Source: an uncultured Bacteroidota bacterium
Lineage (GTDB): Bacteria; Bacteroidota; Bacteroidia; Flavobacteriales; Flavobacteriaceae
NCBI GenBank assembly: GCA_902590705.1
Contig: CACIXU010000002.1
Span: forward strand, 124,001 to 188,000
Direction: 5' to 3'
Length of the DNA: 64,000 bases
The notes under the pieces were generated by a model. It was not told the DNA's origin. It worked only from the letters and a program-made list of their open reading frames with translations, and did no database searches. This document shows positions 1 to 64,000 of the stretch, in pieces (position 1 is the first letter of the stretch; each line of letters opens with the position of its first letter). The position numbers and the translations under genes are program-made.

Positions 1-17
1 GTTATTAAGTTAATAAC
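1..17 (-). terminator. Possible hairpin after the first lipoprotein gene
   Basis: GTTATTA-AGT-TAATAAC is a perfect 7-bp inverted repeat just past the stop of the minus-strand gene at 38-562. It is pure AT apart from the closing pair and has no clear T-run inside the window, so a role as terminator is only a suggestion. Confidence 0.25.
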
Positions 18-37
18 TAAATTTATAAATTATAAAA

Positions 38-562
38 CTATTTGTTTGCCTCCATGAACATAACAAGTTCTTTATTGAAAGCCTCATCTGGAAAAATAGC
101 ACTTACTTCTATAATTTTGTCATTTTTCCATTTGTAACCAAAATAGCAATGATTCGATATTGTGTCGCCGGAAATTTTCGATATAGCAGTCCAGTCACTC
201 CAATGACTTGTCCAAGTGCTCCCATAATCATCAGAATATTTACCTCCAGCATTCTTTACGTCATTACCTACATAATTCACAGTCTCCATCCATCCTTCTG
301 GAAAACTGATTTCACTAAACATAGCGTGATGAGTGTTTACCAAATCCTCAAAACCAGTTTTAGTCATTTCTATTTTATTAAATTTTATAATAGCATCATC
401 AGATATAATACTTGAATCAAAGTTATTATCTACATAACCCTCCATCATTTCAGAAATTTTCTGAGCTTTTTCGTCTTTTATCTTAATTGTTGAAACTTGT
501 TCTTTATTATTTGCGCAGCCAAGAATTACAATAGATAATATTAAGATTAATTTTTTTCTCAT
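38..562 (-). CDS. NTF2-like (SnoaL/DUF4440-type) lipoprotein, cassette cargo
   Basis: 174 aa. The N-terminus is a lipoprotein signal with lipobox ILGC (Cys16), so the mature protein should be membrane-anchored. The rest resembles the small NTF2-like fold: an N-terminal helix with ENxxF-like spacing, a central His-His pair (THHAMF), a W-rich strand (WTSHWSDW) and a terminal YKWKNDKIIE strand. The same landmarks occur in the genes at 3592-4080 and 5453-5941, so the three are paralogues. NTF2-like domains serve as enzymes or as ligand-binding modules, and I cannot assign a substrate. The start follows the shared cassette leader directly (TTTAAA then ATG on the minus strand). The three family members lie in separate cassettes, which suggests dispersal rather than tandem duplication. 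Confidence 0.75.
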   Translation of the reverse strand: MRKKLILILSIVILGCANNKEQVSTIKIKDEKAQKISEMMEGYVDNNFDSSIISDDAIIKFNKIEMTKTGFEDLVNTHHAMFSEISFPEGWMETVNYVGNDVKNAGGKYSDDYGSTWTSHWSDWTAISKISGDTISNHCYFGYKWKNDKIIEVSAIFPDEAFNKELVMFMEANK

Positions 563-655
563 TTTAAATAATTTATAGTTAATAATTACTAATATAACAA
601 AAACTACAAAAGAAGATTAGAATTACCAGAAATATAGAATCTAATGTCTATTTTT
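563..655. repeat. Cassette boundary 1: leader plus decayed recombinase-tail site
   Basis: On the minus strand 563-600 carries the shared leader (GTTATATTAGTAATTATTAAC then AAATTATTTAAA before the start at 562). From 620 the plus strand reads E-L-P-E-I-stop and then a decayed stretch ending MSIF, recognisable against E-V-P-E-L-K-E-E-D-M-P-I-F at 9341. The conserved GAGGATATGCC core is lost, so this copy is degenerate. Confidence 0.55.
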
Positions 656-1337
656 CAATTTCAGTGTTAATTTTAGAAATAATTTCTGAATCCATTTTTA
701 ACTGTCTATTTACATACATAACATAAGTTTTGTGATATTGAGCTTTATTCATGAACTTTTCTAAAATGTATTGTGGAATCTTGGTTTTAGACAAATATTT
801 TTTAGGTTCCATTATGCCAAAATATTTTTCTCCTTCCAAATTATATTTTGTGTTTCTTGAGACAAAATCTCTTAGTTCAGGAGTAAAATCTCTTAATATT
901 ATATTTTCAATTTCTTTGATAAATTTATGATTTGAATACTTATTTTGAAGTAGGGTAACTATCTCTTGATTTTCAATAAGTTCTATTAATCCAGAATTTT
1001 TTAATGAGGTATACTCTTCAGTATTCTCAACTAATATCGTATTAAATTCGAGAGATTTAAACAAATAGTCAGAGAGTGAATCTTTATACTTTACATCATT
1101 ATACTTATCAAATTCGTAAAGATTGTAAATTGCTTTAACAGCATCATTATGAACACCAAGATTAAGTTCAAAGTCATCTTTTTCATATAAAATATTTTGT
1201 TTGATTTTAGTAAGAGATGCATTTTTTAATTCCTCTTTATATGATAATGCATTTTGCTTTTCCCAGTAAAATGAAATAGTTATTCCAAAAAAGATAACTA
1301 AAAATTCAATAAGATATTTTAATATAATAGTTTTCAT
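648..1337 (-). CDS. DUF6090-like membrane-anchored protein
   Basis: 229 aa. One hydrophobic segment near residues 7-22 (LIEFLVIFFGITISFYW) is followed by a long, charged, mainly helical domain. This is the layout of the Bacteroidota DUF6090 family, whose usual N-terminus is a YAxGEixLVxxGIlIAL-type membrane helix. Two further copies of this architecture lie at 15240-15947 and 17107-17817. No catalytic motif is visible and the function is unknown; the bulk may face the periplasm or the cytoplasm. The stop abuts the preceding decayed site, and the start is preceded by the short form of the leader (CTAAAATAACAAAACCTAC on the plus strand). Confidence 0.7.
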   Translation of the reverse strand: MKTIILKYLIEFLVIFFGITISFYWEKQNALSYKEELKNASLTKIKQNILYEKDDFELNLGVHNDAVKAIYNLYEFDKYNDVKYKDSLSDYLFKSLEFNTILVENTEEYTSLKNSGLIELIENQEIVTLLQNKYSNHKFIKEIENIILRDFTPELRDFVSRNTKYNLEGEKYFGIMEPKKYLSKTKIPQYILEKFMNKAQYHKTYVMYVNRQLKMDSEIISKINTEIEK

Positions 1338-1427
1338 TTGAAATAATTTATGATACTAAAATAACAAAACCTACAAAAGGGGTAAGATTCTACAGCACTT
1401 AAGAAGGAGGATATGCCCATGGTTTAA
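1338..1427. repeat. Cassette boundary 2: leader plus intact recombinase-tail site
   Basis: 1338-1380 holds the minus-strand leader of the DUF6090-like gene, including AAAACCTACAAAAGGGG. At 1386-1427 the plus strand encodes D-S-T-A-L-K-K-E-D-M-P-M-V-stop, matching the recombinase end E-V-P-V-L-K-E-E-D-M-P-M-I-stop codon for codon. The core GAGGATATGCC is at 1407-1417. Confidence 0.8.
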
Positions 1428-1467
1428 TTTATTAATTTGGTAATCTTGTAAATGATTGAAATTATTC

Positions 1468-1938
1468 ATGACAAAGTATGAGATAATAAATTTCAAAAAT
1501 GAATACAGCAAGCTTTTCTATGATTTAAACATAGAGTGGTTAAATGAGTTTTTTTTGGTAGAAGATTATGACAAAAAGATTTTATCAAACCCTCAAAAAT
1601 ATATCATCAATAAAGGCGGCAGCATCTTTTTTGCAAAGAAAGGCGGAAGAATTATAGGAGTTGTTGCGCTAATGCCAACTCCTGAACTTGGTGTATACGA
1701 ATTAACCAAAATGGGAGTAAAAAAAGCTTTACGTAATAAAGGGGTAGGAAAACTACTCTTAAAGAAATGCATTGAGCAAGTAATAGAAAATAAACTAAAA
1801 AAAGTAATTATTTACTCAAACAGAAAACTTGAAAATGCAATATACTTATACAAATCTTTTGGTTTTACTGAAGTTGAATTAGAAAAAAAATCTAACTACA
1901 AAAGAGCGGATATAAAACTTGAGCTTGACTTACAATAA
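1468..1938 (+). CDS. GNAT-family N-acetyltransferase
   Basis: About 156 aa. The acetyl-CoA loop is visible as R-N-K-G-V-G-K-L-L (the Q/RxxGxG/A signature), preceded by a strand ending ELTKMGVKKALR and followed by a helix with KCIEQV. The C-terminal ENAIYLYKSFGFTEVE is the usual GNAT motif B region. The substrate cannot be told; small-molecule or peptide amine acetylation is typical. A TTG four codons upstream (1456) could also start it, but ATG 1468 (MTKYEIINF) is preferred. It is one of the few plus-strand genes in the array, lacks the shared leader and sits directly after a recombinase-tail site. Confidence 0.85.
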   Translation: MTKYEIINFKNEYSKLFYDLNIEWLNEFFLVEDYDKKILSNPQKYIINKGGSIFFAKKGGRIIGVVALMPTPELGVYELTKMGVKKALRNKGVGKLLLKKCIEQVIENKLKKVIIYSNRKLENAIYLYKSFGFTEVELEKKSNYKRADIKLELDLQ

Positions 1939-1947
1939 ATACCTAAA

Positions 1948-2220
1948 TTAGTTCCTTTTTGGGGCTGTCATTCCCTTTTGTTCTCTACCAACTTTTTCTT
2001 TAATTGAATCAACTTTGTGAAGATAAAACTCAAAGATTCCGTTTATTTTATTTTTTCCATTTTTATTATACCCTTTTAAAGTGTCAATTATGACTTGTAC
2101 TTGTTCAATATTAAAATCCTCAGGTACAGTTATATCAACTTTTATTGTTTCAGGAAACTTAATAGATACACAGCAGATAATAGATAAGCCAAAAGCTAAA
2201 ATTAACAGTAAATTTTTCAT
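1948..2220 (-). CDS. Small putative lipoprotein, unknown function
   Basis: 90 aa. A hydrophobic N-terminus runs into LSIICC (Cys16/Cys17), compatible with a lipoprotein signal. The mature part (VPEDFNIEQVQVIIDTLKG) is short and hydrophilic. I do not recognise a family. It ends 9 bases from the convergent GNAT gene. Upstream lies a worn cassette boundary. Confidence 0.5.
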   Translation of the reverse strand: MKNLLLILAFGLSIICCVSIKFPETIKVDITVPEDFNIEQVQVIIDTLKGYNKNGKNKINGIFEFYLHKVDSIKEKVGREQKGMTAPKRN

Positions 2221-2300
2221 TGATTAATAATTAATAATCAACAAAGATAAATTACATACAAAAAAATAAAACCTATAAAAAAGGTGGGAACTGAATTTGT
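2221..2300. repeat. Cassette boundary 3 (decayed)
   Basis: AATAAAACCTATAAAAAAGGTGGGAACTGAATTT on the plus strand near 2265-2300 lines up with the AAAACCTACAAAAGGGGTAGAAGTACC part of better boundaries, and TTAATAATTAATAATCA upstream resembles the leader. The recombinase-tail codons are not recognisable. Confidence 0.4.
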
Positions 2301-2393
2301 AAATGATATTACTGACTATTTCCTTAAAAACAAATAGTTGTTTATTTGTAACTATTTTATATACTAAGTTATAAATAACTTAAATATAATTCT

Positions 2394-2660
2394 GTGAATT
2401 TAATGCTAACTGCAAGCTGTAATGATGCTGATGATTTTAAAATAAATGGCTATGAAAAAGTAAAGTCTGAGTTTTCTGATTGGTGTGATTCTTCAAAATG
2501 TATTTTTTGTAAAATTGATAATCAAAATGTTTTAGAACTATTTTTTTATGTAAACCCTCCCAAACTTAAAGAGTGGTTGGCTAAACCATCCACTCAACAA
2601 ATGTTTAAAGAACATAATTTTGTCCCAAAAAGATATTCTTTTGAGCCACTATCAATATAA
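2394..2660 (+). CDS. Small hypothetical protein, possibly truncated
   Basis: Up to 88 aa from GTG 2394, or 85 aa from ATG 2403. Composition looks coding (SEFSDWCDSSKCIFCKID, then VNPPKLKEWLAKPSTQQMF, ending PKRYSFEPLSI). There are four cysteines in the first half. The N-terminus reads M-L-T-A-S-C, like the tail of a lipobox without its hydrophobic stretch, so an upstream signal peptide may have been lost by recombination. No family recognised. Confidence 0.45.
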   Translation: MNLMLTASCNDADDFKINGYEKVKSEFSDWCDSSKCIFCKIDNQNVLELFFYVNPPKLKEWLAKPSTQQMFKEHNFVPKRYSFEPLSI

Positions 2661-2690
2661 TTTTTAATACAAAACCTAAAAAGGGGTAAG
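2661..2690. repeat. Cassette boundary 4: flank only, tail site deleted
   Basis: ATACAAAACCTAAAAAGGGG at about 2667-2686 is the first half of the boundary consensus, but it passes straight into the next gene's terminator without the EEDMP codons. Compared with boundary 8 this looks like a short internal deletion. Confidence 0.5.
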
Positions 2691-2715
2691 CAAAACCCTC
2701 CACTTGGGAGGGCTT
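2691..2715 (-). terminator. Cassette-type terminator of the 2724-3476 gene
   Basis: CCCTCC (2696-2701) pairs with GGAGGG across a short ACTTG loop. On the minus strand the hairpin is followed by a T-run (GGAGGGTTTTG), as in a factor-independent terminator. Nearly the same hairpin follows the genes ending at 3592 and 6076. Confidence 0.7.
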
Positions 2716-2723
2716 AACTAAAT

Positions 2724-3476
2724 TTAATTCAAATACATTATTAAAGAAGATTCCATCCTATCCCTAATAACTCTCATACTTGAATTTGTTCCATATTTTT
2801 TGTTAGATTCAGAACTAACTTTTTTAGGAACACTCCAGGTTTTCATTGCATCATCTTTACTTTTAAAACCGTCAACGGTAATGTAATTCCATTCGTTTTC
2901 AGCAAAGCTAATTGGGTCAAGCCTTGGATGTGAAACCCAAAATTGATTATTTGAGTATTTTTCATAAATAGATTTAGTGGACTCAATATGCTTTTTAGAA
3001 TATTTTGGGATATCATTAACCCTCATAAAATTGGTAATTGCATATTTTGATGGAGTATCGCTCTTATTGAATTGAGCAACTTCAGCCAACATTGCTGAAT
3101 AGACAAGCTCTCGATTAGACCTATGAACATTCATTAATTCTTCATTTATCTCAGGGGCCATATCATCAATTGGATCATAGAAATTAACTTTACAAGGCTG
3201 TTTGCTTTTTTGATAAACATCAACAGTCATGTGTGTTATATGGTTGCTCATTTCAGAAAGTGGGTTAACTTTTCGAAAAACCCAAATATCGCGACATCCA
3301 TCCTCAATTGCTCGTTTCATTTTATCTGCAATAAAAGTCTTCATAAGGTTTTCAAAACTTTTTTCGTGACCCTTATTTACCTTGTAAAAGTTGTATCGAA
3401 TAACTTTATCTTCATCTTGTGCGTTGGCATTAAAATTTATCAGTAGTATAGTAAATAGGAAAATAATTTTTTTCAT
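2724..3476 (-). CDS. Secreted two-domain protein, ABM-like halves, unknown function
   Basis: 250 aa with a signal peptide ending near ANA-Q19. The two halves look like alpha/beta barrel halves of the antibiotic-biosynthesis-monooxygenase kind (YNFYKVNKGHEKSFENLM early; EWNYITVDGFKSKDDAMKTW late), but no catalytic residues can be named. The gene at 6076-6822 has the same size, signal and layout, so the two are paralogues in different cassettes. The reading frame stays open upstream, but MKKIIFLFT at 3476 is the real start because it begins the signal peptide and sits immediately after the shared leader. Confidence 0.7.
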   Translation of the reverse strand: MKKIIFLFTILLINFNANAQDEDKVIRYNFYKVNKGHEKSFENLMKTFIADKMKRAIEDGCRDIWVFRKVNPLSEMSNHITHMTVDVYQKSKQPCKVNFYDPIDDMAPEINEELMNVHRSNRELVYSAMLAEVAQFNKSDTPSKYAITNFMRVNDIPKYSKKHIESTKSIYEKYSNNQFWVSHPRLDPISFAENEWNYITVDGFKSKDDAMKTWSVPKKVSSESNKKYGTNSSMRVIRDRMESSLIMYLN

Positions 3477-3540
3477 TTTAAATAATTTATGGTTAATAAT
3501 TACTAATATAATAAAACCTACAAAAGAGGGATAAATAAAA
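3477..3540. repeat. Cassette boundary 5: full leader, tail site deleted
   Basis: TTTAAATAATTTATGGTTAATAATTACTAATATAATAAAACCTACAAAAG on the plus strand (in pieces: 3477-3496, 3497-3516, 3517-3526) is the best example of the complete leader. It is followed directly by the terminator of the next gene; the EEDMP codons are absent. Confidence 0.75.
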
Positions 3541-3560
3541 AACCCTCCGATTAGGAGGGG
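3541..3560 (-). terminator. Cassette-type terminator of the 3592-4080 gene
   Basis: CCCTCC (3543-3548), loop GATTA, GGAGGG (3554-3559), with an A-run on the plus-strand left flank, i.e. a T-run after the hairpin on the minus strand. It lies about 30 bases past the stop of the lipoprotein gene. Confidence 0.7.
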
Positions 3561-3591
3561 AATAAATTTTAAAATTTTCTTATTCATGGTT

Positions 3592-4080
3592 TTAGTTTTG
3601 GTTTTGAGCCTCTGTATATGCTGCAATTTCCATTTTTTCGATAGATTCGTCAAAATATCCTTGGACCACAACAATTTTTCCATTCTCCCATTTATAATCA
3701 AAATGTGTTGGAAGTGAGTACTCCTTACCTGTTGTCTTTCCTGTCCCAGTCCATGTTGACCATACATTTGACCATATTTCACCATTTGCAAAATAATTAG
3801 TATGCACATAAAGGTCTTTGATTTTTATATTATCATACAAAATATCATGATGAGCTTTAAACCCGGCAGTTAAATTTTCAAAACCAGTAAGTTCAGTATT
3901 ATTAACTCTTGTAATGACATCGTCAGCATAATATTGAGAAACTTCAAAGTCATTATTTTCATATTTTTCAACTAACATCTTAATATTTGAGGAAAGTTCG
4001 TCATCAGTCTTAAGAATTGATTGATTTGTATCGGCACAGCCAATGAGAATTGCAAAAATAACTACATATAAATATTTCAT
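3592..4080 (-). CDS. NTF2-like lipoprotein, paralogue of the 38-562 gene
   Basis: 162 aa, lipobox LIGC (Cys15). The landmarks match the 38-562 product: KYENNDFEVS near the start, KAHHDILY with the His-His pair, WSNVWSTWTGTG and FDYKWENGKIVVV. Together they suggest a SnoaL/DUF4440-type NTF2 fold held at a membrane. It has the complete leader upstream and its own terminator, making it one of the cleanest single-gene cassettes. The ligand or substrate is unknown. Confidence 0.75.
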   Translation of the reverse strand: MKYLYVVIFAILIGCADTNQSILKTDDELSSNIKMLVEKYENNDFEVSQYYADDVITRVNNTELTGFENLTAGFKAHHDILYDNIKIKDLYVHTNYFANGEIWSNVWSTWTGTGKTTGKEYSLPTHFDYKWENGKIVVVQGYFDESIEKMEIAAYTEAQNQN

Positions 4081-4178
4081 TTTAAATAATTTACGGTTAA
4101 TAAGTACTAATATAATAAAATCTATAGAAGGGTTTTGAATTACCGGAGCTAAAAAAGGAGGATATGCCTGTTATTTAG
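4081..4178. repeat. Cassette boundary 6: leader plus intact recombinase-tail site
   Basis: 4081-4120 is the leader. 4137-4178 reads E-L-P-E-L-K-K-E-D-M-P-V-I-stop in frame, with GAGGATATGCC at 4158-4168. The TAG stop (4176-4178) directly abuts the CTA that is the minus-strand stop of the next gene (4179-4181). Confidence 0.85.
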
Positions 4179-5363
4179 CTAATCTAAATTTTGATAAACT
4201 ATTCTCTCAAAAGATGTAAATAAGTTATAAGATTCCATATCATTAAAAGGTGATAAGAAATTCATATAGATTAATGCAAATTCATTTTTGAAATCAATAG
4301 TGAAGTAATTATTCCAACCACCCCAATATGCTGTGCCTGACGGTCTATATTTTGAATTTTGCTCATATGCCCATCCAAGAGTCCAGTTATCATAATTATC
4401 AAAAAAATTATCTTTATCACCACGAGGTCCTGACTCAATATACGTAACATTAACTGGTCTATGAATTTGATTGAATTTATTTAATTGTTTAGTATTTAGT
4501 TTATCAAAAGTTGATTCTTTTAAAACTCTCTTACCATCAGCATTTCCTTTATTTAGCATACACAATAAAAATTTAGAATAATCATCTGGAGATGAAAATA
4601 GTCCAGCTCCACCACTAAATTTATTTTTGATTTTTGGTCTTGTAAAATCTATTTTTTTTAATGTTTTAATTCCAGTTCTTTCGAATTTATTTACCATTAA
4701 ATAATGTAAACTATCGGGAACGTTAAACCAAGTACTGTTCATTTCGAGTGGTCCAGTAATGTATTTCCTTAAATAATCCTCAAGATTCATCCCGCTTACT
4801 CTTTCAATTAGAACCCCAACCCAGTCTATATTTGGACCGTACATAAAACTCTCACCGGCTTCGAATAATCGGGGTTTAGATTTTTCAATCCAACCTACTT
4901 TTTTCTTTAAGTTGTTCCAGTCTTTAATTTTTGGACTTGTAAATTCATAACCAAAACCTGCAGTATGAGTAAGTAGATGTCTAAGAGTAATACTCTTAGT
5001 AGGTTCTATTATTTCATTATTATTATTCAAAATTTTAATTGTAGACATTTCTGGTAAAATATTATCCAATGGGTCGTCTAACTTAATTTGACCATTTTCA
5101 ACTAATTGTAAGGCTGCAACTGAAGTAATTGCTTTTGTTAGTGATGCGACAGCAAAGATATTATTCTTTCTGATTGTATCTTTTCTATTCCACCTTGAAG
5201 GACCAAAAGAATAAAATTTCATCTTCCCAGACCTGTAAATTTTTCCCATTACAACGGGTGGAAGATTTGTTTTTTTTATCTCATCAATAATTAAGTTGTC
5301 TAAGTTTCGTGGATTATTAGTTTCACAGGAGACTAAAACTAAAATAATAAGAAGCTTTTTCAC
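4179..5363 (-). CDS. Serine hydrolase lipoprotein (class C beta-lactamase / family VIII esterase fold)
   Basis: 394 aa, lipobox LVSC (Cys13). The nucleophile motif SLTK (Ser74-Lys77) lies in AVASLTKAI; FMYGPNIDWVG (Tyr175) gives the second motif; YWGGWNNYF near the C-terminus gives the WGG form of the third motif. This combination fits EstB/family VIII carboxylesterases rather than true AmpC, so an ester or small cyclic amide substrate is more likely than antibiotic resistance. The start is GTG, directly after a short-form leader lacking the TTAACC part. Length is normal for the family. Confidence 0.85.
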   Translation of the reverse strand: MKKLLIILVLVSCETNNPRNLDNLIIDEIKKTNLPPVVMGKIYRSGKMKFYSFGPSRWNRKDTIRKNNIFAVASLTKAITSVAALQLVENGQIKLDDPLDNILPEMSTIKILNNNNEIIEPTKSITLRHLLTHTAGFGYEFTSPKIKDWNNLKKKVGWIEKSKPRLFEAGESFMYGPNIDWVGVLIERVSGMNLEDYLRKYITGPLEMNSTWFNVPDSLHYLMVNKFERTGIKTLKKIDFTRPKIKNKFSGGAGLFSSPDDYSKFLLCMLNKGNADGKRVLKESTFDKLNTKQLNKFNQIHRPVNVTYIESGPRGDKDNFFDNYDNWTLGWAYEQNSKYRPSGTAYWGGWNNYFTIDFKNEFALIYMNFLSPFNDMESYNLFTSFERIVYQNLD

Positions 5364-5400
5364 ATTACTAAAATAACAAAACCTACAAAAGGTTATTAAA
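5364..5400. repeat. Cassette boundary 7: short leader, tail site deleted
   Basis: ATTACTAAAATAACAAAACC then TACAAAAGG directly follows the GTG start at 5363 on the plus strand. The EEDMP codons are missing; the terminator of the next gene comes next. Confidence 0.6.
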
Positions 5401-5401
5401 A

Positions 5402-5430
5402 GAAAAATCCCCCACGAGGGAGGGATTATG
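5402..5430 (-). terminator. Imperfect cassette-type terminator
   Basis: TCCCCC facing GGGAGGGA around an ACGA loop, flanked on the left by AAAAA (a T-run on the minus strand). It lies downstream of the gene at 5453-5941. Confidence 0.5.
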
Positions 5431-5452
5431 ATTAAAGATTCGCAACTAAAAT

Positions 5453-5941
5453 TTATTTTTGGGATGCAGCAATTTCTTCATTCAATCGTGTTGGGTCAAA
5501 TATCCAAGATGCACTTACAATTTTTCCATCAACCCATTTAAATGATACATTTACTGGGTTTGGAGTATCAGTTTCTCCAGTCCTTTTAGATGTTCCTTTC
5601 CACCAACCCCACAAATGACTCCAAACTTGATTATTATTATTTTCATCATAAAAAGTGGTTTCAACAAAATTCATTGGCATATTAATATTTTTATATAATT
5701 TATGATGCATTGAGAAACCCTCCCTTACTTGAATTTTATTGTAATTTTCTCCATTAATTGAAAGAGTAGCATCATTTGAAATGAATTTATTGAATGCTGA
5801 AAAATCATTTTCAAAATAACCTTTATTTATTTGACGAATTGCCTCCGAGTATTTGTCAGAAGTTCTGGTTGTTCCAGTAATTTCTTGAGCTAAAGAATAA
5901 AAGGAAGAGGCTAATAACAGTAATAAAAATACTTTTTTCAT
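5453..5941 (-). CDS. Secreted NTF2-like protein, third paralogue
   Basis: 162 aa with a signal peptide (MKKVFLLLLLASS, cleavage near LA-Q19) instead of a lipobox. It keeps the family landmarks: GYFENDFSAF, SMHHKLY with the His-His pair, VWSHLWGWWKGTSK and VSFKWVDGKIVSASW. It is therefore a periplasmic or secreted version of the 38-562 and 3592-4080 lipoproteins. The complete leader precedes the start. Function unknown. Confidence 0.75.
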   Translation of the reverse strand: MKKVFLLLLLASSFYSLAQEITGTTRTSDKYSEAIRQINKGYFENDFSAFNKFISNDATLSINGENYNKIQVREGFSMHHKLYKNINMPMNFVETTFYDENNNNQVWSHLWGWWKGTSKRTGETDTPNPVNVSFKWVDGKIVSASWIFDPTRLNEEIAASQK

Positions 5942-6039
5942 TTTAAATAATTTATGGTTAATAATTCGCTAATATAACAAAATCTAAAAAAGGGTTAGAA
6001 GTCCCTGAACTAAATCAAGAGGATATGCCGATGATATAA
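5942..6039. repeat. Cassette boundary 8: the most complete copy
   Basis: This boundary has all parts in order: leader (5942-5981), the AAAATCTAAAAAAGGG half, the in-frame tail E-V-P-E-L-N-Q-E-D-M-P-M-I-stop (5998-6039, core 6019-6029), then the next gene's terminator. It explains the deleted boundaries 4, 5 and 7 as losses of the middle block. Confidence 0.85.
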
Positions 6040-6063
6040 AAAACCCTCCGCTTGGGAGGGTTA
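6040..6063 (-). terminator. Cassette-type terminator of the 6076-6822 gene
   Basis: CCCTCC (6044-6049), loop GCTTG, GGAGGG (6055-6060), with AAAAA on the left, i.e. a T-run on the minus strand after the hairpin. It begins at the stop of the tail site. Confidence 0.75.
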
Positions 6064-6075
6064 AAATATTCTTCA

Positions 6076-6822
6076 TTAATATGATGATGAGGTTGAAGCT
6101 AAAATTTCATAAATAACTCTATTATCCCATCCATTTGGAAGGAATTCTCCTATTTCAGCTTTTTCTTTGTCCGTAACAATTGATGAAAACATTAAATGGT
6201 CTAAAACTTCTTCCATTGTGTTGTAACTATCCCAGAAAAATAAAGGGGGTTTATTCTGTGGAATAATTCTGGTAGCCATCCCCCAATCTGTCATTCCATA
6301 TTTTGCCATTTTATCTGAAGTAAACCTACTGGATATTTCATCTGCTTTTTTCATACATCCAGCAAGGTCATTTGGAGAACACCAATTTAATAATACAAAT
6401 TTACCTTGATTACCTGTTTGAATTTGTTTTTCAATTTTATAATAAAATTGTCCAGGGCTTTCAACATCTATGCCTTTATATATTTCGCTCCTTGTCTTAC
6501 CAAATTTTTTCTCATAAGGCCAAGTAGCTGCTTTATCTGCTAATTGTTTTGAGTTTTTATAAAGATGGACCCATATATAGTCAATTTCATTAGTTAAAGG
6601 TTCTGGGTTTCCAATACCTCTAACTTTCTTTAACAAAATCCATCCCTCAAAACTCCCATTGTTAACATTATCTTGAGCTAATTGTTTACCATAGTCAAGT
6701 TGAATAGTTTCAAATTCAGAAAGCTTGTTATCATTAACGCTTACAGGGTGGAAAACAAATAAACCCTGTTGAGCGTTTAAGCTTGTAGTAAAGATTAATA
6801 GTAATAAAAATACTTTTTTCAT
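6076..6822 (-). CDS. Secreted two-domain protein, paralogue of 2724-3476
   Basis: 248 aa, signal peptide ending near LNA-Q. As in the 2724-3476 product there are two similar halves: VNDNKLSEFETIQLDYGKQL with GWILLKKVR early, and GKFVLLNWCSPNDL with TDWGMATRII later. The layout is reminiscent of dimeric alpha/beta barrel (ABM-like) folds; no active-site residue is evident. The complete leader precedes the start. Function unknown. Confidence 0.7.
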   Translation of the reverse strand: MKKVFLLLLIFTTSLNAQQGLFVFHPVSVNDNKLSEFETIQLDYGKQLAQDNVNNGSFEGWILLKKVRGIGNPEPLTNEIDYIWVHLYKNSKQLADKAATWPYEKKFGKTRSEIYKGIDVESPGQFYYKIEKQIQTGNQGKFVLLNWCSPNDLAGCMKKADEISSRFTSDKMAKYGMTDWGMATRIIPQNKPPLFFWDSYNTMEEVLDHLMFSSIVTDKEKAEIGEFLPNGWDNRVIYEILASTSSSY

Positions 6823-6888
6823 TTTAAATAATTTCTGGTTAATAATTGCTAATATAAGAAAATCAAAAAAAGGAGGAACGAAGTAAAA
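6823..6888. repeat. Cassette boundary 9: leader only
   Basis: TTTAAATAATTTCTGGTTAA then TAATTGCTAATATAAGAAAATC on the plus strand is the leader of the gene starting at 6822. After AAAAAAAGGAGG the recombinase-tail codons cannot be recognised. Confidence 0.6.
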
Positions 6889-7662
6889 CTACAATTTAGT
6901 TGAGGACTTTCTATTAGCTACATATGCGTTGGCTTGAGCCTTGGGCAGCAAAAGTACATCAGCAATATTGACGTGATCAGGTGCCAGGACCATAAATTCT
7001 ATAAGATCTGCCACATCTTTCGCGGAGAGTGGAGTCAGTCCCTTATAAACTTGGGAAGCTTTATGTTTGTTTCCTTTAAATCGAATCTCTGAAAATTCAG
7101 TATTTACCATACCGGGATGGACTGCGCTTACTTTAATTCCCAAAGGATTTAAATCTAAACGCAGCCCTTCGGTAAATGCATCTACTGCAAATTTACTGCT
7201 ACAGTAAACACTTCCATTAGGGTAAACTTCTTTCCCTGCTATTGAACCTAAATTTATGATGTGTCCTTTTTTCCTGGAAACCATAGTTGGCAAAACAGCT
7301 TTTGTTACATAGGTTAATCCTTTGAAATTACTGTCAATCATAGCATCCCAATCGTTTAAATCAGCCTCATGAACAGGGTTAAGACCGTGGGCGTTTCCAG
7401 CATTATTAATTAAAATATCAATTGACGAAAATTTTTCGGGTAGTGAATTTATCTTTTCAAAAACTCTTTCTTTATCCCCAACATCAAAAACCAAAATATA
7501 AGATGGGGTATCCAGTTTTGACTGCAGTTCTTTCAAACGATTTTCCCTTCTTCCACATAAAATCAAGTTAGCACCTCCCTTACTTAAAACCTCTGCTGTA
7601 GCCCAACCAATTCCACTGCTGGCTCCAGTAACCATAATGTTTTTTCCTTTTAACTTTTTCAT
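6889..7662 (-). CDS. Short-chain dehydrogenase/reductase (YdfG-like)
   Basis: 257 aa, classical SDR length. The NAD(P) loop TGASSGIG is at residues 12-19, NNAG at 86-89, the catalytic Ser140 in INLGS and the YxxxK pair Tyr153/Lys157 (YCSSK). CGRRENRL after strand 2 has Arg-Arg, which favours NADPH. The overall pattern resembles YdfG-type 3-hydroxy acid/serine dehydrogenases, so reduction of a small semialdehyde or oxidation of a hydroxy acid is likely. It has no signal peptide and is one of few cytosolic proteins in the array. The short leader form precedes its start. Confidence 0.9.
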   Translation of the reverse strand: MKKLKGKNIMVTGASSGIGWATAEVLSKGGANLILCGRRENRLKELQSKLDTPSYILVFDVGDKERVFEKINSLPEKFSSIDILINNAGNAHGLNPVHEADLNDWDAMIDSNFKGLTYVTKAVLPTMVSRKKGHIINLGSIAGKEVYPNGSVYCSSKFAVDAFTEGLRLDLNPLGIKVSAVHPGMVNTEFSEIRFKGNKHKASQVYKGLTPLSAKDVADLIEFMVLAPDHVNIADVLLLPKAQANAYVANRKSSTKL

Positions 7663-7744
7663 TCTACTAAAATAACAAAACCTACAAAAGGGGGTAGAGA
7701 TGTTTAGTTTCCTAAAAGGATTCCAGAAGGTTTAATCAAAATAG
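7663..7744. repeat. Cassette boundary 10: short leader, site worn away
   Basis: CTACTAAAATAACAAAACC then TACAAAAGGGGGTAGA on the plus strand is clear. The following 50 bases no longer encode the EEDMP tail. Confidence 0.55.
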
Positions 7745-8134
7745 TTAGTTACAATTATATTCTACTACAGTTTCATCATTTTGAATGCCACCATGTGAAA
7801 TTATTGATCCAATACCACTATTTAATGCATTAAGGTAATTAGATGTAAATAATATAGTTCCAGTCCTTGGTGATCCAGCTCTATTAATACCTTTTATTGG
7901 ATTTTGATATGTACCATCATTTTCATAAAGTTGAGTTACCAAATCAATATTCTGATCTAAATAAGAATCACAAGGATTAGGCAATGAAACTAATGTTTCA
8001 AGATAATAGCTATTATTTTCAAGACCTGTAACTTGAGATAATTTGAACTCACATGGGCAAGGATCAACATTATCATCATTTGAACAAGATGAGATTATTG
8101 AAATAAATATGGATATTAGTATCAGTTTTCTCAT
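7745..8134 (-). CDS. Small lipoprotein, unknown function
   Basis: 129 aa, lipobox ISSC (Cys17). The mature protein begins SNDDNVDPCPCEF, has further Cys at PNPCDSY and at the C-terminal VEYNCN, and contains no motif I recognise. The spaced cysteines could form disulphides in the periplasm. The leader is present but with an extra stretch between it and ATG. Confidence 0.6.
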   Translation of the reverse strand: MRKLILISIFISIISSCSNDDNVDPCPCEFKLSQVTGLENNSYYLETLVSLPNPCDSYLDQNIDLVTQLYENDGTYQNPIKGINRAGSPRTGTILFTSNYLNALNSGIGSIISHGGIQNDETVVEYNCN

Positions 8135-8292
8135 GATTAATATTTTAGATATTATTACAATTTAACAAATTATGGTTTTGAATTACTAATATAACAAAAC
8201 CTACAAAAGGGGTAAACGAAAAATACTCAATTTGGGAGGGTGCTTAATAGGACTATTAATATCTAATAGTTTTTTATATGTTTTTTGCCAAA
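8135..8292. repeat. Cassette boundary 11: extended leader and decayed terminator
   Basis: ACTAATATAACAAAACCTAC then AAAAGGGGTAAACG lies at 8184-8217, followed by AAAATACTCAATTTGGGAGGG, which looks like the cassette terminator with its left arm mutated. No recombinase-tail codons remain. The rest of the gap shows nothing else. Confidence 0.5.
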
Positions 8293-9306
8293 TTAATTTC
8301 TTACACTACCAATACTATCAAAATACCATCGAACTCCAGGATTTTCTATAGTTCCATCACCTCCAAGTTCGAATCTGTTTGGTAAATCTTGTGCCATACC
8401 TTGAAACCATGGATTAGAATGTAAATGAATGTACAAACCCGGTCTTTTTTTTGCAGCATCAATTTCTTTATAATGGACCTCTTTTCCTTCATCGGAATAT
8501 ACTCCTTGGGGCATAAACTTTCTGGTCCAGCCCCCAAAAAGCTCCACATTTACTATGGGTTTATCAAGAACTCCCTGTTTCAAAAAATAATCGTAATGCC
8601 AACCGCTATGATGTCCGTTTTCAACATCCTTGGAGAAAGTATCGAATAGCAATACATCAACAAACTCTGATTTTCCAATAACTACATTCCAGACATCGTT
8701 ATAACCACCACCGCCAACAATTCGAGTTGAGTCTACTTTTTTTATTTCTTCACAAAGGCTGATAATATTTTTGGGTTTGTTAAAATCAAAGGCTTTAAAA
8801 TTTTTGTAACGACTTGAGTTCTGTTCATTAGCTATATTGATAATTATGTTACGGTATGGCTTAAGCTTTTCTGCAACAGTTCGAACGGCATTCCTGATTT
8901 CTTTTTCAGATTTGAGATTACATATTTCGGGATTCATCAATACTCGCTGATAGAAAATCCCAACGATAACTACCATATTTCGTTTGGAAGACGCCTGAAT
9001 GATTTTTTTGAGCCGTTTCCAATGATTTTTTTCAATTTCCAGGCCACCATTTTCAAAAGGGTCGATGTAACCACCGCTTGAACCTTGCAGAAAAATTGAA
9101 ATTGAATTTATTCCGGCTGCTTTGTAGTCATCGAGGTTTGAAATCAAGGAATTTGTATAATTATTTCTCTGTGTGGCACTTGCGACACGAACACCCCACA
9201 TGTCAAATGGTTTTTTATCGAGGTAGAGAGAATGGCTTTCGACTGATAAAACCTGTCCATATGAGATAAAAGGAACAGACAGTAAGACAAGAATTAGTTT
9301 TTTCAT
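8293..9306 (-). CDS. Putative secreted TIM-barrel glycoside hydrolase (GH5-like)
   Basis: 337 aa with a signal peptide (MKKLILVLLSVPFISYGQ). The acid/base position fits N-E in NIANEQNSS (Asn160-Glu161, after beta-4), and IVNVELFGG (Glu255) fits the nucleophile after beta-7; MWGVRVASA and NLDDYKAAGINSISIFL fit the first barrel strands. This is the pattern of GH5/clan GH-A glycosidases, though overall similarity is weak, and the polysaccharide cannot be predicted. Short leader before the start. The last gene of the left array. Confidence 0.6.
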   Translation of the reverse strand: MKKLILVLLSVPFISYGQVLSVESHSLYLDKKPFDMWGVRVASATQRNNYTNSLISNLDDYKAAGINSISIFLQGSSGGYIDPFENGGLEIEKNHWKRLKKIIQASSKRNMVVIVGIFYQRVLMNPEICNLKSEKEIRNAVRTVAEKLKPYRNIIINIANEQNSSRYKNFKAFDFNKPKNIISLCEEIKKVDSTRIVGGGGYNDVWNVVIGKSEFVDVLLFDTFSKDVENGHHSGWHYDYFLKQGVLDKPIVNVELFGGWTRKFMPQGVYSDEGKEVHYKEIDAAKKRPGLYIHLHSNPWFQGMAQDLPNRFELGGDGTIENPGVRWYFDSIGSVRN

Positions 9307-9379
9307 ACTTCTAAAATAACAAAACCTACAAAAGGGGATAGAAGTACCAGAACTTAAAGAGGAGGATATGCCTATTTTT
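9307..9379. repeat. Cassette boundary 12: last site of the left array
   Basis: Plus strand: CTAAAATAACAAAACC, TACAAAAGGGGATAGAAG and then in frame E-V-P-E-L-K-E-E-D-M-P-I-F (9341-9379; core 9362-9372). It is the closest copy to the recombinase end, but the usual stop is replaced: the frame runs on through the element end to a TAA at 9452-9454. Confidence 0.85.
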
Positions 9380-9388
9380 CAAAAAAAC

Positions 9389-9422
9389 GTGCCAAAAACG
9401 TGCCAAAAAGTCAATAAATTTT
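9389..9422. repeat. Element right-end repeat, left copy
   Basis: Two GTGCCAAA units 11 bases apart, followed by GTCAATAAATTT. The same arrangement occurs at 19921-19955. Both copies lie a similar distance before tRNA-Asn sequence, so this probably marks the end of an integrated element. Confidence 0.65.
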
Positions 9423-9502
9423 TGTATATTATAGTAAAATTGCTGAAAGTCTAATTTGTTTTTTTAGCTGAAGAACCAGTCGGGTAGAGCTGGTTGAGAC
9501 CA

Positions 9503-9531
9503 AGAAAAAACCCAGCAATGCTGGGCTTTTA
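9503..9531. terminator. Bidirectional terminator before the tRNA-Asn fragment
   Basis: CCCAGCA-A-TGCTGGG (9511-9525) is a perfect 7-bp stem with A-run on the left and CTTTTATT on the right, so it can stop transcription from either side. Confidence 0.75.
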
Positions 9532-9540
9532 TTGGTTGTC

Positions 9541-9671
9541 ATTGTAAGTGTAGTCTAGCGGCTACGCTTGCTCCTCCTCTTGGGCTCGAACCAAGGACCC
9601 TCTGATTAACAGTCAGATGCTGTCTTCGACTAGCTACGCTTGCTAACCACTGAGCTATAAGTACTTACAAT
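9541..9671 (-). pseudogene. tRNA-Asn fragment at an element junction (att-like)
   Basis: 9566-9621 is identical to 20032-20087, i.e. the 3' part of tRNA-Asn from the acceptor 3' strand through the GTT anticodon into the D-stem. A 21-nt insertion (9622-9642) then interrupts the D-arm, the rest (9643-9657) still resembles the D-arm, and the 5' acceptor strand is replaced, so AGGAGGA has no partner and the tRNA should not function. Perfect 9-bp inverted repeats ATTGTAAGT (9541-9549) and ACTTACAAT (9663-9671) frame the whole piece. Confidence 0.75.
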
Positions 9672-9709
9672 TTATTTTAACATAGATGTTTAATTAAATT
9701 GCCATATAA

Positions 9710-10756
9710 GTGCCAAATAATAGCCTATCCTATCCCAAAGTTTGCAAAAGAAAAGACGGTAAATATTTTATAGATTTTAAACTCGACAACAAAAGATATA
9801 GATTGTTTAGTGGTAATATTATTGGATCGTCATTAAATCCAAATACATATCCTGTAAAACTTCGATATAGTAAAACACAAGAACTTGCAAAAGCTGTTTA
9901 TGATTTTATTGTTACCAATAAATATTCACTTGCAAAAAATAATAATGCTGTTTCAAATTTTGATAGTATTATAAATCAAAAACTGTCACAACCATTATCA
10001 TTAAAATATCGCAATGAATTAAAAAGATTAGGCTGTTTATTAAGAAAGGAATTAATTAAAAAAGGTAAAATTAAATTATCATTTATTGATTCGTTATCAT
10101 TGAGGTACAATAATAATACCAGTTATAATACAACAAGACGGCACGTAAATGTTTTGGTAAACTATTTACAGCAAAACAACTTTGATATTGATCAATCGAA
10201 ATTAAAAACAAGAAAGCAACAGGAAATACTTCACAGACCTATTAAAGACATTGTATCACTTTTAAACCGTATAAAAATATTTAATGAAAATTTGCACCTA
10301 TGCTGTCTTTTGACATATGGTTGCTTATTACGTCCGCATCAAGAAATTCGATTATTAAAGTGGTCTAGTTTTAGTGATGATTTAAAGTATATTAATCTTA
10401 GTGGAGGTAATGTAAAATCGAGACGTAATAGAATAGTTCCTGTACCATCATATATTCGTGAAATACTAATCAAAGGGGATAGCAAGAATAATATATTTTC
10501 AAACAGTCAAGAGCCATACAACAAAAGCTATTTTTCAGTGCTTTGGAGACGTTTTAAAAGGGTTAATCTGGATGTTGGAACAAGGGTGACTATCTATTCA
10601 TTCAGGCACTCTGGAGCAATAGATATTTTTAAAAGAACAGGTAGTATAACCAAGCTTCAGAAAGCTATGGGACACTCATCTATAAATGTTAGTTTGACCT
10701 ATTTAAGAGGATTAGAAGTACCAGTACTTAAAGAGGAGGATATGCCTATGATTTAA
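9710..10756 (+). CDS. Tyrosine recombinase/integrase
   Basis: 348 aa, GTG start. Catalytic residues: Arg208 (GCLLRPHQEI), Lys236 (GGNVKSRRN), Arg299-His300 in IYSFRHSGA with Tyr in place of the first His (common in phage-type integrases), His322 (MGHSS) and nucleophile Tyr331 (SLTYLRG). Residues about 80-165 are a SAM-like core-binding domain. It probably inserts the element at tRNA-Asn, and may also move cassettes, because its last 14-18 codons (10697-10756) are the sequence repeated between cargo genes. Its stop overlaps the stop of the convergent first cargo gene by two bases. It lacks the extra alpha helix region expected of class 1-like integron integrases as far as I can see. Confidence 0.92.
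   Translation: MPNNSLSYPKVCKRKDGKYFIDFKLDNKRYRLFSGNIIGSSLNPNTYPVKLRYSKTQELAKAVYDFIVTNKYSLAKNNNAVSNFDSIINQKLSQPLSLKYRNELKRLGCLLRKELIKKGKIKLSFIDSLSLRYNNNTSYNTTRRHVNVLVNYLQQNNFDIDQSKLKTRKQQEILHRPIKDIVSLLNRIKIFNENLHLCCLLTYGCLLRPHQEIRLLKWSSFSDDLKYINLSGGNVKSRRNRIVPVPSYIREILIKGDSKNNIFSNSQEPYNKSYFSVLWRRFKRVNLDVGTRVTIYSFRHSGAIDIFKRTGSITKLQKAMGHSSINVSLTYLRGLEVPVLKEEDMPMI
10697..10756 (+). repeat. Recombinase 3' end: the parental copy of the boundary site
   Basis: From the Thr-Tyr331 codons (ACCTAT) to the stop. Aligns with boundary copies: ACCTATTTAAGAGGATTAGA here against ACCTACAAAAGGGGATAGA at 9326, then GAAGTACCAG and GAGGATATGCC (10736-10746). Six in-frame copies exist in the window (1386, 4137, 5998, 9341, 10715, 11298). 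Confidence 0.85.
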
Positions 10757-11262
10757 TTATTATTTCTCGGTTTGGAGAATTGATTCATATAATCAATTTT
10801 TCCATTTATAAATCTGAATGTTTCCATCCAATTGACCCCTGCTGATGTTCCATCTTGTGATACAATATTCGCGTTGTCCCATAAAAGTACCCACTCGTCT
10901 CCATTTTCATCTAAAAGTGCAAGATTTACTGCAATCTGATAATCCTCAACTTCAACAGAAGAATAGCTCTCCATATATTTTACACACTCATCTTTCCCCT
11001 CTAATCTTGAACCATCTTCAAGAGCAAAAACAACATTATCTGAAAGGTAACTTCCAGCCTTTTCATAATCTTTATTGATTATGGATTGAATCATTTCTTG
11101 GACTTTGACTACTAATTCTGTATTTCCAATTTCAAAGTCATCAAGATAAGTTGCCTCATAAATGTATTTTACATCGTTTGTTGTTTCTTGAGATTTATTT
11201 TTTTGAGGCTGGCTGCAAGAAATAAAAAGTACAAAAGTCAATAATATAAATAGTTTTTTCAT
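10753..11262 (-). CDS. NTF2-like (SnoaL-type) lipoprotein, first cassette next to the recombinase
   Basis: 169 aa from ATG 11262; lipobox FISC (Cys16). NKDYEKAGSYLSDNVVFAL, the short turn GSRLEGKDECVKYM and the terminal strand WMETFRFINGKIDYMNQF are typical of SnoaL/DUF4440 NTF2-like proteins. It is a more distant relative of the three NTF2-like genes in the left array. The frame extends upstream, but MKKLFILL starts the signal. The stop TAA (10753-10755 on the plus strand as TTA) overlaps the recombinase stop. Function unknown. Confidence 0.75.
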   Translation of the reverse strand: MKKLFILLTFVLFISCSQPQKNKSQETTNDVKYIYEATYLDDFEIGNTELVVKVQEMIQSIINKDYEKAGSYLSDNVVFALEDGSRLEGKDECVKYMESYSSVEVEDYQIAVNLALLDENGDEWVLLWDNANIVSQDGTSAGVNWMETFRFINGKIDYMNQFSKPRNNN

Positions 11263-11342
11263 ATAAGTTAATATAAATTTAATAGTGAACAATTTACGAA
11301 TTATTCCCTGAGCTTAGTGAAGAGGATATGCCTGTTATTTAA
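11263..11342. repeat. Cassette boundary 13: intact recombinase-tail site
   Basis: 11298-11342 reads E-L-F-P-E-L-S-E-E-D-M-P-V-I-stop in frame, core GAGGATATGCC at 11322-11332. The stop TAA (11340-11342) overlaps the minus-strand stop of the next gene (11339-11341) with exactly the same one-base offset as at the recombinase end. The leader part is diverged (AACAATTTACGAATTA). Confidence 0.8.
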
Positions 11343-14300
11343 TTTACTGTTATTGTCCCTACCATACCTGCGTGTAAAGAACATATGTAGTAGTAAGTAC
11401 CTGCTTGAGTGGGTGTCCACGAAACAGTTCCATTAGTAGTCCCATTATTTGTAACTCCACTGATAGTATTTGCAGTGCCAGTTCCCTGTACTGTTTTTAG
11501 ATAAAATGGATGTCCAGGAGCATTTACCGCAAAGTTTACAGTATCTCCAACTTTTATTGTTACTGAAGGATCATTTCCTGAAACATTTCCGTTTCTATCT
11601 GTACCACTTAAGGTATAATCTGATGCGTTACTTGCAGTTACATTAATAGTGAATGAAGAGGGACAGGTTCCCCAAACTGGTTTGTTTGTATTTGTGAGCG
11701 CAGAATTTCTTGAAAAATCCTCAGGTGTTGAGGTTGAATTGGCAATTTGAACATTAAGGACACACCAACTTGATAAGTCTTGATTAAATGCTGTTGCATC
11801 CTTAAACATCAATTGCATTTTTAATACATTTGATGTATCCCAGCTCCCGATATCTTGGTTAAAGGTGGGATTTGATAGAAACATTTGTCCCATATCCGTT
11901 ACATTGGAGGTATTCCATCCACCAATATCCTGATTAAAAGAATTAGCATAAAAAAACAACCCCCCCATATTTGTGACATTTGAGACATTCCATCCACCAA
12001 TATTTTGATTAAAAGAGATAGCTGATGCAAACATATAGAACATATTTGTCACTTTTGAGACATCCCAAGAGCTGATTTTACCGTTAAATGCTCTTGCATT
12101 ATTAAACGCTCTATACATATTAGTAACTTTTGAAGTATCCCAATTCATATAATTATTTGAAAATGAAGCAGGTTCTCCATTATTGAAATTTCTTGCCTCA
12201 TTAAACATATTACTCATTGTATGAACATTAGAGGTATCCCAGAAACCAATATATGAGTTGAAAGAATTATTGTCTTTAAATAAATCGTTCATATTTGTAA
12301 CCTTAGTTGTACATAAATTCACATTTCCGTTTGCTATCTGACCTGCTATACTTGAGTTATCAACTACTGTATAAAGCGTTCCACTAATTGTAGCTGTATC
12401 ACCAACACTTGCATTAGGACATTTACAAGTACCATTTTCGAAATAGATTGAGGACGATGTTGAGGTAGTTGTTCCAGAATTATTTCCTCCACCACCTGTA
12501 GAAGTAGTAGTTCCTGTATTACCTCCACCACCAGTAGAGGTAGTTGTTCCAGTATTACCTCCACCTCCTGTAGGTGTTGTAGTTCCAGTTGTTGAGGTAG
12601 TAGTCCCGGTAGTTGATGTTGTTGTCCCTGAATTATTTCCTCCTCCTCCTGTAGAGGTAGTCGTTCCAGTATTTGTAGATGTGCTTGTACCTGTGGTATT
12701 GGTTGTAGTCGTTGAGGTAGTGGTACCGGTAGTTGATGTTGTTGTTGAAGATGTAGAAGCTATAACCTGTATTGCTCCACTAATAGAAGCAGAACATCCA
12801 TTTGTGTCTGAAACAGTTATTGTGTAAGGGTATGTACCAATTGGAATAATTGATTGGGAAATAATATTGTGATAATTAGGGTCGCCTAACTGAAGTCCTG
12901 GAGGTGCAGTATTTCTAATACGTAATTCACGAATATTGCTCTGTGGAGTAACATCCAAAACCTCAATTGGGCTATTTACAAGATTAGTTTGAAAACTATT
13001 AGCATTAGATATATAACGAACATCAAGGTTTTTACCTTGTTCAATAATCACAGTACTTCCATCAGTGGACAATCTCGCAGGATATGTTAATTGATCAAAC
13101 CTAATAAATGTTGAACAATTATTTGTCGATGTTGTTGTCCCAGTATTACTTCCTCCTCCACCTGTTGAACTAGTTGTACCAGTATTACCTCCTCCACCTG
13201 AAGGTGTTGCAGTTCCAGTAGTTGAGGTGGTTGTGTCTGTTGTAGGAGAATTACACTCTGATTCTGGTTTTACCCTGGTTATAAAAGAAATGATGCCTTC
13301 TCCATATTGAATTGTATGGTGAACTGAACTAACAGTCGTATCGGTAATTACTCCTGTGTATATATAACTAAGTTTGCCGCTACCTCCCCAAACTGGATCA
13401 CTAATATCACAATCTCCAGCATCGTTGTCGCTATTAATTGCAGAATTATCTACGTTGCATTTGTATTCAATTCCATAATAATTTGAATACGTCCCAGCAT
13501 TTTGACTTGTAACGACTGAACCATCTTTTAAAGTAATTCGAACTGGTAGAAGTCTAGGAAGTGGAGCTAGATTTCCGGTGCCTAAGGGAGTATTTATTAG
13601 GGAATCAAAACCTCTTAGCTTATTGAACTGGAGATTATATGATTGTATATTTTCACCCAGACACACATTTTGCTCGATTCGTCTATTTCCTCCTGAAATA
13701 CTTTCACCATCAATTATAGTTGCATTACAAACATTGGAGCTTATTTGTAAACTTAAATTATCCTTAGCACCTGATGAAACTGAGGTAATCGATAAATTTA
13801 CCGTTTTTAGTCCTGAGTCAACAAGATTTAAGGCTATGTTAGCCTGTATACTTATGTCATTATAGTCTTGATCTGATGAGGTTCCACTTCTATCTTCAAA
13901 ACTTAATTTTGCTGTATGTAATGTATCACCTCTTGCAGAATCACTGTTTTGGGGATCTATTGAAAAAGTAAACCATAGCTCATTTTCAGTATTTTTAGTA
14001 ATTTCTCCAATGTTGGATCCATTGATAAGAGTCTCACTACAGTCATCATATATCATACTAAACTTCACAAATTCACCTTGGAGGTCATTGGTGAATGTAA
14101 AAACTGCGGTGTATTCATTTTTTACACTTGAAAACATTTTCCCGTTTACCCTATCTAAAAATGATTGACCACTCAATGTGGAAGTGCTTGATCCTGTCTC
14201 ACTTGCTACGGTTGATGTAATTGTTCCAGCGAAAGACAGGAAACTATTTTTAAAAATATCTGAAATCTGTTCTGTTGTGGATGATGCAGTTACAGCCTCA

Positions 14301-15205
14301 AAAGGAGGAATGATCAATCCATTTTCAGCACGTTGAGATATTGATTTAGTCATTGCCCCTGAAATATTTAGTTGGCCACTTATATCAGATATCTCTGATT
14401 CGTTTTTTGGTGGAGTCTTATTAGCTGGCAATGAAGCCATTTTCATACTAATATTTGTAGGGGAGGCAAAATTAATATTTGTCATCAATGCAAAATCTCC
14501 AATTACAATTGAGCTAGGACTAATAGGGGTTATTTTAGTAAATATCTTCGATTGAACAACACCATTAATAAGCGTTGTCATTAGAACATTTAAATTGATG
14601 TCTACAGCCATTCTTATCACCTTAATATCTTTTGCAGAAGAATCTCCACCTATTTCAAACTCCCAATCTCCGACAAGATTTTTAGCTACTTCATAGTCAA
14701 ATTTTGCACTCACATCTTTATTTCCATCAAGTGTTATTGTTTTTGGATTAGTTGTATCACTAGGATCATTATCCCAATAAAAGAAAGAATATTGATCAGC
14801 AGGGACTGCAGTTAACTCAACTGAAGCTCCGTGAGTAAAGCTTGTCCCACCTCCAACAACTTGTTTTTGAACCTCTCCATTTCCTGTGACATTGATATTA
14901 ATGTTATAGGCGGTCTTTTCAAAGTTTGCAACCAGGTTTGTGTTCTGATCTGGATTAAGTGTAAGTGGATTATTGGAATAGGTTTGGTTTGTACTTGAAT
15001 CTGTCCAGCTAACAAATGTATATCCTGTCTGTGGAGTTGCACTGAATGTAACTGCTGCACCAACTGCGTATGATCCGGCTTTGAAATCAATACTCCCCAT
15101 TGAGGAATCAGCAACAGATGCATTTACAACAACAGTAGGATCATCTTCTTTTTTACAAGTAGATAGAACCAATAGAATAGATAAAACTAGAAAAAACCTT
15201 TTCAT
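11339..15205 (-). CDS. Large surface lipoprotein: InlB-type repeats, BspA/DUF285 repeats, C-terminal cupredoxin
   Basis: 1288 aa, lipobox LSTC (Cys17). Residues about 28-170 hold two divergent InlB B-repeats (GYTFVSWTDS; QYSFFYWDND). The middle is unassigned. Two Thr/Ser/Gly-rich linkers (about 653-692 and 815-918) precede a DUF285/BspA-like run (about 970-1180) with repeated DTSNVTNM and FNQDIGGW units. The last about 100 residues form a plastocyanin-like copper domain with VKVGDTV-like strand, His in APGHPFY and the C-H-M ligand loop YYICSLHAGM. Probably displayed on the cell surface, binding copper or transferring electrons while the repeats bind partners. By far the largest cargo gene. 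Confidence 0.85.
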   Translation of the reverse strand: MKRFFLVLSILLVLSTCKKEDDPTVVVNASVADSSMGSIDFKAGSYAVGAAVTFSATPQTGYTFVSWTDSSTNQTYSNNPLTLNPDQNTNLVANFEKTAYNININVTGNGEVQKQVVGGGTSFTHGASVELTAVPADQYSFFYWDNDPSDTTNPKTITLDGNKDVSAKFDYEVAKNLVGDWEFEIGGDSSAKDIKVIRMAVDINLNVLMTTLINGVVQSKIFTKITPISPSSIVIGDFALMTNINFASPTNISMKMASLPANKTPPKNESEISDISGQLNISGAMTKSISQRAENGLIIPPFEAVTASSTTEQISDIFKNSFLSFAGTITSTVASETGSSTSTLSGQSFLDRVNGKMFSSVKNEYTAVFTFTNDLQGEFVKFSMIYDDCSETLINGSNIGEITKNTENELWFTFSIDPQNSDSARGDTLHTAKLSFEDRSGTSSDQDYNDISIQANIALNLVDSGLKTVNLSITSVSSGAKDNLSLQISSNVCNATIIDGESISGGNRRIEQNVCLGENIQSYNLQFNKLRGFDSLINTPLGTGNLAPLPRLLPVRITLKDGSVVTSQNAGTYSNYYGIEYKCNVDNSAINSDNDAGDCDISDPVWGGSGKLSYIYTGVITDTTVSSVHHTIQYGEGIISFITRVKPESECNSPTTDTTTSTTGTATPSGGGGNTGTTSSTGGGGSNTGTTTSTNNCSTFIRFDQLTYPARLSTDGSTVIIEQGKNLDVRYISNANSFQTNLVNSPIEVLDVTPQSNIRELRIRNTAPPGLQLGDPNYHNIISQSIIPIGTYPYTITVSDTNGCSASISGAIQVIASTSSTTTSTTGTTTSTTTTNTTGTSTSTNTGTTTSTGGGGNNSGTTTSTTGTTTSTTGTTTPTGGGGNTGTTTSTGGGGNTGTTTSTGGGGNNSGTTTSTSSSIYFENGTCKCPNASVGDTATISGTLYTVVDNSSIAGQIANGNVNLCTTKVTNMNDLFKDNNSFNSYIGFWDTSNVHTMSNMFNEARNFNNGEPASFSNNYMNWDTSKVTNMYRAFNNARAFNGKISSWDVSKVTNMFYMFASAISFNQNIGGWNVSNVTNMGGLFFYANSFNQDIGGWNTSNVTDMGQMFLSNPTFNQDIGSWDTSNVLKMQLMFKDATAFNQDLSSWCVLNVQIANSTSTPEDFSRNSALTNTNKPVWGTCPSSFTINVTASNASDYTLSGTDRNGNVSGNDPSVTIKVGDTVNFAVNAPGHPFYLKTVQGTGTANTISGVTNNGTTNGTVSWTPTQAGTYYYICSLHAGMVGTITVN
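12450..12765 (-). repeat. Low-complexity Thr/Gly coding repeats
   Basis: Tandem copies of a unit encoding GTTTSTGGGGN and its variants within the surface lipoprotein, about 8 units, with a smaller block at about 13130-13245. Near-identical units at DNA level imply slippage or recombination, so copy number may vary between strains. They form flexible linkers before the DUF285 region. Confidence 0.8.
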
Positions 15206-15239
15206 CGGGTTTACGGCTAATTAATTACAATATAATGAA
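15206..15239 (-). promoter_or_regulatory. Diverged cassette leader
   Basis: Minus strand TTCATTATATTGTAATTAATTAGCC upstream of ATG 15205 (given in parts: TTCATTATATTG, TAATTAATTAGCC). It matches the leader before 18890 (TTCATTATATTGTAAT) and is related to the standard leader TTATATTAGTAATTATTAACC. Confidence 0.45.
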
Positions 15240-15947
15240 TCAATTCTTACTTATTTCAAAATCAATTAATTTAGTCGTTGCATCAAGAAGGTCTAGATAA
15301 TTTCTGTACATTGAAATAAATGTTTCTATCCAAATTCTATACTCCGAATAATAAAATAGCACTAATTCTGATTTATAATAATTTTTGTTTATTGTAAAAT
15401 TTTCAATCTTACGTTCAGGTATTAAATATATTAGATTCCTTTTATCTACTTTCCTCTCAGTTACAACAATAAATTGCGATAAATCTCTTCCAAAATCCAT
15501 TCCAAAATCATCCATTACTCTGTCACCAAATTCCTTTCTCCTATTTAAATTATCGTAAATGATTAATAGTTTTGATCTCAAATCATCAGAACTAATTAAT
15601 TCCATACTACCCGTGTTAAGTAAACGTAGAAATGGTCCCATTTGAGGAAAAAATGAAACTATACCATTTTGTTTTAAACTTGAAAAATTTTTTACCAGTT
15701 CTTCCTGACTCAATTTTACTTTATTATTAAAATCATTAATTAAAATTCCAGCTGAGTTAAAACATTTTTTTTGTACATCAATGACCTCTTTTAATTGATC
15801 TTTATCAATAAGAATAGATTCCTTTAATTCTTTTAGAATAACATTCTTCTGATTTAATCTTGACTTTTTTTCAAGATAAGAATCTATACTCAGCGAGAGC
15901 AAAACACTCACGATAATCAAAGAGCTTTCTAGTAAATATCTTTTCAT
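15240..15947 (-). CDS. DUF6090-like membrane-anchored protein
   Basis: 235 aa. One N-terminal membrane helix (about 7-21, LESSLIIVSVLLSLSID), then a charged helical domain. It shares the pattern S-F-F-P-Q-x-G and NxGSMELI / LLSSNGLENI with the gene at 17107-17817, so these two are close paralogues and the 648-1337 product is more distant. No catalytic residues seen. Function unknown. Confidence 0.7.
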   Translation of the reverse strand: MKRYLLESSLIIVSVLLSLSIDSYLEKKSRLNQKNVILKELKESILIDKDQLKEVIDVQKKCFNSAGILINDFNNKVKLSQEELVKNFSSLKQNGIVSFFPQMGPFLRLLNTGSMELISSDDLRSKLLIIYDNLNRRKEFGDRVMDDFGMDFGRDLSQFIVVTERKVDKRNLIYLIPERKIENFTINKNYYKSELVLFYYSEYRIWIETFISMYRNYLDLLDATTKLIDFEISKN

Positions 15948-16041
15948 CTTAAAATTAATTTAAACTGTCAATATACTGAATCTCTAAAAATCTTTTCTAA
16001 TACTATTTTGACTAGTAACTGAATAATTTTAATATATTTTA

Positions 16042-16075
16042 TATTTTAGTTGACCTTAACCAAAAATTATTTCAA
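16042..16075 (+). promoter_or_regulatory. Cassette leader in plus orientation
   Basis: CCTTAACCAAAAATTATTTC then AA and ATG 16076. This matches the minus-strand consensus TTAACCATAAATTATTTAAA-ATG, showing that the leader travels with the gene rather than with the array strand. Confidence 0.6.
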
Positions 16076-17092
16076 ATGAAAAAAATCTTCTTCTTATCTA
16101 TAATTTTGTTTATAGTAGGCTGTAACAGCAAAGAAAAAAAACCAAATTCAAATATTGAGATATATGATGAATCAATAATCTCTGTAATTGATGAAATGGC
16201 AGAATTTGAAATATTAGCAGACTCTATTAGTTTGCCTGAAGGGCCTCTTTGGGATGAAAAATCTAATTCACTTTTATTTGTTGATGTAATTAATAATAAT
16301 GTTTTAAAATGGAATGAGTCAGAAGGTGTTTCAAACTATATTATGCCTAGCGGAAATACTGGATATGCTCCTAACCTAGGCAAAGGTGTGCTTGGGGCTA
16401 ACGGAATGGGATTTGATGCTCAGGGAAATTTAGTTTTATGCCAACACGGCGATAGAAGATTAGCAATCATTGAAAATGAATCTAACCTTAATCCTAGTTT
16501 CACCACACTAATTGATAATTATGAAGGAAAAAAATTAAATAGTCCCAATGACCTTGTTTTTTCCAAAACCGGTGAAATTTATTTTACTGATCCTGCTTTT
16601 GGTTTTTTTGATCTTAATACTTTCGAATTCGTAGAAACACCGCTAAGAGAATTAGACTTTTTCGGTGTCTATAAGTTTGACACTAAAAGTAAAACTTTGT
16701 CATTAGTTAGTGACTCTGTTGATCTTCCTAACGGGATAGGACTATCCCCAGATGAAAAAACCCTATATGTCAATAAAATGGGTATGCTCGATCAAAATCC
16801 AAAAGTTTTAAAAATAAATCTAGAAGATTTATCTTCAGAAGTGCTATTCGATGGTAAAGAATTATCTGGTAAATATGAAGGTAATTTTGATGGAATGGTC
16901 ATTCATTCCTCAGGCAATATATTTACCTCAGGCCCTGGGGGGCTTTTAATTATTTCACCACAGGGGAAGTTACTGGCTAAAATTAATTTTGGTCATATTA
17001 CAAACTGTACCTTTGATACGAAAGAAGAATTTCTCTATGTAACAGGATTTTTAAATAACCCAAAAGTATTTAGATTAAAATTGAAGGCATAG
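16076..17092 (+). CDS. SMP-30/gluconolactonase-like lipoprotein
   Basis: 338 aa, lipobox IVGC (Cys16). Beta-propeller of the SMP-30/gluconolactonase/LRE type: metal-ligand Glu in SLPEGPLWDE, GANGMGFDAQGNL, Asn in NSPNDLVFSKTGEIYFTDP and LPNGIGLSPDEKTLYVN, then Asp in NFDGMVIHSSGNIF. Such enzymes open sugar lactones with a divalent metal; a periplasmic anchored form could act on sugar oxidation products. Plus-strand gene with the cassette leader. Confidence 0.88.
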   Translation: MKKIFFLSIILFIVGCNSKEKKPNSNIEIYDESIISVIDEMAEFEILADSISLPEGPLWDEKSNSLLFVDVINNNVLKWNESEGVSNYIMPSGNTGYAPNLGKGVLGANGMGFDAQGNLVLCQHGDRRLAIIENESNLNPSFTTLIDNYEGKKLNSPNDLVFSKTGEIYFTDPAFGFFDLNTFEFVETPLRELDFFGVYKFDTKSKTLSLVSDSVDLPNGIGLSPDEKTLYVNKMGMLDQNPKVLKINLEDLSSEVLFDGKELSGKYEGNFDGMVIHSSGNIFTSGPGGLLIISPQGKLLAKINFGHITNCTFDTKEEFLYVTGFLNNPKVFRLKLKA

Positions 17093-17106
17093 CTGCTTTA
17101 ATAGCT

Positions 17107-17817
17107 TTATGATTTTAATTCATCTTCAATCAAAATAGTAATTTCATCAAGAGCAATATTTACGTTTTTTAGTCCAGACTTATATTGGTTTACGTATAAA
17201 ATAACTTGATTATAAAAATTTAAAACATCTTTAGATTTGTAATAATTGTTCCCTATAAAATAATTTTCTATTTCAAGAATTGTTATGGGTAAATCTAGCG
17301 ATAGGTTTCTCTTAGTTTTTTCAGATGGAATAACTATAATTTCATTTGACAGCGACATATAAGACTTCCACCTCATTTCATCCAAAATTGGGTCAGCAGC
17401 AGCTGTTCTCATCAATAAGGATTCATAAACATAAATAAGTTTTTTTTTAAGCGTATCGTCTTTAATATTTTCTAATCCGTTAGACGAAAGCAACTGATTA
17501 TATATCCCATATTGTGGGAAAAAAGAAATATTCATTGTTCTTAAATCAGAAAATTTTTCAGCTATTATAGCTTTGTCTAATTTCGCTTTACTGCCTATAT
17601 GATCTTTGAGTAAAATTCTTGATGATTCTAAAGTAAGGTCTAAAGTTTTCTGAACATTTTTGAGTTGATCAATATCCTCCCTAATGTTAGTTAGTAATTG
17701 ATTTAAAAGCTTATTTTTTAGGTTGATCTCCGAAAGTCGCTCTCTATAGGATTCAAGTCCAAATGCTCCCAAAACACTTAAAAAAATTAACAACCCCTCA
17801 ATTAAGTATTTTTTCAT
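17107..17817 (-). CDS. DUF6090-like membrane-anchored protein
   Basis: 236 aa. N-terminal helix about residues 6-20 (IEGLLIFLSVLGAFGLESY), then helices with MNISFFPQYGIYNQLLSSNG, the same local pattern as the 15240-15947 product. It ends 15 bases from the convergent gluconolactonase-like gene. Function unknown. Confidence 0.7.
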   Translation of the reverse strand: MKKYLIEGLLIFLSVLGAFGLESYRERLSEINLKNKLLNQLLTNIREDIDQLKNVQKTLDLTLESSRILLKDHIGSKAKLDKAIIAEKFSDLRTMNISFFPQYGIYNQLLSSNGLENIKDDTLKKKLIYVYESLLMRTAAADPILDEMRWKSYMSLSNEIIVIPSEKTKRNLSLDLPITILEIENYFIGNNYYKSKDVLNFYNQVILYVNQYKSGLKNVNIALDEITILIEDELKS

Positions 17818-17867
17818 TTTTTAAATATTATGTTTAACTATTACTAATCCTAATATAATAAAACCTA
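17818..17867. repeat. Cassette boundary 14: leader fused directly to a gene stop
   Basis: Plus strand ACTAATCCTAATATAATAAAACCTA: the AAAACCTA at the start of the boundary consensus runs straight into the CTA that is the stop (17865-17867) of the next minus-strand gene. The whole tail site is missing, as if the join had been made at ACCTA. Confidence 0.6.
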
Positions 17868-18890
17868 ATTACAGCTTATTTCAAATTCAGTCCAATCCTT
17901 ACCATTTGTGTGGGAGTTTGGAAAGTAAAAACACTTCTTTGTTCCATTGGCAAAGTTGAGTTTCTTTCTAAAAGCGCTTGGAACGTGAGCGCCTGTAGGG
18001 AGTATTTGATGATCATAATCAAAAATAACATCAACCCTAACATTAATATCTGCATTGTCAGCTGCAGCCCAATCCCTTACCTGACCTTCTAATTGCGCCC
18101 ACTCATATCTGTTTAAATAATAGTGCTGTAAAACGCAATTTAAAAATGAGAATGTTGCAGTTAGATTTGCAACTGTATCATCAAACGATGCAGCTGGTGC
18201 TAAATGCCCTTTGTCCCAATCATTATTTGCATAGTCATCTATATTGGATGTAAATACACTATCAACTGAAAAAAAATCATATCCTGAGCGACTAACATTC
18301 GATGGTACATTTCTAACTGTATACTCCAACCAATTAGGCTGCTCATAAATCTCATTATATGATACTTTGAAAATACTTCCTTGAATTATATAATCAGTTC
18401 TATAGTTTCTTCCATTGAATAGTTTTTTGGGGATAGCATTTATTGAATCAAGTTTGTTTTGAAGTACTACAAAGGATTCATATAATCTATTGTATTTTTC
18501 CTGTTGAGAGGAATCATTTTTAAGTGTTTCTAATTCACTCGAAAGGTTTGATAATTGAGAAGATAAATTATTACTCTCAAGCGATACGGCAATTAATTCT
18601 CCTCTAATATTTTTTATGCTATCACTTAAAATTTCGAACTTTTGGTTTGTAAGATTATTGGTATTGTCAATTAATGTATTTATCGTGGAAAGTAAATTAT
18701 CATAGTCTTGTGACTGTTTAAGATTTGAGTCATTTATAGTGGAACTTAAACTATCAATTTGTTTTATTAGAGAATCTATTTCTTGTTGTTGAGATTGATT
18801 CACTTGCTTCAAAGCATTTACATCATCCTCAAAATTTTTACAGGAGAAAATAAAAGTAATTAATATGAAAAATGAAATTGTGTTTTTCAT
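17865..18890 (-). CDS. Lipoprotein DNA/RNA non-specific endonuclease with coiled coil
   Basis: 341 aa from ATG 18890, lipobox IFSC (Cys17). Residues about 20-150 are heptad-like coiled coil (QQQEIDSLIKQIDSLSS). The C-terminal domain has the NUC/EndA signature as DKGHLAPA (catalytic His229; the usual DRGH has Arg where this has Lys), then NCVLQHYYLNRYEWAQLE, with the metal-binding Asn region. Likely a surface-tethered nuclease that degrades extracellular nucleic acid for nutrients or defence. The frame extends 12 codons upstream, but MKNTISFF begins the signal. Confidence 0.85.
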   Translation of the reverse strand: MKNTISFFILITFIFSCKNFEDDVNALKQVNQSQQQEIDSLIKQIDSLSSTINDSNLKQSQDYDNLLSTINTLIDNTNNLTNQKFEILSDSIKNIRGELIAVSLESNNLSSQLSNLSSELETLKNDSSQQEKYNRLYESFVVLQNKLDSINAIPKKLFNGRNYRTDYIIQGSIFKVSYNEIYEQPNWLEYTVRNVPSNVSRSGYDFFSVDSVFTSNIDDYANNDWDKGHLAPAASFDDTVANLTATFSFLNCVLQHYYLNRYEWAQLEGQVRDWAAADNADINVRVDVIFDYDHQILPTGAHVPSAFRKKLNFANGTKKCFYFPNSHTNGKDWTEFEISCN

Positions 18891-18925
18891 TGGACTGGTT
18901 AATATTACAATATAATGAATTATCA
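18891..18925 (-). promoter_or_regulatory. Diverged cassette leader
   Basis: Minus strand ATTCATTATATTGTAAT then ATTAACCAGTCCA and ATG 18890. Same form as before 15205, related to the consensus leader. Confidence 0.5.
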
Positions 18926-18960
18926 ATAATGTTAATAAGCTCTAATACAATAGGTTGATT

Positions 18961-19173
18961 ATTAAAAATAAAGTATATAACTTCGTATAACATTACAGTA
19001 ATACGCCATACTATATTGTTTTTTTAAGGTTTCTTTAAAACCTTTTTACTATAAAATTTCTATAAAATTTATTACAAATATTTCTGCAATAACATACTAC
19101 ATTATATAGTATCAATACAGACTATTTACGTTTTATAATTAAATACGTTATATAATAAAGTAACATATAGTAT
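18961..19173. promoter_or_regulatory. AT-rich control region with dyads before the RPKG gene
   Basis: ATTACAGTAAT (18992-19002) is an 11-bp palindrome. ATATAGTAT occurs at 19104-19112 and 19165-19173 and inverted at 19008-19016; the last copy covers the start codon of the gene at 19172. This arrangement suits an autoregulated operator or a recombination-accessory site. Confidence 0.4.
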
Positions 19174-19387
19174 GAGACCAAAAGGAGTGCCAAATAAACT
19201 AACATCTGCAGTAAAATATAAACTAGACGCAATTATAGATCAAACTATGGAGTCTATTAATGTTGACACACTTACAAATGCTGAAAAAATAAAATTAATA
19301 GAAGTCTGTTTACGATACGTAATGCCACGTAAGACTACTGATTCAGTTCCACTGCCCAATGACATACAAATACAAATCGTCAAATAG
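19172..19387 (+). CDS. Small RPKG-motif protein of mobile elements
   Basis: 71 aa. Starts MRPKGVPNKLT, the (G)RPKGxxNK N-terminus typical of small phage and mobile-element proteins, often AT-hook-like DNA binders, followed by a helical segment (AVKYKLDAIIDQTMESI). It could bind the ATATAGTAT repeats in front of its own gene, one of which overlaps the ATG. The family function is not established. Confidence 0.65.
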   Translation: MRPKGVPNKLTSAVKYKLDAIIDQTMESINVDTLTNAEKIKLIEVCLRYVMPRKTTDSVPLPNDIQIQIVK

Positions 19388-19394
19388 TAATTTT

Positions 19395-19431
19395 TATTAT
19401 ATTGGAGATTATTAACCATAAATTATTTAAA
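19395..19431 (+). promoter_or_regulatory. Cassette leader in plus orientation
   Basis: TATTATATTGGAGATTATTA then ACCATAAATTATTTAAA directly before ATG 19432. It is nearly identical to the minus-strand leaders in the left array, so this gene is an inverted unit. Confidence 0.75.
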
Positions 19432-19893
19432 ATGAAGAATATCATATTCTTAATATTACTTCCACTCTTAGTTTTTTCTCAACAGCCAAGGAATATGAAA
19501 GGAGTGAAAAAAGCTGATGCTAGAATTATTGATTTACTTGAAAATTATGGAAAAGCTTATGAATATGAGGATTTTGAAAGTATCGCAAGTTACTTTGACT
19601 ATCCAACTACTTTCAAAGCTCCGATTGGAAATACAATTTTAAAAGACAAAGAAGAATTAATCAAATTTTATAAGGTAGCGAGAAGTGCCGAAGTAGTTGG
19701 TGATGACTATTGGTATTCACTTTATAAAAAAATTAAACCCATATGGATAAATAAAGATTTATGCATTATGGATGCATTTTACAACAGATATGGCAAAAAA
19801 TATAACTTAGTTCACGAAGGGAGAGCTCTTTATATGTTCAGAAAAACAGAAAATGGCTGGAAAATTTTTGATGTAACTATAGTCCCCAATTAA
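19432..19893 (+). CDS. Secreted NTF2-like protein
   Basis: 153 aa from ATG 19432, signal peptide MKNIIFLILLPLLVFS-Q. LLENYGKAYEYEDFESIASYFDYPTTF and the final HEGRALYMFRKTENGWKIFDVTIVP are typical of DUF4440/SnoaL-like NTF2 folds. It is the fifth NTF2-like gene of the region. The frame is open 10 codons upstream, but that stretch is the leader itself. Function unknown. Confidence 0.75.
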   Translation: MKNIIFLILLPLLVFSQQPRNMKGVKKADARIIDLLENYGKAYEYEDFESIASYFDYPTTFKAPIGNTILKDKEELIKFYKVARSAEVVGDDYWYSLYKKIKPIWINKDLCIMDAFYNRYGKKYNLVHEGRALYMFRKTENGWKIFDVTIVPN

Positions 19894-19920
19894 TAATGGA
19901 TTTTATAGTAAATAAGATCA

Positions 19921-19955
19921 GTGCCAAATGAGTGCCAAAAAATTGACTAAATTTA
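19921..19955. repeat. Element right-end repeat, right copy
   Basis: GTGCCAAATGAGTGCCAAAA followed by AATTGACTAAATTTA. Aligns with 9389-9422. The recombinase gene also begins within an AGTGCCAAAT string (9709-9718), which may be chance. Confidence 0.65.
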
Positions 19956-19973
19956 TCTTAAACTAAATTGTAA

Positions 19974-20004
19974 GAAAAAACCCCTACTTAACGTAAGGGT
20001 TTAA
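19974..20004. terminator. Terminator before tRNA-Asn
   Basis: AAAAAA, then CCCCTAC-TTAAC-GTAAGGG with one mismatch in a 7-bp stem, then TTTAATTTT. It occupies the same place relative to tRNA-Asn sequence as the 9511-9525 hairpin does in the left copy. Confidence 0.6.
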
Positions 20005-20037
20005 TTTTACTGGGTTTGTAAGCGGTTACTTGCTTGC

Positions 20038-20110
20038 TCCTCCTCTTGGGCTCGAACCAAGGACCCTCTGATTAACAGTCAGATGCTCTAACCAACTGAG
20101 CTAAGGAGGA
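20038..20110 (-). tRNA. tRNA-Asn(GUU)
   Basis: 73 nt, full cloverleaf on the minus strand: acceptor TCCTCCT/AGGAGGA, D-stem GCTC/GAGC, anticodon arm TCTGA-CTGTTAA-TCAGA with anticodon GTT, T-stem CTTGG/CCAAG with TTCGAGC loop. CCA is not encoded. It is the intact attachment target of the element to its left; the 3' 50 nt are duplicated at 9572-9621. Confidence 0.96.
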
Positions 20111-20441
20111 ATTAACCCTAAATATAAAGGATACTAGAGGGTTTTTAAATTATGATAGCTAATTAATAACTCTCATTTGCATACAAATTTACATTAAACC
20201 AAAAAGTATGACACTCTATCAAACTTTAACTAGGCAAGCAAATATAATACAAAAGAGCGTAATTCATAAACCCTCTTAATAACATAATTTTATGAGAGGT
20301 TTTTTCAAAATAATAACCAAATCCTATGAAATTGAGTTGTTTAAACCTAAAAATATTTGGAGCTTAACGGTAATTTGAACAAGACTAGAAGGTATAACTT
20401 CTGCTTTACTCTATTTATGTAATAAGTTTCGTAAGAATTAG
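20111..20441. other. Non-coding stretch after tRNA-Asn
   Basis: About 330 bases without a convincing gene. It holds one terminator-like hairpin (about 20268-20306) and otherwise AT-rich sequence with no repeat or motif I can name. Confidence 0.6.
20268..20306. terminator. Probable bidirectional terminator
   Basis: AAACCCTCT and AGAGGTTTTTT flank an AT-rich loop of about 20 bases, giving A-run, stem, T-run on the plus strand and the mirror on the minus strand. Confidence 0.45.
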
Positions 20442-20449
20442 TAAATTTG
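20442..20449 (+). promoter_or_regulatory. -7 box of the Cys-rich microprotein gene
   Basis: TAAATTTG fits the Bacteroidota -7 consensus TAnnTTTG, 21 bases before the ATG at 20471. A clean -33 TTG was not seen. Confidence 0.5.
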
Positions 20450-20470
20450 TTTAAACAAAAAAATACTAAA

Positions 20471-20560
20471 ATGTGTAACTGTAATTGTGATCCCTGCAAA
20501 GTGGAAAGTTGTGTGAAGTGCATTTGTGACCCTTGTTACTGTTCTAGCTGTGAATGCTAA
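20471..20560 (+). CDS. 29-aa cysteine-rich (metallothionein-like) microprotein
   Basis: 29 aa with 11 cysteines at positions 2, 4, 6, 9, 14, 17, 19, 22, 24, 27 and 29, arranged as CxC, CxxC and CDPC units (CDPC occurs twice, and is followed once by YC). There are no aromatic residues apart from one Tyr. This is metallothionein composition, so it probably binds Zn, Cu or Cd thiolate clusters in the cytosol. A TAnnTTTG box lies upstream. It stands alone between tRNA-Asn and the PSD1-type gene and is outside the element. Coding is supported by the codon-by-codon regularity; it could in principle be a Cys-rich leader peptide. Confidence 0.7.
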   Translation: MCNCNCDPCKVESCVKCICDPCYCSSCEC

Positions 20561-20676
20561 TTGGATTGATTCCATAATTCTCCCAACTTCATACTTAATT
20601 TATTCTTTATAATTGACCTGAATTAGCGTATTTTTAATTCTTAGATTTTATTTTTAATACATATAGTAGAACGTTA

Positions 20677-23600
20677 ATGAAAAAAAGAAGTTTAATTTTT
20701 GCTGTTTTATCATCAATTCTCTTATTGGGACTCTTGAAAATCCCATTAAATGGACAATTCGATAATACATTCATTTTTTTTCTTGGCAGATTTCACCCAA
20801 TTATTCTTCATCTTCCAATAGGTGCCTTGATAGTTTTATTTTTCATGGAATTAATCGACAGTGTAAATTCAAAACTTAATCTAGAAAGCGCTTGCAATAT
20901 TTTACTTTGGTTTTCTGTAGTAAGTATCATCCCGACTTTGTTACTTGGATTTTTATTAGGCTCAAGTGGAAATTACGATGATGAACTTTTAAATTCACAT
21001 AAATGGTTAGGTTGGTTTACTGCTTTGATTTGTGTTTGGCTTGTAGTAATTCGCGAGAAAAAATCAAAGTCCAACCCTAATAAGGTTTCGAATTTTTACA
21101 GGGTCTTCTTATTTGTAAATGTTATACTATTATCTCTTGCTGGGCATTATGGAGGCTATCTTACCCATGGTGAGGATTATTTGACTAAGTATATGCCTGT
21201 TGCTATGAAAAAAATGATTGGTCTTGATAACGAAAATGCCGAATATATGGTTATAAATGAAGAAGTTGATGATTACTCCAGTGAAGCAGTTTACTATGAA
21301 AACACAATAAGACCAATTATTCAAACTTATTGTTTTGAATGCCATAATGTAGATAAACAAAAAGGTGATATGCGTTTAGACACGTTACATTGGGATATGA
21401 GAAATCAGCGACACGCAGAAAGATGGCATGAGGCTTTAAATGTTATTAATTTAGGGGAGATGCCACCCAAGAAGAAAAAACAACTTGATAAAAGTGAGCG
21501 TCGTATTTTAGTTAATTGGTTGACTGAAAATTTAGAAAAAGCATCTCTAGCAAGACAAAAAGACGATAAAGGTGTAATGCGAAGACTTACAAAGAGACAA
21601 TACACCAATACCCTAAACGAATTGCTTGATGTTTCAGTAAATTTTGGAGATGTTTTACCTGACGATGGAAAATCTAGGATGGGATTTACTAATAATGGTA
21701 ACACCCTTCAAACCTCATCCCTTCATCTTGATTATTATCAAAAAATTGCAAGACAGGCGCTTGATAAAGCCATAGTTTCAGGGGAAAAACCTGAAAGTAA
21801 ACATTACAGAGTTAAAATTGGGAAAAACATTGGAACTGGTAATTCAGGTGCTGAATTTCGAGGATATCAAACTGCACCAATTGATAATGAAAATTTAATT
21901 GTAGATGTATTAAATACTGAGGGTACCCCAATCACAAATTTGGAAAATAACCTATCAGACCCTTTGACATTATTAAAAAATAAAATTGGAATTGGAATGA
22001 GAGGGTCTCATAGTAACAGATACAGTGTTGTTGATGATGGAATCATTCTGAATTCTGCACTTCCGGCTAAGGAGGTGACGCCAAAGTCTTGGCAAGGTCC
22101 TTCACCTAATCTAAAACTTTTAATAAAAGAAGATTTTCCTAGAACTGGTGATTTTGCATTCCGAGTAAATGCTTCTAAGGGCTATAATTCCACGTCAATA
22201 GAAAGGCTTATCAATTTGAGAGAGAACAGTCCTAGCCTAAATAGATCCAAGGCTGTGACAATTTCTGCGAAAGAAATAATGTTCAACCTAAAGAAAGAAG
22301 GATCAGCAAAGGATTTTATTCTAAAAAATAATCGCTGGTTGATGCCAAAAGATTTTGCTAATTATGTTTGGACTGAATTTAACTATTTCATTCCCAAGTC
22401 AGGATTATACCAAATAGACTTAGTTCATCCCTATGTACCAAATGACGCAAACCCTTCTTACCGTATATCAATACTTGGTAAACATGACCATGGTATCGTT
22501 TCAAAGCGATTAGTCATTAATGAGAAATACAAGGATAATCATGAAATTGTAACTCCTGTGACTCTGGCTTATTTATCAGAGGGAGATCACAAAGGTTACA
22601 TTGGTGGAAAATTTTTTGTCGGATTTAGTAACCTTATTTTCTCACCCTTGTCTGAAGATGACCCACTTCCCAAAATTCTTCAAGAAGAAGCTAGAGATGA
22701 TGATTTAAAATATGCATCTATTAATCCAACAATTCAAGTATTTGCTGGTTCAAGAACAGATGATGGAATGGATTATAAAACTTTTCATAGACCTGTTGAG
22801 GTAACTGCCTCTCATGGTGAAAATCAAACTTTTGAGTTTACAGGAAGGCTTGAAAACCTTCCGATCCCTCAGTCTAGCAATGATGTTAGTGGAGAATTAG
22901 CTAATATTTTTACAATTGGTTTATGGAATAATCATCTCGTTAAAGAAAGTAGCCTCAAGGGACCTCCATTACTAATTAAATCAGTTGAATTTGAGGCTCC
23001 ATATTTTCCAATTTGGCCCCCTAAAAGTCATAAATCAATATTTTTTGATTCCCCAAATAAATCAAATCTTGATAAATATGCTGAGGAAGTTATCTCTAGA
23101 TTCATGAAGCGCGCATTTAGAAGGCCCTTAAATCAGGGTGAGCTTGAAAGGTATTTAAGTTTTTGGAAAAGTGTTAAAGATGATTTTGATAATTTTCAAG
23201 ACGGCATTAAAGAAGTTCTTGTAGCAGTGCTTTGTTCTCCAAACTTCATCTATCTATTAGAAACCGAAAATGAAGAGTTAGAAGAAACCAATAATCAACA
23301 TTTCTTGGCATCGCGACTTTCATATTTTCTTTGGAACTCTCCACCCGATATGACTTTATCTTCCCTTGCAAATCAAGGAAGATTATATAAAAAATTACCT
23401 TATCAAATTGATCGAATGATTAATAGTCCCAAGATAGAGCAATTGGTAAAGACTTTTGCAGATGAATGGCTCCGATTGGATAGATATAAAAATATCGATA
23501 TTGATGTTGAGAGGTATGAGGACTTTACTCGATTTGTTCAAGAGGACATGCTTAATGAAACATACAATTTTGTTCACTACGTTTTAAAAAATGATTTGAG

Positions 23601-24327
23601 TATAATGAATTTTATTGATTCAGATTTTGCGATGCTAAATCAAAACCTTGCTGAATTTTATGGTATTGATGGAGTTAAAGGCAATGAATTCAGACCTGTA
23701 AAACTATCAAAAAAACATAAAAGAGGTGGATTGCTTTCACAAGGATCTTTTCTTAGTGGTCATTCAGATGGTGTCCAGGCTCATACTATCAAAAGAGCAG
23801 TTTGGTTAAAAGAAAAAATACTTGGTGAACATCCTCCACCACCTCCACCAAATGTTCCCGAAATTGATCCAGATACCCCTGGCTTTGAAAATTTATCTTT
23901 AAAAGAACAACTTTTTTTACATAGAAATAAGGTCTCCTGTATGGAATGTCATCGTAAAATAGATCCTTTCGGAGTTGTTTTTGAGAATTATGATGCTGTA
24001 GGGAGATTTCAATTATCATTTAATGAAAAATTGATTGATACAAAGTCAGAATTACCAGATGGAACTTTGGTAGAAGGAATAGATGGAATTAAGGACTATA
24101 TTTTAGATTTAAAAAAGGATAATTTCACAAAATCATTGGTAAAAAATTTATTTGCATATGCATTAGGCCGAGATGTAAATTTTGCAGATGAAAAAGAAAT
24201 TAATAATATTGTAGAAGAAGTTAAGGATGATGATTATAGATTTAGAACTATAATCGAACAAATAGTTTTGAGCCCCTCTTTTTATAAAAAAGAAGAAAGT
24301 TGGTTCAATAAATTAGTTGGTGGATGA
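20677..24327 (+). CDS. PSD1-type cytochrome c protein (DUF2231-PSCyt1-DUF1587/1595/1592/1588/1585)
   Basis: 1216 aa. N-terminus: four or so membrane helices with the FHPIILHLPIGALIV signature (DUF2231). Then a heme c site CFECH (from residue 219, PSCyt1/PF07635), DUF1587 (RLTKRQYTNTLNELLDV), a long middle part, DUF1595/1592 (FMKRAFRRPLNQGELERYL; SRLSYFLWNSPPD), DUF1588 (RGGLLSQGSFLSGHSDG) with a second heme site CMECH (from 1088), and DUF1585 at the end (FAYALGRDVNF). The family is common in Planctomycetes; its role is unproven but is thought to be redox chemistry on extracellular substrates. The next gene overlaps its stop by 4 bases and encodes its usual partner. Confidence 0.9.
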   Translation: MKKRSLIFAVLSSILLLGLLKIPLNGQFDNTFIFFLGRFHPIILHLPIGALIVLFFMELIDSVNSKLNLESACNILLWFSVVSIIPTLLLGFLLGSSGNYDDELLNSHKWLGWFTALICVWLVVIREKKSKSNPNKVSNFYRVFLFVNVILLSLAGHYGGYLTHGEDYLTKYMPVAMKKMIGLDNENAEYMVINEEVDDYSSEAVYYENTIRPIIQTYCFECHNVDKQKGDMRLDTLHWDMRNQRHAERWHEALNVINLGEMPPKKKKQLDKSERRILVNWLTENLEKASLARQKDDKGVMRRLTKRQYTNTLNELLDVSVNFGDVLPDDGKSRMGFTNNGNTLQTSSLHLDYYQKIARQALDKAIVSGEKPESKHYRVKIGKNIGTGNSGAEFRGYQTAPIDNENLIVDVLNTEGTPITNLENNLSDPLTLLKNKIGIGMRGSHSNRYSVVDDGIILNSALPAKEVTPKSWQGPSPNLKLLIKEDFPRTGDFAFRVNASKGYNSTSIERLINLRENSPSLNRSKAVTISAKEIMFNLKKEGSAKDFILKNNRWLMPKDFANYVWTEFNYFIPKSGLYQIDLVHPYVPNDANPSYRISILGKHDHGIVSKRLVINEKYKDNHEIVTPVTLAYLSEGDHKGYIGGKFFVGFSNLIFSPLSEDDPLPKILQEEARDDDLKYASINPTIQVFAGSRTDDGMDYKTFHRPVEVTASHGENQTFEFTGRLENLPIPQSSNDVSGELANIFTIGLWNNHLVKESSLKGPPLLIKSVEFEAPYFPIWPPKSHKSIFFDSPNKSNLDKYAEEVISRFMKRAFRRPLNQGELERYLSFWKSVKDDFDNFQDGIKEVLVAVLCSPNFIYLLETENEELEETNNQHFLASRLSYFLWNSPPDMTLSSLANQGRLYKKLPYQIDRMINSPKIEQLVKTFADEWLRLDRYKNIDIDVERYEDFTRFVQEDMLNETYNFVHYVLKNDLSIMNFIDSDFAMLNQNLAEFYGIDGVKGNEFRPVKLSKKHKRGGLLSQGSFLSGHSDGVQAHTIKRAVWLKEKILGEHPPPPPPNVPEIDPDTPGFENLSLKEQLFLHRNKVSCMECHRKIDPFGVVFENYDAVGRFQLSFNEKLIDTKSELPDGTLVEGIDGIKDYILDLKKDNFTKSLVKNLFAYALGRDVNFADEKEINNIVEEVKDDDYRFRTIIEQIVLSPSFYKKEESWFNKLVGG

Positions 24328-25670
24328 GTAAAAAACCGTGGCATATTGACCGAAGGACCTTTCTCAGGGGGCTTGGAGTAACCTGTATGTTACCATACCT
24401 TGAAGGAATGGCAATGAATAGTTTTTCAAGGTTTACAGAGCCTTTAACTCCAAAACGACTTTGTTTCTTATATTTTCCTAATGGTGTTGGACTTCCTCCT
24501 GAAGATAGCATCTATCACAAAGAGTGGAGTTGGTTTCCAAAAGTTGAGGGGAACAAATATAAATTGACTAAGTCTCTCTCACCATTGTCTCCGCATCGAA
24601 GTGATATGTCAATTTTGGGAGGCTTAAGCCATCCGTTTAGTCGTAATGTATTAGGTCATATGGCAGGTGATTCTTTTCTCACAGGTGGCGATTTACGCGG
24701 TGTGTATAAAAACAGTATTTCAGTTGATCAGGTTGCTGCCATGGAATTAAGTAAATATACCCGTTTTCCATCACTTACTCTATCTACGGATGGTGGTGTA
24801 GGTTACAAATCTAGAACATCAACGCTATCATTCAATTCCTCAGGAAAACCAATTCCCTCAGAACATCGCTTGAGGGAAATTTTTGAGCGTTATTTTTCTC
24901 CAAATGGAAATTCAACAACTAAAGAAAGAAGAAAAAGTATTGATCAGGGTAAAAAAATTGTTGATCTTGTTCTTGAGGATAGTAGAAGCTTAAAAAATCG
25001 TTTAGGATCAAATGACAAGGTCAAATTAGATGAGTATTTATCATCACTTAATGAGGTTGAAAAACAGTTGAACAGAAATGAAAAGTGGTTAGATGTACCA
25101 ATGAGAGATTTCGATTCAAGCTTAATTAATCTTGATCTAGACCCAACTACTGCTCCGAAAGACTATGTTCGATCAATGTTAGATATAATTGTCCTCGGAT
25201 TTCAAACTGATGCCACTAGGGTTATATCATATATGATGGCTCGCGAAGACGGTATGGGCTTTGGGGATAATTTTCCAAAAATTGCTTTGGGACTAAAAGG
25301 GCATCATACTATTTCACACGATAAAACAACCGGACATTGGGCTGAATGGGGGCGTTTAGATAGGTGGTATGCAGAACAATTTTCCTATTTCATTGATAAA
25401 ATGAAAAAAACAAGGGATATTCACGGTTCGTTGCTCGATAATACATTAATACTTTATGGAAGTTCTCAAAGCACTAATCACAATGCTAGAAATTGTCCAC
25501 TTATTTTAGCGGGTGGCTCGAACTTGGGAGTGAAACATGGTGTATTTAAAAAGTTTGACGAAAAAGACGAAAGGTTATCCAATCTTTTTGTGAGCATGCT
25601 CAATAAAATTGATATTAAAACTGAGAGTTTCTCGGATAGTACCCGAAAACTATCAACTTCTATTTTGTAA
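24324..25670 (+). CDS. DUF1552 protein with Tat signal
   Basis: 448 aa. Twin-arginine signal RRTFLRGLG at residues 9-17. The remainder matches DUF1552 (PF07586), typically found beside DUF1592/DUF1588 proteins: LCFLYFPNGV, LGGLSHPFSRNVLGHMAGDSF, then RVISYMMAREDG and HHTISH. The ATGA overlap with the previous gene implies coupled translation. Tat export means it folds or loads a cofactor in the cytosol before joining its heme partner outside. Confidence 0.9.
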   Translation: MSKKPWHIDRRTFLRGLGVTCMLPYLEGMAMNSFSRFTEPLTPKRLCFLYFPNGVGLPPEDSIYHKEWSWFPKVEGNKYKLTKSLSPLSPHRSDMSILGGLSHPFSRNVLGHMAGDSFLTGGDLRGVYKNSISVDQVAAMELSKYTRFPSLTLSTDGGVGYKSRTSTLSFNSSGKPIPSEHRLREIFERYFSPNGNSTTKERRKSIDQGKKIVDLVLEDSRSLKNRLGSNDKVKLDEYLSSLNEVEKQLNRNEKWLDVPMRDFDSSLINLDLDPTTAPKDYVRSMLDIIVLGFQTDATRVISYMMAREDGMGFGDNFPKIALGLKGHHTISHDKTTGHWAEWGRLDRWYAEQFSYFIDKMKKTRDIHGSLLDNTLILYGSSQSTNHNARNCPLILAGGSNLGVKHGVFKKFDEKDERLSNLFVSMLNKIDIKTESFSDSTRKLSTSIL

Positions 25671-25680
25671 TAAATTTAAC

Positions 25681-26058
25681 TCAGTTTTTTGGTTTGAAAT
25701 AAGTGAATACCGCCAAACCAAACATAACAATGTCCACTGCAAAGTCCCCAATACCCATGTTAGTCATAGGGGAAACTGACATACAATAAAAGGCCATAAA
25801 TAGGGGCATGTATGCAATAATAATAGCTAATAAAAGTTTTTTTGCATTTTCAATTCCGGTATTTCTACTAAACAGTAACATAAGACCAATCATTAGAAAG
25901 GCAGGCGAAATTGCATATTGAAACATCAAAGCTAATTGTGTAGCCTCTTCTCCAATATTAAACATCATTTCAATAGCAGGTTTAGCAAAAGCGCTATAGA
26001 GTATAGCCTGTAATACTTGAAGAGTACCAATTATAGTTAGCGTTATTTTTGTTTTCAT
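25681..26058 (-). CDS. Small four-helix membrane protein
   Basis: 125 aa with four hydrophobic segments (about 7-24, 42-60, 72-92, 103-120). Loops are short. Resembles small DoxX/DUF4345-like membrane proteins in layout, but I cannot confirm a family. Transcribed toward the DUF1552 gene. Confidence 0.7.
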   Translation of the reverse strand: MKTKITLTIIGTLQVLQAILYSAFAKPAIEMMFNIGEEATQLALMFQYAISPAFLMIGLMLLFSRNTGIENAKKLLLAIIIAYMPLFMAFYCMSVSPMTNMGIGDFAVDIVMFGLAVFTYFKPKN

Positions 26059-26129
26059 TTTAGGGTGGTTTTTTTAATTCCTCAGTTTGTCACCAATTTA
26101 ACAGGTTTTTAATATGATAAGAATATATA

Positions 26130-26318
26130 TTAGTTAGCTCTATTTTTTGGTTTTTTATTTGGAATCCTTCCAAAATTACCAGAGCCATCATAATCAATAG
26201 TGTCTGTTTCAATTCGATTAGGTTTATCATCTTTAATTTCTTTTGAATTAAATAAAATCCCGAGAAGGAATATCATAAAGACAATTAGTCCAAATATGAA
26301 AATTCCAGATAGACTCAT
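26130..26318 (-). CDS. Single-span membrane microprotein
   Basis: 62 aa, one helix (about 5-23, GIFIFGLIVFMIFLLGILF) and a hydrophilic tail rich in Lys, Asp and Asn. Its start overlaps the stop of the gene at 26318-26479 (TAATG), so the two are translationally coupled. Function unknown. Confidence 0.6.
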   Translation of the reverse strand: MSLSGIFIFGLIVFMIFLLGILFNSKEIKDDKPNRIETDTIDYDGSGNFGRIPNKKPKNRAN

Positions 26319-26479
26319 TACTTATAAATTTGTTTAATGTATGCCCCAGCAGCTAAAATAGAAGGAACCCAAATACCAACGTATAGTCCCTCTTGTTGCT
26401 GCCCATTAAACCAAAGGTAAACTGAGAAAAGAAAACTAATAAAAGCAGCAAGTAAAATACAATAGTCAGATTTTTTCAT
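26318..26479 (-). CDS. 53-aa membrane microprotein
   Basis: Minus-strand frame of 53 codons starting ATG at 26479 (MKKSDYCILLAAFISFLFSV) with two hydrophobic segments separated by WFNGQQQEGLY; it ends YIKQIYK. Shares one base of stop/start with the next gene. The pair look like subunits or chaperones of some membrane complex, but no partner is evident. Confidence 0.6.
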   Translation of the reverse strand: MKKSDYCILLAAFISFLFSVYLWFNGQQQEGLYVGIWVPSILAAGAYIKQIYK

Positions 26480-26523
26480 AATGGATTTTGATTAAAAATA
26501 AATCCTAAAAACAGTATTTATAT

Positions 26524-27378
26524 TTATTCAACCGATTTTTTTACTCTGAAAAATTCTTCATCCGATTCAATCCAAGAAAAATCACTAGTGGCTCTTTTTG
26601 TAATTGGATTATAAAAAATTTCTAAATACTTAAGCCTTTTAATGCCTTTTACTTTCACTTGAGCAATGAATACGTGATAGTGATATTTATCAAAAGGACT
26701 TAAAAAAGTTGTGTAGGAGTCCCATATGATATTTCTTGTGTATTCTACATTGTTGTAATTACTTTTAACAAAACTTCTAATAGTCTTATTTATTTCAACT
26801 ACATTAAGTGGAATAATTTCGCCCTCTTTAAGATTTTTGCTTTCAATAACATCCAAAAAACCTTGATGTTCAGATATAAAATCATCTAGAGTTGCTTTTT
26901 GTTCTGAGTTTCCAATTCCTAAATCAATTAAATCTGGTTTTTTCTTTTGATCCTCCTCCTTATCACCAGATAAATAAAATTCTTCGTCATTCTCTATCCA
27001 CTCAAAATCGCCAAGTACCTCATCGTTATAGGGATCGAAATTAACTTCAACATATTTTAAACGATCAATATCATTAACTTTTACTTGGGCAATGAATGTG
27101 TGATAGTGATATCTATCAGAGGGGCTTAAAAAAGTAGTATAAGAATCCCAGATGATATTTCTTGTATATTCAACTATTTCAGGATACTTTTCCTCTACAA
27201 AAAATCTAATTTTTTTATTAATTTCCTTTATGTTAATTGGAGTAATTTCTCCAACTTCATTTTCCTCAAATCCTGTATGCTCAATAATAAAATCTTCAAT
27301 TTTGATTATATCTTGACCAGAAAGTGATTGATTAAATACAAACATTAGAGACGCAACTGCTAAAAACTTTCTTAACAT
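26524..27378 (-). CDS. Secreted protein with a duplicated domain
   Basis: 284 aa from ATG 27378, signal peptide to SLSG-Q. Two about 125-residue halves are clear repeats: each has VEYTRNIIWDSYTTFLSP, a D/R-K-YHYH-x-FIAQVKV strand, RLKY-(V/L)-E and a final W-I-E-(N/S)-DEEF. The YHYH and WDSYTTFLSP motifs are conserved in both. I recognise no named family. The frame is open further upstream but the signal peptide fixes the start. Confidence 0.75.
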   Translation of the reverse strand: MLRKFLAVASLMFVFNQSLSGQDIIKIEDFIIEHTGFEENEVGEITPINIKEINKKIRFFVEEKYPEIVEYTRNIIWDSYTTFLSPSDRYHYHTFIAQVKVNDIDRLKYVEVNFDPYNDEVLGDFEWIENDEEFYLSGDKEEDQKKKPDLIDLGIGNSEQKATLDDFISEHQGFLDVIESKNLKEGEIIPLNVVEINKTIRSFVKSNYNNVEYTRNIIWDSYTTFLSPFDKYHYHVFIAQVKVKGIKRLKYLEIFYNPITKRATSDFSWIESDEEFFRVKKSVE

Positions 27379-27518
27379 GATAGATAATTTTTCTTTAAAG
27401 ATAATAAATATCAAATTCAATAAAATTTTGATGAAGAAAATTAAATTCCAAGTGGATTCTTGAATAATCAATCAGAAATTCATATAAAGGAAATTATATG
27501 TCGATTTAAAATCATTTC

Positions 27519-28844
27519 TTAGGTTGAGAAAAATCTAAATAAGTCATTACCATTGGCATAAATTACTAATGCCATAAGGAGAAAGAATCCAGCAATTTGA
27601 GCATATTCCATAAATTTATCATTCGGTTTTCTACCAGATACCATCTCATAAATCAAAAACATGACGTGTCCTCCATCTAAAGCTGGGATTGGTAGTAGGT
27701 TCATAAATGCTAAAATTATGGAGATAAAAGCTGTACTTGCCCAAAAACCTTTCCAATTCCAAGTATCAGGAAAAAGACTCCCAATAGCACCGAAGCCGCC
27801 TAATTGGGAAGCTCCTTTTTTGGTAAAAACGTACTTAAATTGAGCAACATAATCATATAATGTCCAATATCCGTAGCTAAAACCCTCTACTATACTTTGG
27901 CTAAATGACAATTCAACTTGATCTAATTTTATTACATTCCTTGGCATTACTCCCATTTTACCATTGCCGTCAAGTCTCATACTTACAGTGTCAATTGACA
28001 TGTTATTTAAAATAATATAATTGACTACTTGATTAGCATTATCATTATTGAATTTACTAAGATCCATCCAATCATCTATTGTCACTCCATTTGCTGAAAT
28101 GATTTTATCTCCAATTTTGATACCAGCTTGACTGGCAGGTTTATCTGCCAAAACACTGTCTACAATTGCGGGTGATCTAGGATATAAAATACTCAATTCA
28201 CCGGATTCAAACATTCTATTTCCGATATTTTCGGGTATTGATAGTGAAACCTGTCTCCCATCAGCTCTTTCAACTTTGACTTCTTTTACACTCCTAATAA
28301 GTAACATTTTATTAATATCTAAAGCAACATCTAATTGTTTCCCATCGACTAAAAGAATTTTATCTCCTTCTTCAAAACCAACTTCTTTTGCCAATGATGA
28401 AACTCCCATTCCCATTGGAAGTGAGCTATTTGGAAGCATATTTTTTCCCCAAACAAATAAAATCATCATGTAGATCAAGAAACCTAAAATTAAATTTACA
28501 GTAACCCCCCCCAGCATTATAATTAACCTCTGCCATGTAGGTTTACTTCTAAATTCCCATTCCTTAGGGGCCTCTTGCATTTGTTTAGTATCCATACTCT
28601 CATCAATCATCCCAGAGATTTTAACGTAGCCGCCTAATGGCAACCAACCAATTCCATAAACCGTATCGCCTACCTTCTTTTTGAATAATGCAAATTTCAC
28701 ATCGAAGAATAAAAAGAATTTTTCAACTCTTGTCTTAAATATCTTGGCTGGGATAAAATGTCCAAGTTCGTGTAAAATGATTAAAAAAGATAGACTTAGC
28801 AGCAATTGAATGCCTTTAATTAAAAATGGTTCCATAGAAGTCAT
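27519..28844 (-). CDS. rseP: RseP-like site-2 (M50) zinc metalloprotease
   Basis: 441 aa. HELGH at residues 25-29 in the first membrane helix gives two zinc ligands; LDGGH in LLPIPALDGGHVMF near residue 390 gives the third. Between them are two PDZ domains (VDGKQLD; KIGDKIISANG). Cleaves membrane proteins inside the bilayer, typically anti-sigma factors in envelope stress. Start at 28844 (MTSMEPF) or three codons later. The family length is normal. Confidence 0.93.
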   Translation of the reverse strand: MTSMEPFLIKGIQLLLSLSFLIILHELGHFIPAKIFKTRVEKFFLFFDVKFALFKKKVGDTVYGIGWLPLGGYVKISGMIDESMDTKQMQEAPKEWEFRSKPTWQRLIIMLGGVTVNLILGFLIYMMILFVWGKNMLPNSSLPMGMGVSSLAKEVGFEEGDKILLVDGKQLDVALDINKMLLIRSVKEVKVERADGRQVSLSIPENIGNRMFESGELSILYPRSPAIVDSVLADKPASQAGIKIGDKIISANGVTIDDWMDLSKFNNDNANQVVNYIILNNMSIDTVSMRLDGNGKMGVMPRNVIKLDQVELSFSQSIVEGFSYGYWTLYDYVAQFKYVFTKKGASQLGGFGAIGSLFPDTWNWKGFWASTAFISIILAFMNLLPIPALDGGHVMFLIYEMVSGRKPNDKFMEYAQIAGFFLLMALVIYANGNDLFRFFST

Positions 28845-28939
28845 TAATTTTGGAGACCAAAAATACCAATTTTTAATAGACTTATTGAGTAAATTAAATT
28901 AAAAACTATTGTAGATATTTTTTTGATTTTTTATTCGAT

Positions 28940-28947
28940 TATCTTTG
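28940..28947 (+). promoter_or_regulatory. -7 box before the SCO1/SenC gene
   Basis: TATCTTTG, an exact TAnnTTTG. It ends only 6 bases before the ATG at 28954, so the transcript would be nearly leaderless. Confidence 0.5.
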
Positions 28948-28953
28948 ATGTAA

Positions 28954-29628
28954 ATGAATATGTTTTTCAAGTATAAGCGGTTTATTATTTTTTTTGGAGT
29001 AGTTTCTTCAATTATACTTTTGCTTTTTTATAAAGCACTTTTACCTCAAAAAAAACTTCCCGTATTTCAACCTGCAATGGTAAATTATGAATTGGTGGAT
29101 AGTACAATGCAACATATTAAAAAATTTCACCGAATTGCAGATTTTGAATTGATTAATCAAAATGGTAAAACCGTAACCCATGAAAATTTTGATGGGAAAA
29201 TATATGTTGCTGATTTTTTCTTTACAACTTGTCCTACTATCTGCATTTCTATGACAGATAATCTGTTGAAAGTTCAAAAAGAAATCCAAAATAATCCCAA
29301 TATCCTTTTGATTTCACATTCCGTTACTCCAAAAATTGACTCTGTCACTCAATTAAAAAAATATGCTATTGAAAAAGGTGTAAATGATAAAAAGTGGCAT
29401 TTGGTCACAGGAGATAAAAAGGAAATATATAATCTTGCTAGAAAATCTTATCTAGCAGTAAAGGACGAGGGAGACGGAGGCCCTTATGATATGATTCACA
29501 CAGAGAATTTTATTTTAGTTGACCCAGATAAGAGAATTAGGGGTTTTTATAATGGTACTGACTCTAAAGAAATCAAGCGATTATTATTAGAAATTGAAAT
29601 TTTAAATTCTGAATATTTCCCATCATAA
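28954..29628 (+). CDS. SCO1/SenC copper chaperone for cytochrome oxidase
   Basis: 224 aa. One N-terminal membrane helix (about 9-28) anchors a thioredoxin fold with CPTIC (Cys93, Cys97) in FFFTTCPTICISM and a late His in YDMIHTENF, the three copper ligands of SCO proteins. Delivers copper to the CuA centre of cytochrome c oxidase. Standing alone between rseP and feoA. Confidence 0.92.
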   Translation: MNMFFKYKRFIIFFGVVSSIILLLFYKALLPQKKLPVFQPAMVNYELVDSTMQHIKKFHRIADFELINQNGKTVTHENFDGKIYVADFFFTTCPTICISMTDNLLKVQKEIQNNPNILLISHSVTPKIDSVTQLKKYAIEKGVNDKKWHLVTGDKKEIYNLARKSYLAVKDEGDGGPYDMIHTENFILVDPDKRIRGFYNGTDSKEIKRLLLEIEILNSEYFPS

Positions 29629-29698
29629 ATAAAAACACCATTAAAATTTTATACTGTACTAAAATTTTTAATTTTACTCTTTAAATTGATTCTAAATA

Positions 29699-29932
29699 AT
29701 GTTTTCCCTTGATCAATTGGTAATTGGACAAAAAGCAATAATAACTGCTATTGAAACGGATCTGTTACCTCTTAAGCTAATTGAAATGGGTTGCCTTCCC
29801 GGTAATGAAATTTCACTACTTTATCTTGCTCCACTGCGCGATCCTCTTTATTTAAAAATTGATGATGCTCATCTAGCAATAAGAAGAGAGGTAGCCAAAT
29901 TCATTATGGTTAAACCCCTTTTGAATGATTAA
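29699..29932 (+). CDS. feoA: FeoA, ferrous iron transport accessory protein
   Basis: 77 aa SH3-like protein: QKAIITAIETDLLPLKLIEMGCLPGNEISLL followed by LRDPLYLKIDDAHLAIRREVA, the standard FeoA pattern (LxxMGxxxG). Overlaps feoB by 8 bases, so the two are coupled. Supports FeoB activity. Confidence 0.92.
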   Translation: MFSLDQLVIGQKAIITAIETDLLPLKLIEMGCLPGNEISLLYLAPLRDPLYLKIDDAHLAIRREVAKFIMVKPLLND

Positions 29933-32021
29933 CAATATCAATGTAGCTCTTATAGGAAACCCTAATACTGGAAAAACATCAGTTTTCAATGCTTTGACAG
30001 GATTAAATCAAAAGGTAGGGAACTATCCTGGTATTACAGTTGAGAAAAAAATCGGTTTTTCCCCACTAAATAAACTGACCAAAGCAAGAATTTTGGATTT
30101 ACCTGGAACATATAGTTTAAATGCTTCTTCAATGGACGAAAGTTTAGTTGTTGAATTACTACTTAATAAAAATGACCCAGACTATCCAGATGTTGCTGTG
30201 GTTATTACTGATGTCGAAAACCTTAAAAGAAATTTATTATTATTTTCTCAGATTAAAGATCTTGAAATCCCAACCATATTGGTTGTAAATATGTCTGATC
30301 AAATATCACGGAGTGGTATAAAGATTGATGTTAAGAAATTAAAAGAAAAGCTAAATACAGAAGTAATTCTTGTTAGTACGCGTAAAAATTCTGGATTAAG
30401 TGATTTAAAAAAAGCTTTGGCAGATTATCGTATGTTATCCATAAAACCTTTTTTGGATACTAAAATAATAGATAAAGAGTATTTTGAAAGTTTACAACTT
30501 GCATTTCCAAATCAGTCTCTTTACAAACTCTGGTTAGTAATTACTCAGGATATAAACTTTACTAAGCTTGACAGACAAAAAGTTTCCGATTCTTCAGCAT
30601 TTAGATCTCTGCCTAAGTCTCAATTAAAAAATTTACAACAACGTGAAACAATTCACAGATATAAATTAATAAATCAAATATTAAAAGAAACATATAAAAA
30701 AAAATTAGAGGAGGCCACTGATTTAAGAAGTAGGCTAGATAACATTTTGATCCATAAATTTTGGGGGTATGTAATTTTCTTTTTCATTTTATTGATCGTT
30801 TTTCAATCCATTTTTGAATGGAGCAGTTTGCCAATGGATTTTATTGATAATAGTTTTAATAAAATCGGTGAGTGGGCAAGGGAAAATATGCCAAGGGGGA
30901 TTTTGAATGATTTAATTACAGAGGGAATTATTCCTGGCTTGGGAGGAATTATAATATTTATTCCACAAATTGCCTTCTTATTTCTTTTCATATCCTTTTT
31001 AGAGGAAACTGGCTATATGAGTCGCGTAGTTTTTTTGATGGATAGGGGATTACGAAAATATGGACTTAGCGGAAAAAGTGTTGTCCCTTTAATATCTGGA
31101 ACTGCATGCGCTATTCCAGCAATCATGGCTACTAGGAATATTGAAAACTGGAAGGATAGATTGATCACAATATTAGTAGTACCATTTACTACTTGTTCTG
31201 CAAGACTACCAGTATACATGATTTTAATTTCCCTAGTTATACCGGACAATAAGATCTTAGGAATAAATTACCAAGGATTATCATTAATGGGACTTTACTT
31301 AGTAGGTTTTTTTATGGCGATTGCATCTGCATTGATTTTAAACCGATTACTTAAGACCTCATATAAGTCTTATTTTGTAGTTGAAATGCCTAATTATAAA
31401 CTACCCTTACTAAAAAATATTTTGATAACAGTATGGGAAAAAACCAGGACATTTATCACTGAAGCTGGAAAAATTATTTTAGCTATTTCCATCTTACTTT
31501 GGTTTATGGCATCTTTTGGTCCAGGGCAGAACTTTTTAAATGCAGATTCAATTATTATTGAAAAATTTTCTGAAGAACCTATGACCGATATTGAATTAGA
31601 TAGGGAGATCTCAACTTATAGGCTTGAAAACTCATATATTGGGTTATTAGGAAAATCGATAGAGCCCCTTATAACTCCATTGGGATATGATTGGAAAATT
31701 GGAATTGCATTAATAAGCTCTTTCGCTGCGAGAGAGGTGTTTATTGGCACACTAGCTACAATTTATAGTGTTGGAAGTGATGACCAAGAAACTATTAAGA
31801 ATAGAATGGCTGGTGAGTTAAAAAGAGATGGCACTAAATTATTTAATTTGGCAACTGGAATTTCATTAATGCTTTTTTACGCATTTGCCATGCAGTGTAT
31901 GAGTACCTTGGCGATTGTAAAAAAAGAGACTAATAGCTGGAAGTGGCCAATTATTCAACTTTTATCTATGACAGTTATTGCTTATCTTGCGGCATTAATT
32001 TCCTTCCAATTGTTAAAATAA
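29925..32021 (+). CDS. feoB: FeoB, ferrous iron transporter
   Basis: 698 aa. GTPase domain: GNPNTGKTS (G1), VGNYPGITVE (G2), DLPGTYSL (G3), VNMSDQ (G4, NxxD). Then a helical regulator and membrane domain with the Gate motifs (GTACAIPAIMATR; TTCSARLPVY; REVFIGTLATIYS). Imports Fe2+ across the inner membrane. Followed without a gap by a Cys-rich FeoB-associated protein. Confidence 0.97.
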   Translation: MINNINVALIGNPNTGKTSVFNALTGLNQKVGNYPGITVEKKIGFSPLNKLTKARILDLPGTYSLNASSMDESLVVELLLNKNDPDYPDVAVVITDVENLKRNLLLFSQIKDLEIPTILVVNMSDQISRSGIKIDVKKLKEKLNTEVILVSTRKNSGLSDLKKALADYRMLSIKPFLDTKIIDKEYFESLQLAFPNQSLYKLWLVITQDINFTKLDRQKVSDSSAFRSLPKSQLKNLQQRETIHRYKLINQILKETYKKKLEEATDLRSRLDNILIHKFWGYVIFFFILLIVFQSIFEWSSLPMDFIDNSFNKIGEWARENMPRGILNDLITEGIIPGLGGIIIFIPQIAFLFLFISFLEETGYMSRVVFLMDRGLRKYGLSGKSVVPLISGTACAIPAIMATRNIENWKDRLITILVVPFTTCSARLPVYMILISLVIPDNKILGINYQGLSLMGLYLVGFFMAIASALILNRLLKTSYKSYFVVEMPNYKLPLLKNILITVWEKTRTFITEAGKIILAISILLWFMASFGPGQNFLNADSIIIEKFSEEPMTDIELDREISTYRLENSYIGLLGKSIEPLITPLGYDWKIGIALISSFAAREVFIGTLATIYSVGSDDQETIKNRMAGELKRDGTKLFNLATGISLMLFYAFAMQCMSTLAIVKKETNSWKWPIIQLLSMTVIAYLAALISFQLLK

Positions 32022-32143
32022 TGCAAATAATTATAGCTTATAGTATCGGATTTTGGGCGCTTTTTTATTTGTTTAGAAGGATTTTCCCAAAAAATAGTTC
32101 CAAAAACAATCAATCATGTAGAAAAGATTGTGGATGTAACTAA
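32021..32143 (+). CDS. FeoB-associated Cys-rich membrane protein
   Basis: 40 aa starting at the ATG that overlaps the feoB stop (TAATG). One membrane helix (about 2-19) and a basic tail ending SCRKDCGCN. Small proteins with this layout accompany feoB in many bacteria (PF12669-type). A longer frame from 31943 runs inside feoB and is not the real start. Confidence 0.85.
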   Translation: MQIIIAYSIGFWALFYLFRRIFPKNSSKNNQSCRKDCGCN

Positions 32144-32210
32144 AAATTTCTAAAATTCTTTCTCTATGTTTATTGAGAAATAATTAAAAAATAATTTGAT
32201 TTATAATGTC

Positions 32211-33509
32211 TTAATTCCTTTTGGACATTAATTCTTCTATTTGATCAGGATCTTTAGGTATATTTTTCGTGAGATTCAAAGGGCCGTCTTCATTTTTTAC
32301 CAAAATATCATCTTCAATCCTAATCCCAAAACCTTCTTCAGGAATATAAATACCAGGTTCTACTGATAAGACCATGTTAGGCTCTATTGGCTCTTCAATC
32401 AATCCATAATCATGCGTGTCTAATCCTAAATGGTGAGAGGTACCATGCATAAAGTATTTTTTATAAGCAGGATTTTTTTTGTCTTTGATCTTTGAGTCTT
32501 TCTTATTTAGTAATCCTAAATCAATTAATGCCGAGGTCATTATTTTGCCCACTTCATGATGATATTCCTTAATCAGCGTTCCTGGAACTAACATCTGCAT
32601 GGATTCCTCACCTATTTTTTGGACAGCATCATAAACCGCTCTTTGACGCGGAGTGAATTTTCCTGAAACAGGAATAGTTCTAGTCATATCACTTGAATAA
32701 TTTCCATATTCTGCTCCAACATCAATAAGAATTAAATCCCCAGATTGGCATTTAGAATTGTTTTGGATATAGTGTAAAATATTATTGCTTTGCCCTGATG
32801 CGATAATAGGAGAATAAGCGAAACCTCTAGAGCGGTTTTTTATAAATTCATTTGCAAATTCTGCCTCAATTTCGTACTCCCAAACACCGGGCTTAACAAA
32901 ATTTAAAACCCTTCTAAATCCTTTTTCAGTAATATTAATAGCTACCTGAATTTGGCCTATTTCTTCTTTATTTTTTATAGACCTTAGCCTTTGTAAAATA
33001 AAATTACTTTTTTTATGTTGGTGGGTTGGATATTTTTTCTTTGCCCAATCGATAAAACGATCCTCTCTGGTTTGTGTTTCAACATTAGCGCGATAATGCT
33101 CGTTAGTATTAAAGTAGATTGATTTAGCCTCTTTTGTTAACTGATTAAATAATAATTTAAAATCATCTGTCCACAAAACAGTTTTGATCCCAGATATATT
33201 AGTTGCTTCTTTTTGGGATAGTTTTGCACCCTCCCAGACAGCAATATGATTATTTGTTTTTTTGACAAATAATACCTCCCTGTGATTTGGGTTTTTTGCA
33301 TCTGGGAATAACAAAAGAATACTCTCCTCTTGATCAATACCACAGAGATAAAAGATATCTCTGTGTTGTTGGAAAGGAATTGTACTGTCAGCACTTATTG
33401 GATAAATATCGTTAGAATTAAAAACAGCCAATCCCCCCTGAGAAATAGCATCCATAAATCTAGCCCTATTACTTCTGTAAAGATTTGAGCTAAGGGGTGT
33501 ATACCGCAT
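32211..33509 (-). CDS. pepP: M24B Xaa-Pro aminopeptidase
   Basis: 432 aa. N-terminal creatinase-like domain, then the pita-bread domain with metal ligands Asp in LILIDVGAEYGNYSSDMTRT (two), His in HGTSHHLGLDTHD, Glu in LSVEPGIY and Glu in IRIEDDI. Removes N-terminal residues ahead of proline in peptides. Cytosolic, standing alone. Confidence 0.93.
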   Translation of the reverse strand: MRYTPLSSNLYRSNRARFMDAISQGGLAVFNSNDIYPISADSTIPFQQHRDIFYLCGIDQEESILLLFPDAKNPNHREVLFVKKTNNHIAVWEGAKLSQKEATNISGIKTVLWTDDFKLLFNQLTKEAKSIYFNTNEHYRANVETQTREDRFIDWAKKKYPTHQHKKSNFILQRLRSIKNKEEIGQIQVAINITEKGFRRVLNFVKPGVWEYEIEAEFANEFIKNRSRGFAYSPIIASGQSNNILHYIQNNSKCQSGDLILIDVGAEYGNYSSDMTRTIPVSGKFTPRQRAVYDAVQKIGEESMQMLVPGTLIKEYHHEVGKIMTSALIDLGLLNKKDSKIKDKKNPAYKKYFMHGTSHHLGLDTHDYGLIEEPIEPNMVLSVEPGIYIPEEGFGIRIEDDILVKNEDGPLNLTKNIPKDPDQIEELMSKRN

Positions 33510-33650
33510 ATTTATTTTTAGTTAAAAATAGATACATGAATTTAGAAAATTAATTAAAAAATCTAATCTAAAATAAATAATCAATTTGAGTAGTTCAGAA
33601 AATATTGTGTTTTAGTTTTTTCTATTAGATGTTTATGGAGTAATTTTGTT

Positions 33651-33658
33651 TTAATATA
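33651..33658 (+). promoter_or_regulatory. -7 box of the sdh operon
   Basis: TAATTTTG fits TAnnTTTG, 8 bases before the sdhC ATG (33667). Other box at -33 not clear. Confidence 0.5.
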
Positions 33659-33666
33659 ATATCTAA

Positions 33667-34317
33667 ATGATTAAAACTTCGATAGCCAGAAAAATAGCTA
33701 TGGCTCTTTCGGGCCTGTTTTTAATACTTTTTTTAGGACAGCATTTCACTATCAATATTACTTCTGTTTTTAGTGAGAAAATTTTCAATATGCTTTCCCA
33801 TTTTATGGGTAACAACCCTTTGGTTCAATTTGTTTTACAGCCAATATTAATCTTTGGTGTGGTTTTCCATTTTGTTATGGGATTTGTCTTAGATATAAAA
33901 AACCGAAAGTCCCGGAGTGAAAAATATATTAGTTTTAAAGGAAGTGCTAATGCTAGCTGGGTTTCGAGAAATATGATTTTTTCTGGGATAGTAGTGCTCT
34001 CTTTTTTAGGATTGCACTTTTATGATTTTTGGGTGCCAGAGATGAACTATAAATATGTCGAATTTTTGCCTCAAAACCCCGACCGATATTTCTCAGAATT
34101 GGTACACAAATTTCATAGTCCAATTAGAGTATTAATATATTGTTTGTCATTTATTTTTTTAGGACTACATCTATTTCATGGGTTTTCTTCTTCATTTCAA
34201 TCCGTAGGATTTAATAATAAGTATACTAAAGGTATTAGGTGGTTAACTGTATCTTTTTCAATTGTAATACCAATTGGTTTTATTTTTATAGCAATGTTTC
34301 ATCATTTAAACGGATAG
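33667..34317 (+). CDS. sdhC: Succinate dehydrogenase cytochrome b subunit
   Basis: 216 aa with five membrane helices, the single-subunit di-heme b form (type B complex II), which lacks a separate SdhD. His candidates: QHFT, VFHFVMG, GLHFYDFW, HKFHSP and LHLFHGF. Reduces menaquinone. First gene of sdhCAB, 3 bases before sdhA. Confidence 0.93.
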   Translation: MIKTSIARKIAMALSGLFLILFLGQHFTINITSVFSEKIFNMLSHFMGNNPLVQFVLQPILIFGVVFHFVMGFVLDIKNRKSRSEKYISFKGSANASWVSRNMIFSGIVVLSFLGLHFYDFWVPEMNYKYVEFLPQNPDRYFSELVHKFHSPIRVLIYCLSFIFLGLHLFHGFSSSFQSVGFNNKYTKGIRWLTVSFSIVIPIGFIFIAMFHHLNG

Positions 34318-34320
34318 CTC

Positions 34321-36324
34321 ATGTCAAAATTACAATCTAAAGTACCAGAGGGACCATTGGCCGAGAAGTGGACTAATCACAAGAGTAAGATCAATTTAGT
34401 TAGCCCTGCTAACAAACGTTCAATTGATATAATTGTTGTTGGAACAGGACTTGCAGGAGCTTCTGCTTCAGCGACTTTAGCTGAATTAGGATACAATGTA
34501 AAAACATTTTGTTTTCAGGATTCACCCCGTCGTGCACACTCGATTGCTGCGCAGGGAGGAATTAATGCTGCCAAAAACTATCAGGGAGACGGTGATTCAA
34601 CTTATCGTCTTTTTTATGACACTATTAAAGGAGGAGACTATCGCTCTCGAGAGGCCAATGTTTACAGACTGGCCGAAGTTTCTACTAATATAATTGATCA
34701 ATGCGTTGCACAGGGTGTTCCTTTTGCTAGAGATTATGGAGGCCTACTTGATAATCGATCTTTTGGAGGGGTTTTGGTTTCTAGAACTTTTTACGCGAAA
34801 GGCCAGACTGGTCAGCAACTTTTATTGGGGGCTTATTCAGCAATGAATCGGCAAATAGCCCGAGGGAAAATTAAAATGTATAACCGTCACGAAATGATGG
34901 ACTTAGTCGTTGTTAATGGCAAGGCAAGAGGAATTATCTCAAGAAATCTAGTTAACGGTGAAATAGAAAGGCATAGTGCTCATGCTGTTGTTATTGCATC
35001 TGGAGGTTATGGAAATGTTTTCTTTCTTTCAACCAATGCCATGGGAAGTAATGTTTCTGCCTCATGGAAAATTCACAAGCGTGGTGCTCACTTTTGCAAC
35101 CCTTGTTATACTCAGATCCATCCAACTTGTATCCCTGTCTCAGGTGAGCATCAGTCTAAATTAACTCTAATGTCTGAGTCATTAAGAAATGATGGTAGAA
35201 TTTGGGTTCCTAAGAGGCTTGAGGATGTAAAGGCAATTAGGTCTGGAGAATTAAAACCAACAGATTTAAATGAGAATGAGCGAGACTATTATTTAGAGCG
35301 CCGATACCCTGCTTTTGGTAATTTAGTTCCTCGAGATGTTGCTTCAAGAGCTGCAAAAGAACGCTGTGATGCTGGATTTGGTGTAAATAAGACTGGGGAG
35401 GCTGTATACTTAGATTTTGCTGATGCAATTACCCGTTACGGAAAAGAACAAGCTCTTGTTAAAGGACAAGATGAAAATGATCCTTTATTAGTGAAAAAAC
35501 TTGGTCAGGAAGTTGTTCGCGCTAAGTATGGGAATCTTTTTCAGATGTACGAAAAAATTGTTGATCAAAACCCCTATGAAACTCCTATGATGATATATCC
35601 AGCAGTTCATTATACCATGGGTGGTGTTTGGGTTGATTACAATTTAATGACAAGTATTCCTGGATGCTATGCTATTGGAGAGGCAAACTTTTCCGACCAC
35701 GGTGCTAATAGACTAGGTGCATCAGCGTTAATGCAAGGACTGGCTGATGGATATTTTGTTCTTCCATATACAATTGGCGATTATCTTTCCGATGATATTA
35801 GAACTGGACCTATTTCAACTGATACGCCTGAATTTGAATCTGCTGAAAAAGAAGTTATAAATCGTATAGATTCTTTTATTAACAATAAAGGAAAAAATTC
35901 AGTAGATTTTTATCACAAAAAATTAGGTAAAATCATGTGGGATAAATGCGGGATGTCGAGAAATACTAAAGGATTAAAAGAGGCAATGATTGAAATTAAA
36001 GAATTGAGAGAAGATTTTTATAAGAACGTTAGTGTTCCTGGATCTTCAAAAGAGTTTAATGAGCAACTTGCCAAAGCTGGCCGTGTTGCTGATTTTTTAG
36101 AATTAGGAGAATTATTCGCCAAAGATGCTTTAGAGAGAACCGAGTCTTGTGGAGGTCACTTCAGAGAAGAATCTCAAACACCTGAAGGAGAGGCTCTTAG
36201 AGATGATAAGAATTTTAGCTTCTCGTCAGCTTGGGAATATAATGGTGAGCCTTCAAAAGCAAAGCTACATAAAGAGCAACTTAAATTTGAAGCAATAGAA
36301 GTTAAAACACGGTCTTATAAATAA
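34321..36324 (+). CDS. sdhA: Succinate dehydrogenase flavoprotein subunit
   Basis: 667 aa, long as in type B enzymes. FAD loop [22 protein letters not shown]-attaching His in [11 protein letters not shown], substrate region QIHPTCIP, active-site Arg in the [14 protein letters not shown] part. Oxidises succinate to fumarate at the inner face of the membrane. Starts 3 bases after sdhC and is 7 bases before sdhB. Confidence 0.97.
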
Positions 36325-36331
36325 AACTAAT

Positions 36332-37078
36332 ATGGATCTTACACTTAAAATATGGCGTCAAGCCAGTGTTGATGAGGATGGGAAAATGGTAGATTACTCC
36401 ATTTCTGACGTTTCACCTGACATGTCTTTCTTGGAGATGATGGACATGCATAATGAACAGTTAATTAACAAGGGAGAAGACCCTGTAGCTTTTGATCATG
36501 ACTGTCGAGAGGGAATTTGCGGAATGTGCTCAATGTTTATTAACGGTGAAGCCCATGGACCGGATCGACTTGTAACTACTTGTCAGCTTCACATGCGAAA
36601 ATTCAAGGATGGTGATACTATAGTAATTGAGCCATTTAGAGCAAATGCATTTCCCGTAATTAAAGACTTAGCAGTAGATCGTTCTGCTTTTGATCGAATT
36701 CAACAAGCGGGCGGATTTGTGAGCGTAAATACCTCTGGAAATACTCAAGATGCTAATGCAATTCCAATTGATAAGCATAATGCAGATAAGGCATTTGACG
36801 CTGCGACTTGTATTGGTTGTGGTGCTTGTGTAGCAAGTTGTAAAAATGCTTCAGCTATGCTTTTTGTATCCGCTAAAGTATCACAATACGCTCTTTTACC
36901 CCAAGGAAAAGTTGAGGCTACAGATCGAGTTTTGAACATGGTGAAGCAAATGGATGAAGAGGGGTTTGGAAATTGTACCAATACCGGAGCATGTGAGGTT
37001 GAATGTCCAAAAGGAATATCTTTAGAGAATATTGCTAGAATGAATAGTGAGTATTTATATGCTAGTTTAAAAGGGTAA
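36332..37078 (+). CDS. sdhB: Succinate dehydrogenase iron-sulfur subunit
   Basis: 248 aa. [2Fe-2S] ligands in CREGICGMC and a fourth Cys in TTCQLH; [4Fe-4S] [11 protein letters not shown]; [3Fe-4S] region [13 protein letters not shown]. Passes electrons from FAD to the heme b subunit. Last gene of the operon. Confidence 0.97.
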
Positions 37079-37103
37079 AATTGTATTTAAGTTTTTATCC
37101 ATT

Positions 37104-38099
37104 CTAAAACTGAACCCCAATACCCAGAAAGTGAATGCCTGAATTAACAAACCCTATATCTGCTATACCACTAGTATACTGATATGAAAATTTCATTTTT
37201 TTATAGTTTAAACCAGCAATTGGAGTAAAGTGCTTATAGTTGTCGTGTACCATTTTCGCTCCATTATTATATGCTAAACTTATCTTATTTTGCCTATATG
37301 AGGAACCTAACCACAATCTTCCGTCTTTGATTAATCGATAAAATTTAAAATTTAAGTCTAAACTATTATCTTGAGTTTTTTCCTCATACTGCAAGAGAAC
37401 GGATGGCTCGAAATTCCACCCAGAATCTGTATATATCTCATACTGAATAGATCCAATAAAAATCTTATTACTTTTAATATTATAGTTAATTTCTTGATCT
37501 ATATTTTCCTGATTTGAAGGTGTAACTGAGATATTATGTATTGAAAACTGAATGGAAAATCTAGTAGAAACGTAGGCAATGCTGGCATCGAATGAGGTAA
37601 ATTGTTTTTGATTCAAATTTTGAGTTACCAAAGGATCTGATTTAGGTCTTTTCCAACTACTTTGGTCCAAACCAGCTCCAGAAAATCCAATATTTAAACC
37701 AAAGGATAACTCTTGAATATTATCATTCTTTGTAGGAAAGGACCTTCGAGTATTCCAGAATTCATCATTGAAAAAAATCCTGTAGCAATAGGTAAAATTA
37801 TACTTATAATGGGAGTGATAACCATTTATATCATTTACTCCTGAAAATCCAAGTGTGGTATTGCCTGAAGATTTGTATTCTAATGTAAGCATTTGTGTAG
37901 AGGGTCGATTGGCCATGCCAAACCACTGTTGTCTGGTACCAAAATCTATTCTAATACCATTGAGATTCACTCCTGCCATAGCAGGGTGAATTCTATAATA
38001 ATTCTCAGATAGATATTCATTAAAATTTAGGGGATTCATTTGTCCGCTTACCAAAATAAAAAAACTGAAAAAGAAAAAAAATAAATACTGTTTCAGCAT
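37104..38099 (-). CDS. PorP/SprF-family outer membrane protein
   Basis: 331 aa, signal peptide (FFFFSFFILVSGQ), then NFNEYLSENYYRIHPAMAGV, the conserved PorP/SprF N-terminus (YxxNPAxAG type), beta-barrel strands and terminal LGIGVQF. Co-transcribed 3 bases after the type B cargo gene: the family typically attaches T9SS type B cargo to the cell surface. Confidence 0.9.
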   Translation of the reverse strand: MLKQYLFFFFFSFFILVSGQMNPLNFNEYLSENYYRIHPAMAGVNLNGIRIDFGTRQQWFGMANRPSTQMLTLEYKSSGNTTLGFSGVNDINGYHSHYKYNFTYCYRIFFNDEFWNTRRSFPTKNDNIQELSFGLNIGFSGAGLDQSSWKRPKSDPLVTQNLNQKQFTSFDASIAYVSTRFSIQFSIHNISVTPSNQENIDQEINYNIKSNKIFIGSIQYEIYTDSGWNFEPSVLLQYEEKTQDNSLDLNFKFYRLIKDGRLWLGSSYRQNKISLAYNNGAKMVHDNYKHFTPIAGLNYKKMKFSYQYTSGIADIGFVNSGIHFLGIGVQF

Positions 38100-38102
38100 A
38101 CT

Positions 38103-40658
38103 TTAAAGATTTCTTAAAAGGCTAAAATGACCACTGTGTTCTCTTCCATCTTCAAAAAATACCCTGAACCAATAATCGTCTTGTGGCAATTGACCACCAT
38201 TAAATGTTCCATCCCACCCCTTTTGAGATGGTTCAATATATAGTAATAACTGTCCAAACCTATTATAAATGTAAATCCTGCTTTTGGGCTGAAAATTTTC
38301 ATTAACTCCAAGAATATGCCAATAGTCATTCAGCCCATCTCCGTTTGGACTGAAATACTTCATATGCCCCAATAATGAAACTTCAATTTCAGCGATACCA
38401 CAACTATTTTTATCCCTTATAAATAGTTTACTTATTCCAGGGTATACTTGATCAAAATAAGGGCTGTCCTGGTAAGGGCCAAATTGATCATTTATTGAAA
38501 ATTCATAATCTCCTGGCCCAAGATTTTCAGTTAAGACTTCAATAGTCCCTGTATCTCCTACTAAATCAACTACAATTAATTCTGATTGGGTTATACTAGC
38601 AATTTGTGAGGGAGTAATTTTAAATTCAGCGGACCTTGAACAAAGTGTTCCATCCGTGGTAGTTGCAGTAACTCGATAATCTCCACCCTCACTAATTAAG
38701 ATAGTTGAAGTTTCCTCGGGAATATTTTTTGGAAACGGTTTGCCATTTAACTTCCAGGTATAGCTATAATTCCTTTCATCGGTTGATCTTACACCAATAG
38801 GAATGGGATCTAGATTTAAGCAAACTATTTTAGTATCATCAGCTCTTTCAAATTCAGGTAGTGGATTTACCCTTAGTGAAGCCACTTTTTTTACACCCAA
38901 ACAGCTGATTTGATTTAGATTCAGATTATCAATTCTAGCCCATATATTCTCTAAATAAGGGGTCCTCATCAGGTATTTATTTTCCAAATCAAAAGAAACC
39001 TTATTTTGAGCAGTAAATGCATCATCTTCAGACTTGTAGTAGGTAATTTTAATACGCTGGTTTTGAAATTTGACATCTGAATTAATAATTGATCTATCGA
39101 GATTGTCAAAAATTGTTTTATCCCATTTTTCCAATCCATTTCCCCAACTTTTTATAACTGATTCGCAAGTTTCATGATTGGCAAATATGTCATCTTCAAT
39201 TTCACTAGCACTAACTTTTAAAAGGATTGAAGTGTAATCATAACAATTACTTGGGGTATTAATTTTTACATAAATCTTTTGCTCGAAGGCGATATTTTGA
39301 TAATTCGTGGGGTTGTTAATCTTTGAACTCAATGAGAAATTTTTATCAGTATAATATTCAAAAATTTCATTTTCATAATACTTTGATAAACTACTTTCAA
39401 ATTCAGTCAAATTAAATATAGTAATTCCATCATTTGAGTTATCCTGATCACACTGTTCAATTGAGAGCATTGGGGTTAAAATAATTGGATAAGGATAAAT
39501 TGTAGCTGTGACGGGAATCCTCTCTGATTGAGCGCAATCTTCAGGATATATGTCTAACCAAAACGTAGTAGAGCTTACTAACTTTGTGTCATAACTAATT
39601 CCTGTGTTAATTAAATTACCATCTGTTTTAGTATCGAACCATCTAACATCATTAACATTGGTATCAACTTCCATATTAACTAGGTCACCTTCGCAGGCTA
39701 CAATATTTTCAATCTTTTGGATTCTAGGCATTATTAGTTTAGTGCTTGTAGAAATCTTCAAAATTGGGTCACCTGGCATTCCCCCGTATTCCACCAGATA
39801 CCCCTTTGCTTGATATGCTCCGCTGGATTGTGTTTGATTTGGTAAATCATTCCAAGAACCTGAAATACCAATCGAATTATCAGTTATATGTGCATAATCC
39901 TCTCCCTGACAGCAGTTGTTTGGCTCATTATTATTCCAATAGGCAAAATTAGGGGTGGATCCGTTTATATTTCCATTCCAAAAAACTGTTCCCTTTTCAG
40001 GACCTGAGGCCCATTTCCACACCCCTTCTTCTTCCTCATCAGTTCCACCTATCCACCCAGCTCCAGCGCTTAATTCTCCAGCTAATTGTGATTCGTCTGA
40101 GGACATAATGGTCACCAAATATCCTTTTATTCCATAATAATTTTTATTTTCTGCTGCAGTCTTTGCTTCAGTCCAAGTAATATTTAAATCTGAAATAAAT
40201 TGATAATAGTGCCCAGTAGAAGGTAAATAATTTGCATTTCCAAGCGAAATTGAAATAGATTTATTGATAGTTGGATTAGGGGAGCTGCTATAAAAACTAA
40301 CGGATTTTACTGCCTGAACTAAATCTAAATAGGGGACCTCAACTCCACCAACTCCTGTTAGTGTTAGTTTAGCTTCATTAGTTGACCAGCTTGAATTGAT
40401 TTTATTTGCATCTCCTTTAAAAATTAGCTGATCTCTATTTCGATCATACCCTGATGAAATTTGAATATAGATCGCTTTAGCAGAATTTTCTCCGTTATTT
40501 TGAATAGTAAAATTAGTAACAATGGGTTGTTCACTTCTGGGACAATAAAATTGAGACTCATTAGCACTCAATTCTGGTGCACTACTACTTTGCGAGTGTA
40601 ACTGGTGAAAAAGAATCCAGAATATATATATTAAAAAAAAATTTTTTTTCTCTTCCAA
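38103..40658 (-). CDS. T9SS type B cargo: C-type lectin-domain adhesin
   Basis: 851 aa with signal peptide. A C-type lectin-like domain spans about residues 155-300 (YQFISDLNITWTEAKTAAE; GGTDEEEEGVWKW; YWNNNEPNN, the EPN calcium/sugar motif; GSWNDLP). Ig-like parts follow. The C-terminal about 85 residues are the type B sorting domain (FSPNGDGLNDYW, IYIYNRFGQLL, GWDGTFNG, DDYWFRV). Secreted by T9SS and held by its SprF-like neighbour; likely binds glycans on algae or other surfaces. Confidence 0.9.
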   Translation of the reverse strand: MEEKKNFFLIYIFWILFHQLHSQSSSAPELSANESQFYCPRSEQPIVTNFTIQNNGENSAKAIYIQISSGYDRNRDQLIFKGDANKINSSWSTNEAKLTLTGVGGVEVPYLDLVQAVKSVSFYSSSPNPTINKSISISLGNANYLPSTGHYYQFISDLNITWTEAKTAAENKNYYGIKGYLVTIMSSDESQLAGELSAGAGWIGGTDEEEEGVWKWASGPEKGTVFWNGNINGSTPNFAYWNNNEPNNCCQGEDYAHITDNSIGISGSWNDLPNQTQSSGAYQAKGYLVEYGGMPGDPILKISTSTKLIMPRIQKIENIVACEGDLVNMEVDTNVNDVRWFDTKTDGNLINTGISYDTKLVSSTTFWLDIYPEDCAQSERIPVTATIYPYPIILTPMLSIEQCDQDNSNDGITIFNLTEFESSLSKYYENEIFEYYTDKNFSLSSKINNPTNYQNIAFEQKIYVKINTPSNCYDYTSILLKVSASEIEDDIFANHETCESVIKSWGNGLEKWDKTIFDNLDRSIINSDVKFQNQRIKITYYKSEDDAFTAQNKVSFDLENKYLMRTPYLENIWARIDNLNLNQISCLGVKKVASLRVNPLPEFERADDTKIVCLNLDPIPIGVRSTDERNYSYTWKLNGKPFPKNIPEETSTILISEGGDYRVTATTTDGTLCSRSAEFKITPSQIASITQSELIVVDLVGDTGTIEVLTENLGPGDYEFSINDQFGPYQDSPYFDQVYPGISKLFIRDKNSCGIAEIEVSLLGHMKYFSPNGDGLNDYWHILGVNENFQPKSRIYIYNRFGQLLLYIEPSQKGWDGTFNGGQLPQDDYWFRVFFEDGREHSGHFSLLRNL

Positions 40659-40782
40659 TGAAATGAATTTCCTACTTTTCTAAATATTTTGGGGGTTATT
40701 CAGAGTTTAAAAGTAGAAAAAAAGAAAGATAATACCTTTAGAAGGATTTTATAAAAACCAAAGGTTAGCTGAGGTTTTTTGT

Positions 40783-40854
40783 TGGCCTACTAGGGCTCGA
40801 ACCTAGACTCTTCTGAACCAAAATCAGACGTGTTACCAGTTACACCATAGGCCA
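40783..40854 (-). tRNA. tRNA-Gln(UUG)
   Basis: 72 nt on the minus strand: acceptor TGGCCTA/TAGGCCA, D-stem GTGT/ACAC, anticodon arm TCTGA-TTTTGGT-TCAGA with anticodon TTG, T-stem CTAGG/CCTAG. CCA is not encoded. No duplicated fragment nearby. Confidence 0.95.
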
Positions 40855-40991
40855 TAAATAATATTTTACAAATTTATATTAAACTTTTTTGATGCCAAAT
40901 AAATCCTTTCAAAATCTGGTAAACAATTCAACACTAAGTAAGGTCATTTTTTTTATAATTCATACATTCGTGATTCAAAATCAAACTGTCC

Positions 40992-43900
40992 GTGAACACT
41001 TTTAAACTTTGGAATCGTTCTTTTGGCTGGGGGATATTTGTTATTGCCCTTTTTACCTATGGTTTCACTGTAGAACCTACTGCTAGTTTTTGGGATGCAG
41101 GTGAATATATAGCTACCTCAGCAAAACTTCAAGTTGGTCACCCTCCTGGAGCCCCTCTTTTTCAGATGATGGGAGCTTTCTTTGCTATGTTTGCCCCTTC
41201 TACTGAAAAGGTTGCTCTAATGGTTAACTTTATGTCTGTTTTCTCCAGTGCATTTACAATTCTTTTTTTGTTTTGGACACTAACGTTACTGCTAAAAAAA
41301 CTTCCTGCTTTCAAGATATTAGAAACGACAAATCAGCGAATGACTTTTTTTGGAAGTGCCTCGGTTGGAGCATTAGCATTTTGTTTTTCTGATAGCTTTT
41401 GGTTTAATGCAGTTGAAGCAGAGGTATATGCTATGGCTACGTTTATACTTTCTTTGATATTTTGGCTTGCCTTACGTTGGGAACAAGATATGCATCAGCC
41501 ACGTGGAGATCGATGGTTATTGCTAATTTCATTTATCATCGGTTTATCCTTTGGGGTTCACTTTATGGGACTACTTACTATCCCTGCGTTGGGAATGATT
41601 TATTTTTTCAAGAATACTCAAAGTATCAATTTTAAAAACTTTTTGATAGCCAACATAATATCCGTAGCCATATTATTATTTATTTTCAAATTATTACTTC
41701 CTACCACACTTGCCTTTTTTGGAAAATCCGAGGTTTTTTTTGTGAATAACATTGGCTTACCTTTTAATTCTGGAACAATTATAGCAGGAATTTGTTTTTT
41801 ATTATTCTTTTTTTACTCTCTACGCTTCACAGAAAGAAAAAAATGGGTAAACCTTAACACAATTACCTTATGTATACTATTTGTATTAGTGGGGTTCTCC
41901 TCCTGGTTAATGATCCCTATTAGAGCAAATGCCAATACCGTAATCAACGAAAACGCCCCAACAGACGCCAGGGCTCTATTAGCTTATTACAATCTAGAGC
42001 AATATCCTGAAACTCATCTATTTTATGGGCCACTTTTCTCGGACGTTTATGCAGGACAGGATGAGACAGAGCCTTATTTTGATGATAAGCCCAAATACGA
42101 AAGGGATTATAAAAAAGGGAAATATATAATTGTAAACCACTGGGAGAATGCTAGGATTAATTCTAACAGTAATCATCGGGGATTTTTGCCAAGACTTTGG
42201 AGTTCAGAACATGCTGGAAACTACATGAATTTTACTGGACCACTTGAGTTTTCAATTGCCCCAGAGTACCGTTCAAATCAAATGCTTGTGAGTCGAGTGA
42301 ATGACTTTAGAAATGAAATTCGAGAGGGAATGGTGTCAGGGGATGATTATCATAAATTTTTTAGAACATTATCGCCCTATTTGGAAATTCAAAAACCCAG
42401 CTTTTGGAGTTCGCTACAGTTTTTATTTCAATACCAAATTGGCTATATGTATTGGCGGTATTTTATGTGGAATTTTACTGGAAGGCAGAACGATATTGCC
42501 GGAACATATGACATTTTGAATGGAAATTGGATTAGCGGGATTAATTTATTTGACAGTTTACGCTTGGGGAATCAATCTGAGATTTCCGAAGATGCTAAAA
42601 ATAACAAAGCCCGAAACACCTATTTCTTTCTACCTTTTTTATTGGGATTAATAGGCTTATATTTTCTATATCAACAAGATCCGAAACGTTTTTGGGTGCT
42701 CTTACTTTTTTTCCTTTTCACAGGATTAGCACTGAAAATTTATTTAAACGAACGTCCTTTTGAACCCAGAGAAAGAGATTATGCTTTGGTTGGTTCTTTT
42801 TACGTATTTGCCATTTGGATTGGGATGGGTGTTTTTGCACTTGCGCATAAAATAAAATTAATCATCAAATCCAACGTTGCACCATTGACCATTGTCATTT
42901 TGTGCCTATTTGTACCACTTTTAATGGCTTACCAAAATTGGGATGATCACGACAGGTCCGGCCGATATACAGCTCAATCTATGGCAAAGTCATATCTAGA
43001 GTCAATTCAAGAGGATGCAGGAGCCATGATCTTTACAATTGGAGATAATGACACTTTTGCCCTTTGGTATGCCCAAGAAATTGAAGGTTACCGAACTGAT
43101 GTCAAAACCATTAACACAAGCCTTTTGGCAACGGATTGGTATATTGATCAATTGAAAAGAAAAACATACGAAAGTGGATCGATACCTTCTCAAATGACAC
43201 ATGACTTATATGCCTACGGCATTAGGGACTATATCAAACATGAGTCCCTAATAGATTCTGTTCGATGGGATATTAAAGATTTTATTAATTGGGTTTCCAG
43301 TGATCATCCAAGAACCAAATATAAAAGTCTACTCCTTCAAGCGGGAGAGGATCCTAATCGATTACCGATGGGAACACAGCAGATGATTTTTTATCCTACC
43401 AATAAAATCCGAGTTCCTGTTAATAAGGAAAATGTTATAAAAAGTGGCTTGGTTAAGCCCAAAGATTACGACTTGATCGTTCCTCACATTGATATTGATT
43501 TACCTGAGGGAGGAATGACAAAAAATCAAATAATGATGCTTGATATATTGGCCAACAATGACTGGGAAAGACCAATATATTTTACAGGGGGGAGTTATGC
43601 AGATTCAGAGTATATGTGGATGAAGGAATATTTGCAACTGGAGGGCTTGGTTTATAAGTTAGTTCCAATTAAAACTCCATTAAATAGTAATAACCCCTAT
43701 ATTATGGGCCGTTTAGATTCAGATTTAATGTATGATATTGTTATGAATTGGAGCTGGGGGAATTCTGAGAGCCCTTCAATTTATCACGATCCCGAAACTC
43801 GAAAAAACAGTATTTCCTTCAGGAGCAATATGGCCCGATTGGCAGAAAAGCTAATTGATGAAGGTAAAAATAAGAAAGCTAAAGAAGTTCTTGATTTGGC

Positions 43901-44522
43901 AGTTCAGAAAATGCCCCTAGATTATTTTGGTTATTACAGCCTACTAGTACCTATGATAGATGCCTACTATAGATTGGGTGATGTTGAATCTGCTCAGCAA
44001 TTAGCAGTGAAAGTAGGAGAAAAATACAGGGATGAAATGGAGTATTTTTCATCATTAAAGCCCAGTGAACAATATCTTTTAGGAGAAGAGATTATTACTC
44101 AAGCAGAAAGATATCGTACACTTTTGGAAGCAGTTTTAGTTAATGAAGACAAAATTTTACTTTCAAAGTCACTTAATCAATTCATAGAGGCAATAACCCC
44201 TTTCGTTAATTTATACGGAGAATATGATTTTTATACAAGTTTATCAATGTTTGTAGAGGGATATTATCTGGCAGGTGAACAACTGAAAGCAAAAAATTTA
44301 ATTGAGAATATTGTCCAACAATATGAAGGGCGTTTTGCTATGATAGCAAACTTTTCTCAAAACGAACAAAAATTAGTTTTTGACCGAATAAAAGAGGAAA
44401 TTTTAGATTTTCAGCAGATGATAGATTTAGTTAAAAACTTTGATCAAGACTTAGCTGACTCCCTTCAACTTAGATTTGATAAATCAATGAGTCAGTTTAA
44501 ACTAGATGAAAAAAACGATTAA
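40992..44522 (+). CDS. DUF2723 membrane protein (glycosyltransferase C-like)
   Basis: 1176 aa, GTG start. The family hallmark is present at once: FTVEPTASFWDAGEYIATSAKLQVGHPPGAPLF (acidic loop in the first periplasmic segment, as in GT-C mannosyltransferases). About 11 helices to residue 660, then NERPFEPRERDYAL, a soluble part with GDNDTFALWY and TPR-like helices at the end. Widespread in Bacteroidota and thought to modify exported proteins; not proven. Overlaps the next, convergent gene by 4 bases. Confidence 0.9.
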   Translation: MNTFKLWNRSFGWGIFVIALFTYGFTVEPTASFWDAGEYIATSAKLQVGHPPGAPLFQMMGAFFAMFAPSTEKVALMVNFMSVFSSAFTILFLFWTLTLLLKKLPAFKILETTNQRMTFFGSASVGALAFCFSDSFWFNAVEAEVYAMATFILSLIFWLALRWEQDMHQPRGDRWLLLISFIIGLSFGVHFMGLLTIPALGMIYFFKNTQSINFKNFLIANIISVAILLFIFKLLLPTTLAFFGKSEVFFVNNIGLPFNSGTIIAGICFLLFFFYSLRFTERKKWVNLNTITLCILFVLVGFSSWLMIPIRANANTVINENAPTDARALLAYYNLEQYPETHLFYGPLFSDVYAGQDETEPYFDDKPKYERDYKKGKYIIVNHWENARINSNSNHRGFLPRLWSSEHAGNYMNFTGPLEFSIAPEYRSNQMLVSRVNDFRNEIREGMVSGDDYHKFFRTLSPYLEIQKPSFWSSLQFLFQYQIGYMYWRYFMWNFTGRQNDIAGTYDILNGNWISGINLFDSLRLGNQSEISEDAKNNKARNTYFFLPFLLGLIGLYFLYQQDPKRFWVLLLFFLFTGLALKIYLNERPFEPRERDYALVGSFYVFAIWIGMGVFALAHKIKLIIKSNVAPLTIVILCLFVPLLMAYQNWDDHDRSGRYTAQSMAKSYLESIQEDAGAMIFTIGDNDTFALWYAQEIEGYRTDVKTINTSLLATDWYIDQLKRKTYESGSIPSQMTHDLYAYGIRDYIKHESLIDSVRWDIKDFINWVSSDHPRTKYKSLLLQAGEDPNRLPMGTQQMIFYPTNKIRVPVNKENVIKSGLVKPKDYDLIVPHIDIDLPEGGMTKNQIMMLDILANNDWERPIYFTGGSYADSEYMWMKEYLQLEGLVYKLVPIKTPLNSNNPYIMGRLDSDLMYDIVMNWSWGNSESPSIYHDPETRKNSISFRSNMARLAEKLIDEGKNKKAKEVLDLAVQKMPLDYFGYYSLLVPMIDAYYRLGDVESAQQLAVKVGEKYRDEMEYFSSLKPSEQYLLGEEIITQAERYRTLLEAVLVNEDKILLSKSLNQFIEAITPFVNLYGEYDFYTSLSMFVEGYYLAGEQLKAKNLIENIVQQYEGRFAMIANFSQNEQKLVFDRIKEEILDFQQMIDLVKNFDQDLADSLQLRFDKSMSQFKLDEKND

Positions 44523-44818
44523 TTCAAGTGATCCTTCATTAGACTAATTAGGGTGTTAGCATCCTGTTCACCACTTTGTCTCCAAACCATTTCTCCTAAT
44601 TTATAAATCATTAATGTAGGCAAAACTCTAACTCTGAGAGCCTCAGAGAGTTTGTTATTTTTATCAGTGTCTATTTTTATAACTTTTCCTTTATCACCCA
44701 ATGCTGCAGCAACATCTTTGAGAACTGGATGTATATCATTAGAAACTTCCTCATTTTCATTATAGAAAACCAGTAGAAGAGGTAGTTTATCATCAATGAG
44801 TTCACCAAACTTGGACAT
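44519..44818 (-). CDS. Thioredoxin-fold protein without the CxxC motif
   Basis: 99 aa. Thioredoxin strands and the cis-Pro loop are visible (LLLVFYNENEE, VIKIDTDKN, RVRVLPTLMIYK), but the active-site CxxC position reads NENEEVS, so it cannot act as a disulphide reductase. Likely a non-catalytic binding version. Convergent with and overlapping the DUF2723 gene end. Confidence 0.8.
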   Translation of the reverse strand: MSKFGELIDDKLPLLLVFYNENEEVSNDIHPVLKDVAAALGDKGKVIKIDTDKNNKLSEALRVRVLPTLMIYKLGEMVWRQSGEQDANTLISLMKDHLN

Positions 44819-44869
44819 ATCTCAATAATTTCAGGTGTTTGCCGATAACAAATGTAGTTTTTTTTGTGA

Positions 44870-46099
44870 TTAAATCAAGGAATTCTTCTTTTTCAGGGTA
44901 ATGACAGTGATTTCTGGCCAGATTCCAACTCGGCCAGGATAGGCAAGGTAACCAAAGCCTCTATTGACATTTAATTTCTGATTTTCACTCTCGTAGATCC
45001 CAGCCCATTGTTTGTATCTCCATTTTATGGGGCTCCACTTAAACCAACCTGGGATTTCAATGCCAAACTGAAAACCATGTGTATGACCACTTAGGGTTAA
45101 GTGAAAAGGGAATTTGTGGGGAAGAATTTCAGCGTCCCAATGAGAGGGATCATGGGTTAGTAATATTTTAAAATCATTTTTATCAACCTCAGTTAATGAT
45201 TTACTTAAGTCCCCTGCTTTTTTAAACCGGCCAGCACCCCAATTTTCAACTCCAATTATTGCAATTTTATCGCCATTTTTTTCAATTTTTCTACTCTCAT
45301 TAAGCAGTAGGTCAAAGCCCATATCTTTATGAAATTTGAATAGGTCTTGCAGGTTTTTTTCCTTTGCTGAGATGCTCTCCCATTCAGTGTAATCTCCATA
45401 ATCGTGGTTCCCCATTACGGAAAACTTTCCAAATGGGGCAGTTGTTTTAGAGAATAATTTTACCCATGGAGCAGCTTCTTTAGCTACTGAATTGACCAGA
45501 TCACCTGTAAAAAGAATTACATCACCTTTTTGTTGATTAATCAAATCTACTCCATATGCAACCTTCTCGAAATTATCAAAACTACCACAGTGTAAGTCGG
45601 AAATTTGAGTGATTTTAAAACCATTAAATTCCTCAGGAAGGTCATCATATTCCAAAGTGTAATTCAGTACTTTGTAATTATATCTTCCTTGATACATTCC
45701 ATAAAGTAAGGAAGCAAAGGGAATAGCCCCTAGCCCTATAGCTATTTGTGAAATAAATTTTCTACGATATGGAATATCAAAAGATCTCCTCTCAGAAAAA
45801 AAGTCAACAAATGCCTTTAAAAGCCTAAGTACATCCTCGAGAAAAAGGAAGGAAAAGAGTACTATTTGAAGTGAGGCAAGGGCAACAAAAAAACCAATGG
45901 CATAGGCGATAGCATGGGTCCAACCCTCTGTCCTGTCATACCCAAAAAATTGCCAAAAAAAGTTTCCTAAAACCAATACTACAATTGAGCTATAGACCCC
46001 AAGTAACCACTTATTATTAAAGGCAGTTTTTATAGCTTGAAAGGCATACCACTCAACAATTAGAATCACAATAATTAAAGGAATCCAGCGTAGAAACAT
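44870..46099 (-). CDS. Membrane-anchored metallophosphoesterase
   Basis: 409 aa. Four N-terminal helices, then the calcineurin-like domain with all metal motifs: DLHCGSFD, GDLVNS, GNHDYGD, LTHDP and SGHTHGFQ. This YkuE/YaeI-like arrangement suits hydrolysis of a lipid pyrophosphate or similar membrane substrate. Confidence 0.9.
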   Translation of the reverse strand: MFLRWIPLIIVILIVEWYAFQAIKTAFNNKWLLGVYSSIVVLVLGNFFWQFFGYDRTEGWTHAIAYAIGFFVALASLQIVLFSFLFLEDVLRLLKAFVDFFSERRSFDIPYRRKFISQIAIGLGAIPFASLLYGMYQGRYNYKVLNYTLEYDDLPEEFNGFKITQISDLHCGSFDNFEKVAYGVDLINQQKGDVILFTGDLVNSVAKEAAPWVKLFSKTTAPFGKFSVMGNHDYGDYTEWESISAKEKNLQDLFKFHKDMGFDLLLNESRKIEKNGDKIAIIGVENWGAGRFKKAGDLSKSLTEVDKNDFKILLTHDPSHWDAEILPHKFPFHLTLSGHTHGFQFGIEIPGWFKWSPIKWRYKQWAGIYESENQKLNVNRGFGYLAYPGRVGIWPEITVITLKKKNSLI

Positions 46100-46146
46100 A
46101 ATCTATTTCAAAGGTATAAACTGGAAATGAATAAATACCAATAAAA

Positions 46147-47469
46147 CTATTTAAACCCTATTTTTTCTGCTAGCAACATTGCCTTACCATCTGTTAGGCT
46201 GGCAACATAGCATGTTGCGTTCAAAAGAGTTTCATATAAACTGTCCGAAGGGAGTAACTCATCTTCAGGGATTAATTCAAGCAACAACTCATCATAAGTG
46301 TTGGTCTTTTTATTGTAAGCATTTGCAGCAGCAGTAACAAATGCCTCAAGTAGAGAAGAGATTACTTTATAACCCAAAATTTCTTTTTGAACAACCTCTT
46401 CTGATTTATATATTTTATCTATACTCAGACTAATTATGTCAGTGATTTGTGCCTTATATTGACTTCTTTCCATTAGAGCATCGCTAAAACTGCCGTCAAG
46501 TATTTGAGTTTCGTTTTCTTGAAAAATTGATACTGCATCTTTAATCAAACTATTAATTGCTAGTGATCTTAAATAACTTAATCGCTGTTTTTTATTTTGG
46601 AGTTTTGAATATTTTAGGGTATCAATATCATTTTTGACTAAGTTGATTAAGTACTCTAAAGCATATTCCTCCTCAATCCATTCTAGGTGAATCCCATCCT
46701 CAAAATCTATAATTGTGTAGCAGATATCATCAGCAGCTTCAACCAAATATGCTAATGGATGTCTATTAACTATTTTTTTGTCATTTAAATTAAGCTCAGT
46801 CATTAGCTCTTTAAAAAAAGGTTCTTGGGCCTGGAAATAACCAAATTTCTTGTGAGCTACATGCGAGGTGGGTCGATATGGAAGACTAGCTTTAGGATAT
46901 TTAATAAAAGCACCAAGGGTAGCATAGCTGAGTCTTAGTCCTCCAGGAGTTCCAGGTTTACTTTGCGATAAAATTTTAAAGCCATTAGCATTTCCTTCAA
47001 ATTGACAAAGGTCTTGGTATTGTTTGTCTGTTAATTGATTTTTATAACGACTTCCATTTCCATGGAAAAAATAATGACCTATGGCTTTTTCTCCACTGTG
47101 ACCAAAAGGGGGATTTCCAATATCATGAGCCAAAGAAGCTGCAGCCACAATTGCTCCAAAGTCATTGATTTGGTATCCTAAATTATCTCTTAAATCAGGG
47201 TATTTTTGAAGGATATTTTTACCGGCCATTCTTCCTAAACTTCTTCCTACAACTGAAACCTCTAAACTGTGAGTAAGTCTGGTATGAACAAAGTCTGTTT
47301 GTGAAAAGGGAATGATCTGTGTTTTGTCCTGTAAACTTCTAAAAGCACTGGAGAATATAATCCGATCGTAATCTACTTCAAATCCCAAACGGGTATCATC
47401 TTGATTTTTTCGTATTCGTTTAGCTTTATCTCCAAACCGCTTTAAGGATAATAGCTGTTCCCAGAGCAT
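46147..47469 (-). CDS. dgt: dGTP triphosphohydrolase (HD domain)
   Basis: 440 aa. HD residues in RLTHSLEVSVVGRSLG and SLAHDIGNPPFGHSGE, plus DYDRIIFSSAFRSLQDKTQ and LVEAADDICYTIIDFED, the typical dNTPase signatures. Splits dGTP to deoxyguanosine and triphosphate, lowering dNTP pools, in balance with nrdAB about 7 kb away. Confidence 0.93.
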   Translation of the reverse strand: MLWEQLLSLKRFGDKAKRIRKNQDDTRLGFEVDYDRIIFSSAFRSLQDKTQIIPFSQTDFVHTRLTHSLEVSVVGRSLGRMAGKNILQKYPDLRDNLGYQINDFGAIVAAASLAHDIGNPPFGHSGEKAIGHYFFHGNGSRYKNQLTDKQYQDLCQFEGNANGFKILSQSKPGTPGGLRLSYATLGAFIKYPKASLPYRPTSHVAHKKFGYFQAQEPFFKELMTELNLNDKKIVNRHPLAYLVEAADDICYTIIDFEDGIHLEWIEEEYALEYLINLVKNDIDTLKYSKLQNKKQRLSYLRSLAINSLIKDAVSIFQENETQILDGSFSDALMERSQYKAQITDIISLSIDKIYKSEEVVQKEILGYKVISSLLEAFVTAAANAYNKKTNTYDELLLELIPEDELLPSDSLYETLLNATCYVASLTDGKAMLLAEKIGFK

Positions 47470-47644
47470 ATTTTTTTTGTTAAAAATACAGATTTATTGT
47501 TTAGTCATAAACTATTAATTTATCGTTAAAAAATTTTTTCTTTTATTAACGTTTTAGTAAGATATAGATCTGAGATATTAACATTTAATTAAATCAATAC
47601 AAAGAATTTAAAAATAGTTTTGATCTGTATTTAAAAAAAATAAA

Positions 47645-49009
47645 ATGAAAAAAATCTATTACTTATTTATCGTTACTCTATTTATGTTTTCCTCCTGTTC
47701 TAAAGATGATGGATTAACATCTGCAGATGTAACTACTGCTGTTAATGCTGCTTTAGCTGCTGCAAATATCCCCACAACTGCAGAAATTTCCTCAGCAGTA
47801 ACTACTGCTGTAAATGCCGCCATGGCCAGTGGTACCGATATTGATCAAGCTATTGCTGACGCATTGGCTGCTCAAGCTGCTGCCCCGGAGACAGTTGGTA
47901 TTGAAGGTGGTGTAACCATTATTGAAACTTCAGCTACATGGACCAATGATCGTATTTGGATTATGAATGGTAAAGTTGTTGTAAGAAACGGGGGTGTTCT
48001 TAATATTGAAGCAGGAACAATTATTAAAGCCGGGAGTGGTACTGGTGCTGATGCTTCAGTATTGGTGATTGCCAAAGGAGGTCAAATAAATGCTATAGGA
48101 ACAGCTACAGCTCCTATTATATTTACAGACATTGGTGATAATATCTCATACGCTGACAACGGTGTTTCTCCAAATAGACAGCCCTCCGATATGGGTCTTT
48201 GGGGTTCAGTTGTTGTTCTTGGAAATGCAAGTGTTGGTGAAGACGGTGGTTACGATGATATAGAAGGTATTGCAGACGGGTTCGATTGGACTAAGTATGG
48301 TGGATCAAACGATACTGAAAGCTCAGGTAGAATAGAATATGTTTCCATCCGTCATTCTGGCCAAACTTTAACAGGTGATAATGAATTACAGGGATTGACC
48401 CTAGGTGGCGTGGGTTCTGGAACTGTAGTAAACCATGTTGAAATTATAGGAAGTCAAGATGATGGAATCGAGATTTTTGGGGGATCTGTTAATGTATCAA
48501 ATCTAGTGATCCATTTCAACGGAGATGATGCCATTGACCTTGATGAAGGATATAAAGGAACAATCTCCAATGCAGTAATAGCTCTAACTGCATCTACTGA
48601 TGGTGCCTTTGAAATTGATGGTACTGAAGACAGTTCTGGCACCATTGATGGTCAATATACTCTTCAAAACGTAACAGTATATGGAAGTGCTACCCAAGAA
48701 GATACAAGTCAATATGGAAACTGGAAGAGTGATGCAACTGGTCTTAACCAGAATATTGTGTACAAATCTTTTAATTCAGGTACTACAATTGCTGGAATTG
48801 ATGCTGACACATATGGTGGACAAGGTACTGCTACTGCAGCTTCGAAAAATTTCTTTAATAATTTTGATTTTGTAACTGCGGATGCACTTAGTACTATAAT
48901 GCCAACAGCTATTACTGATGGAGCCACTTGGGCTGAGACTGTTACAACGCAAGTAGCATCTACTGGTGCTGACGAGTCAGTATTGAGTTGGACGTTGTTT
49001 GTAGATTAA
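47645..49009 (+). CDS. Lipoprotein with parallel beta-helix, TonB receptor partner
   Basis: 454 aa, lipobox FSSC (Cys18). Residues 25-90 are Ala-rich helix (VTTAVNAALAAANIP); the remainder is right-handed beta-helix-like with many G-D-N-D turns (HVEIIGSQDDGIEIFGG; VIHFNGDDAIDLDEG). A strong terminator follows, then a TonB-dependent receptor gene and a phosphate transporter. Probably a surface lipoprotein working with that receptor; its ligand is not known. Confidence 0.75.
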   Translation: MKKIYYLFIVTLFMFSSCSKDDGLTSADVTTAVNAALAAANIPTTAEISSAVTTAVNAAMASGTDIDQAIADALAAQAAAPETVGIEGGVTIIETSATWTNDRIWIMNGKVVVRNGGVLNIEAGTIIKAGSGTGADASVLVIAKGGQINAIGTATAPIIFTDIGDNISYADNGVSPNRQPSDMGLWGSVVVLGNASVGEDGGYDDIEGIADGFDWTKYGGSNDTESSGRIEYVSIRHSGQTLTGDNELQGLTLGGVGSGTVVNHVEIIGSQDDGIEIFGGSVNVSNLVIHFNGDDAIDLDEGYKGTISNAVIALTASTDGAFEIDGTEDSSGTIDGQYTLQNVTVYGSATQEDTSQYGNWKSDATGLNQNIVYKSFNSGTTIAGIDADTYGGQGTATAASKNFFNNFDFVTADALSTIMPTAITDGATWAETVTTQVASTGADESVLSWTLFVD

Positions 49010-49059
49010 ATTCATATATTAATTATTTGTTTATATTTAAGCTAAATTAAAGAACTAAA

Positions 49060-49087
49060 ATGCCTCGTATATCGAGGCATTTTTTTA
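49060..49087 (+). terminator. Strong terminator between the lipoprotein and TonB receptor genes
   Basis: ATGCCTCG-TATAT-CGAGGCAT, a perfect 8-bp stem, then TTTTTT. It shows that the ATG at 49060 is not a start: the receptor begins at 49093. Some read-through would still allow co-expression. Confidence 0.85.
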
Positions 49088-49092
49088 ATTTC

Positions 49093-51900
49093 ATGAGGTA
49101 TACTTTTTATTTTTTATTCTTATTTTTTACGGGATCAATATTTGCTCAATCATTTATTTCTGGGAAAGTTATTGATGGTGACTTTAACGAACCACTTCCT
49201 TTTGCCAATATTATTTTAAAAAGCAACGATAATATCACAAATATAGGAGGAACTACCACTGATTTTGATGGTAATTTTTCATTTGAAGTCACCCCAGGTA
49301 AGTACCTTATAGAAGTATCTTTTATTGGATATGGAACAAAGGTCATTAATCAAATTGATGTAGGAACTAATGATGAAAATACTATTTCTGTCGTTCTTTT
49401 ACCTGCTTCAAACTCTTTGGAGGAAGTAGTAGTGACCACTACAGCCAGAACAAATACTGAGGCATCGGTGTTAACTATTCAAAAACGGTCAGTTAATCTT
49501 ATTGATGGATTGTCATCTCAATCCATAAGAAAATCAGGAGACAGTGATTTAGCTGCTGCTATAAAACGGGTACCTGGCGTATCTGTACAAGGGGGTAAAT
49601 TTGTTTATGTTCGGGGTCTAGGGGATCGTTATTCAAAGACTATCTTGGGGGGCTTAGATATTCCTGGATTAGATCCAGATAAGAATACGCTTCAGCTTGA
49701 TATATTTCCTACAACTCTTTTGGATAATATAATTGTAAATAAATCCTCTAGTTCAAATTTAAGTGCTGACTTTAGTGGAGGAGTAATTAATATTGTTTTA
49801 AAAGACTTTTCTGTCAAACCTGAATATGGTATTTCAATTAGTAGTGGATATAATTCTATGATGAGTTTTAAAGATGTTCCTTCATTGCCAAAAGAATCTG
49901 TTAATTTTTTAAACTTTGATAATGGATATAGTGACCTGCCTTTCGACCCTAAAACAGAAATTTATCGACCAGAGCGAGATCACTCTCCATTGGTTGCCAA
50001 TCAAGTAACTAATGTTGTAGACTCCTTTAGTAAACAACTGGGTGTTTCACGTTATAATAACATGACCGATTACTCCATTGGCGCTACTGCCAGCAACCAA
50101 TATGATTTGGGGCAAAATTCAATCGGTTACATTGCAACCCTGAATTACAGGTATGATAACACCTATTATGAAAATGCTTACAATGGAACGGTTTTAAAAG
50201 AAACAAGTGGCTTAGCCCAAAATACCATTCAACAAGGTGAAGTTGGCCAAGTTCAGGCACTCGCCAGTGCTCTATTTGGCATAGTCTTTAAAACCAATAA
50301 CTCCAAACATAAGATTACCTTTTTAAATATTAAAAGCGGAGAATCGAGTGCATTAGATGTTGAGTTTTCTGAATTTTTGGAGAATCTATACGATGGAGAG
50401 GGTCAGCTTTTAAATTACACCGAGAGAGTCATCACCACTATTCCTATATCGGGAACCTACAACCTTGGTAATAATAATCTCCAGGTGGAATGGAAAGTGG
50501 CCCCTTCATTTGCTCGGGTTTATGACAAAGATTTTAGAAGAACTTTTTTTGAACTTGAGAATGGAAGATATACGCTTGACGCCTCATCTACTCAGTGGCC
50601 AACTAGATTGTGGAGAAACCTAGAAGAAGACGCTTTTGCTTCCAAAGTAGACTTTAATTATAATTATAAAATAAAAAGATATGATAATAAATTCCGTTTT
50701 GGAGCCGCTTATTCCAATAAGGATAGAGATTTCACTACCAGTAATTATCAGATTGGATTTTTAGGGCTTTCCTCCTCATTAAATGGTGATCCAAATCAAC
50801 TCCTATTACCTTCAAACTTGTGGCGACTCCAAACCCCATACAGAGGAGCTTACACCATTGGTAGTTACCAGCGCACCAACCAGTATATGTCAAAAAGTAG
50901 TACAACAGCAGCCTATGTATCTAATGAGTTGAAAATTTCAAATAAGCTTAAATCAATTTTGGGATTAAGGTTTGAAAAGTACAAAACAATTTATACCGGA
51001 GAAACTATAGACACTAATGTAAGTTATAATGATGATGTGATAATCGATGTTAACGATATTTATCCCTCAGTGAATCTTATTAATTCATTTAATGAAAACA
51101 CCAATTTAAGATTTTCATACGCTCGCACCACAGCCAGACCAAGTTTTAGGGAATCCTCTGGGGCTCAAATTTTTGATCCAATAACTGAAAGAACTTTTCT
51201 TGGAAATCCAAGTTTAGTGCCTACCTATGTCAATAATTTTGATTTGAGATATGAAAAATTTGGCAACGCGAATCAAGTATTTGCCGTCAGTACATTTTAC
51301 AAAAGTTTCAAAAATCCAATAGAAATCATCATACCCAATTTTAATTCTCCAAATACCATCTCAGCTGCAAATAATGATGATGCCAGTGTTTATGGTTTTG
51401 AAATAGAATACAGAAAAAATCTAATTGAAAACCCCTCAAATAAATTAAGCATAAACCTTAATTTTTCTTTGATAGAGTCTGTTCAGAAAATGAATGATGA
51501 AGAATTTAGGGGGAGAACATCAACTGAACCAGACCGTGATATCAAGGATACAAGAAAAATGCAAGGACAATCCCCTTTCATTATTAACACAGGTATTTCA
51601 TTTACAAATTATGATAAAAATTTCGAAATAGGGACTTATTTCAATGTCCAAGGGGAGACCCTTGAAATAGTCGGTGCAGGAAATATTCCTGATGTTTATA
51701 CCCAGCCTTTTCACAATTTAAAACTTAATGCATCTAAGACTTTTGGGCAAAATAATAATCATTCAATCAACTTAAAAGTAGACAACCTATTGGGTGATCT
51801 AAGAGAAAGTCTTTTTGATTATTTCGGCAATACCGGTTTTGTGTTTTCCAGTCTTGACCCAGGTCGAACAATATCGTTGGGGTATTCAATTAGATTCTAG
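49093..51900 (+). CDS. TonB-dependent receptor with CarboxypepD_reg-like domain
   Basis: 935 aa from ATG 49093 (MRYTFYFLFLFF, signal peptide to IFAQ). Residues about 20-105 form the carboxypeptidase-like regulatory domain (GKVIDGDFNEPLPFANIILK), then plug (KRVPGVSVQGGKFVYVRGLG) and a 22-strand barrel ending SLGYSIRF. No SusD follows, so this is not a polysaccharide locus; the neighbouring phosphate transporter hints at phosphate or a phosphorylated ligand. Confidence 0.93.
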   Translation: MRYTFYFLFLFFTGSIFAQSFISGKVIDGDFNEPLPFANIILKSNDNITNIGGTTTDFDGNFSFEVTPGKYLIEVSFIGYGTKVINQIDVGTNDENTISVVLLPASNSLEEVVVTTTARTNTEASVLTIQKRSVNLIDGLSSQSIRKSGDSDLAAAIKRVPGVSVQGGKFVYVRGLGDRYSKTILGGLDIPGLDPDKNTLQLDIFPTTLLDNIIVNKSSSSNLSADFSGGVINIVLKDFSVKPEYGISISSGYNSMMSFKDVPSLPKESVNFLNFDNGYSDLPFDPKTEIYRPERDHSPLVANQVTNVVDSFSKQLGVSRYNNMTDYSIGATASNQYDLGQNSIGYIATLNYRYDNTYYENAYNGTVLKETSGLAQNTIQQGEVGQVQALASALFGIVFKTNNSKHKITFLNIKSGESSALDVEFSEFLENLYDGEGQLLNYTERVITTIPISGTYNLGNNNLQVEWKVAPSFARVYDKDFRRTFFELENGRYTLDASSTQWPTRLWRNLEEDAFASKVDFNYNYKIKRYDNKFRFGAAYSNKDRDFTTSNYQIGFLGLSSSLNGDPNQLLLPSNLWRLQTPYRGAYTIGSYQRTNQYMSKSSTTAAYVSNELKISNKLKSILGLRFEKYKTIYTGETIDTNVSYNDDVIIDVNDIYPSVNLINSFNENTNLRFSYARTTARPSFRESSGAQIFDPITERTFLGNPSLVPTYVNNFDLRYEKFGNANQVFAVSTFYKSFKNPIEIIIPNFNSPNTISAANNDDASVYGFEIEYRKNLIENPSNKLSINLNFSLIESVQKMNDEEFRGRTSTEPDRDIKDTRKMQGQSPFIINTGISFTNYDKNFEIGTYFNVQGETLEIVGAGNIPDVYTQPFHNLKLNASKTFGQNNNHSINLKVDNLLGDLRESLFDYFGNTGFVFSSLDPGRTISLGYSIRF

Positions 51901-51953
51901 TGGATTTAACTTTATAAATCCTCTAAAAAACAATAGATTTACATAAGTGAGTT

Positions 51954-54221
51954 ATGGAAGATCTGTATTTATATACCTTAGTTCTCTTATTTATACTAGC
52001 CATAGGTGACCTTATTGTTGGGGTAAGTAATGATGCGGTTAACTTTTTAAATTCTGCAATTGGCTCAAAAGCCATTTCTTTCAGAAATATCATGATTCTT
52101 GCTAGTTTGGGAATTGCACTTGGGGCTCTTTTCTCGAGTGGAATGATGGAAGTTGCTAGAAAAGGAATATTTAATCCAGGGTCATTTTATTTTGAGGATA
52201 TTATTTTCATTTTTATGGCGGTTATGATGACCGATATCTTACTTTTGGATTTCTTCAATACACTGGGAATGCCTACTTCTACAACAGTATCAATTGTTTT
52301 TGAATTGCTGGGTGCCGCTGTTGTCATGTCGCTAATTAAAATATTTTCGGATTCGGGCAATCTCATGGAGTTGTTCACTTATATAAATACAGATAAGGCG
52401 ACTCAAATTATTTTGGGAATTTTACTGTCTGTTTTTATTGCTTTTACCATTGGAGCCATTGTACAATGGATATCTAGGGCCTTACTTACCCACAACTTTC
52501 TCAATAAGTCAAGGTTGATTAACGCCTTGTTTGGGGGAATTTCACTCGCTGCTATAAGTAACTTTATATTAATCAAGGGGATCAAAGGCACCTCCTATGC
52601 CAGTATAGAATTCGATTTTTTAGATGGTCAGACGATCAATGCTTTTTTGGAGGCTTACACATTATGGGTTAATCTGACTAGCCTTTTGTTTTGGTATTTT
52701 TTTTCCTTTCTTTTGACGAGAGGATTTAAAGTTGACATTTACAAAGTAATTATTGGTGTTGGAACTTTTGCCTTGGCGCTGGCTTTTGCCGGTAACGACT
52801 TGGTCAATTTTATTGGTGTTCCTGTAGCTGCCTACCAATCCTACGAGGCATGGGTGGTATCGGGTATTGCAGCCAATGAGTTTAACATGGGTGTGCTTTC
52901 CAATAAAGTAACAACGCCAACACTCTTTCTTTTGGTTTCTGGCCTTATCATGGTATTAACACTTTGGTTTTCTTCCAAGGCCAAAAAAGTTGTAAAAACT
53001 TCTCTAGATCTGTCAGATCAGAATAATATAAAGGAACGCTTTCGTCCTAACTTTCTATCTAGATTATTGGTTCGATTTTTTGTAGGATTGAATCAATATT
53101 TCTCCAATTTATTTCCAACTTCAATTTCCCAAAAAATAAGTCGTTCCTTTGAGTTGAGTTCTGACCGCTCAGCGGTCATAGATGACAATGCTCCCTCTTT
53201 TGATACGTTAAGAGCCTCTATTAACTTGACTGTAGCCGCCATTTTGATATCTATTGCTACCTCTCTCAAGCTACCCTTGTCTACTACCTATGTCACCTTT
53301 ATGGTCACCATGGGAACTTCTTTGGCAGATCGTGCATGGGGAACCGATAGCGCCGTTTATCGTGTGGCGGGCGTAATCAATGTCATAGGGGGATGGTTTT
53401 TTACTGCTTTTAGTGCTTTTGTGGTTTGCGGAGGAATTTTATATCTCATTCACTGGGGTGGGTTTACGGCTATTCTTATAATTTTGGGTATTATACTCCT
53501 TTTGATTTCCAGAAACTTTATCAACCACAGAAGAGAAAACAAAGAAAGAAAACTAGGAAAACTCCTCAGTCCTAAAAGCGATTCCTACAAAGGAATTATT
53601 GAGGAGAGTGTAATGAATATTGCCAATGTGATCGGTAATACCTATGAGATTTACGCTTCTACTATAAGAGGTTTATCCAATAACGATCTGAAGACACTTT
53701 CTAACACGAAAAAAAATGCTGATGAATTATTTGATGAGGTAAATGATATGAAAAACGGGATCTATTATTTCCTCAAGCGCACTAATGAAACCAGTGTGTC
53801 TGCCAGCCGTTTTTATATTTCTTTGTTGGGTATAATGTCAGACTTGATAGAAGATTTAATCTATATTTCCAACGAAAGCTACAAACACATCAACAACAAC
53901 CATAGCCCCCTGAAGACCCAACAGGTAGAAGACCTGAATGAGATTTTTGAATCTATTTCCTCTGTTTTCAAAGAAGGTATTGAAGCTTTTAATCTAAAAT
54001 TTAGTGATAAGGAGTTTAACGATGTTTTGATTCAAAAAAAGCAAAACTTTGAGTTATTAAATCAGAAGATAGACAAACAGATTCTAAGAATTGAGGGAGA
54101 AACAAGTCCCAAGAACACGGCACTCTACTTTAATATTCTAATTCGAACAAAAGATCTTATCCTTCACAAGTTTGATTTGGTAGAAGAATTCTACAGGGTA
54201 AGTAAAAAAGTAAAATATTAA
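51954..54221 (+). CDS. PiT inorganic phosphate transporter with PhoU-like tail
   Basis: 755 aa. Both inverted PiT signatures are present: GVSNDAVNFLNSAIGS and AGNDLVNFIGVPVAA. About 10 helices to residue 525, then a cytoplasmic helical region (SYKGIIEESVMNIANVIGN onward) resembling PhoU/DUF47, which may regulate the channel. Imports phosphate with H+ or Na+. Start ATG 51954, 53 bases after the TonB receptor; no phoB-like box was identified. Confidence 0.92.
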   Translation: MEDLYLYTLVLLFILAIGDLIVGVSNDAVNFLNSAIGSKAISFRNIMILASLGIALGALFSSGMMEVARKGIFNPGSFYFEDIIFIFMAVMMTDILLLDFFNTLGMPTSTTVSIVFELLGAAVVMSLIKIFSDSGNLMELFTYINTDKATQIILGILLSVFIAFTIGAIVQWISRALLTHNFLNKSRLINALFGGISLAAISNFILIKGIKGTSYASIEFDFLDGQTINAFLEAYTLWVNLTSLLFWYFFSFLLTRGFKVDIYKVIIGVGTFALALAFAGNDLVNFIGVPVAAYQSYEAWVVSGIAANEFNMGVLSNKVTTPTLFLLVSGLIMVLTLWFSSKAKKVVKTSLDLSDQNNIKERFRPNFLSRLLVRFFVGLNQYFSNLFPTSISQKISRSFELSSDRSAVIDDNAPSFDTLRASINLTVAAILISIATSLKLPLSTTYVTFMVTMGTSLADRAWGTDSAVYRVAGVINVIGGWFFTAFSAFVVCGGILYLIHWGGFTAILIILGIILLLISRNFINHRRENKERKLGKLLSPKSDSYKGIIEESVMNIANVIGNTYEIYASTIRGLSNNDLKTLSNTKKNADELFDEVNDMKNGIYYFLKRTNETSVSASRFYISLLGIMSDLIEDLIYISNESYKHINNNHSPLKTQQVEDLNEIFESISSVFKEGIEAFNLKFSDKEFNDVLIQKKQNFELLNQKIDKQILRIEGETSPKNTALYFNILIRTKDLILHKFDLVEEFYRVSKKVKY

Positions 54222-54245
54222 TACTACCCTTTATAACAAGTGGGG

Positions 54246-54602
54246 TTATTCATTTACTGCGATCATTTTTTTCTCGCTGTTATTCCACTCAAGCACATTG
54301 ACTATTTTATTGTCTTTGTAGATTACTTCAATCAAGTTGTTATCTTTCCAAAAAAACCATTGGCCGGTTTTCAACCCTGATCGGTATAAGCCCGTAGCAG
54401 ACTTTTTGCCAGTACGGTAATAGCTGATCCAATTCCCGTGACGCTTTTTGTTTTTAAAATATCCGATTTGTGCGATCTCTCCATTATCATGATAAAATAC
54501 TGCTTTAGTTAACCTTCCTTCAAGAGTAAATTTTGGAGCTTCTTTTTGCTGAGCGCTTAACGATAGTGAGGCTATTAAGGCAATAAATATTAAATTTCTC
54601 AT
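54246..54602 (-). CDS. Secreted MORN-repeat protein
   Basis: 118 aa from ATG 54602, signal peptide to SLSA-Q. Three MORN-like repeats of the YwqK type (NGEIAQIGYFKNKKRHGNW, TGKKSATGLYRSGLKTGQW, then NNLIEVIYKDNKIVN). Small periplasmic or surface proteins of this sort are common in Flavobacteriia; function unknown. The upstream 18 codons of open frame are not a signal and are excluded. Confidence 0.8.
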   Translation of the reverse strand: MRNLIFIALIASLSLSAQQKEAPKFTLEGRLTKAVFYHDNGEIAQIGYFKNKKRHGNWISYYRTGKKSATGLYRSGLKTGQWFFWKDNNLIEVIYKDNKIVNVLEWNNSEKKMIAVNE

Positions 54603-54710
54603 TATCTGAATCTTTGATTGTAACAAATTTACAAAAAATTTACATTCAGTTAACATTAAATTTACATAAGAATTATAATTAATTATAAATCAGCATATTA
54701 ATAACAAAAA

Positions 54711-54741
54711 AAGCACTTATTCAATAGTGAATAAGCGCCAA
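54711..54741 (-). terminator. Terminator of nrdA
   Basis: On the minus strand GCTTATTCA-CTAT-TGAATAAGTGC and then TTTTTTT. Stem 54713-54738, 20 bases past the nrdA stop. Confidence 0.8.
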
Positions 54742-54761
54742 AAAAAAGTAAATCTATGAAT

Positions 54762-57236
54762 TTATGAGCCGCACATTAGGCAGTCATCATCTTCATTTTT
54801 TTTCGACTGCTCCAACATTTGTTTGAGTTCTGCAGGATCAATTGGCTCTGCTACTACATCTGTTTTAGTTTCATTTTGAGATGGAGCAGCTAGGGATGCA
54901 GTAGTTGTTTTCTCATTAACGGAAACTGAAGATTCGGCTAGGCTTTTCTCAACTTCTTTTTCCGCTTTGGCATTATCCAATGTAAACTTAATGGCATCCA
55001 CAGCTGATTTTGTTCTTAGATAATACATCCCAGTTTTGAGTCCAGACTTCCAAGCATAAAAATGCATTGACGTTAATTTTGCCATAGTTGCACCCTCCAT
55101 AAATAGATTTAGCGATTGAGATTGATCAATAAAGTATCCACGGTGTCTTGACATGTCAATTATATCCTTCATACTCATTTCCCAAACAGTTTTGTAAAGT
55201 TCTTTAACATCGTCAGGAATTCCATTTATTTTCTGGATTGATCCATTGGCTTGCATCAATTGTTGTTTCATATCTTCATTCCAAAGCCCAAGGTTGACAA
55301 GGTCTTCCAACAAGTGTTTATTTACAACAATAAACTCTCCAGATAGGACTCTACGAGTATATATATTAGAGGTATAGGGCTCAAAACACTCATTGTTGCC
55401 AAGAATTTGAGAGGTTGATGCTGTTGGCATGGGTGCTACAAGTAAAGAATTTCTTACCCCATGTTTCTTAACTTTTTTCCTTAAATCTGCCCAGTCCCAT
55501 CTTCCACTGAGTTCCTCATCTTTAATTCCCCATAAATTATGTTGGAATTCTCCCTTAGAAATTGGTGATCCTTTGTAAGATTTATAAGGACCATCTTTTT
55601 CAGCTTCTTCAACTGACGCAGTTACTGCTGCGAAGTAAAGGGTTTCAAAAATTTCCTGATTTAAAGTTTTTGATTCTTCACTAGTAAAGGGAAGCCTCAT
55701 TTTAATAAATGTATCTGCCAAACCCTGAACACCAAGTCCTATTGGACGATGTCTCATATTGGAATTTTCTGCTTCCTTGACTGGGTAGTAATTACGATCA
55801 ATCACCTTATTGAGGTTTTTTGTTACCCTTTTTGTTACATCGAATAATTCATCGTGATTGAATTTGCCATTTTCTACAAACATATTTAGGGCAATAGATG
55901 CTAGGTTACAAACCGCTATTTCGTCTTTTGAGGTGTATTCTAGAATTTCAGTGCAAAGATTTGAAGATCTAATTGTTCCAAGGTTTTTTTGATTTGATTT
56001 TCTGTTGGCAGAGTCTTTATATAACATATAAGGAGTTCCAGTCTCGATTTGAGATTCAAGTATTTTATCCCAAAGTTCTCTTGCTTGTATTGTTTTTCTT
56101 CCCTTACCTTCTTCCTCATATTTTAAGTATAGTTTTTCGAATTCTTCACCGTGACAATCATAAAGTCCTGGACACTCATTTGGACACATTAGTGTCCAAG
56201 TACTGTTTCCTTCAACTCTTTTCATAAAAAGATCTGAGATCCACATAGCGTAGAATAAATCTCTAGCCCTCATTTCTTCCTTACCATGATTCTTCTTTAG
56301 TTCCAGAAAGTCGAAAATATCAGCATGCCATGGTTCAACATAAATCGCAAATGAACCTTTTCTTTTACCTCCTCCTTGATCAACATAACGAGCAGTGTCA
56401 TTAAATACTCTAAGCATAGGAACAATTCCATTTGAAGTTCCATTGGTACCGGCAATATATGAACCTGTTGCTCGAATATTATGAATAGACAAACCTATTC
56501 CTCCCGCGGACTGAGATATTTTGGCAGTTTGTTTTAGTGTATCATATATTCCATCAATACTGTCATCACGCATGGTAAGAAGAAAACATGATGACATTTG
56601 AGGCTTGGGTGTTCCAGAATTGAAAAGCGTTGGAGTAGCATGGGTAAAATATCGCTTTGACATCAACTCGTAAGTTTCGAATGCAGCATCTAAATCCTCC
56701 ATGTGAATCCCAATTGATACTCTCATTAACATGTGTTGAGGACGTTCTACGATATGACCATTAAGTTTTAGTAAATAGGATCTTTCAAGTGTCTTAAATC
56801 CAAAAAAATCATAGCCAAAGTCACGATTATAGATAATACTCGAATCAATTTTTTCAGCATTTTTTTTGATTATTTCGTACAATTCATGGGATAGAAGAGG
56901 GGCTTTTTTCCCAGTTCTAGGGTTAATATATTCGTAGAGGTCTTTCATGGTAGATGAGAAAGACTTTTTAGTGTTTTTGTGTAGATTAGAAACAGAAATT
57001 CTTGCAGCTAACTGGGTATAGTCTGGGTGAGTAGTGGTCATAGTCGCTGCAATTTCTGCAGCAAGATTATCTAATTCTGAGGTTGTTACACCATCATATA
57101 ATCCTTCAATCACTCGCATTGCAACTCTTACAGGATCAACTAATCCATTAAGCCCATAGTTAAGCTTTCTAATACGAGCAGTGATTTTGTCAAACATTAT
57201 CGGCTCTTTGCGACCATCTCTTTTAACTACATACAT
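54762..57236 (-). CDS. nrdA: Class Ia ribonucleotide reductase large subunit
   Basis: 824 aa. ATP-cone at residues 1-95 ([19 protein letters not shown]), so activity is allosterically controlled by ATP/dATP. Active-site landmarks: [25 protein letters not shown], and the C-terminal redox pair C-L-M-C in DDDCLMCGS. Makes dNDPs from NDPs with the NrdB tyrosyl radical. A variable linker (about 755-810, Ser/Thr/Ala-rich) precedes the C-terminal Cys pair. 90 bases after nrdB. Confidence 0.97.
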
Positions 57237-57326
57237 AGAATTTTCAAATTAGATTTAAAGGTTAGCTCGTCCTTCACAGGAGGAGTAATTTTATAGTTAA
57301 TAAATAGAGGGGCATCTGATCTAGGG

Positions 57327-58304
57327 TTAAAAATCAGCATCCGTGGTAAATTCCGACTCTTCTTTTTCGTTATTAAGAACACCTGCTTTTTGGTATTCAG
57401 AGACGCGCTTTTCAAAGAAGTTGGTTTTGCCTTGGAGAGAAATCATATCCATAAAATCAAAAGGATTTGTAACATTATGTTTCTTTTCACAACCTAACTC
57501 GACCAGTAGGCGATCAGTTACAAATTCTAAATATTGTGTCATTAACTTTGCATTCATTCCTATTAGACTTACAGGTAATGATTCAGTTACAAATTCTCGT
57601 TCTATTCTTAAAGCATCTAGAATGATTTCCTCGATCCTTTCTTTAGGAACTTTGTTTACCAAATGTTTATTGTGAAGGTGGACTGCAAAATCACAGTGGA
57701 CTCCTTCATCTCTAGAGATTAGTTCGTTGGAGAAAGTAAGCCCAGGCATTAAACCTCTTTTTTTCAACCAAAAAATTGAGCAGAACGCACCGGAGAAAAA
57801 GATTCCTTCTACGGCTGCAAATGCGATAAGTCTCTCCGCAAAAGAATCAGACTCAATCCATCTTAAAGCCCAATCAGCTTTTTTCTTAATTGCAGGAAAT
57901 ACCTCAATAGCCTGGAAAAGTTTTGTCTTTTCAGCTTCATCTTTTACGTAAGTATCTATCAATAAAGAATAAGTTTCTGAATGGATGTTTTCCATCATTA
58001 TTTGAAAACCATAAAAGAATTTTGCCTCAGAATACTGAACTTCATTGACAAAATTTTCTGCTAAGTTTTCATTCACTATACCATCTGAGGCTGCAAAAAA
58101 GGCTAATATATGTTTGATGAAATATTTTTCATCATCATTTAGTTTAGTATTCCAATCGTTTAAATCTTGATGTAAGTCGATTTCTTCAGCTGTCCAAAAA
58201 CTTGCCTCCATCTTTTTGTACCATTCCCAAATGTCATGGTGTTGAATAGGAAAAATTACAAATCGATTTTTATTTTCTTGGAGAATAGGTTCTACAGCTG
58301 ACAT
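57327..58304 (-). CDS. nrdB: Class Ia ribonucleotide reductase small subunit
   Basis: 325 aa. Diiron ligand regions TAEEIDL and ENIHSETY, then EGIFFSGAF and [12 protein letters not shown]; the YSLLID Tyr fits the radical site region. Co-transcribed with and upstream of nrdA. Forms the tyrosyl radical used by NrdA. Confidence 0.96.
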
Positions 58305-58515
58305 TTTTTGTTTTTAATTTATGATTGAAATAACTGACAACAAAGATTCTAAATTGTTATCAGAAATGAAAGACTTACTTTTCCACAAACAGGTCGAGTT
58401 TTTAACAAAATTTTATTTTCAGAAATTTTTAAAGAAAAATCTAAAGTTTTTAAAATGATGAATATCAGTAACTTATAAAACTAAAAAGCTATGAACCCTT
58501 GTTAACACTACAAAT

Positions 58516-59085
58516 TCATGAATTGATCTGTTTTGCGGTTGATTCTAATTCTGTAAACCACTTTTGACCAAATTTTCTAATTAGGGCTTCTTTAACAAAC
58601 TTATAAATGGGAATCTTTAAATCATCGCCAAGATTACATGCAGATCCACATATCTGCCATTCGTGATAATTCACTGCACTAAACTCTGAATAATTCTTAA
58701 CTCGAACAGGATAGAGGTGACACGAAATAGGTTTTTTCCAATTTATTTTTTTCGCCTTATAAGCATTTTCAATTCCGCAAGAGTTAGTTCCATTAGAATT
58801 AAAAACGACATAAGCACATTCTTTATTTTTTACCAGAGGAGTTTCTAGCTCCCCCTCCATTGTTTTGATGAATTTACCCTGATTCTCAATTGCTTTCAAT
58901 CCCTTATCACTCAGAAAGGGTTTAATAGCCTCAAAATCGTTTTCAAGTATTTTTATCTCTTCCTCCTCAAGTGGAGCACCTGCCTCACCCTCAACACAAC
59001 AAGCACCTTTACAAGCTGACAAATTACAAACAAAGTTTTTTGAAATCAGCTCTTCGGAAATTAGGGTTTTATCAATTTGAAACAT
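58516..59085 (-). CDS. DUF3109 Cys-rich protein
   Basis: 189 aa. Contains FVCNLSACKGACCVEGEAGAPL and the late CHLYPVRV and CGSACNLGD: eight or more conserved cysteines as in DUF3109 (YkgJ-like, zinc or Fe-S site suspected). Function unknown; found throughout Bacteroidota. Confidence 0.88.
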   Translation of the reverse strand: MFQIDKTLISEELISKNFVCNLSACKGACCVEGEAGAPLEEEEIKILENDFEAIKPFLSDKGLKAIENQGKFIKTMEGELETPLVKNKECAYVVFNSNGTNSCGIENAYKAKKINWKKPISCHLYPVRVKNYSEFSAVNYHEWQICGSACNLGDDLKIPIYKFVKEALIRKFGQKWFTELESTAKQINS

Positions 59086-59314
59086 TTTTCAGAAAAATAT
59101 TAATGAAAGACAATTACAAATTTAAAATATTTAATCGCTTATAATAAATTCAATTAGATAACATTTCATTTGCAGTTGACTTAGATTAAAAAATAATTTA
59201 ATAATTTCTCCCTCTGGGGTTCAATATTTTCTATTTAAAGAATTATCAAATTATATTTAAACTATTATAAAATTTAGTATGTGTTTACTAACTTTATGAT
59301 TAAGATCTTTAAAC

Positions 59315-59515
59315 ATGAAAATAATTATCAAGATTTTGATATTTCTTGCAATTATAATGATATTATTTAATGCCTTTCAGGTAAATTGGGAAAGTCCAAT
59401 GGAGGGCCAGAGCTCTGTAGCTGTAATTGGAATTATGGCCTCTTTATGCGCCCTTTTACTTCTTATAATTTTGATGATTTCTATGAAAATATCCAATAAG
59501 TTAAAGCGAAAATAA
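59315..59515 (+). CDS. Two-helix membrane microprotein
   Basis: 66 aa, helices at about 3-20 and 37-56, with NWESPMEGQSS in the loop and a basic tail (MKISNKLKRK). Similar small proteins are common in flavobacteria; function unknown. It ends 2 bases from the convergent protease gene. Confidence 0.75.
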   Translation: MKIIIKILIFLAIIMILFNAFQVNWESPMEGQSSVAVIGIMASLCALLLLIILMISMKISNKLKRK

Positions 59516-59517
59516 AT

Positions 59518-61092
59518 TTATAGAGTGTCCAATGTTTTAATCGCTTTATCTATAAAGATATCTTCTTGATTTCTAATACGATTATAGATGTTTTCACCAA
59601 ATAATTGCAGGGCAAAATTTGCTCTTATTGCTTTTAATGTTTCTTTTTTCCCATTTTTAAATTCTATTCCATTTGTTTTGCAGTAATCGGAGAATTTTTC
59701 GTATGATGGAATAATAGATGAACTTTTATTGTTTAATAATTGTACTTCTTTTAATTTTGAAAAAGCCTTTCTGTTTTGATCTAACTCATTAAAAACAAAA
59801 TTACTGATCAACGGAGAATTTAAGATCAAATCATTCCACTCTTCTTCTTGTGTGTTTTTATTTGAAACATAACAGTCTGGAGTGATGCCACCACCACCAT
59901 AAACAGTTCTTCCACTTGCAGTTTTAAAAGCAAGACTATCTATTATGGGTATTTTTTTTTCATCGGCCATCTCTCCGTTTTCGAAACGATTATTTAAATC
60001 TTCATAATAATCTTTTCGGCCATTATTAGAATATGGCTTTTGAATAGATCTACCACTAGGAGTATAATACTTTGCAATTGTTAGTCTAACAGCATCTCCT
60101 CCACCAAGGGGCATTTGCTTTTGGACCAAACCTTTTCCAAATGTTCTTCTACCGATAATCCAACCTCTATCGTTGTCCTGAACTGCGCCTGCAACAATTT
60201 CACTGGCTGAGGCAGATTGTTCATTTACTAAAATAATAAGTCCTCCCTCTTGGAAAACCCCATCTCCTTTAGCAAATGATTTTTCTTCCTCCCCCATATT
60301 TGTTTTTGTGATTACGATTGTTTGATTCTTACTCAAAAATGCATTTGAAATTTGCTTTGCAGAATGAAGATAGCCTCCTGGGTTGTCTCTTAAGTCTAAA
60401 ATCATTTTATCCATCCCTTCATCCATTAAATTCTGGATTGCCAATTCAAATTCGTTAAAAGTCGTTTGTGAAAAGCGGTTGATTTTAATGTAGCCAATAG
60501 AATCATCAATCATATAATGGGATTCAACACTTTGTAAAGGAACTTTTCCGCGCTTTAAGCTAATGTCAACAATAAGGTCTTCAGACTTTCTGTATAATTT
60601 GAGTTTGACATCAGTTCCTGGTTTTCCTTTGAGTATGCTCATTATTTTATTGGCAGAATATTTTTTTTGGAATAGTGTATCTTGATTAGCAACTAATATT
60701 CTATCACCAGCCATCAGACCTGCTTTTTCGCTGGGACCATCTTTTATAACCCTTATTACAGTAACTGTATCCCTTACCAGAAAAAAGCTAACTCCAATGC
60801 CATAAAAATTACCTTGCATATTTTCAACAATCATTTGCCTTTCAAAAGATGGAATATAGACAGAATGAGGATCTAGTCTCTCTACAATATCTTCAATTAC
60901 GACTCCAACTAGGCTATCTGTATTAATTTTTTCAACATAATCATTTTCAATATATGTTAAGAGCCGTTCTAATCGATTCATACGAGATCCCCCTGCATCA
61001 ACAATAGTTCGCAACTCTTTTTCATTGCCAAGTAAATAACCGATTAAAATAGAAAGAGTTACGATTAAAAAAAGGACGAAATTATTTTTCAT
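59518..61092 (-). CDS. S41 C-terminal-processing protease
   Basis: 524 aa. Signal/anchor at the N-terminus, PDZ domain (GIGVSFFLV, KAGLMAGDRILVANQ), catalytic Ser in SASASEIVAGAVQDN and Lys in FGKGLVQKQ. CtpA/Prc-type periplasmic protease that trims unstructured C-termini. The first gene after is dCMP deaminase, 23 bases upstream on the same strand. Confidence 0.93.
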   Translation of the reverse strand: MKNNFVLFLIVTLSILIGYLLGNEKELRTIVDAGGSRMNRLERLLTYIENDYVEKINTDSLVGVVIEDIVERLDPHSVYIPSFERQMIVENMQGNFYGIGVSFFLVRDTVTVIRVIKDGPSEKAGLMAGDRILVANQDTLFQKKYSANKIMSILKGKPGTDVKLKLYRKSEDLIVDISLKRGKVPLQSVESHYMIDDSIGYIKINRFSQTTFNEFELAIQNLMDEGMDKMILDLRDNPGGYLHSAKQISNAFLSKNQTIVITKTNMGEEEKSFAKGDGVFQEGGLIILVNEQSASASEIVAGAVQDNDRGWIIGRRTFGKGLVQKQMPLGGGDAVRLTIAKYYTPSGRSIQKPYSNNGRKDYYEDLNNRFENGEMADEKKIPIIDSLAFKTASGRTVYGGGGITPDCYVSNKNTQEEEWNDLILNSPLISNFVFNELDQNRKAFSKLKEVQLLNNKSSSIIPSYEKFSDYCKTNGIEFKNGKKETLKAIRANFALQLFGENIYNRIRNQEDIFIDKAIKTLDTL

Positions 61093-61115
61093 TAATTATA
61101 TTAATTATTTTTAAA

Positions 61116-61541
61116 CTATTTAATGACCAATTCGTTCAAAATTACTCCAGCTTTTTTCAAAAATATAAGCCCTGAGTTATCTTTATATTTTTTAGAATAA
61201 ACTACTCTTTTAATCCCTGCTTGGTGAATGAGTTTACTACATTCCCTACATGGTGAAAGGGTTAGATATAGTGTGGCACCAACACAAGATTGCGTAGAAG
61301 CTGCAACTTTCAAAATTGCATTTGCTTCAGCATGAAGCACATACCATTTTGTATAGTTTTCCTCATCCTCACAAGGATTCTCAAACCCAGAGGGGGTACC
61401 ATTATATCCATCCGATATAATCATTCTGTCTTTTACTATCAGTGCGCCAACCTTTTTGCGATGACAATGCGATAATTCTCCCCATGTGCGGGCCATCTTT
61501 AGATAGGCCAAATCGTATCTTTTTTGCTTATGAATTGACAT
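61116..61541 (-). CDS. dCMP deaminase
   Basis: 141 aa. Zinc site HAE (His70-Glu72) and C-R-E-C in LSPCRECSKL (Cys98, Cys101). NGTPSGFENPCEDE is the extra loop of dCMP deaminases (ComEB-like). Converts dCMP to dUMP for thymidylate synthesis; fits with nrdAB and dgt in the same region. Confidence 0.93.
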   Translation of the reverse strand: MSIHKQKRYDLAYLKMARTWGELSHCHRKKVGALIVKDRMIISDGYNGTPSGFENPCEDEENYTKWYVLHAEANAILKVAASTQSCVGATLYLTLSPCRECSKLIHQAGIKRVVYSKKYKDNSGLIFLKKAGVILNELVIK

Positions 61542-61587
61542 AATTGCGAATATAATTTATTTTATAATCAGCTAGTGAATTAATTAG

Positions 61588-62166
61588 TTATAATGGCCAA
61601 TTTTCAACTGTCATTGAAATAGCTTGAGACAAAATCAATGCCGCAACAATCAATTCCCATTTTTGGATTTTAAAACCGAAAACTCTAATAACTAAAAAAT
61701 TAATCAATAGCATTGACAAAACGATTACAACTTGAGCGAACTCAACCCCTAAAGCAAACTCCAAAAGTGATATTGCCGCATTTTCATCGTCAATAGAGAT
61801 CATCCTAAAATATCTTCCAAAACCGAATCCGTGTATTATTCCAAAAAATAATGTAATTGAGTTAATCCAGCTTGCTTTGGAAACAGTATTTCTTTGTTTA
61901 AATAGAACAGATAGGCAGGTAATGCCTATGGTTATTGGTATCAAAAACTCTACCCACTTTCCATCCACCAAAATCCATCCAAAATTACTTGCAAAGAGGG
62001 ATAACGTATGACCAAGTGTAAAAATACTGACCCATATAAGGAGTTTTTGCCATTCCCGAAACATAAATGGTAGAGTTAATGCAATCAAGAAATAAAAATG
62101 ATCTAATCCTGTTGGATCTAATACATGGTCAAAGCCTAACTTAAAATAAAACCAAAAGGTTTCCAT
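61588..62166 (-). CDS. HupE/UreJ-like membrane protein
   Basis: 192 aa, six helices. Starts WFYFKLGFDHVLDPTGLDHFYFL and contains FTLGHTLSLF and FGIIHGFGFG: the His-rich helix motifs of the HupE/UreJ nickel/cobalt-permease-like family. No hydrogenase or urease is nearby, so the metal is uncertain. It begins 4 bases after the DnaJ-like gene stop. Confidence 0.85.
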   Translation of the reverse strand: METFWFYFKLGFDHVLDPTGLDHFYFLIALTLPFMFREWQKLLIWVSIFTLGHTLSLFASNFGWILVDGKWVEFLIPITIGITCLSVLFKQRNTVSKASWINSITLFFGIIHGFGFGRYFRMISIDDENAAISLLEFALGVEFAQVVIVLSMLLINFLVIRVFGFKIQKWELIVAALILSQAISMTVENWPL

Positions 62167-62169
62167 TTA

Positions 62170-62880
62170 TTATTTATTTATTAATGTCTCGTATGCCTTT
62201 TGAACTTCTCTAAACTTTTCTTCTGCACCTCTAATCATGGCGGGATCTTGACCTCTAATCTTGTCTGGATGATATTTTTTCACCATTTTTCGATAGGCAG
62301 TTTTGATTTCATCTTGGCTAGCGGTTGATTCAACTTCTAGAATCTTATAAGCGTTATCTTTATTTTTAACAAACATAGCTTTAATACTCTCAAAATCTGG
62401 TAAATGCAAACGCAAACCAGAAGCAATTTGAGAAAGCTTTTGTAATTCTGAATTCGAAACACTTCCGTCGGCGTTAGCTATTCCAAATAAGAAGTGAAGT
62501 ATTTGAAGGCGAGTTTCATAACGTGTTTGTTGGACAAAAATTTGAGTTATTTGATCCAGGTGCTGAACTTCTTTTTTAATTTCAATATTAAAGGATTTAA
62601 AAATAGAATCAGCACGATCTTTGCCATATTGAGCTATAAAAAAATTCCTTACAAAACTTAATTCTTTTTGTTCGATTTTTCCATCAGCTTTAATAATCAT
62701 TGCGGAAAGTGCCAATAAATTTAACTCAAATTTTTCGGGTCTAATTGAGTATGAACTAGTTCTTACACTAAATGAATTTTTTGAAAGAAACTCAATAAAA
62801 CTCCCTATAAAAAAGCCAATAATCGCACCAGGAAATCTCAAAAATGAATAGCCTAAAATAGCAGCAAACCACTTAATCAT
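62170..62880 (-). CDS. TerB-DnaJ (DjlA-like) membrane co-chaperone
   Basis: 236 aa from ATG 62880 ([13 protein letters not shown]). One N-terminal helix, a TerB-like helical region ([36 protein letters not shown]), and a C-terminal J domain with HPD in MVKKYHPDK. Likely recruits DnaK at the membrane. The frame is open further upstream, but that part has no signal character. Confidence 0.9.
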
Positions 62881-62956
62881 AAATGAATTTTCAAAATGTA
62901 AAGATACGAATGTCAATAAAAAATAGATTGACCTATCCTTTTAAAAAACAAGTTTT

Positions 62957-62964
62957 TATCTTTG
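62957..62964 (+). promoter_or_regulatory. -7 box of the bacilliredoxin gene
   Basis: TATCTTTG, an exact TAnnTTTG, 15 bases before the ATG at 62980. Confidence 0.55.
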
Positions 62965-62979
62965 TAGAAAAATAATATT

Positions 62980-63393
62980 ATGTATCCAGCTGAAATCGTA
63001 AAACCCATGAAGGATGAGCTGACTAGTATTGGGTTTGATGAATTATTATCTAGTGAGGCAGTCGAGAATAGTTTATCAAGGCCTGGGACGACGTTGGTAG
63101 TTGTAAACTCAGTATGTGGTTGTGCTGCGGCAAACGCACGCCCCGCTGTTAAAATTTCCCTTGGAAATGAAAAAACTCCAGATAATTTAGTAACCGTTTT
63201 CGCAGGAGTGGATCGTGAGGCAACGGATGCTGCTCGCGCAAAAATGATTCCTTTTCCACCTTCCTCGCCAAGCTTAGCTTTATTTAAAGACGGAGAATTG
63301 GTTCATATGATTGAACGGCACCACATTGAAGGTAGAACTGCAGTTCTAATCGCTGAGAATTTGAAAGGAGCCTATGATGAGTTTTGTGGCTAA
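62980..63393 (+). CDS. BrxA/BrxB-family bacilliredoxin
   Basis: 137 aa. The CGC active site (Cys46-Gly-Cys48) lies in VNSVCGCAAANARP, the DUF1094/YphP-YqiW signature. In Firmicutes these remove bacillithiol from proteins; in Bacteroidota many members also make bacillithiol, so the same role is plausible. Confidence 0.92.
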   Translation: MYPAEIVKPMKDELTSIGFDELLSSEAVENSLSRPGTTLVVVNSVCGCAAANARPAVKISLGNEKTPDNLVTVFAGVDREATDAARAKMIPFPPSSPSLALFKDGELVHMIERHHIEGRTAVLIAENLKGAYDEFCG

Positions 63394-63429
63394 ATAAATC
63401 TTTTCGTTAAATTTTTATTGTTCCTTTTC

Positions 63430-64000
63430 GTGAAAAAAATAATTTCATATCCATTCACGATTATTTATTATGCTCTTTTTGGATCTACTCTAGGAATTTT
63501 TCATCTACTTCAAATTATTACCTATAATTTTTTAGGTTATTCTGCTCATAAAAAAACAGTAGATTTGATGAATTTTTTTTTATTAAGGTGTCTTAATTTT
63601 TTGGGCATTAAAATTCGTTTTGATAGACCGCTTAATCTAACTACTGGCAAACCCTTAATTATTGTAGCAAATCATCAAAGTACCTATGACATTCCACCTA
63701 TCATATGGCATTTAAAAAAATTTCATCCAAAATTTATCAGTAAAAAACAGTTGGGTAGAGGGATACCCGGTGTATCTTATAATCTAAGATATGGAGGTTC
63801 TGTATTAATTGATCGCAGTCGACCCGAAGAGTCTATAGGGTTAATTAAGATTTTTGCCCAAAAATTAGAAAGAAATAAATGGAGTGCTGTAATTTTTCCT
63901 GAAGGAACAAGAAGTCAGGATGGTAAACCTAAAAAATTTCATAAAAAAGGCTTAATGACCCTCATTGAAAATATGCCAAATGCCGTAATACTTCCAATTA
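63430..64000 (+). CDS. plsC: 1-acylglycerol-3-phosphate acyltransferase (partial)
   Basis: The frame starts at GTG 63430 (MKKIISYPFTIIYYALF) and runs off the window end at 190 codons. HX4D is visible as NHQSTYD, and the later FPEGTRS gives the phosphate-binding motif. One N-terminal membrane helix. Makes phosphatidic acid from lysophosphatidic acid in phospholipid synthesis. About 50 residues are probably missing. Confidence 0.9.
   Translation, partial: MKKIISYPFTIIYYALFGSTLGIFHLLQIITYNFLGYSAHKKTVDLMNFFLLRCLNFLGIKIRFDRPLNLTTGKPLIIVANHQSTYDIPPIIWHLKKFHPKFISKKQLGRGIPGVSYNLRYGGSVLIDRSRPEESIGLIKIFAQKLERNKWSAVIFPEGTRSQDGKPKKFHKKGLMTLIENMPNAVILPI

Follow-up and report, generated by a model that had tools for sequence, protein, structure and literature searches.

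A tRNA-Asn-linked element of a Flavobacteriaceae bacterium whose recombinase gene probably serves, at its 3' end, as the insertion site of a cassette array

We analysed 64,000 nucleotides from an uncultured member of the Flavobacteriaceae (the window; G000:C2:124001-188000, taken from an 83%-complete genome of 1.93 Mb in 59 contigs), which carry, next to tRNA-Asn, what is probably a tRNA-integrating element with an integron-like cassette array, the insertion site of which would be the 3' end of the element's own recombinase gene. With the site in this position, each insertion would replace the C-terminal tail of the enzyme. Positions are those of the window, unless they are preceded by C2.

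Results

Two tandem elements at tRNA-Asn

The sequence-only reading had described two tandem elements at tRNA-Asn, with a cassette array to the left of the first tRNA copy and a recombinase to its right, both of which are present. The main features of the two elements are the following:

38-9306, minus strand: element 1 cargo of about 13 small genes, with 11 on the minus strand (ORFs, domains)
591-9342, plus strand: shared left-half/leader repeat, family D3, eleven copies
9389-9407, plus strand: arm-type-like pair of GTGCCAAA closing element 1 on the right (sequence)
9566-9621, minus strand: left attachment repeat, a copy of the 3' part of tRNA-Asn that matches 20032-20087 exactly over 56 bp
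9710-9717, plus strand: single GTGCCAAA on the left side of element 2, which supplies the GTG start codon for the recombinase
9710-10756, plus strand: intact tyrosine recombinase of 348 aa (PF00589, E=5.9e-11)
10753-11292, minus strand: first cassette gene of element 2, SnoaL-like (ORF, domain match)
11339-19893, strand unassigned: remaining cargo of element 2 (ORFs, domains)
19921-19939, plus strand: arm-type-like pair of GTGCCAAA closing element 2 on the right (sequence)
20036-20110, minus strand: complete tRNA-Asn(gtt) (ARAGORN), the 3' part of which, 20032-20087, is the right attachment repeat

The exact 56-bp repeat was confirmed at both places, and ARAGORN identifies only one complete tRNA-Asn, at 20036-20110 on the minus strand. 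The left copy had been taken for a tRNA half: its 56 bp are exact, but past them it is degenerate and keeps a D-arm-like remnant at about 9643-9658 (gctaaccactgagcta), reaching to about 9660, and it is therefore a pseudo-tRNA rather than a clean half. The terminator and the end repeat described before each tRNA copy are there as well; GTGCCAAA is doubled, the two members of each pair being spaced 11 bp apart (9389/9400 and 19921/19932) and followed by a hairpin with a T run, which precedes the tRNA copy. An extra GTGCCAAA lies at 19187, inside a small ORF, and the use of this sequence as recombinase start is also seen in loci L028 and L044.

Element 2 (9566-20087) sits beside the tRNA, as had been proposed, and carries the intact recombinase. 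It would have inserted at the tRNA-Asn 3' part by means of this enzyme, of lambda type, with GTGCCAAA at both ends as putative arm-type sites. The tRNA-derived direct repeat adjoins the recombinase gene, as in tRNA-integrating elements, and in 16 of 16 family recombinases checked in other loci a tRNA-Asn, -Met, -Ala or -Arg sequence is found at most 420 bp upstream of the start, a linkage that exceeds chance. Tandem arrangements recur in L046 (tRNA-Asn) and probably in L141 (three tRNA-Ala copies), in support of two elements here.

The recombinase of the left element had been placed outside the window. No such gene was found in the 40 kb leftward, nor a second recombinase in the 83%-complete assembly, which outside this locus holds a single recombinase tail fragment, on another contig; no tRNA-Asn fragment was found left of the window either. 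The left block abuts a host gene (DUF819-like permease) at C2:123472. Element 1 would then be a recombinase-less array extending from C2:123472 to 9565, with its right end (arms and tRNA copy) surviving in tandem.

We compared four congeners, including the window genome, which differ in content at this tRNA-Asn between flanks that are 81-96% identical. The interval measures about 20.6 kb in the window genome, 6.7 kb in G003, 5.4 kb in G006 (four tails, one of them weak, and no recombinase) and 2.1 kb in G019 (two genes and no recombinase), the last being the shortest found; a fully empty site was not found. In G006 and G019, different inserts likewise have their left edge at C2:123472, and the edge in G003 is close by. 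The missing recombinase and the missing left end argue for element 1 being the older of the two, but G006 shares with the window the right end of element 2 beside tRNA-Asn and not that of element 1, and from these sequences the order of arrival could go either way.

The cargo of element 1 includes SnoaL-like, GNAT, beta-lactamase-fold, SDR and GH5-like proteins and unknowns. In element 2 the first cassette gene is antiparallel to the recombinase and overlaps its 3' end by 4 bases, and the remaining cargo includes a 1288-aa DUF285/plastocyanin-like protein and DUF6090-like, SMP-30-like, NS-endonuclease-like and NTF2-like proteins. A reading as a defence island was set aside, as PADLOC gave only weak matches of coiled-coil or GNAT type.

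The recombinase

The recombinase comprises an arm-binding-like N-terminal domain, a core-binding domain and a catalytic domain with Tyr331, followed by a C-terminal tail. Residues R208, K236, R299, H300, H322 and Y331 are invariant in 13 homologues, and in the HxxR position Tyr296 replaces the usual first His. The structure model (pLDDT 85) has a beta-rich N-terminal domain and a tail, residues 339-348, modelled with low confidence (pLDDT below 50); the best PDB folds are IntI (2a3v), Tn1549 Int (6en2) and lambda Int (1z1b), with TM about 0.5. Lambda Int binds arm-type sites, and the presence of GTGCCAAA at both ends, together with the modelled beta-rich domain, would be compatible with binding of this kind.

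In Cre, lambda Int and XerD the stretch that follows the catalytic tyrosine packs against an adjacent subunit, and an exchange of the tail may therefore affect the activity of the recombinase. In the L030 recombinase the protein diverges from the family directly after YLRG.

Searches of phages, plasmids and viral contigs gave no close relatives. Six distant relatives (24-37%) lie on viral contigs and none of them has the tail site, and we therefore rejected an origin from any of these sources.

The recombinase 3' end as cassette boundary

The last ~20 codons of the recombinase gene, from the catalytic Tyr codon to the stop (YLRGLEVxELKEEDMPMI*), recur as boundaries between cargo genes in both blocks. 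The repeat finder joined the recombinase 3' end (10704-10760) with copies at 1375, 4126, 5987, 9330 and 11290 (family D6). For detection we built a position matrix (PSSM) from the last 32 bases of the gene, GAACTTAAAGAAGAGGATATGCCTATGATTTA, which scores 37-47 at six places within positions 1-20200, against a maximum of 8.0 in 50 shuffles. The site and the tail copies are:

1-8, plus strand: end of the leftmost (seventh) tail copy, which begins at C2:123977, 24 bases before the window (score 32.0)
1395-1427, plus strand: tail copy of element 1 (PSSM 37.3)
4146-4178, plus strand: tail copy of element 1 (PSSM 39.6)
6007-6039, plus strand: tail copy of element 1 (PSSM 39.3)
9350-9381, plus strand: last tail copy of element 1 (PSSM 40.3)
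10696-10756, plus strand: attI-like cassette site inside the recombinase gene, beginning just ahead of the catalytic Tyr codon and ending with the stop; its left half and its tail recur in the arrays
11310-11342, plus strand: tail copy closing the first cassette of element 2 (PSSM 38.9)

Conservation of the array copies extends left to about -28, beside the Tyr331 codon, which gives a site of about 61 bp encoding the motif above. Inverted-arm symmetry of a core site was sought by eye, with nothing convincing: the symmetry is weak and no arms could be assigned. The left-half/leader repeat occurs at 591, 1358, 2260, 3505, 4109, 5370, 5971, 6851, 7669, 8188 and 9313, with a weaker copy at 2669, and at several cassette boundaries of element 1 the left half is present and the tail absent; a copy listed at 1720 was discarded as likely due to chance, since it falls inside a gene.

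The tRNA repeat, recombinase, cargo and terminators are all typical of ordinary tRNA islands, in which the intergenic repeat could be unrelated to the recombinase and its 3' end nothing special. We consider this barely credible, because it is contradicted by the identity of the intergenic repeat with the recombinase's own 3' end, at 57 loci in many genomes.

The variation within the sites was also analysed. Among array tails detached from a recombinase, synonymous changes make up 46% of the codon differences when the coding frame is read, compared with 18% and 4% in the other frames and 17% expected for random changes. As array tails share ancestry with recombinase genes, this coding-like variation reflects origin and not present selection. 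Where residues are identical, the codons agree at 0.41 in the recombinase body and at 0.54-0.57 over the site, a mild sign that the DNA itself may be constrained. The distance between recombinase tails at the DNA level is not correlated with that between bodies (rho -0.11), whereas neighbouring segments give 0.12-0.47 (14 sequences, 33 bp); L027 and L029, for instance, have tails that differ by 3% and bodies that differ by 43%.

Arrays in other genomes

Relatives of the recombinase or of its tail were collected from congeners, marine MAGs and single-cell genomes. The total is 191 tail sites, spread over 57 loci from marine Flavobacteriales/Bacteroidota. The first set, of 123 tail sites, had zero matches in shuffled DNA, and among genomes sampled across the order the tail pattern occurs in 9 of 395, compared with 0 of 395 for the reversed-pattern control. 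A single array beside tRNA-Met accounts for 14 of the 20 sites in the single-contig Polaribacter chromosome OX044355.1, and this speaks against artefacts of binning.

Neighbouring sites share their orientation, head-to-tail, in 125 of 131 cases (125:6). Of the same-orientation sites within 5 kb of a recombinase, 21 are downstream and 4 upstream, and all 4 upstream sites belong to the left-hand element of the tandem, in the window or in L046. This is the geometry of integrons (attI beside the integrase gene, cassettes in the same orientation), except that here the gene itself contains the site. The 123 segments between sites have a median length of 746 bp and contain roughly one gene each, usually reading towards the recombinase (68:16).

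Over 60-160 bp, sites and recombinase ends are 80-90% identical, and short conserved sequences of this kind might let tails spread through homologous recombination or gene conversion, with no site-specific enzyme. We find this improbable, given the consistent orientation and the position downstream of the recombinase, as well as the overlap of the site with the catalytic codon and the coding-like variation of detached tails.

The main rival is serial accretion, in which whole elements with their recombinases would have inserted successively at the 3' end of a resident recombinase gene, and deletions left the tail-separated cargo. Some arrays contain recombinase remnants of 40-130 aa (L134, L052, L053, L054 and L141), as expected from accreted and decayed elements, and tandem elements exist. 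However, most boundaries carry no more than the Tyr-to-stop segment, and their similarity fades at about one and the same place (-28), which does not resemble random deletion ends; the median segment is about one gene long; and entire one-gene segments move between species without recombinase remnants. Serial accretion is thus unlikely as an explanation of the arrays, although it probably also occurs alongside, as the tandem elements and the longer remnants indicate. An apparent gene fusion at L054 (6286), a candidate second recombinase, was dropped since there is no such ORF there.

Mobility of single-gene cassettes

Single-gene segments recur in other species, with homology ending at tail sites. 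The cassette at 8664-9231 of L046 is 99.4% identical, site to site, to that at 9472-10039 of L064, whereas identity in the flanks falls to 54% and 51%, against a mean of 41% (sd 17) for random pairs, and one tail base (+20) differs; this is the only pair with >99% identity inside and both flanks unrelated. L045 and L049 have the recombinase end and the first cassette in common (97%), and identity drops to 41% directly past the second site. A cassette of ~336 bp is present in L052, L059 and L035, and in another array of the window genome, L092; in L052 and L059 it follows a recombinase-like end in one genome and another cassette in the other. Comparison of these sequences supports cassette mobility well, and the junction mismatches, from few pairs, would most simply place the exchange between tail positions +4 and +11. 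The pair formed by window 2354-2664 and a segment of L059 (92.6%) was excluded as boundary evidence, because its homology is inverted and stops short of the sites.

Discussion

In the mechanism that we propose for cassette capture, a circular cassette (tail, gene, left half) would recombine with the site in the recombinase gene, in a reaction presumably catalysed by this recombinase with a crossover at about +4 to +11. The body of the gene would be kept and the tail (ELKEEDMPMI*) supplied by the incoming cassette, while the old tail would be shifted downstream to become the next boundary, so that the newest cassette adjoins the recombinase. What the sequences themselves show are the tail copies with their orientation and downstream position, the cassettes common to several species with ends at the sites, and the tRNA linkage; the circle and the tail exchange are what we infer as the route, on evidence that is comparative throughout. 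The coding-like variation of detached tails and the lack of correlation between tail and body distances speak for it.

We lean towards the view that this is a second integron-like capture system, which evolved independently on the basis of a lambda-type tRNA integrase and whose cassettes, by replacing the C-terminal tail, could tune or switch off the capturing enzyme. If true, an integron-type system unrelated to integrons, in abundant marine Bacteroidota, would help to explain single-gene exchange at tRNA hotspots of small-genome ocean bacteria, and the ELKEEDMPMI* tail is a sequence mark for finding such cassettes in genomes and metagenomes. A search of the open literature, with subscription papers and preprints outside its scope, found no description of such cassettes.

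As a tRNA element, the element is ordinary. It resembles the tycheposons of Prochlorococcus and other marine taxa, for which a second-hand description (PMC10872708) reports tRNA linkage, a tyrosine recombinase and cargo genes, all of them present here, also in marine bacteria; a cassette array or a repeated recombinase 3' end does not figure in that description.

With lambda-, Tn1549- and CTnDOT-type integrases and tRNA genomic islands, the system shares the three-domain tyrosine recombinase, the attachment in the tRNA 3' part and the arm-type-like repeats at both ends, but here the cargo is in cassettes bounded by the integrase gene's own end. In archaeal SSV-type integrase elements the recombination site also overlaps the integrase coding sequence, and integration splits the gene, whereas in our model the gene would receive a new coding end and remain open.

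To our knowledge, no platform other than integrons is well known for building arrays out of single genes through site-specific recombination. As in integrons, a recombinase is found beside an array of single-gene cassettes, on one side and with sites in the same orientation, cassettes are common to several species, and there are arrays without recombinase (CALIN-like). In contrast, the recombinase is not IntI (18.9 bits for TIGR02249, integrase_gron, against a cut-off of 265) and eight strands give no attC-like fold (z-scores +0.9 to -1.75), on which grounds we rejected membership of the integrons. In addition, the GTTRRRY core is absent from the site sequence, the site is within the 3' end of the recombinase coding sequence, the genes are mostly antiparallel (68:16) with their own upstream leader, and the entire array rides a tRNA-integrating element.

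Cargo recurring among the arrays

Proteins of the DUF6090 type (PF19578) are encoded several times within the Polaribacter array L134 (4536-11888) and constitute a recurrent cassette family; a small protein at window 15240-15947 resembles them, the match being weak. The window cassettes also include this gene:

window 11339-15205, 1288-aa surface-type protein, cassette cargo

This protein combines DUF285 repeats and low-complexity linkers with a plastocyanin-like C-terminus, and pieces of it are held by the arrays L027, L035 and L052.

Unusual site arrangements

In L134, two complete tails (the last ~20 recombinase codons, which recur between cassette genes) lie directly back to back at 10421-10493 with a spacing of 41 bp, perhaps as a cassette-less insertion or an excision scar. 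The cassette boundaries at window 2260, 3505, 5370, 6851, 7669 and 8188 have the left half and leader (the repeat 5' of the tail) and no tail, with a terminator hairpin in its place at some of them; they may be either eroded sites or a second junction type. The recombinase of locus L030 (3407-4456) loses the family tail directly after YLRG and adjoins a polysaccharide-utilisation cluster (sigma/FecR/SusC/SusD/sulfatase), as if this large gene cluster had been joined to it via the site.

Elsewhere in the window's own genome there are further arrays without a recombinase (L092, 9275-11094; L040, 11904), one of which lies ~2.6 kb from a tRNA-Arg.

Probable tandem elements at tRNA-Ala

Locus L141 has three tRNA-Ala(ggc) copies, which seem to bound two tandem elements:

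L141 640-714, tRNA-Ala(ggc)
L141 12454-12524, tRNA-Ala(ggc)
L141 17783-17853, tRNA-Ala(ggc)

All three are called as complete tRNAs and at least two are identical, so an entire tRNA gene seems to be part of some elements.

Follow-up and report, generated by a model that had tools for sequence, protein, structure and literature searches.

In marine flavobacteria, the 3' end of a tyrosine recombinase gene appears to act as a docking site at which gene cassettes are exchanged, the recombinase itself being the probable integrase of a tRNA-inserted element; we put the probability of this reading at roughly 0.6. The analysis set out from 64,000 nucleotides of an uncultured member of the Flavobacteriaceae (hereafter the window; features in Table 1) and took in related loci from other genomes. 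Direct support from the sequences consists of the site with its base frequencies, a peak in the offset between site and cargo stop, cassettes shared behind different tails, a variable recombinase C-terminus and a frame of tRNA copies. In the proposed mechanism, the joins would represent one recurring recombination site, extending from about -23 to +9 around GATATGCC and overlapping the last codons and the stop of the recombinase (offset 0 is the first base after GATATGCC throughout). A cassette, mostly of one gene, would carry TATGRTTTA at its start and a copy of the recombinase tail at its end, and would be exchanged at or beside GATATGCC. Docking behind the recombinase would replace the last two or more residues and the stop while the gene remains open. 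Cargo would lie on the opposite strand, reading toward the site, and would often end on the TTA within TATGRTTTA, giving a 2-base overlap of stops. The order within an element would be tRNA copy, recombinase, cassettes, intact tRNA.

Table 1. Positions of the tail sites, genes and tRNA sequences in the window.
Feature	Position	Strand	Evidence and remarks
Tail site at recombinase end	10726..10756	+	Base frequencies (200 sites) and breakpoint analyses; left part 10726-10738, core GATATGCC 10739-10746, right block TATGATTTA 10747-10755
Free tail site	11312..11342	+	Core 11325-11332, right block 11333-11341
Free tail site	4148..4178	+	Core 4161-4168
Free tail site	1397..1427	+	Core 1410-1417
Free tail site	6009..6039	+	Core 6022-6029
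Free tail site	9352..9382	+	Core 9365-9372; directly upstream of tRNA copy and recombinase
Conserved 24-mer on promoter side of cargo genes, just before tail	9311..9334	+	Window has 8 copies in all
Tyrosine recombinase gene, 348 aa	9710..10756	+	PF00589, E 5.9e-11; GTG start as listed
Cargo, SnoaL-like protein, 169 aa from ATG	10753..11262	-	PF12680, E 4.3e-07 on the 179-aa reading; stop TTA 10753-10755 within right block, offset +6
Cargo, 1288-aa protein	11339..15205	-	Stop TTA 11339-11341 in right block, offset +6
Cargo, beta-lactamase-family protein	4179..5363	-	PF00144, E 3.9e-41; stop CTA abuts tail stop, offset +10
Defective tRNA-Asn copy, upstream of recombinase	9570..9636	-	91% identical over 68 nt to the intact tRNA
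Intact tRNA-Asn (gtt)	20036..20110	-	Putative other end of the tRNA-inserted stretch 9570-20110

The window holds six copies of a 44-base repeat, one of which is the 3' end of the recombinase gene; in relatives, too, the tail is found both at recombinase ends and as free copies. At the recombinase end the TAA stop (10754-10756) overlaps the stop of the facing cargo gene by two bases, the same overlap recurs at the next boundary (TAA 11340-11342), and at 4176-4181 the two stops abut (TAG 4176-4178, then CTA 4179-4181). These joins, first described in an earlier note, were found as described there on reading the sequence, and the list of open reading frames gives matching cargo ends (10753..11292, 11339..15205 and 4179..5363, all on the minus strand). 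The 2-base overlap alone was considered as proof of the joining nucleotide and rejected, since TTAA, which can be read as a stop from either strand, yields it free when the two frames are so aligned. The overlap is thus partly built in: it follows from a conserved block, TATGRTTTA, that stands after GATATGCC and contains one stop per strand (cargo strand, TTA; tail strand, TAA or TAG). As to the earlier contention that two different cargo genes are joined to the tail at the same nucleotide, the conserved block, with which most cassettes start, accounts for the recurring geometry, and the distances are variable. The informative quantity is the number of cargo reading frames that end at the overlap, not the overlap per se.

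Tail sites were collected from the window and related loci by means of a motif profile, matches above E 0.02 being dropped. Of the 208 sites obtained, 200 had at least 7 of 8 core matches and at least 30 nt of downstream sequence and were kept (76 recombinase ends and 124 free sites). Among the free sites GATATGCC is conserved at 96-100% per position, a near-invariance that is partly imposed, as the sites were found with a profile of the motif and filtered at 7 or more matches out of 8. Free sites need code for nothing, yet the right block TATGRTTTA is conserved in them at 72-97% per position (A in 44% and G in 41% at the fifth position); from +10 onward they lack a clear consensus, no base exceeding about half. 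Leftward, conservation of the tail site extends to about -23. In 88 of the 124 free sites and 62 of the 76 recombinase ends, the tail frame has a stop at +7 to +9. Searches with a tail pattern gave matches in 11 of 22 genus genomes and no control matches. The site has only a modest dyad, centered at GAT|ATG (0.42 against a mean of 0.27, sd 0.04, with a runner-up at 0.38). Folding of the 124 free sites was no better than that of shuffled sequences on either strand (20 shuffles each), the mean folding-energy z being 0.09 and 0.20 for the interval from -45 to +12 and 0.02 and 0.04 for that from -70 to +20.

Distances between tail and cargo stops were plotted for antisense reading frames with an ATG start, at least 80 aa and a stop between -160 and +150, which 120 of the 200 sites possess. 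The distribution, which the earlier note had proposed as a check, displays a sharp peak at the predicted offset of +6 (33 of 120 sites); 8 stops fall at -1, and no other offset has more than 3. The remainder comprises 12 stops elsewhere between 0 and +12, one below -12 and 66 beyond +12. A broad spread, named beforehand as what would speak against a precise join, is thus partly seen, in those 66 stops, and coexists with the sharp peak. An unconstrained frame would lead one to expect similar numbers of cargo stops at +6 and -1. A cargo-strand stop is on offer at +6 in 128 of the 200 sites and at -1, where the preceding C is used, in 114. The 33 to 8 ratio departs from this expectation (p = 1.1e-4), as does the ratio of 24 to 4 at those 49 sites where each of the two frames contains a stop triplet (p = 1.8e-4). 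The preference for +6 (p about 1e-4) therefore reflects more than stop availability, and the excess of cargo reading frames ending there is real; the 33 cargos are not wholly independent, since some are visibly related to each other. Reading frames ending at +6 resemble whole genes (for example ...HAGMVGTITVN at 11339 and ...THKIIKD in locus L112). The window sites at 4168 and 6029 have offsets of +10 and +46, respectively.

The position of the join was approached through 18 pairs of sites that have the same cassette behind different tails (5 of 23 pairs sharing the right side were dropped because the upstream side was also common). Relative to matched controls, drawn from other site pairs of these loci, the 18 pairs show excess identity at +3, over +6 to +13 and at -9, the last position being identical in 16 of 18 pairs versus 0.58 in the control. 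Control level is reached at -10 to -14 and, apart from a small excess at -15 and -16, mostly also further left. In the pooled likelihood the best edge is -9, at the margin of GATATGCC and 15 bases before TTAA, three log units ahead of the next position. Taken singly, the pairs have best edges anywhere between -38 and +23, and the six distal-edge pairs favor -20 to -18, not -9. From the other side, 111 pairs of free sites sharing their upstream sequence have background identity from 0 to +3 and a slight excess only at +4. From these comparisons the join appears to lie between -9 and +3, that is, 3-15 bases before TTAA, so that TTAA would travel with the cassette. The precise join that the earlier note placed at or just before TTAA is supported as such by the +6 peak; TTAA is not the joining point.

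Ordinary crossing-over within the 3' end of the recombinase gene, the best-conserved stretch common to the elements, could also produce new pairings of recombinase and cargo, the edge at GATATGCC then marking only the limit of conservation. This explanation by homologous recombination, which we consider unlikely without dismissing it, predicts edges far to the left, and 8 of the 18 pairs have theirs at -26 or further. However, 12 of the same 18 pairs are only 50-70% identical over the 30 bases that precede the core; in 10 at least one tail has no more than 36 nt of detectable recombinase homology (one tail has none), which is scant for homologous exchange. In addition, free sites retain a conserved right block even though it lies outside the homology arm. 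Taking these observations together with the edge at -9, we regard site-specific exchange at the tail as the more probable explanation.

The last codons of the recombinase gene overlap the tail site. Five residues that we take to be catalytic (R208, K236, R299, H322 and Y331) are invariant in nine relatives. Relatives were detected in 14 of 299 family genomes (E <= 1e-20) and in 10 of 22 genus genomes (E <= 1e-10), several of the latter being tails or pieces only. Among public genomes, 189 stretches, with titles mostly naming Flavobacteriales or other Bacteroidetes, encode relatives; 80 of these were used and gave 79 loci. The window genome, whose assembly is 83% complete, has a single recombinase. 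Collections of 50,697 phage records and 72,556 plasmid records yielded no relative at E <= 1e-10, and none was confirmed in viral contigs; general phage-integrase families match weakly related parts of the protein (PHROG 1, E 2.1e-21). The residues after the DMP motif vary with the sequence that follows (MV in 27 of 75 recombinase ends, MI in 15, the rest diverse), and the stop lies at +10 in 61 of the 75 and at +58 in the furthest case. If the join is as placed, these residues and the stop would belong to the cassette. The N-terminal part is highly variable (amino acid identity 0.27-0.41 over residues 10-170), and the use of identical codons for identical residues rises from 0.42-0.45, reaching 0.49-0.57 over the last quarter of the gene and 0.67 in the last five codons. 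Three genomes have two divergent recombinases each (L097/L150, L101/L115 and L130/L155) with nearly identical 3' parts: DNA identity within these pairs, mostly 0.25-0.65 in the first 175 codons, is 0.82-1.00 over a terminal part that begins near codon 251 or 301. Their 3' ends have thus been swapped or homogenized, so that homologous exchange does happen here, a point in favor of the crossing-over explanation. Site-specific exchange at the tail would, in our preferred reading, be catalyzed by the tyrosine recombinase of the same loci; neither an excised circle nor an empty site was seen.

Of the 73 loci whose sequence extends 100 nt or more upstream of the recombinase, 69 have a tRNA-like match on that side (Met 30, Asn 15, Ala 11, His 7, Arg 6), usually at a distance of 37-107 nt. 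In the window this is the defective tRNA-Asn copy, which Rfam RF00005 recognizes with 31 bits at 9579-9636. A downstream tRNA matching the upstream copy was found at 25 loci, window included, in the same orientation in all 25; the span so bounded measures 3.1-11.0 kb (median 6.8). Since tRNA copies frame the loci in this manner, the recombinase looks like the tRNA-directed integrase of tRNA-inserted elements. At the 25 bounded loci, 8 free tails lie inside the span, 11 lie outside on the upstream side and none lies beyond the downstream end within the available sequence; in the window, the arrays left of the recombinase are outside the present element. Tail sequences bear no likeness to one another according to tRNA type (within minus between 0.010, a value attained by 46 of 300 shuffles). 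A tail that is constant across tRNAs, in combination with such a variable N-terminal part of the recombinase, is odd if one protein recognizes both tail and tRNA. Two practically identical recombinases, each behind a tRNA-Ala copy, were also seen (L144, L161, one Aequorivita MAG), and L161 has an extra tRNA-Ala copy followed by only the first 60 or so bases of a recombinase.

Free tails might alternatively be remnants left without any exchange, if elements inserted serially at one tRNA, their recombinases eroded from the 5' side and the adjacency of tail and cargo simply passed down by descent. The graded homology of free tails to the recombinase gene, from 24 nt to the whole gene (detectable in 105 of 125 free sites), is what erosion would leave; the distribution of free sites inside and outside the tRNA-bounded stretches and the broken recombinases in L046 and L048 agree with it as well. 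We nonetheless judge this explanation improbable, because tail and cargo are inherited separately. Thus, at L045 and L057 the cassette is 96-98% identical and the 30 bases preceding it 60%. Moreover, the same cassette is found behind an intact recombinase in one genome and behind a free tail in another. Loci L112 and L118 have two cassettes in common, arranged in different order, and the relation holds both ways: the cassette behind the recombinase in one stands behind a free tail in the other. One of the two measures 481 nt at each locus; its identity is 0.89, against 0.62 and 0.48 in the flanks. L154 and L113 have a cassette in common (272 and 270 nt, identity 0.95), one of its flanks being shortened by a contig end. 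L154 also has a cassette in common with L116, which lies on a contig labelled as a Rhodobacteraceae MAG and has the recombinase and a tRNA-Ala frame; mis-binning or transfer could be responsible.

Cassettes stand in tandem beside the recombinase, as in integrons. Of 70 free sites at 35 loci with a recombinase end, 52 are located downstream of it, 11 upstream and 7 on the other strand. The left part of these free sites resembles the recombinase of its own locus (0.788 versus 0.675 after shuffling, reached in 0 of 5000 trials; the test omitted 52 of 125 free sites, for which the locus had no recombinase end or the open-frame cut-off differed). The window genome contains 26 matches to the 72-base cassette end, in four places (contigs C2, 10; C1, 6; C5, 5; C21, 5). 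On C21 (L168, about position 3620, reverse strand), as in L044 and L087, sites are followed by an identical cassette start, AAACTTTACAAGTATTA, which is thus common to three genomes. On the promoter side of the cargo genes, the conserved 24-mer has 8 matches in the window against 0.00 expected from shuffles. A sequence common to this side, CTAATATAACAAAACCTACAAAAG, occurs in 8 copies (window 564-629 and similar); cargo genes have this side in common and often the beginning of the signal peptide too, and several boundaries retain the CTAATATAACAAAACCTACAAAAG repeat with the tail core lost.

The host Xer system, acting on the tail through dif-like sites, is a further candidate for the enzyme, and a very improbable one. 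The right block TATGRTTTA is faintly like the XerD arm of dif. The recurrent dif-like sequence of the genus, TATAATTAATATTATGTAAA or its variant ending in CAA, was found by a pattern search for a 28-bp dif-like site in at least 12 of 22 genus genomes (total pattern counts were not above control) and is a candidate for the group's dif site; the tail shows no match to it. In Acinetobacter plasmids, dif modules are known shuffling units bounded by short recombination sites (PMC13141974). The tail cassettes resemble these modules, as there described, in being units so bounded. They differ in that XerC/XerD and pdif operate in the plasmids, whereas the tail did not match the candidate dif-like sequence from the 22 genomes.

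Docking at the recombinase tail, as proposed here, can be set beside several known systems. Integrons likewise combine a tyrosine recombinase with an adjoining series of cassettes, most of them holding one gene and all having a recombination site of their own; their cassettes are also common to several genomes, and arrays without a recombinase occur elsewhere in the genome. In contrast to integrons, the tail sites show no hairpin folding of the attC kind beyond that of shuffled sequences, the docking site is within the 3' end of the recombinase gene, and cargo mostly faces the recombinase. The integron integrase model TIGR02249 scored four of the recombinases at 18.9, 33.5, 20.7 and 24.1 bits, with a cut-off of 265. 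As two defining features, IntI and a folding attC, were looked for and not found, the loci are classed as tRNA-inserted elements with integron-like behavior rather than as integrons. Tycheposons of Prochlorococcus, reported also from Methylophilaceae, combine a border tRNA, a tyrosine recombinase and cargo, as far as the available portion of PMC10872708 goes. The present loci likewise have same-orientation tRNA copies at both borders, a PF00589 recombinase and cargo; the cassette-exchange site in the recombinase tail has no counterpart in that portion. The "suicidal" integrases of archaeal SSV-type viruses have their recombination site inside the integrase gene (PMC8371274). Their gene is split on integration, whereas here it would stay whole, only the last residues and the stop being replaced. 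A survey of the open-access literature, with preprints and most subscription papers outside its scope, yielded no recognized description of a tail-docking cassette system.

The stop overlap from which this analysis started is the ordinary part of the finding, being due to the conserved TTAA. Its interesting part is that the TTAA block appears to form part of a site within the recombinase gene where recombination would exchange cassettes. A more far-reaching version, offered tentatively and with the odds somewhat against it, is that of a separately arisen integron-like system in which all sites would be copies of the recombinase 3' end, capture would rewrite the C-terminus, and cassettes would be born when recombinases lying beside a gene are worn away until only the tail is left. 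To our knowledge, the origin of integron cassettes is still open. If the proposed mechanism is correct, it would provide a direct handle on cassette origin, because cassette sites still resemble the recombinase end that was their source. Streamlined marine flavobacteria would then own a cassette-exchange system mounted on tRNA-inserted elements, in which every captured gene alters the end of the enzyme that captures it.
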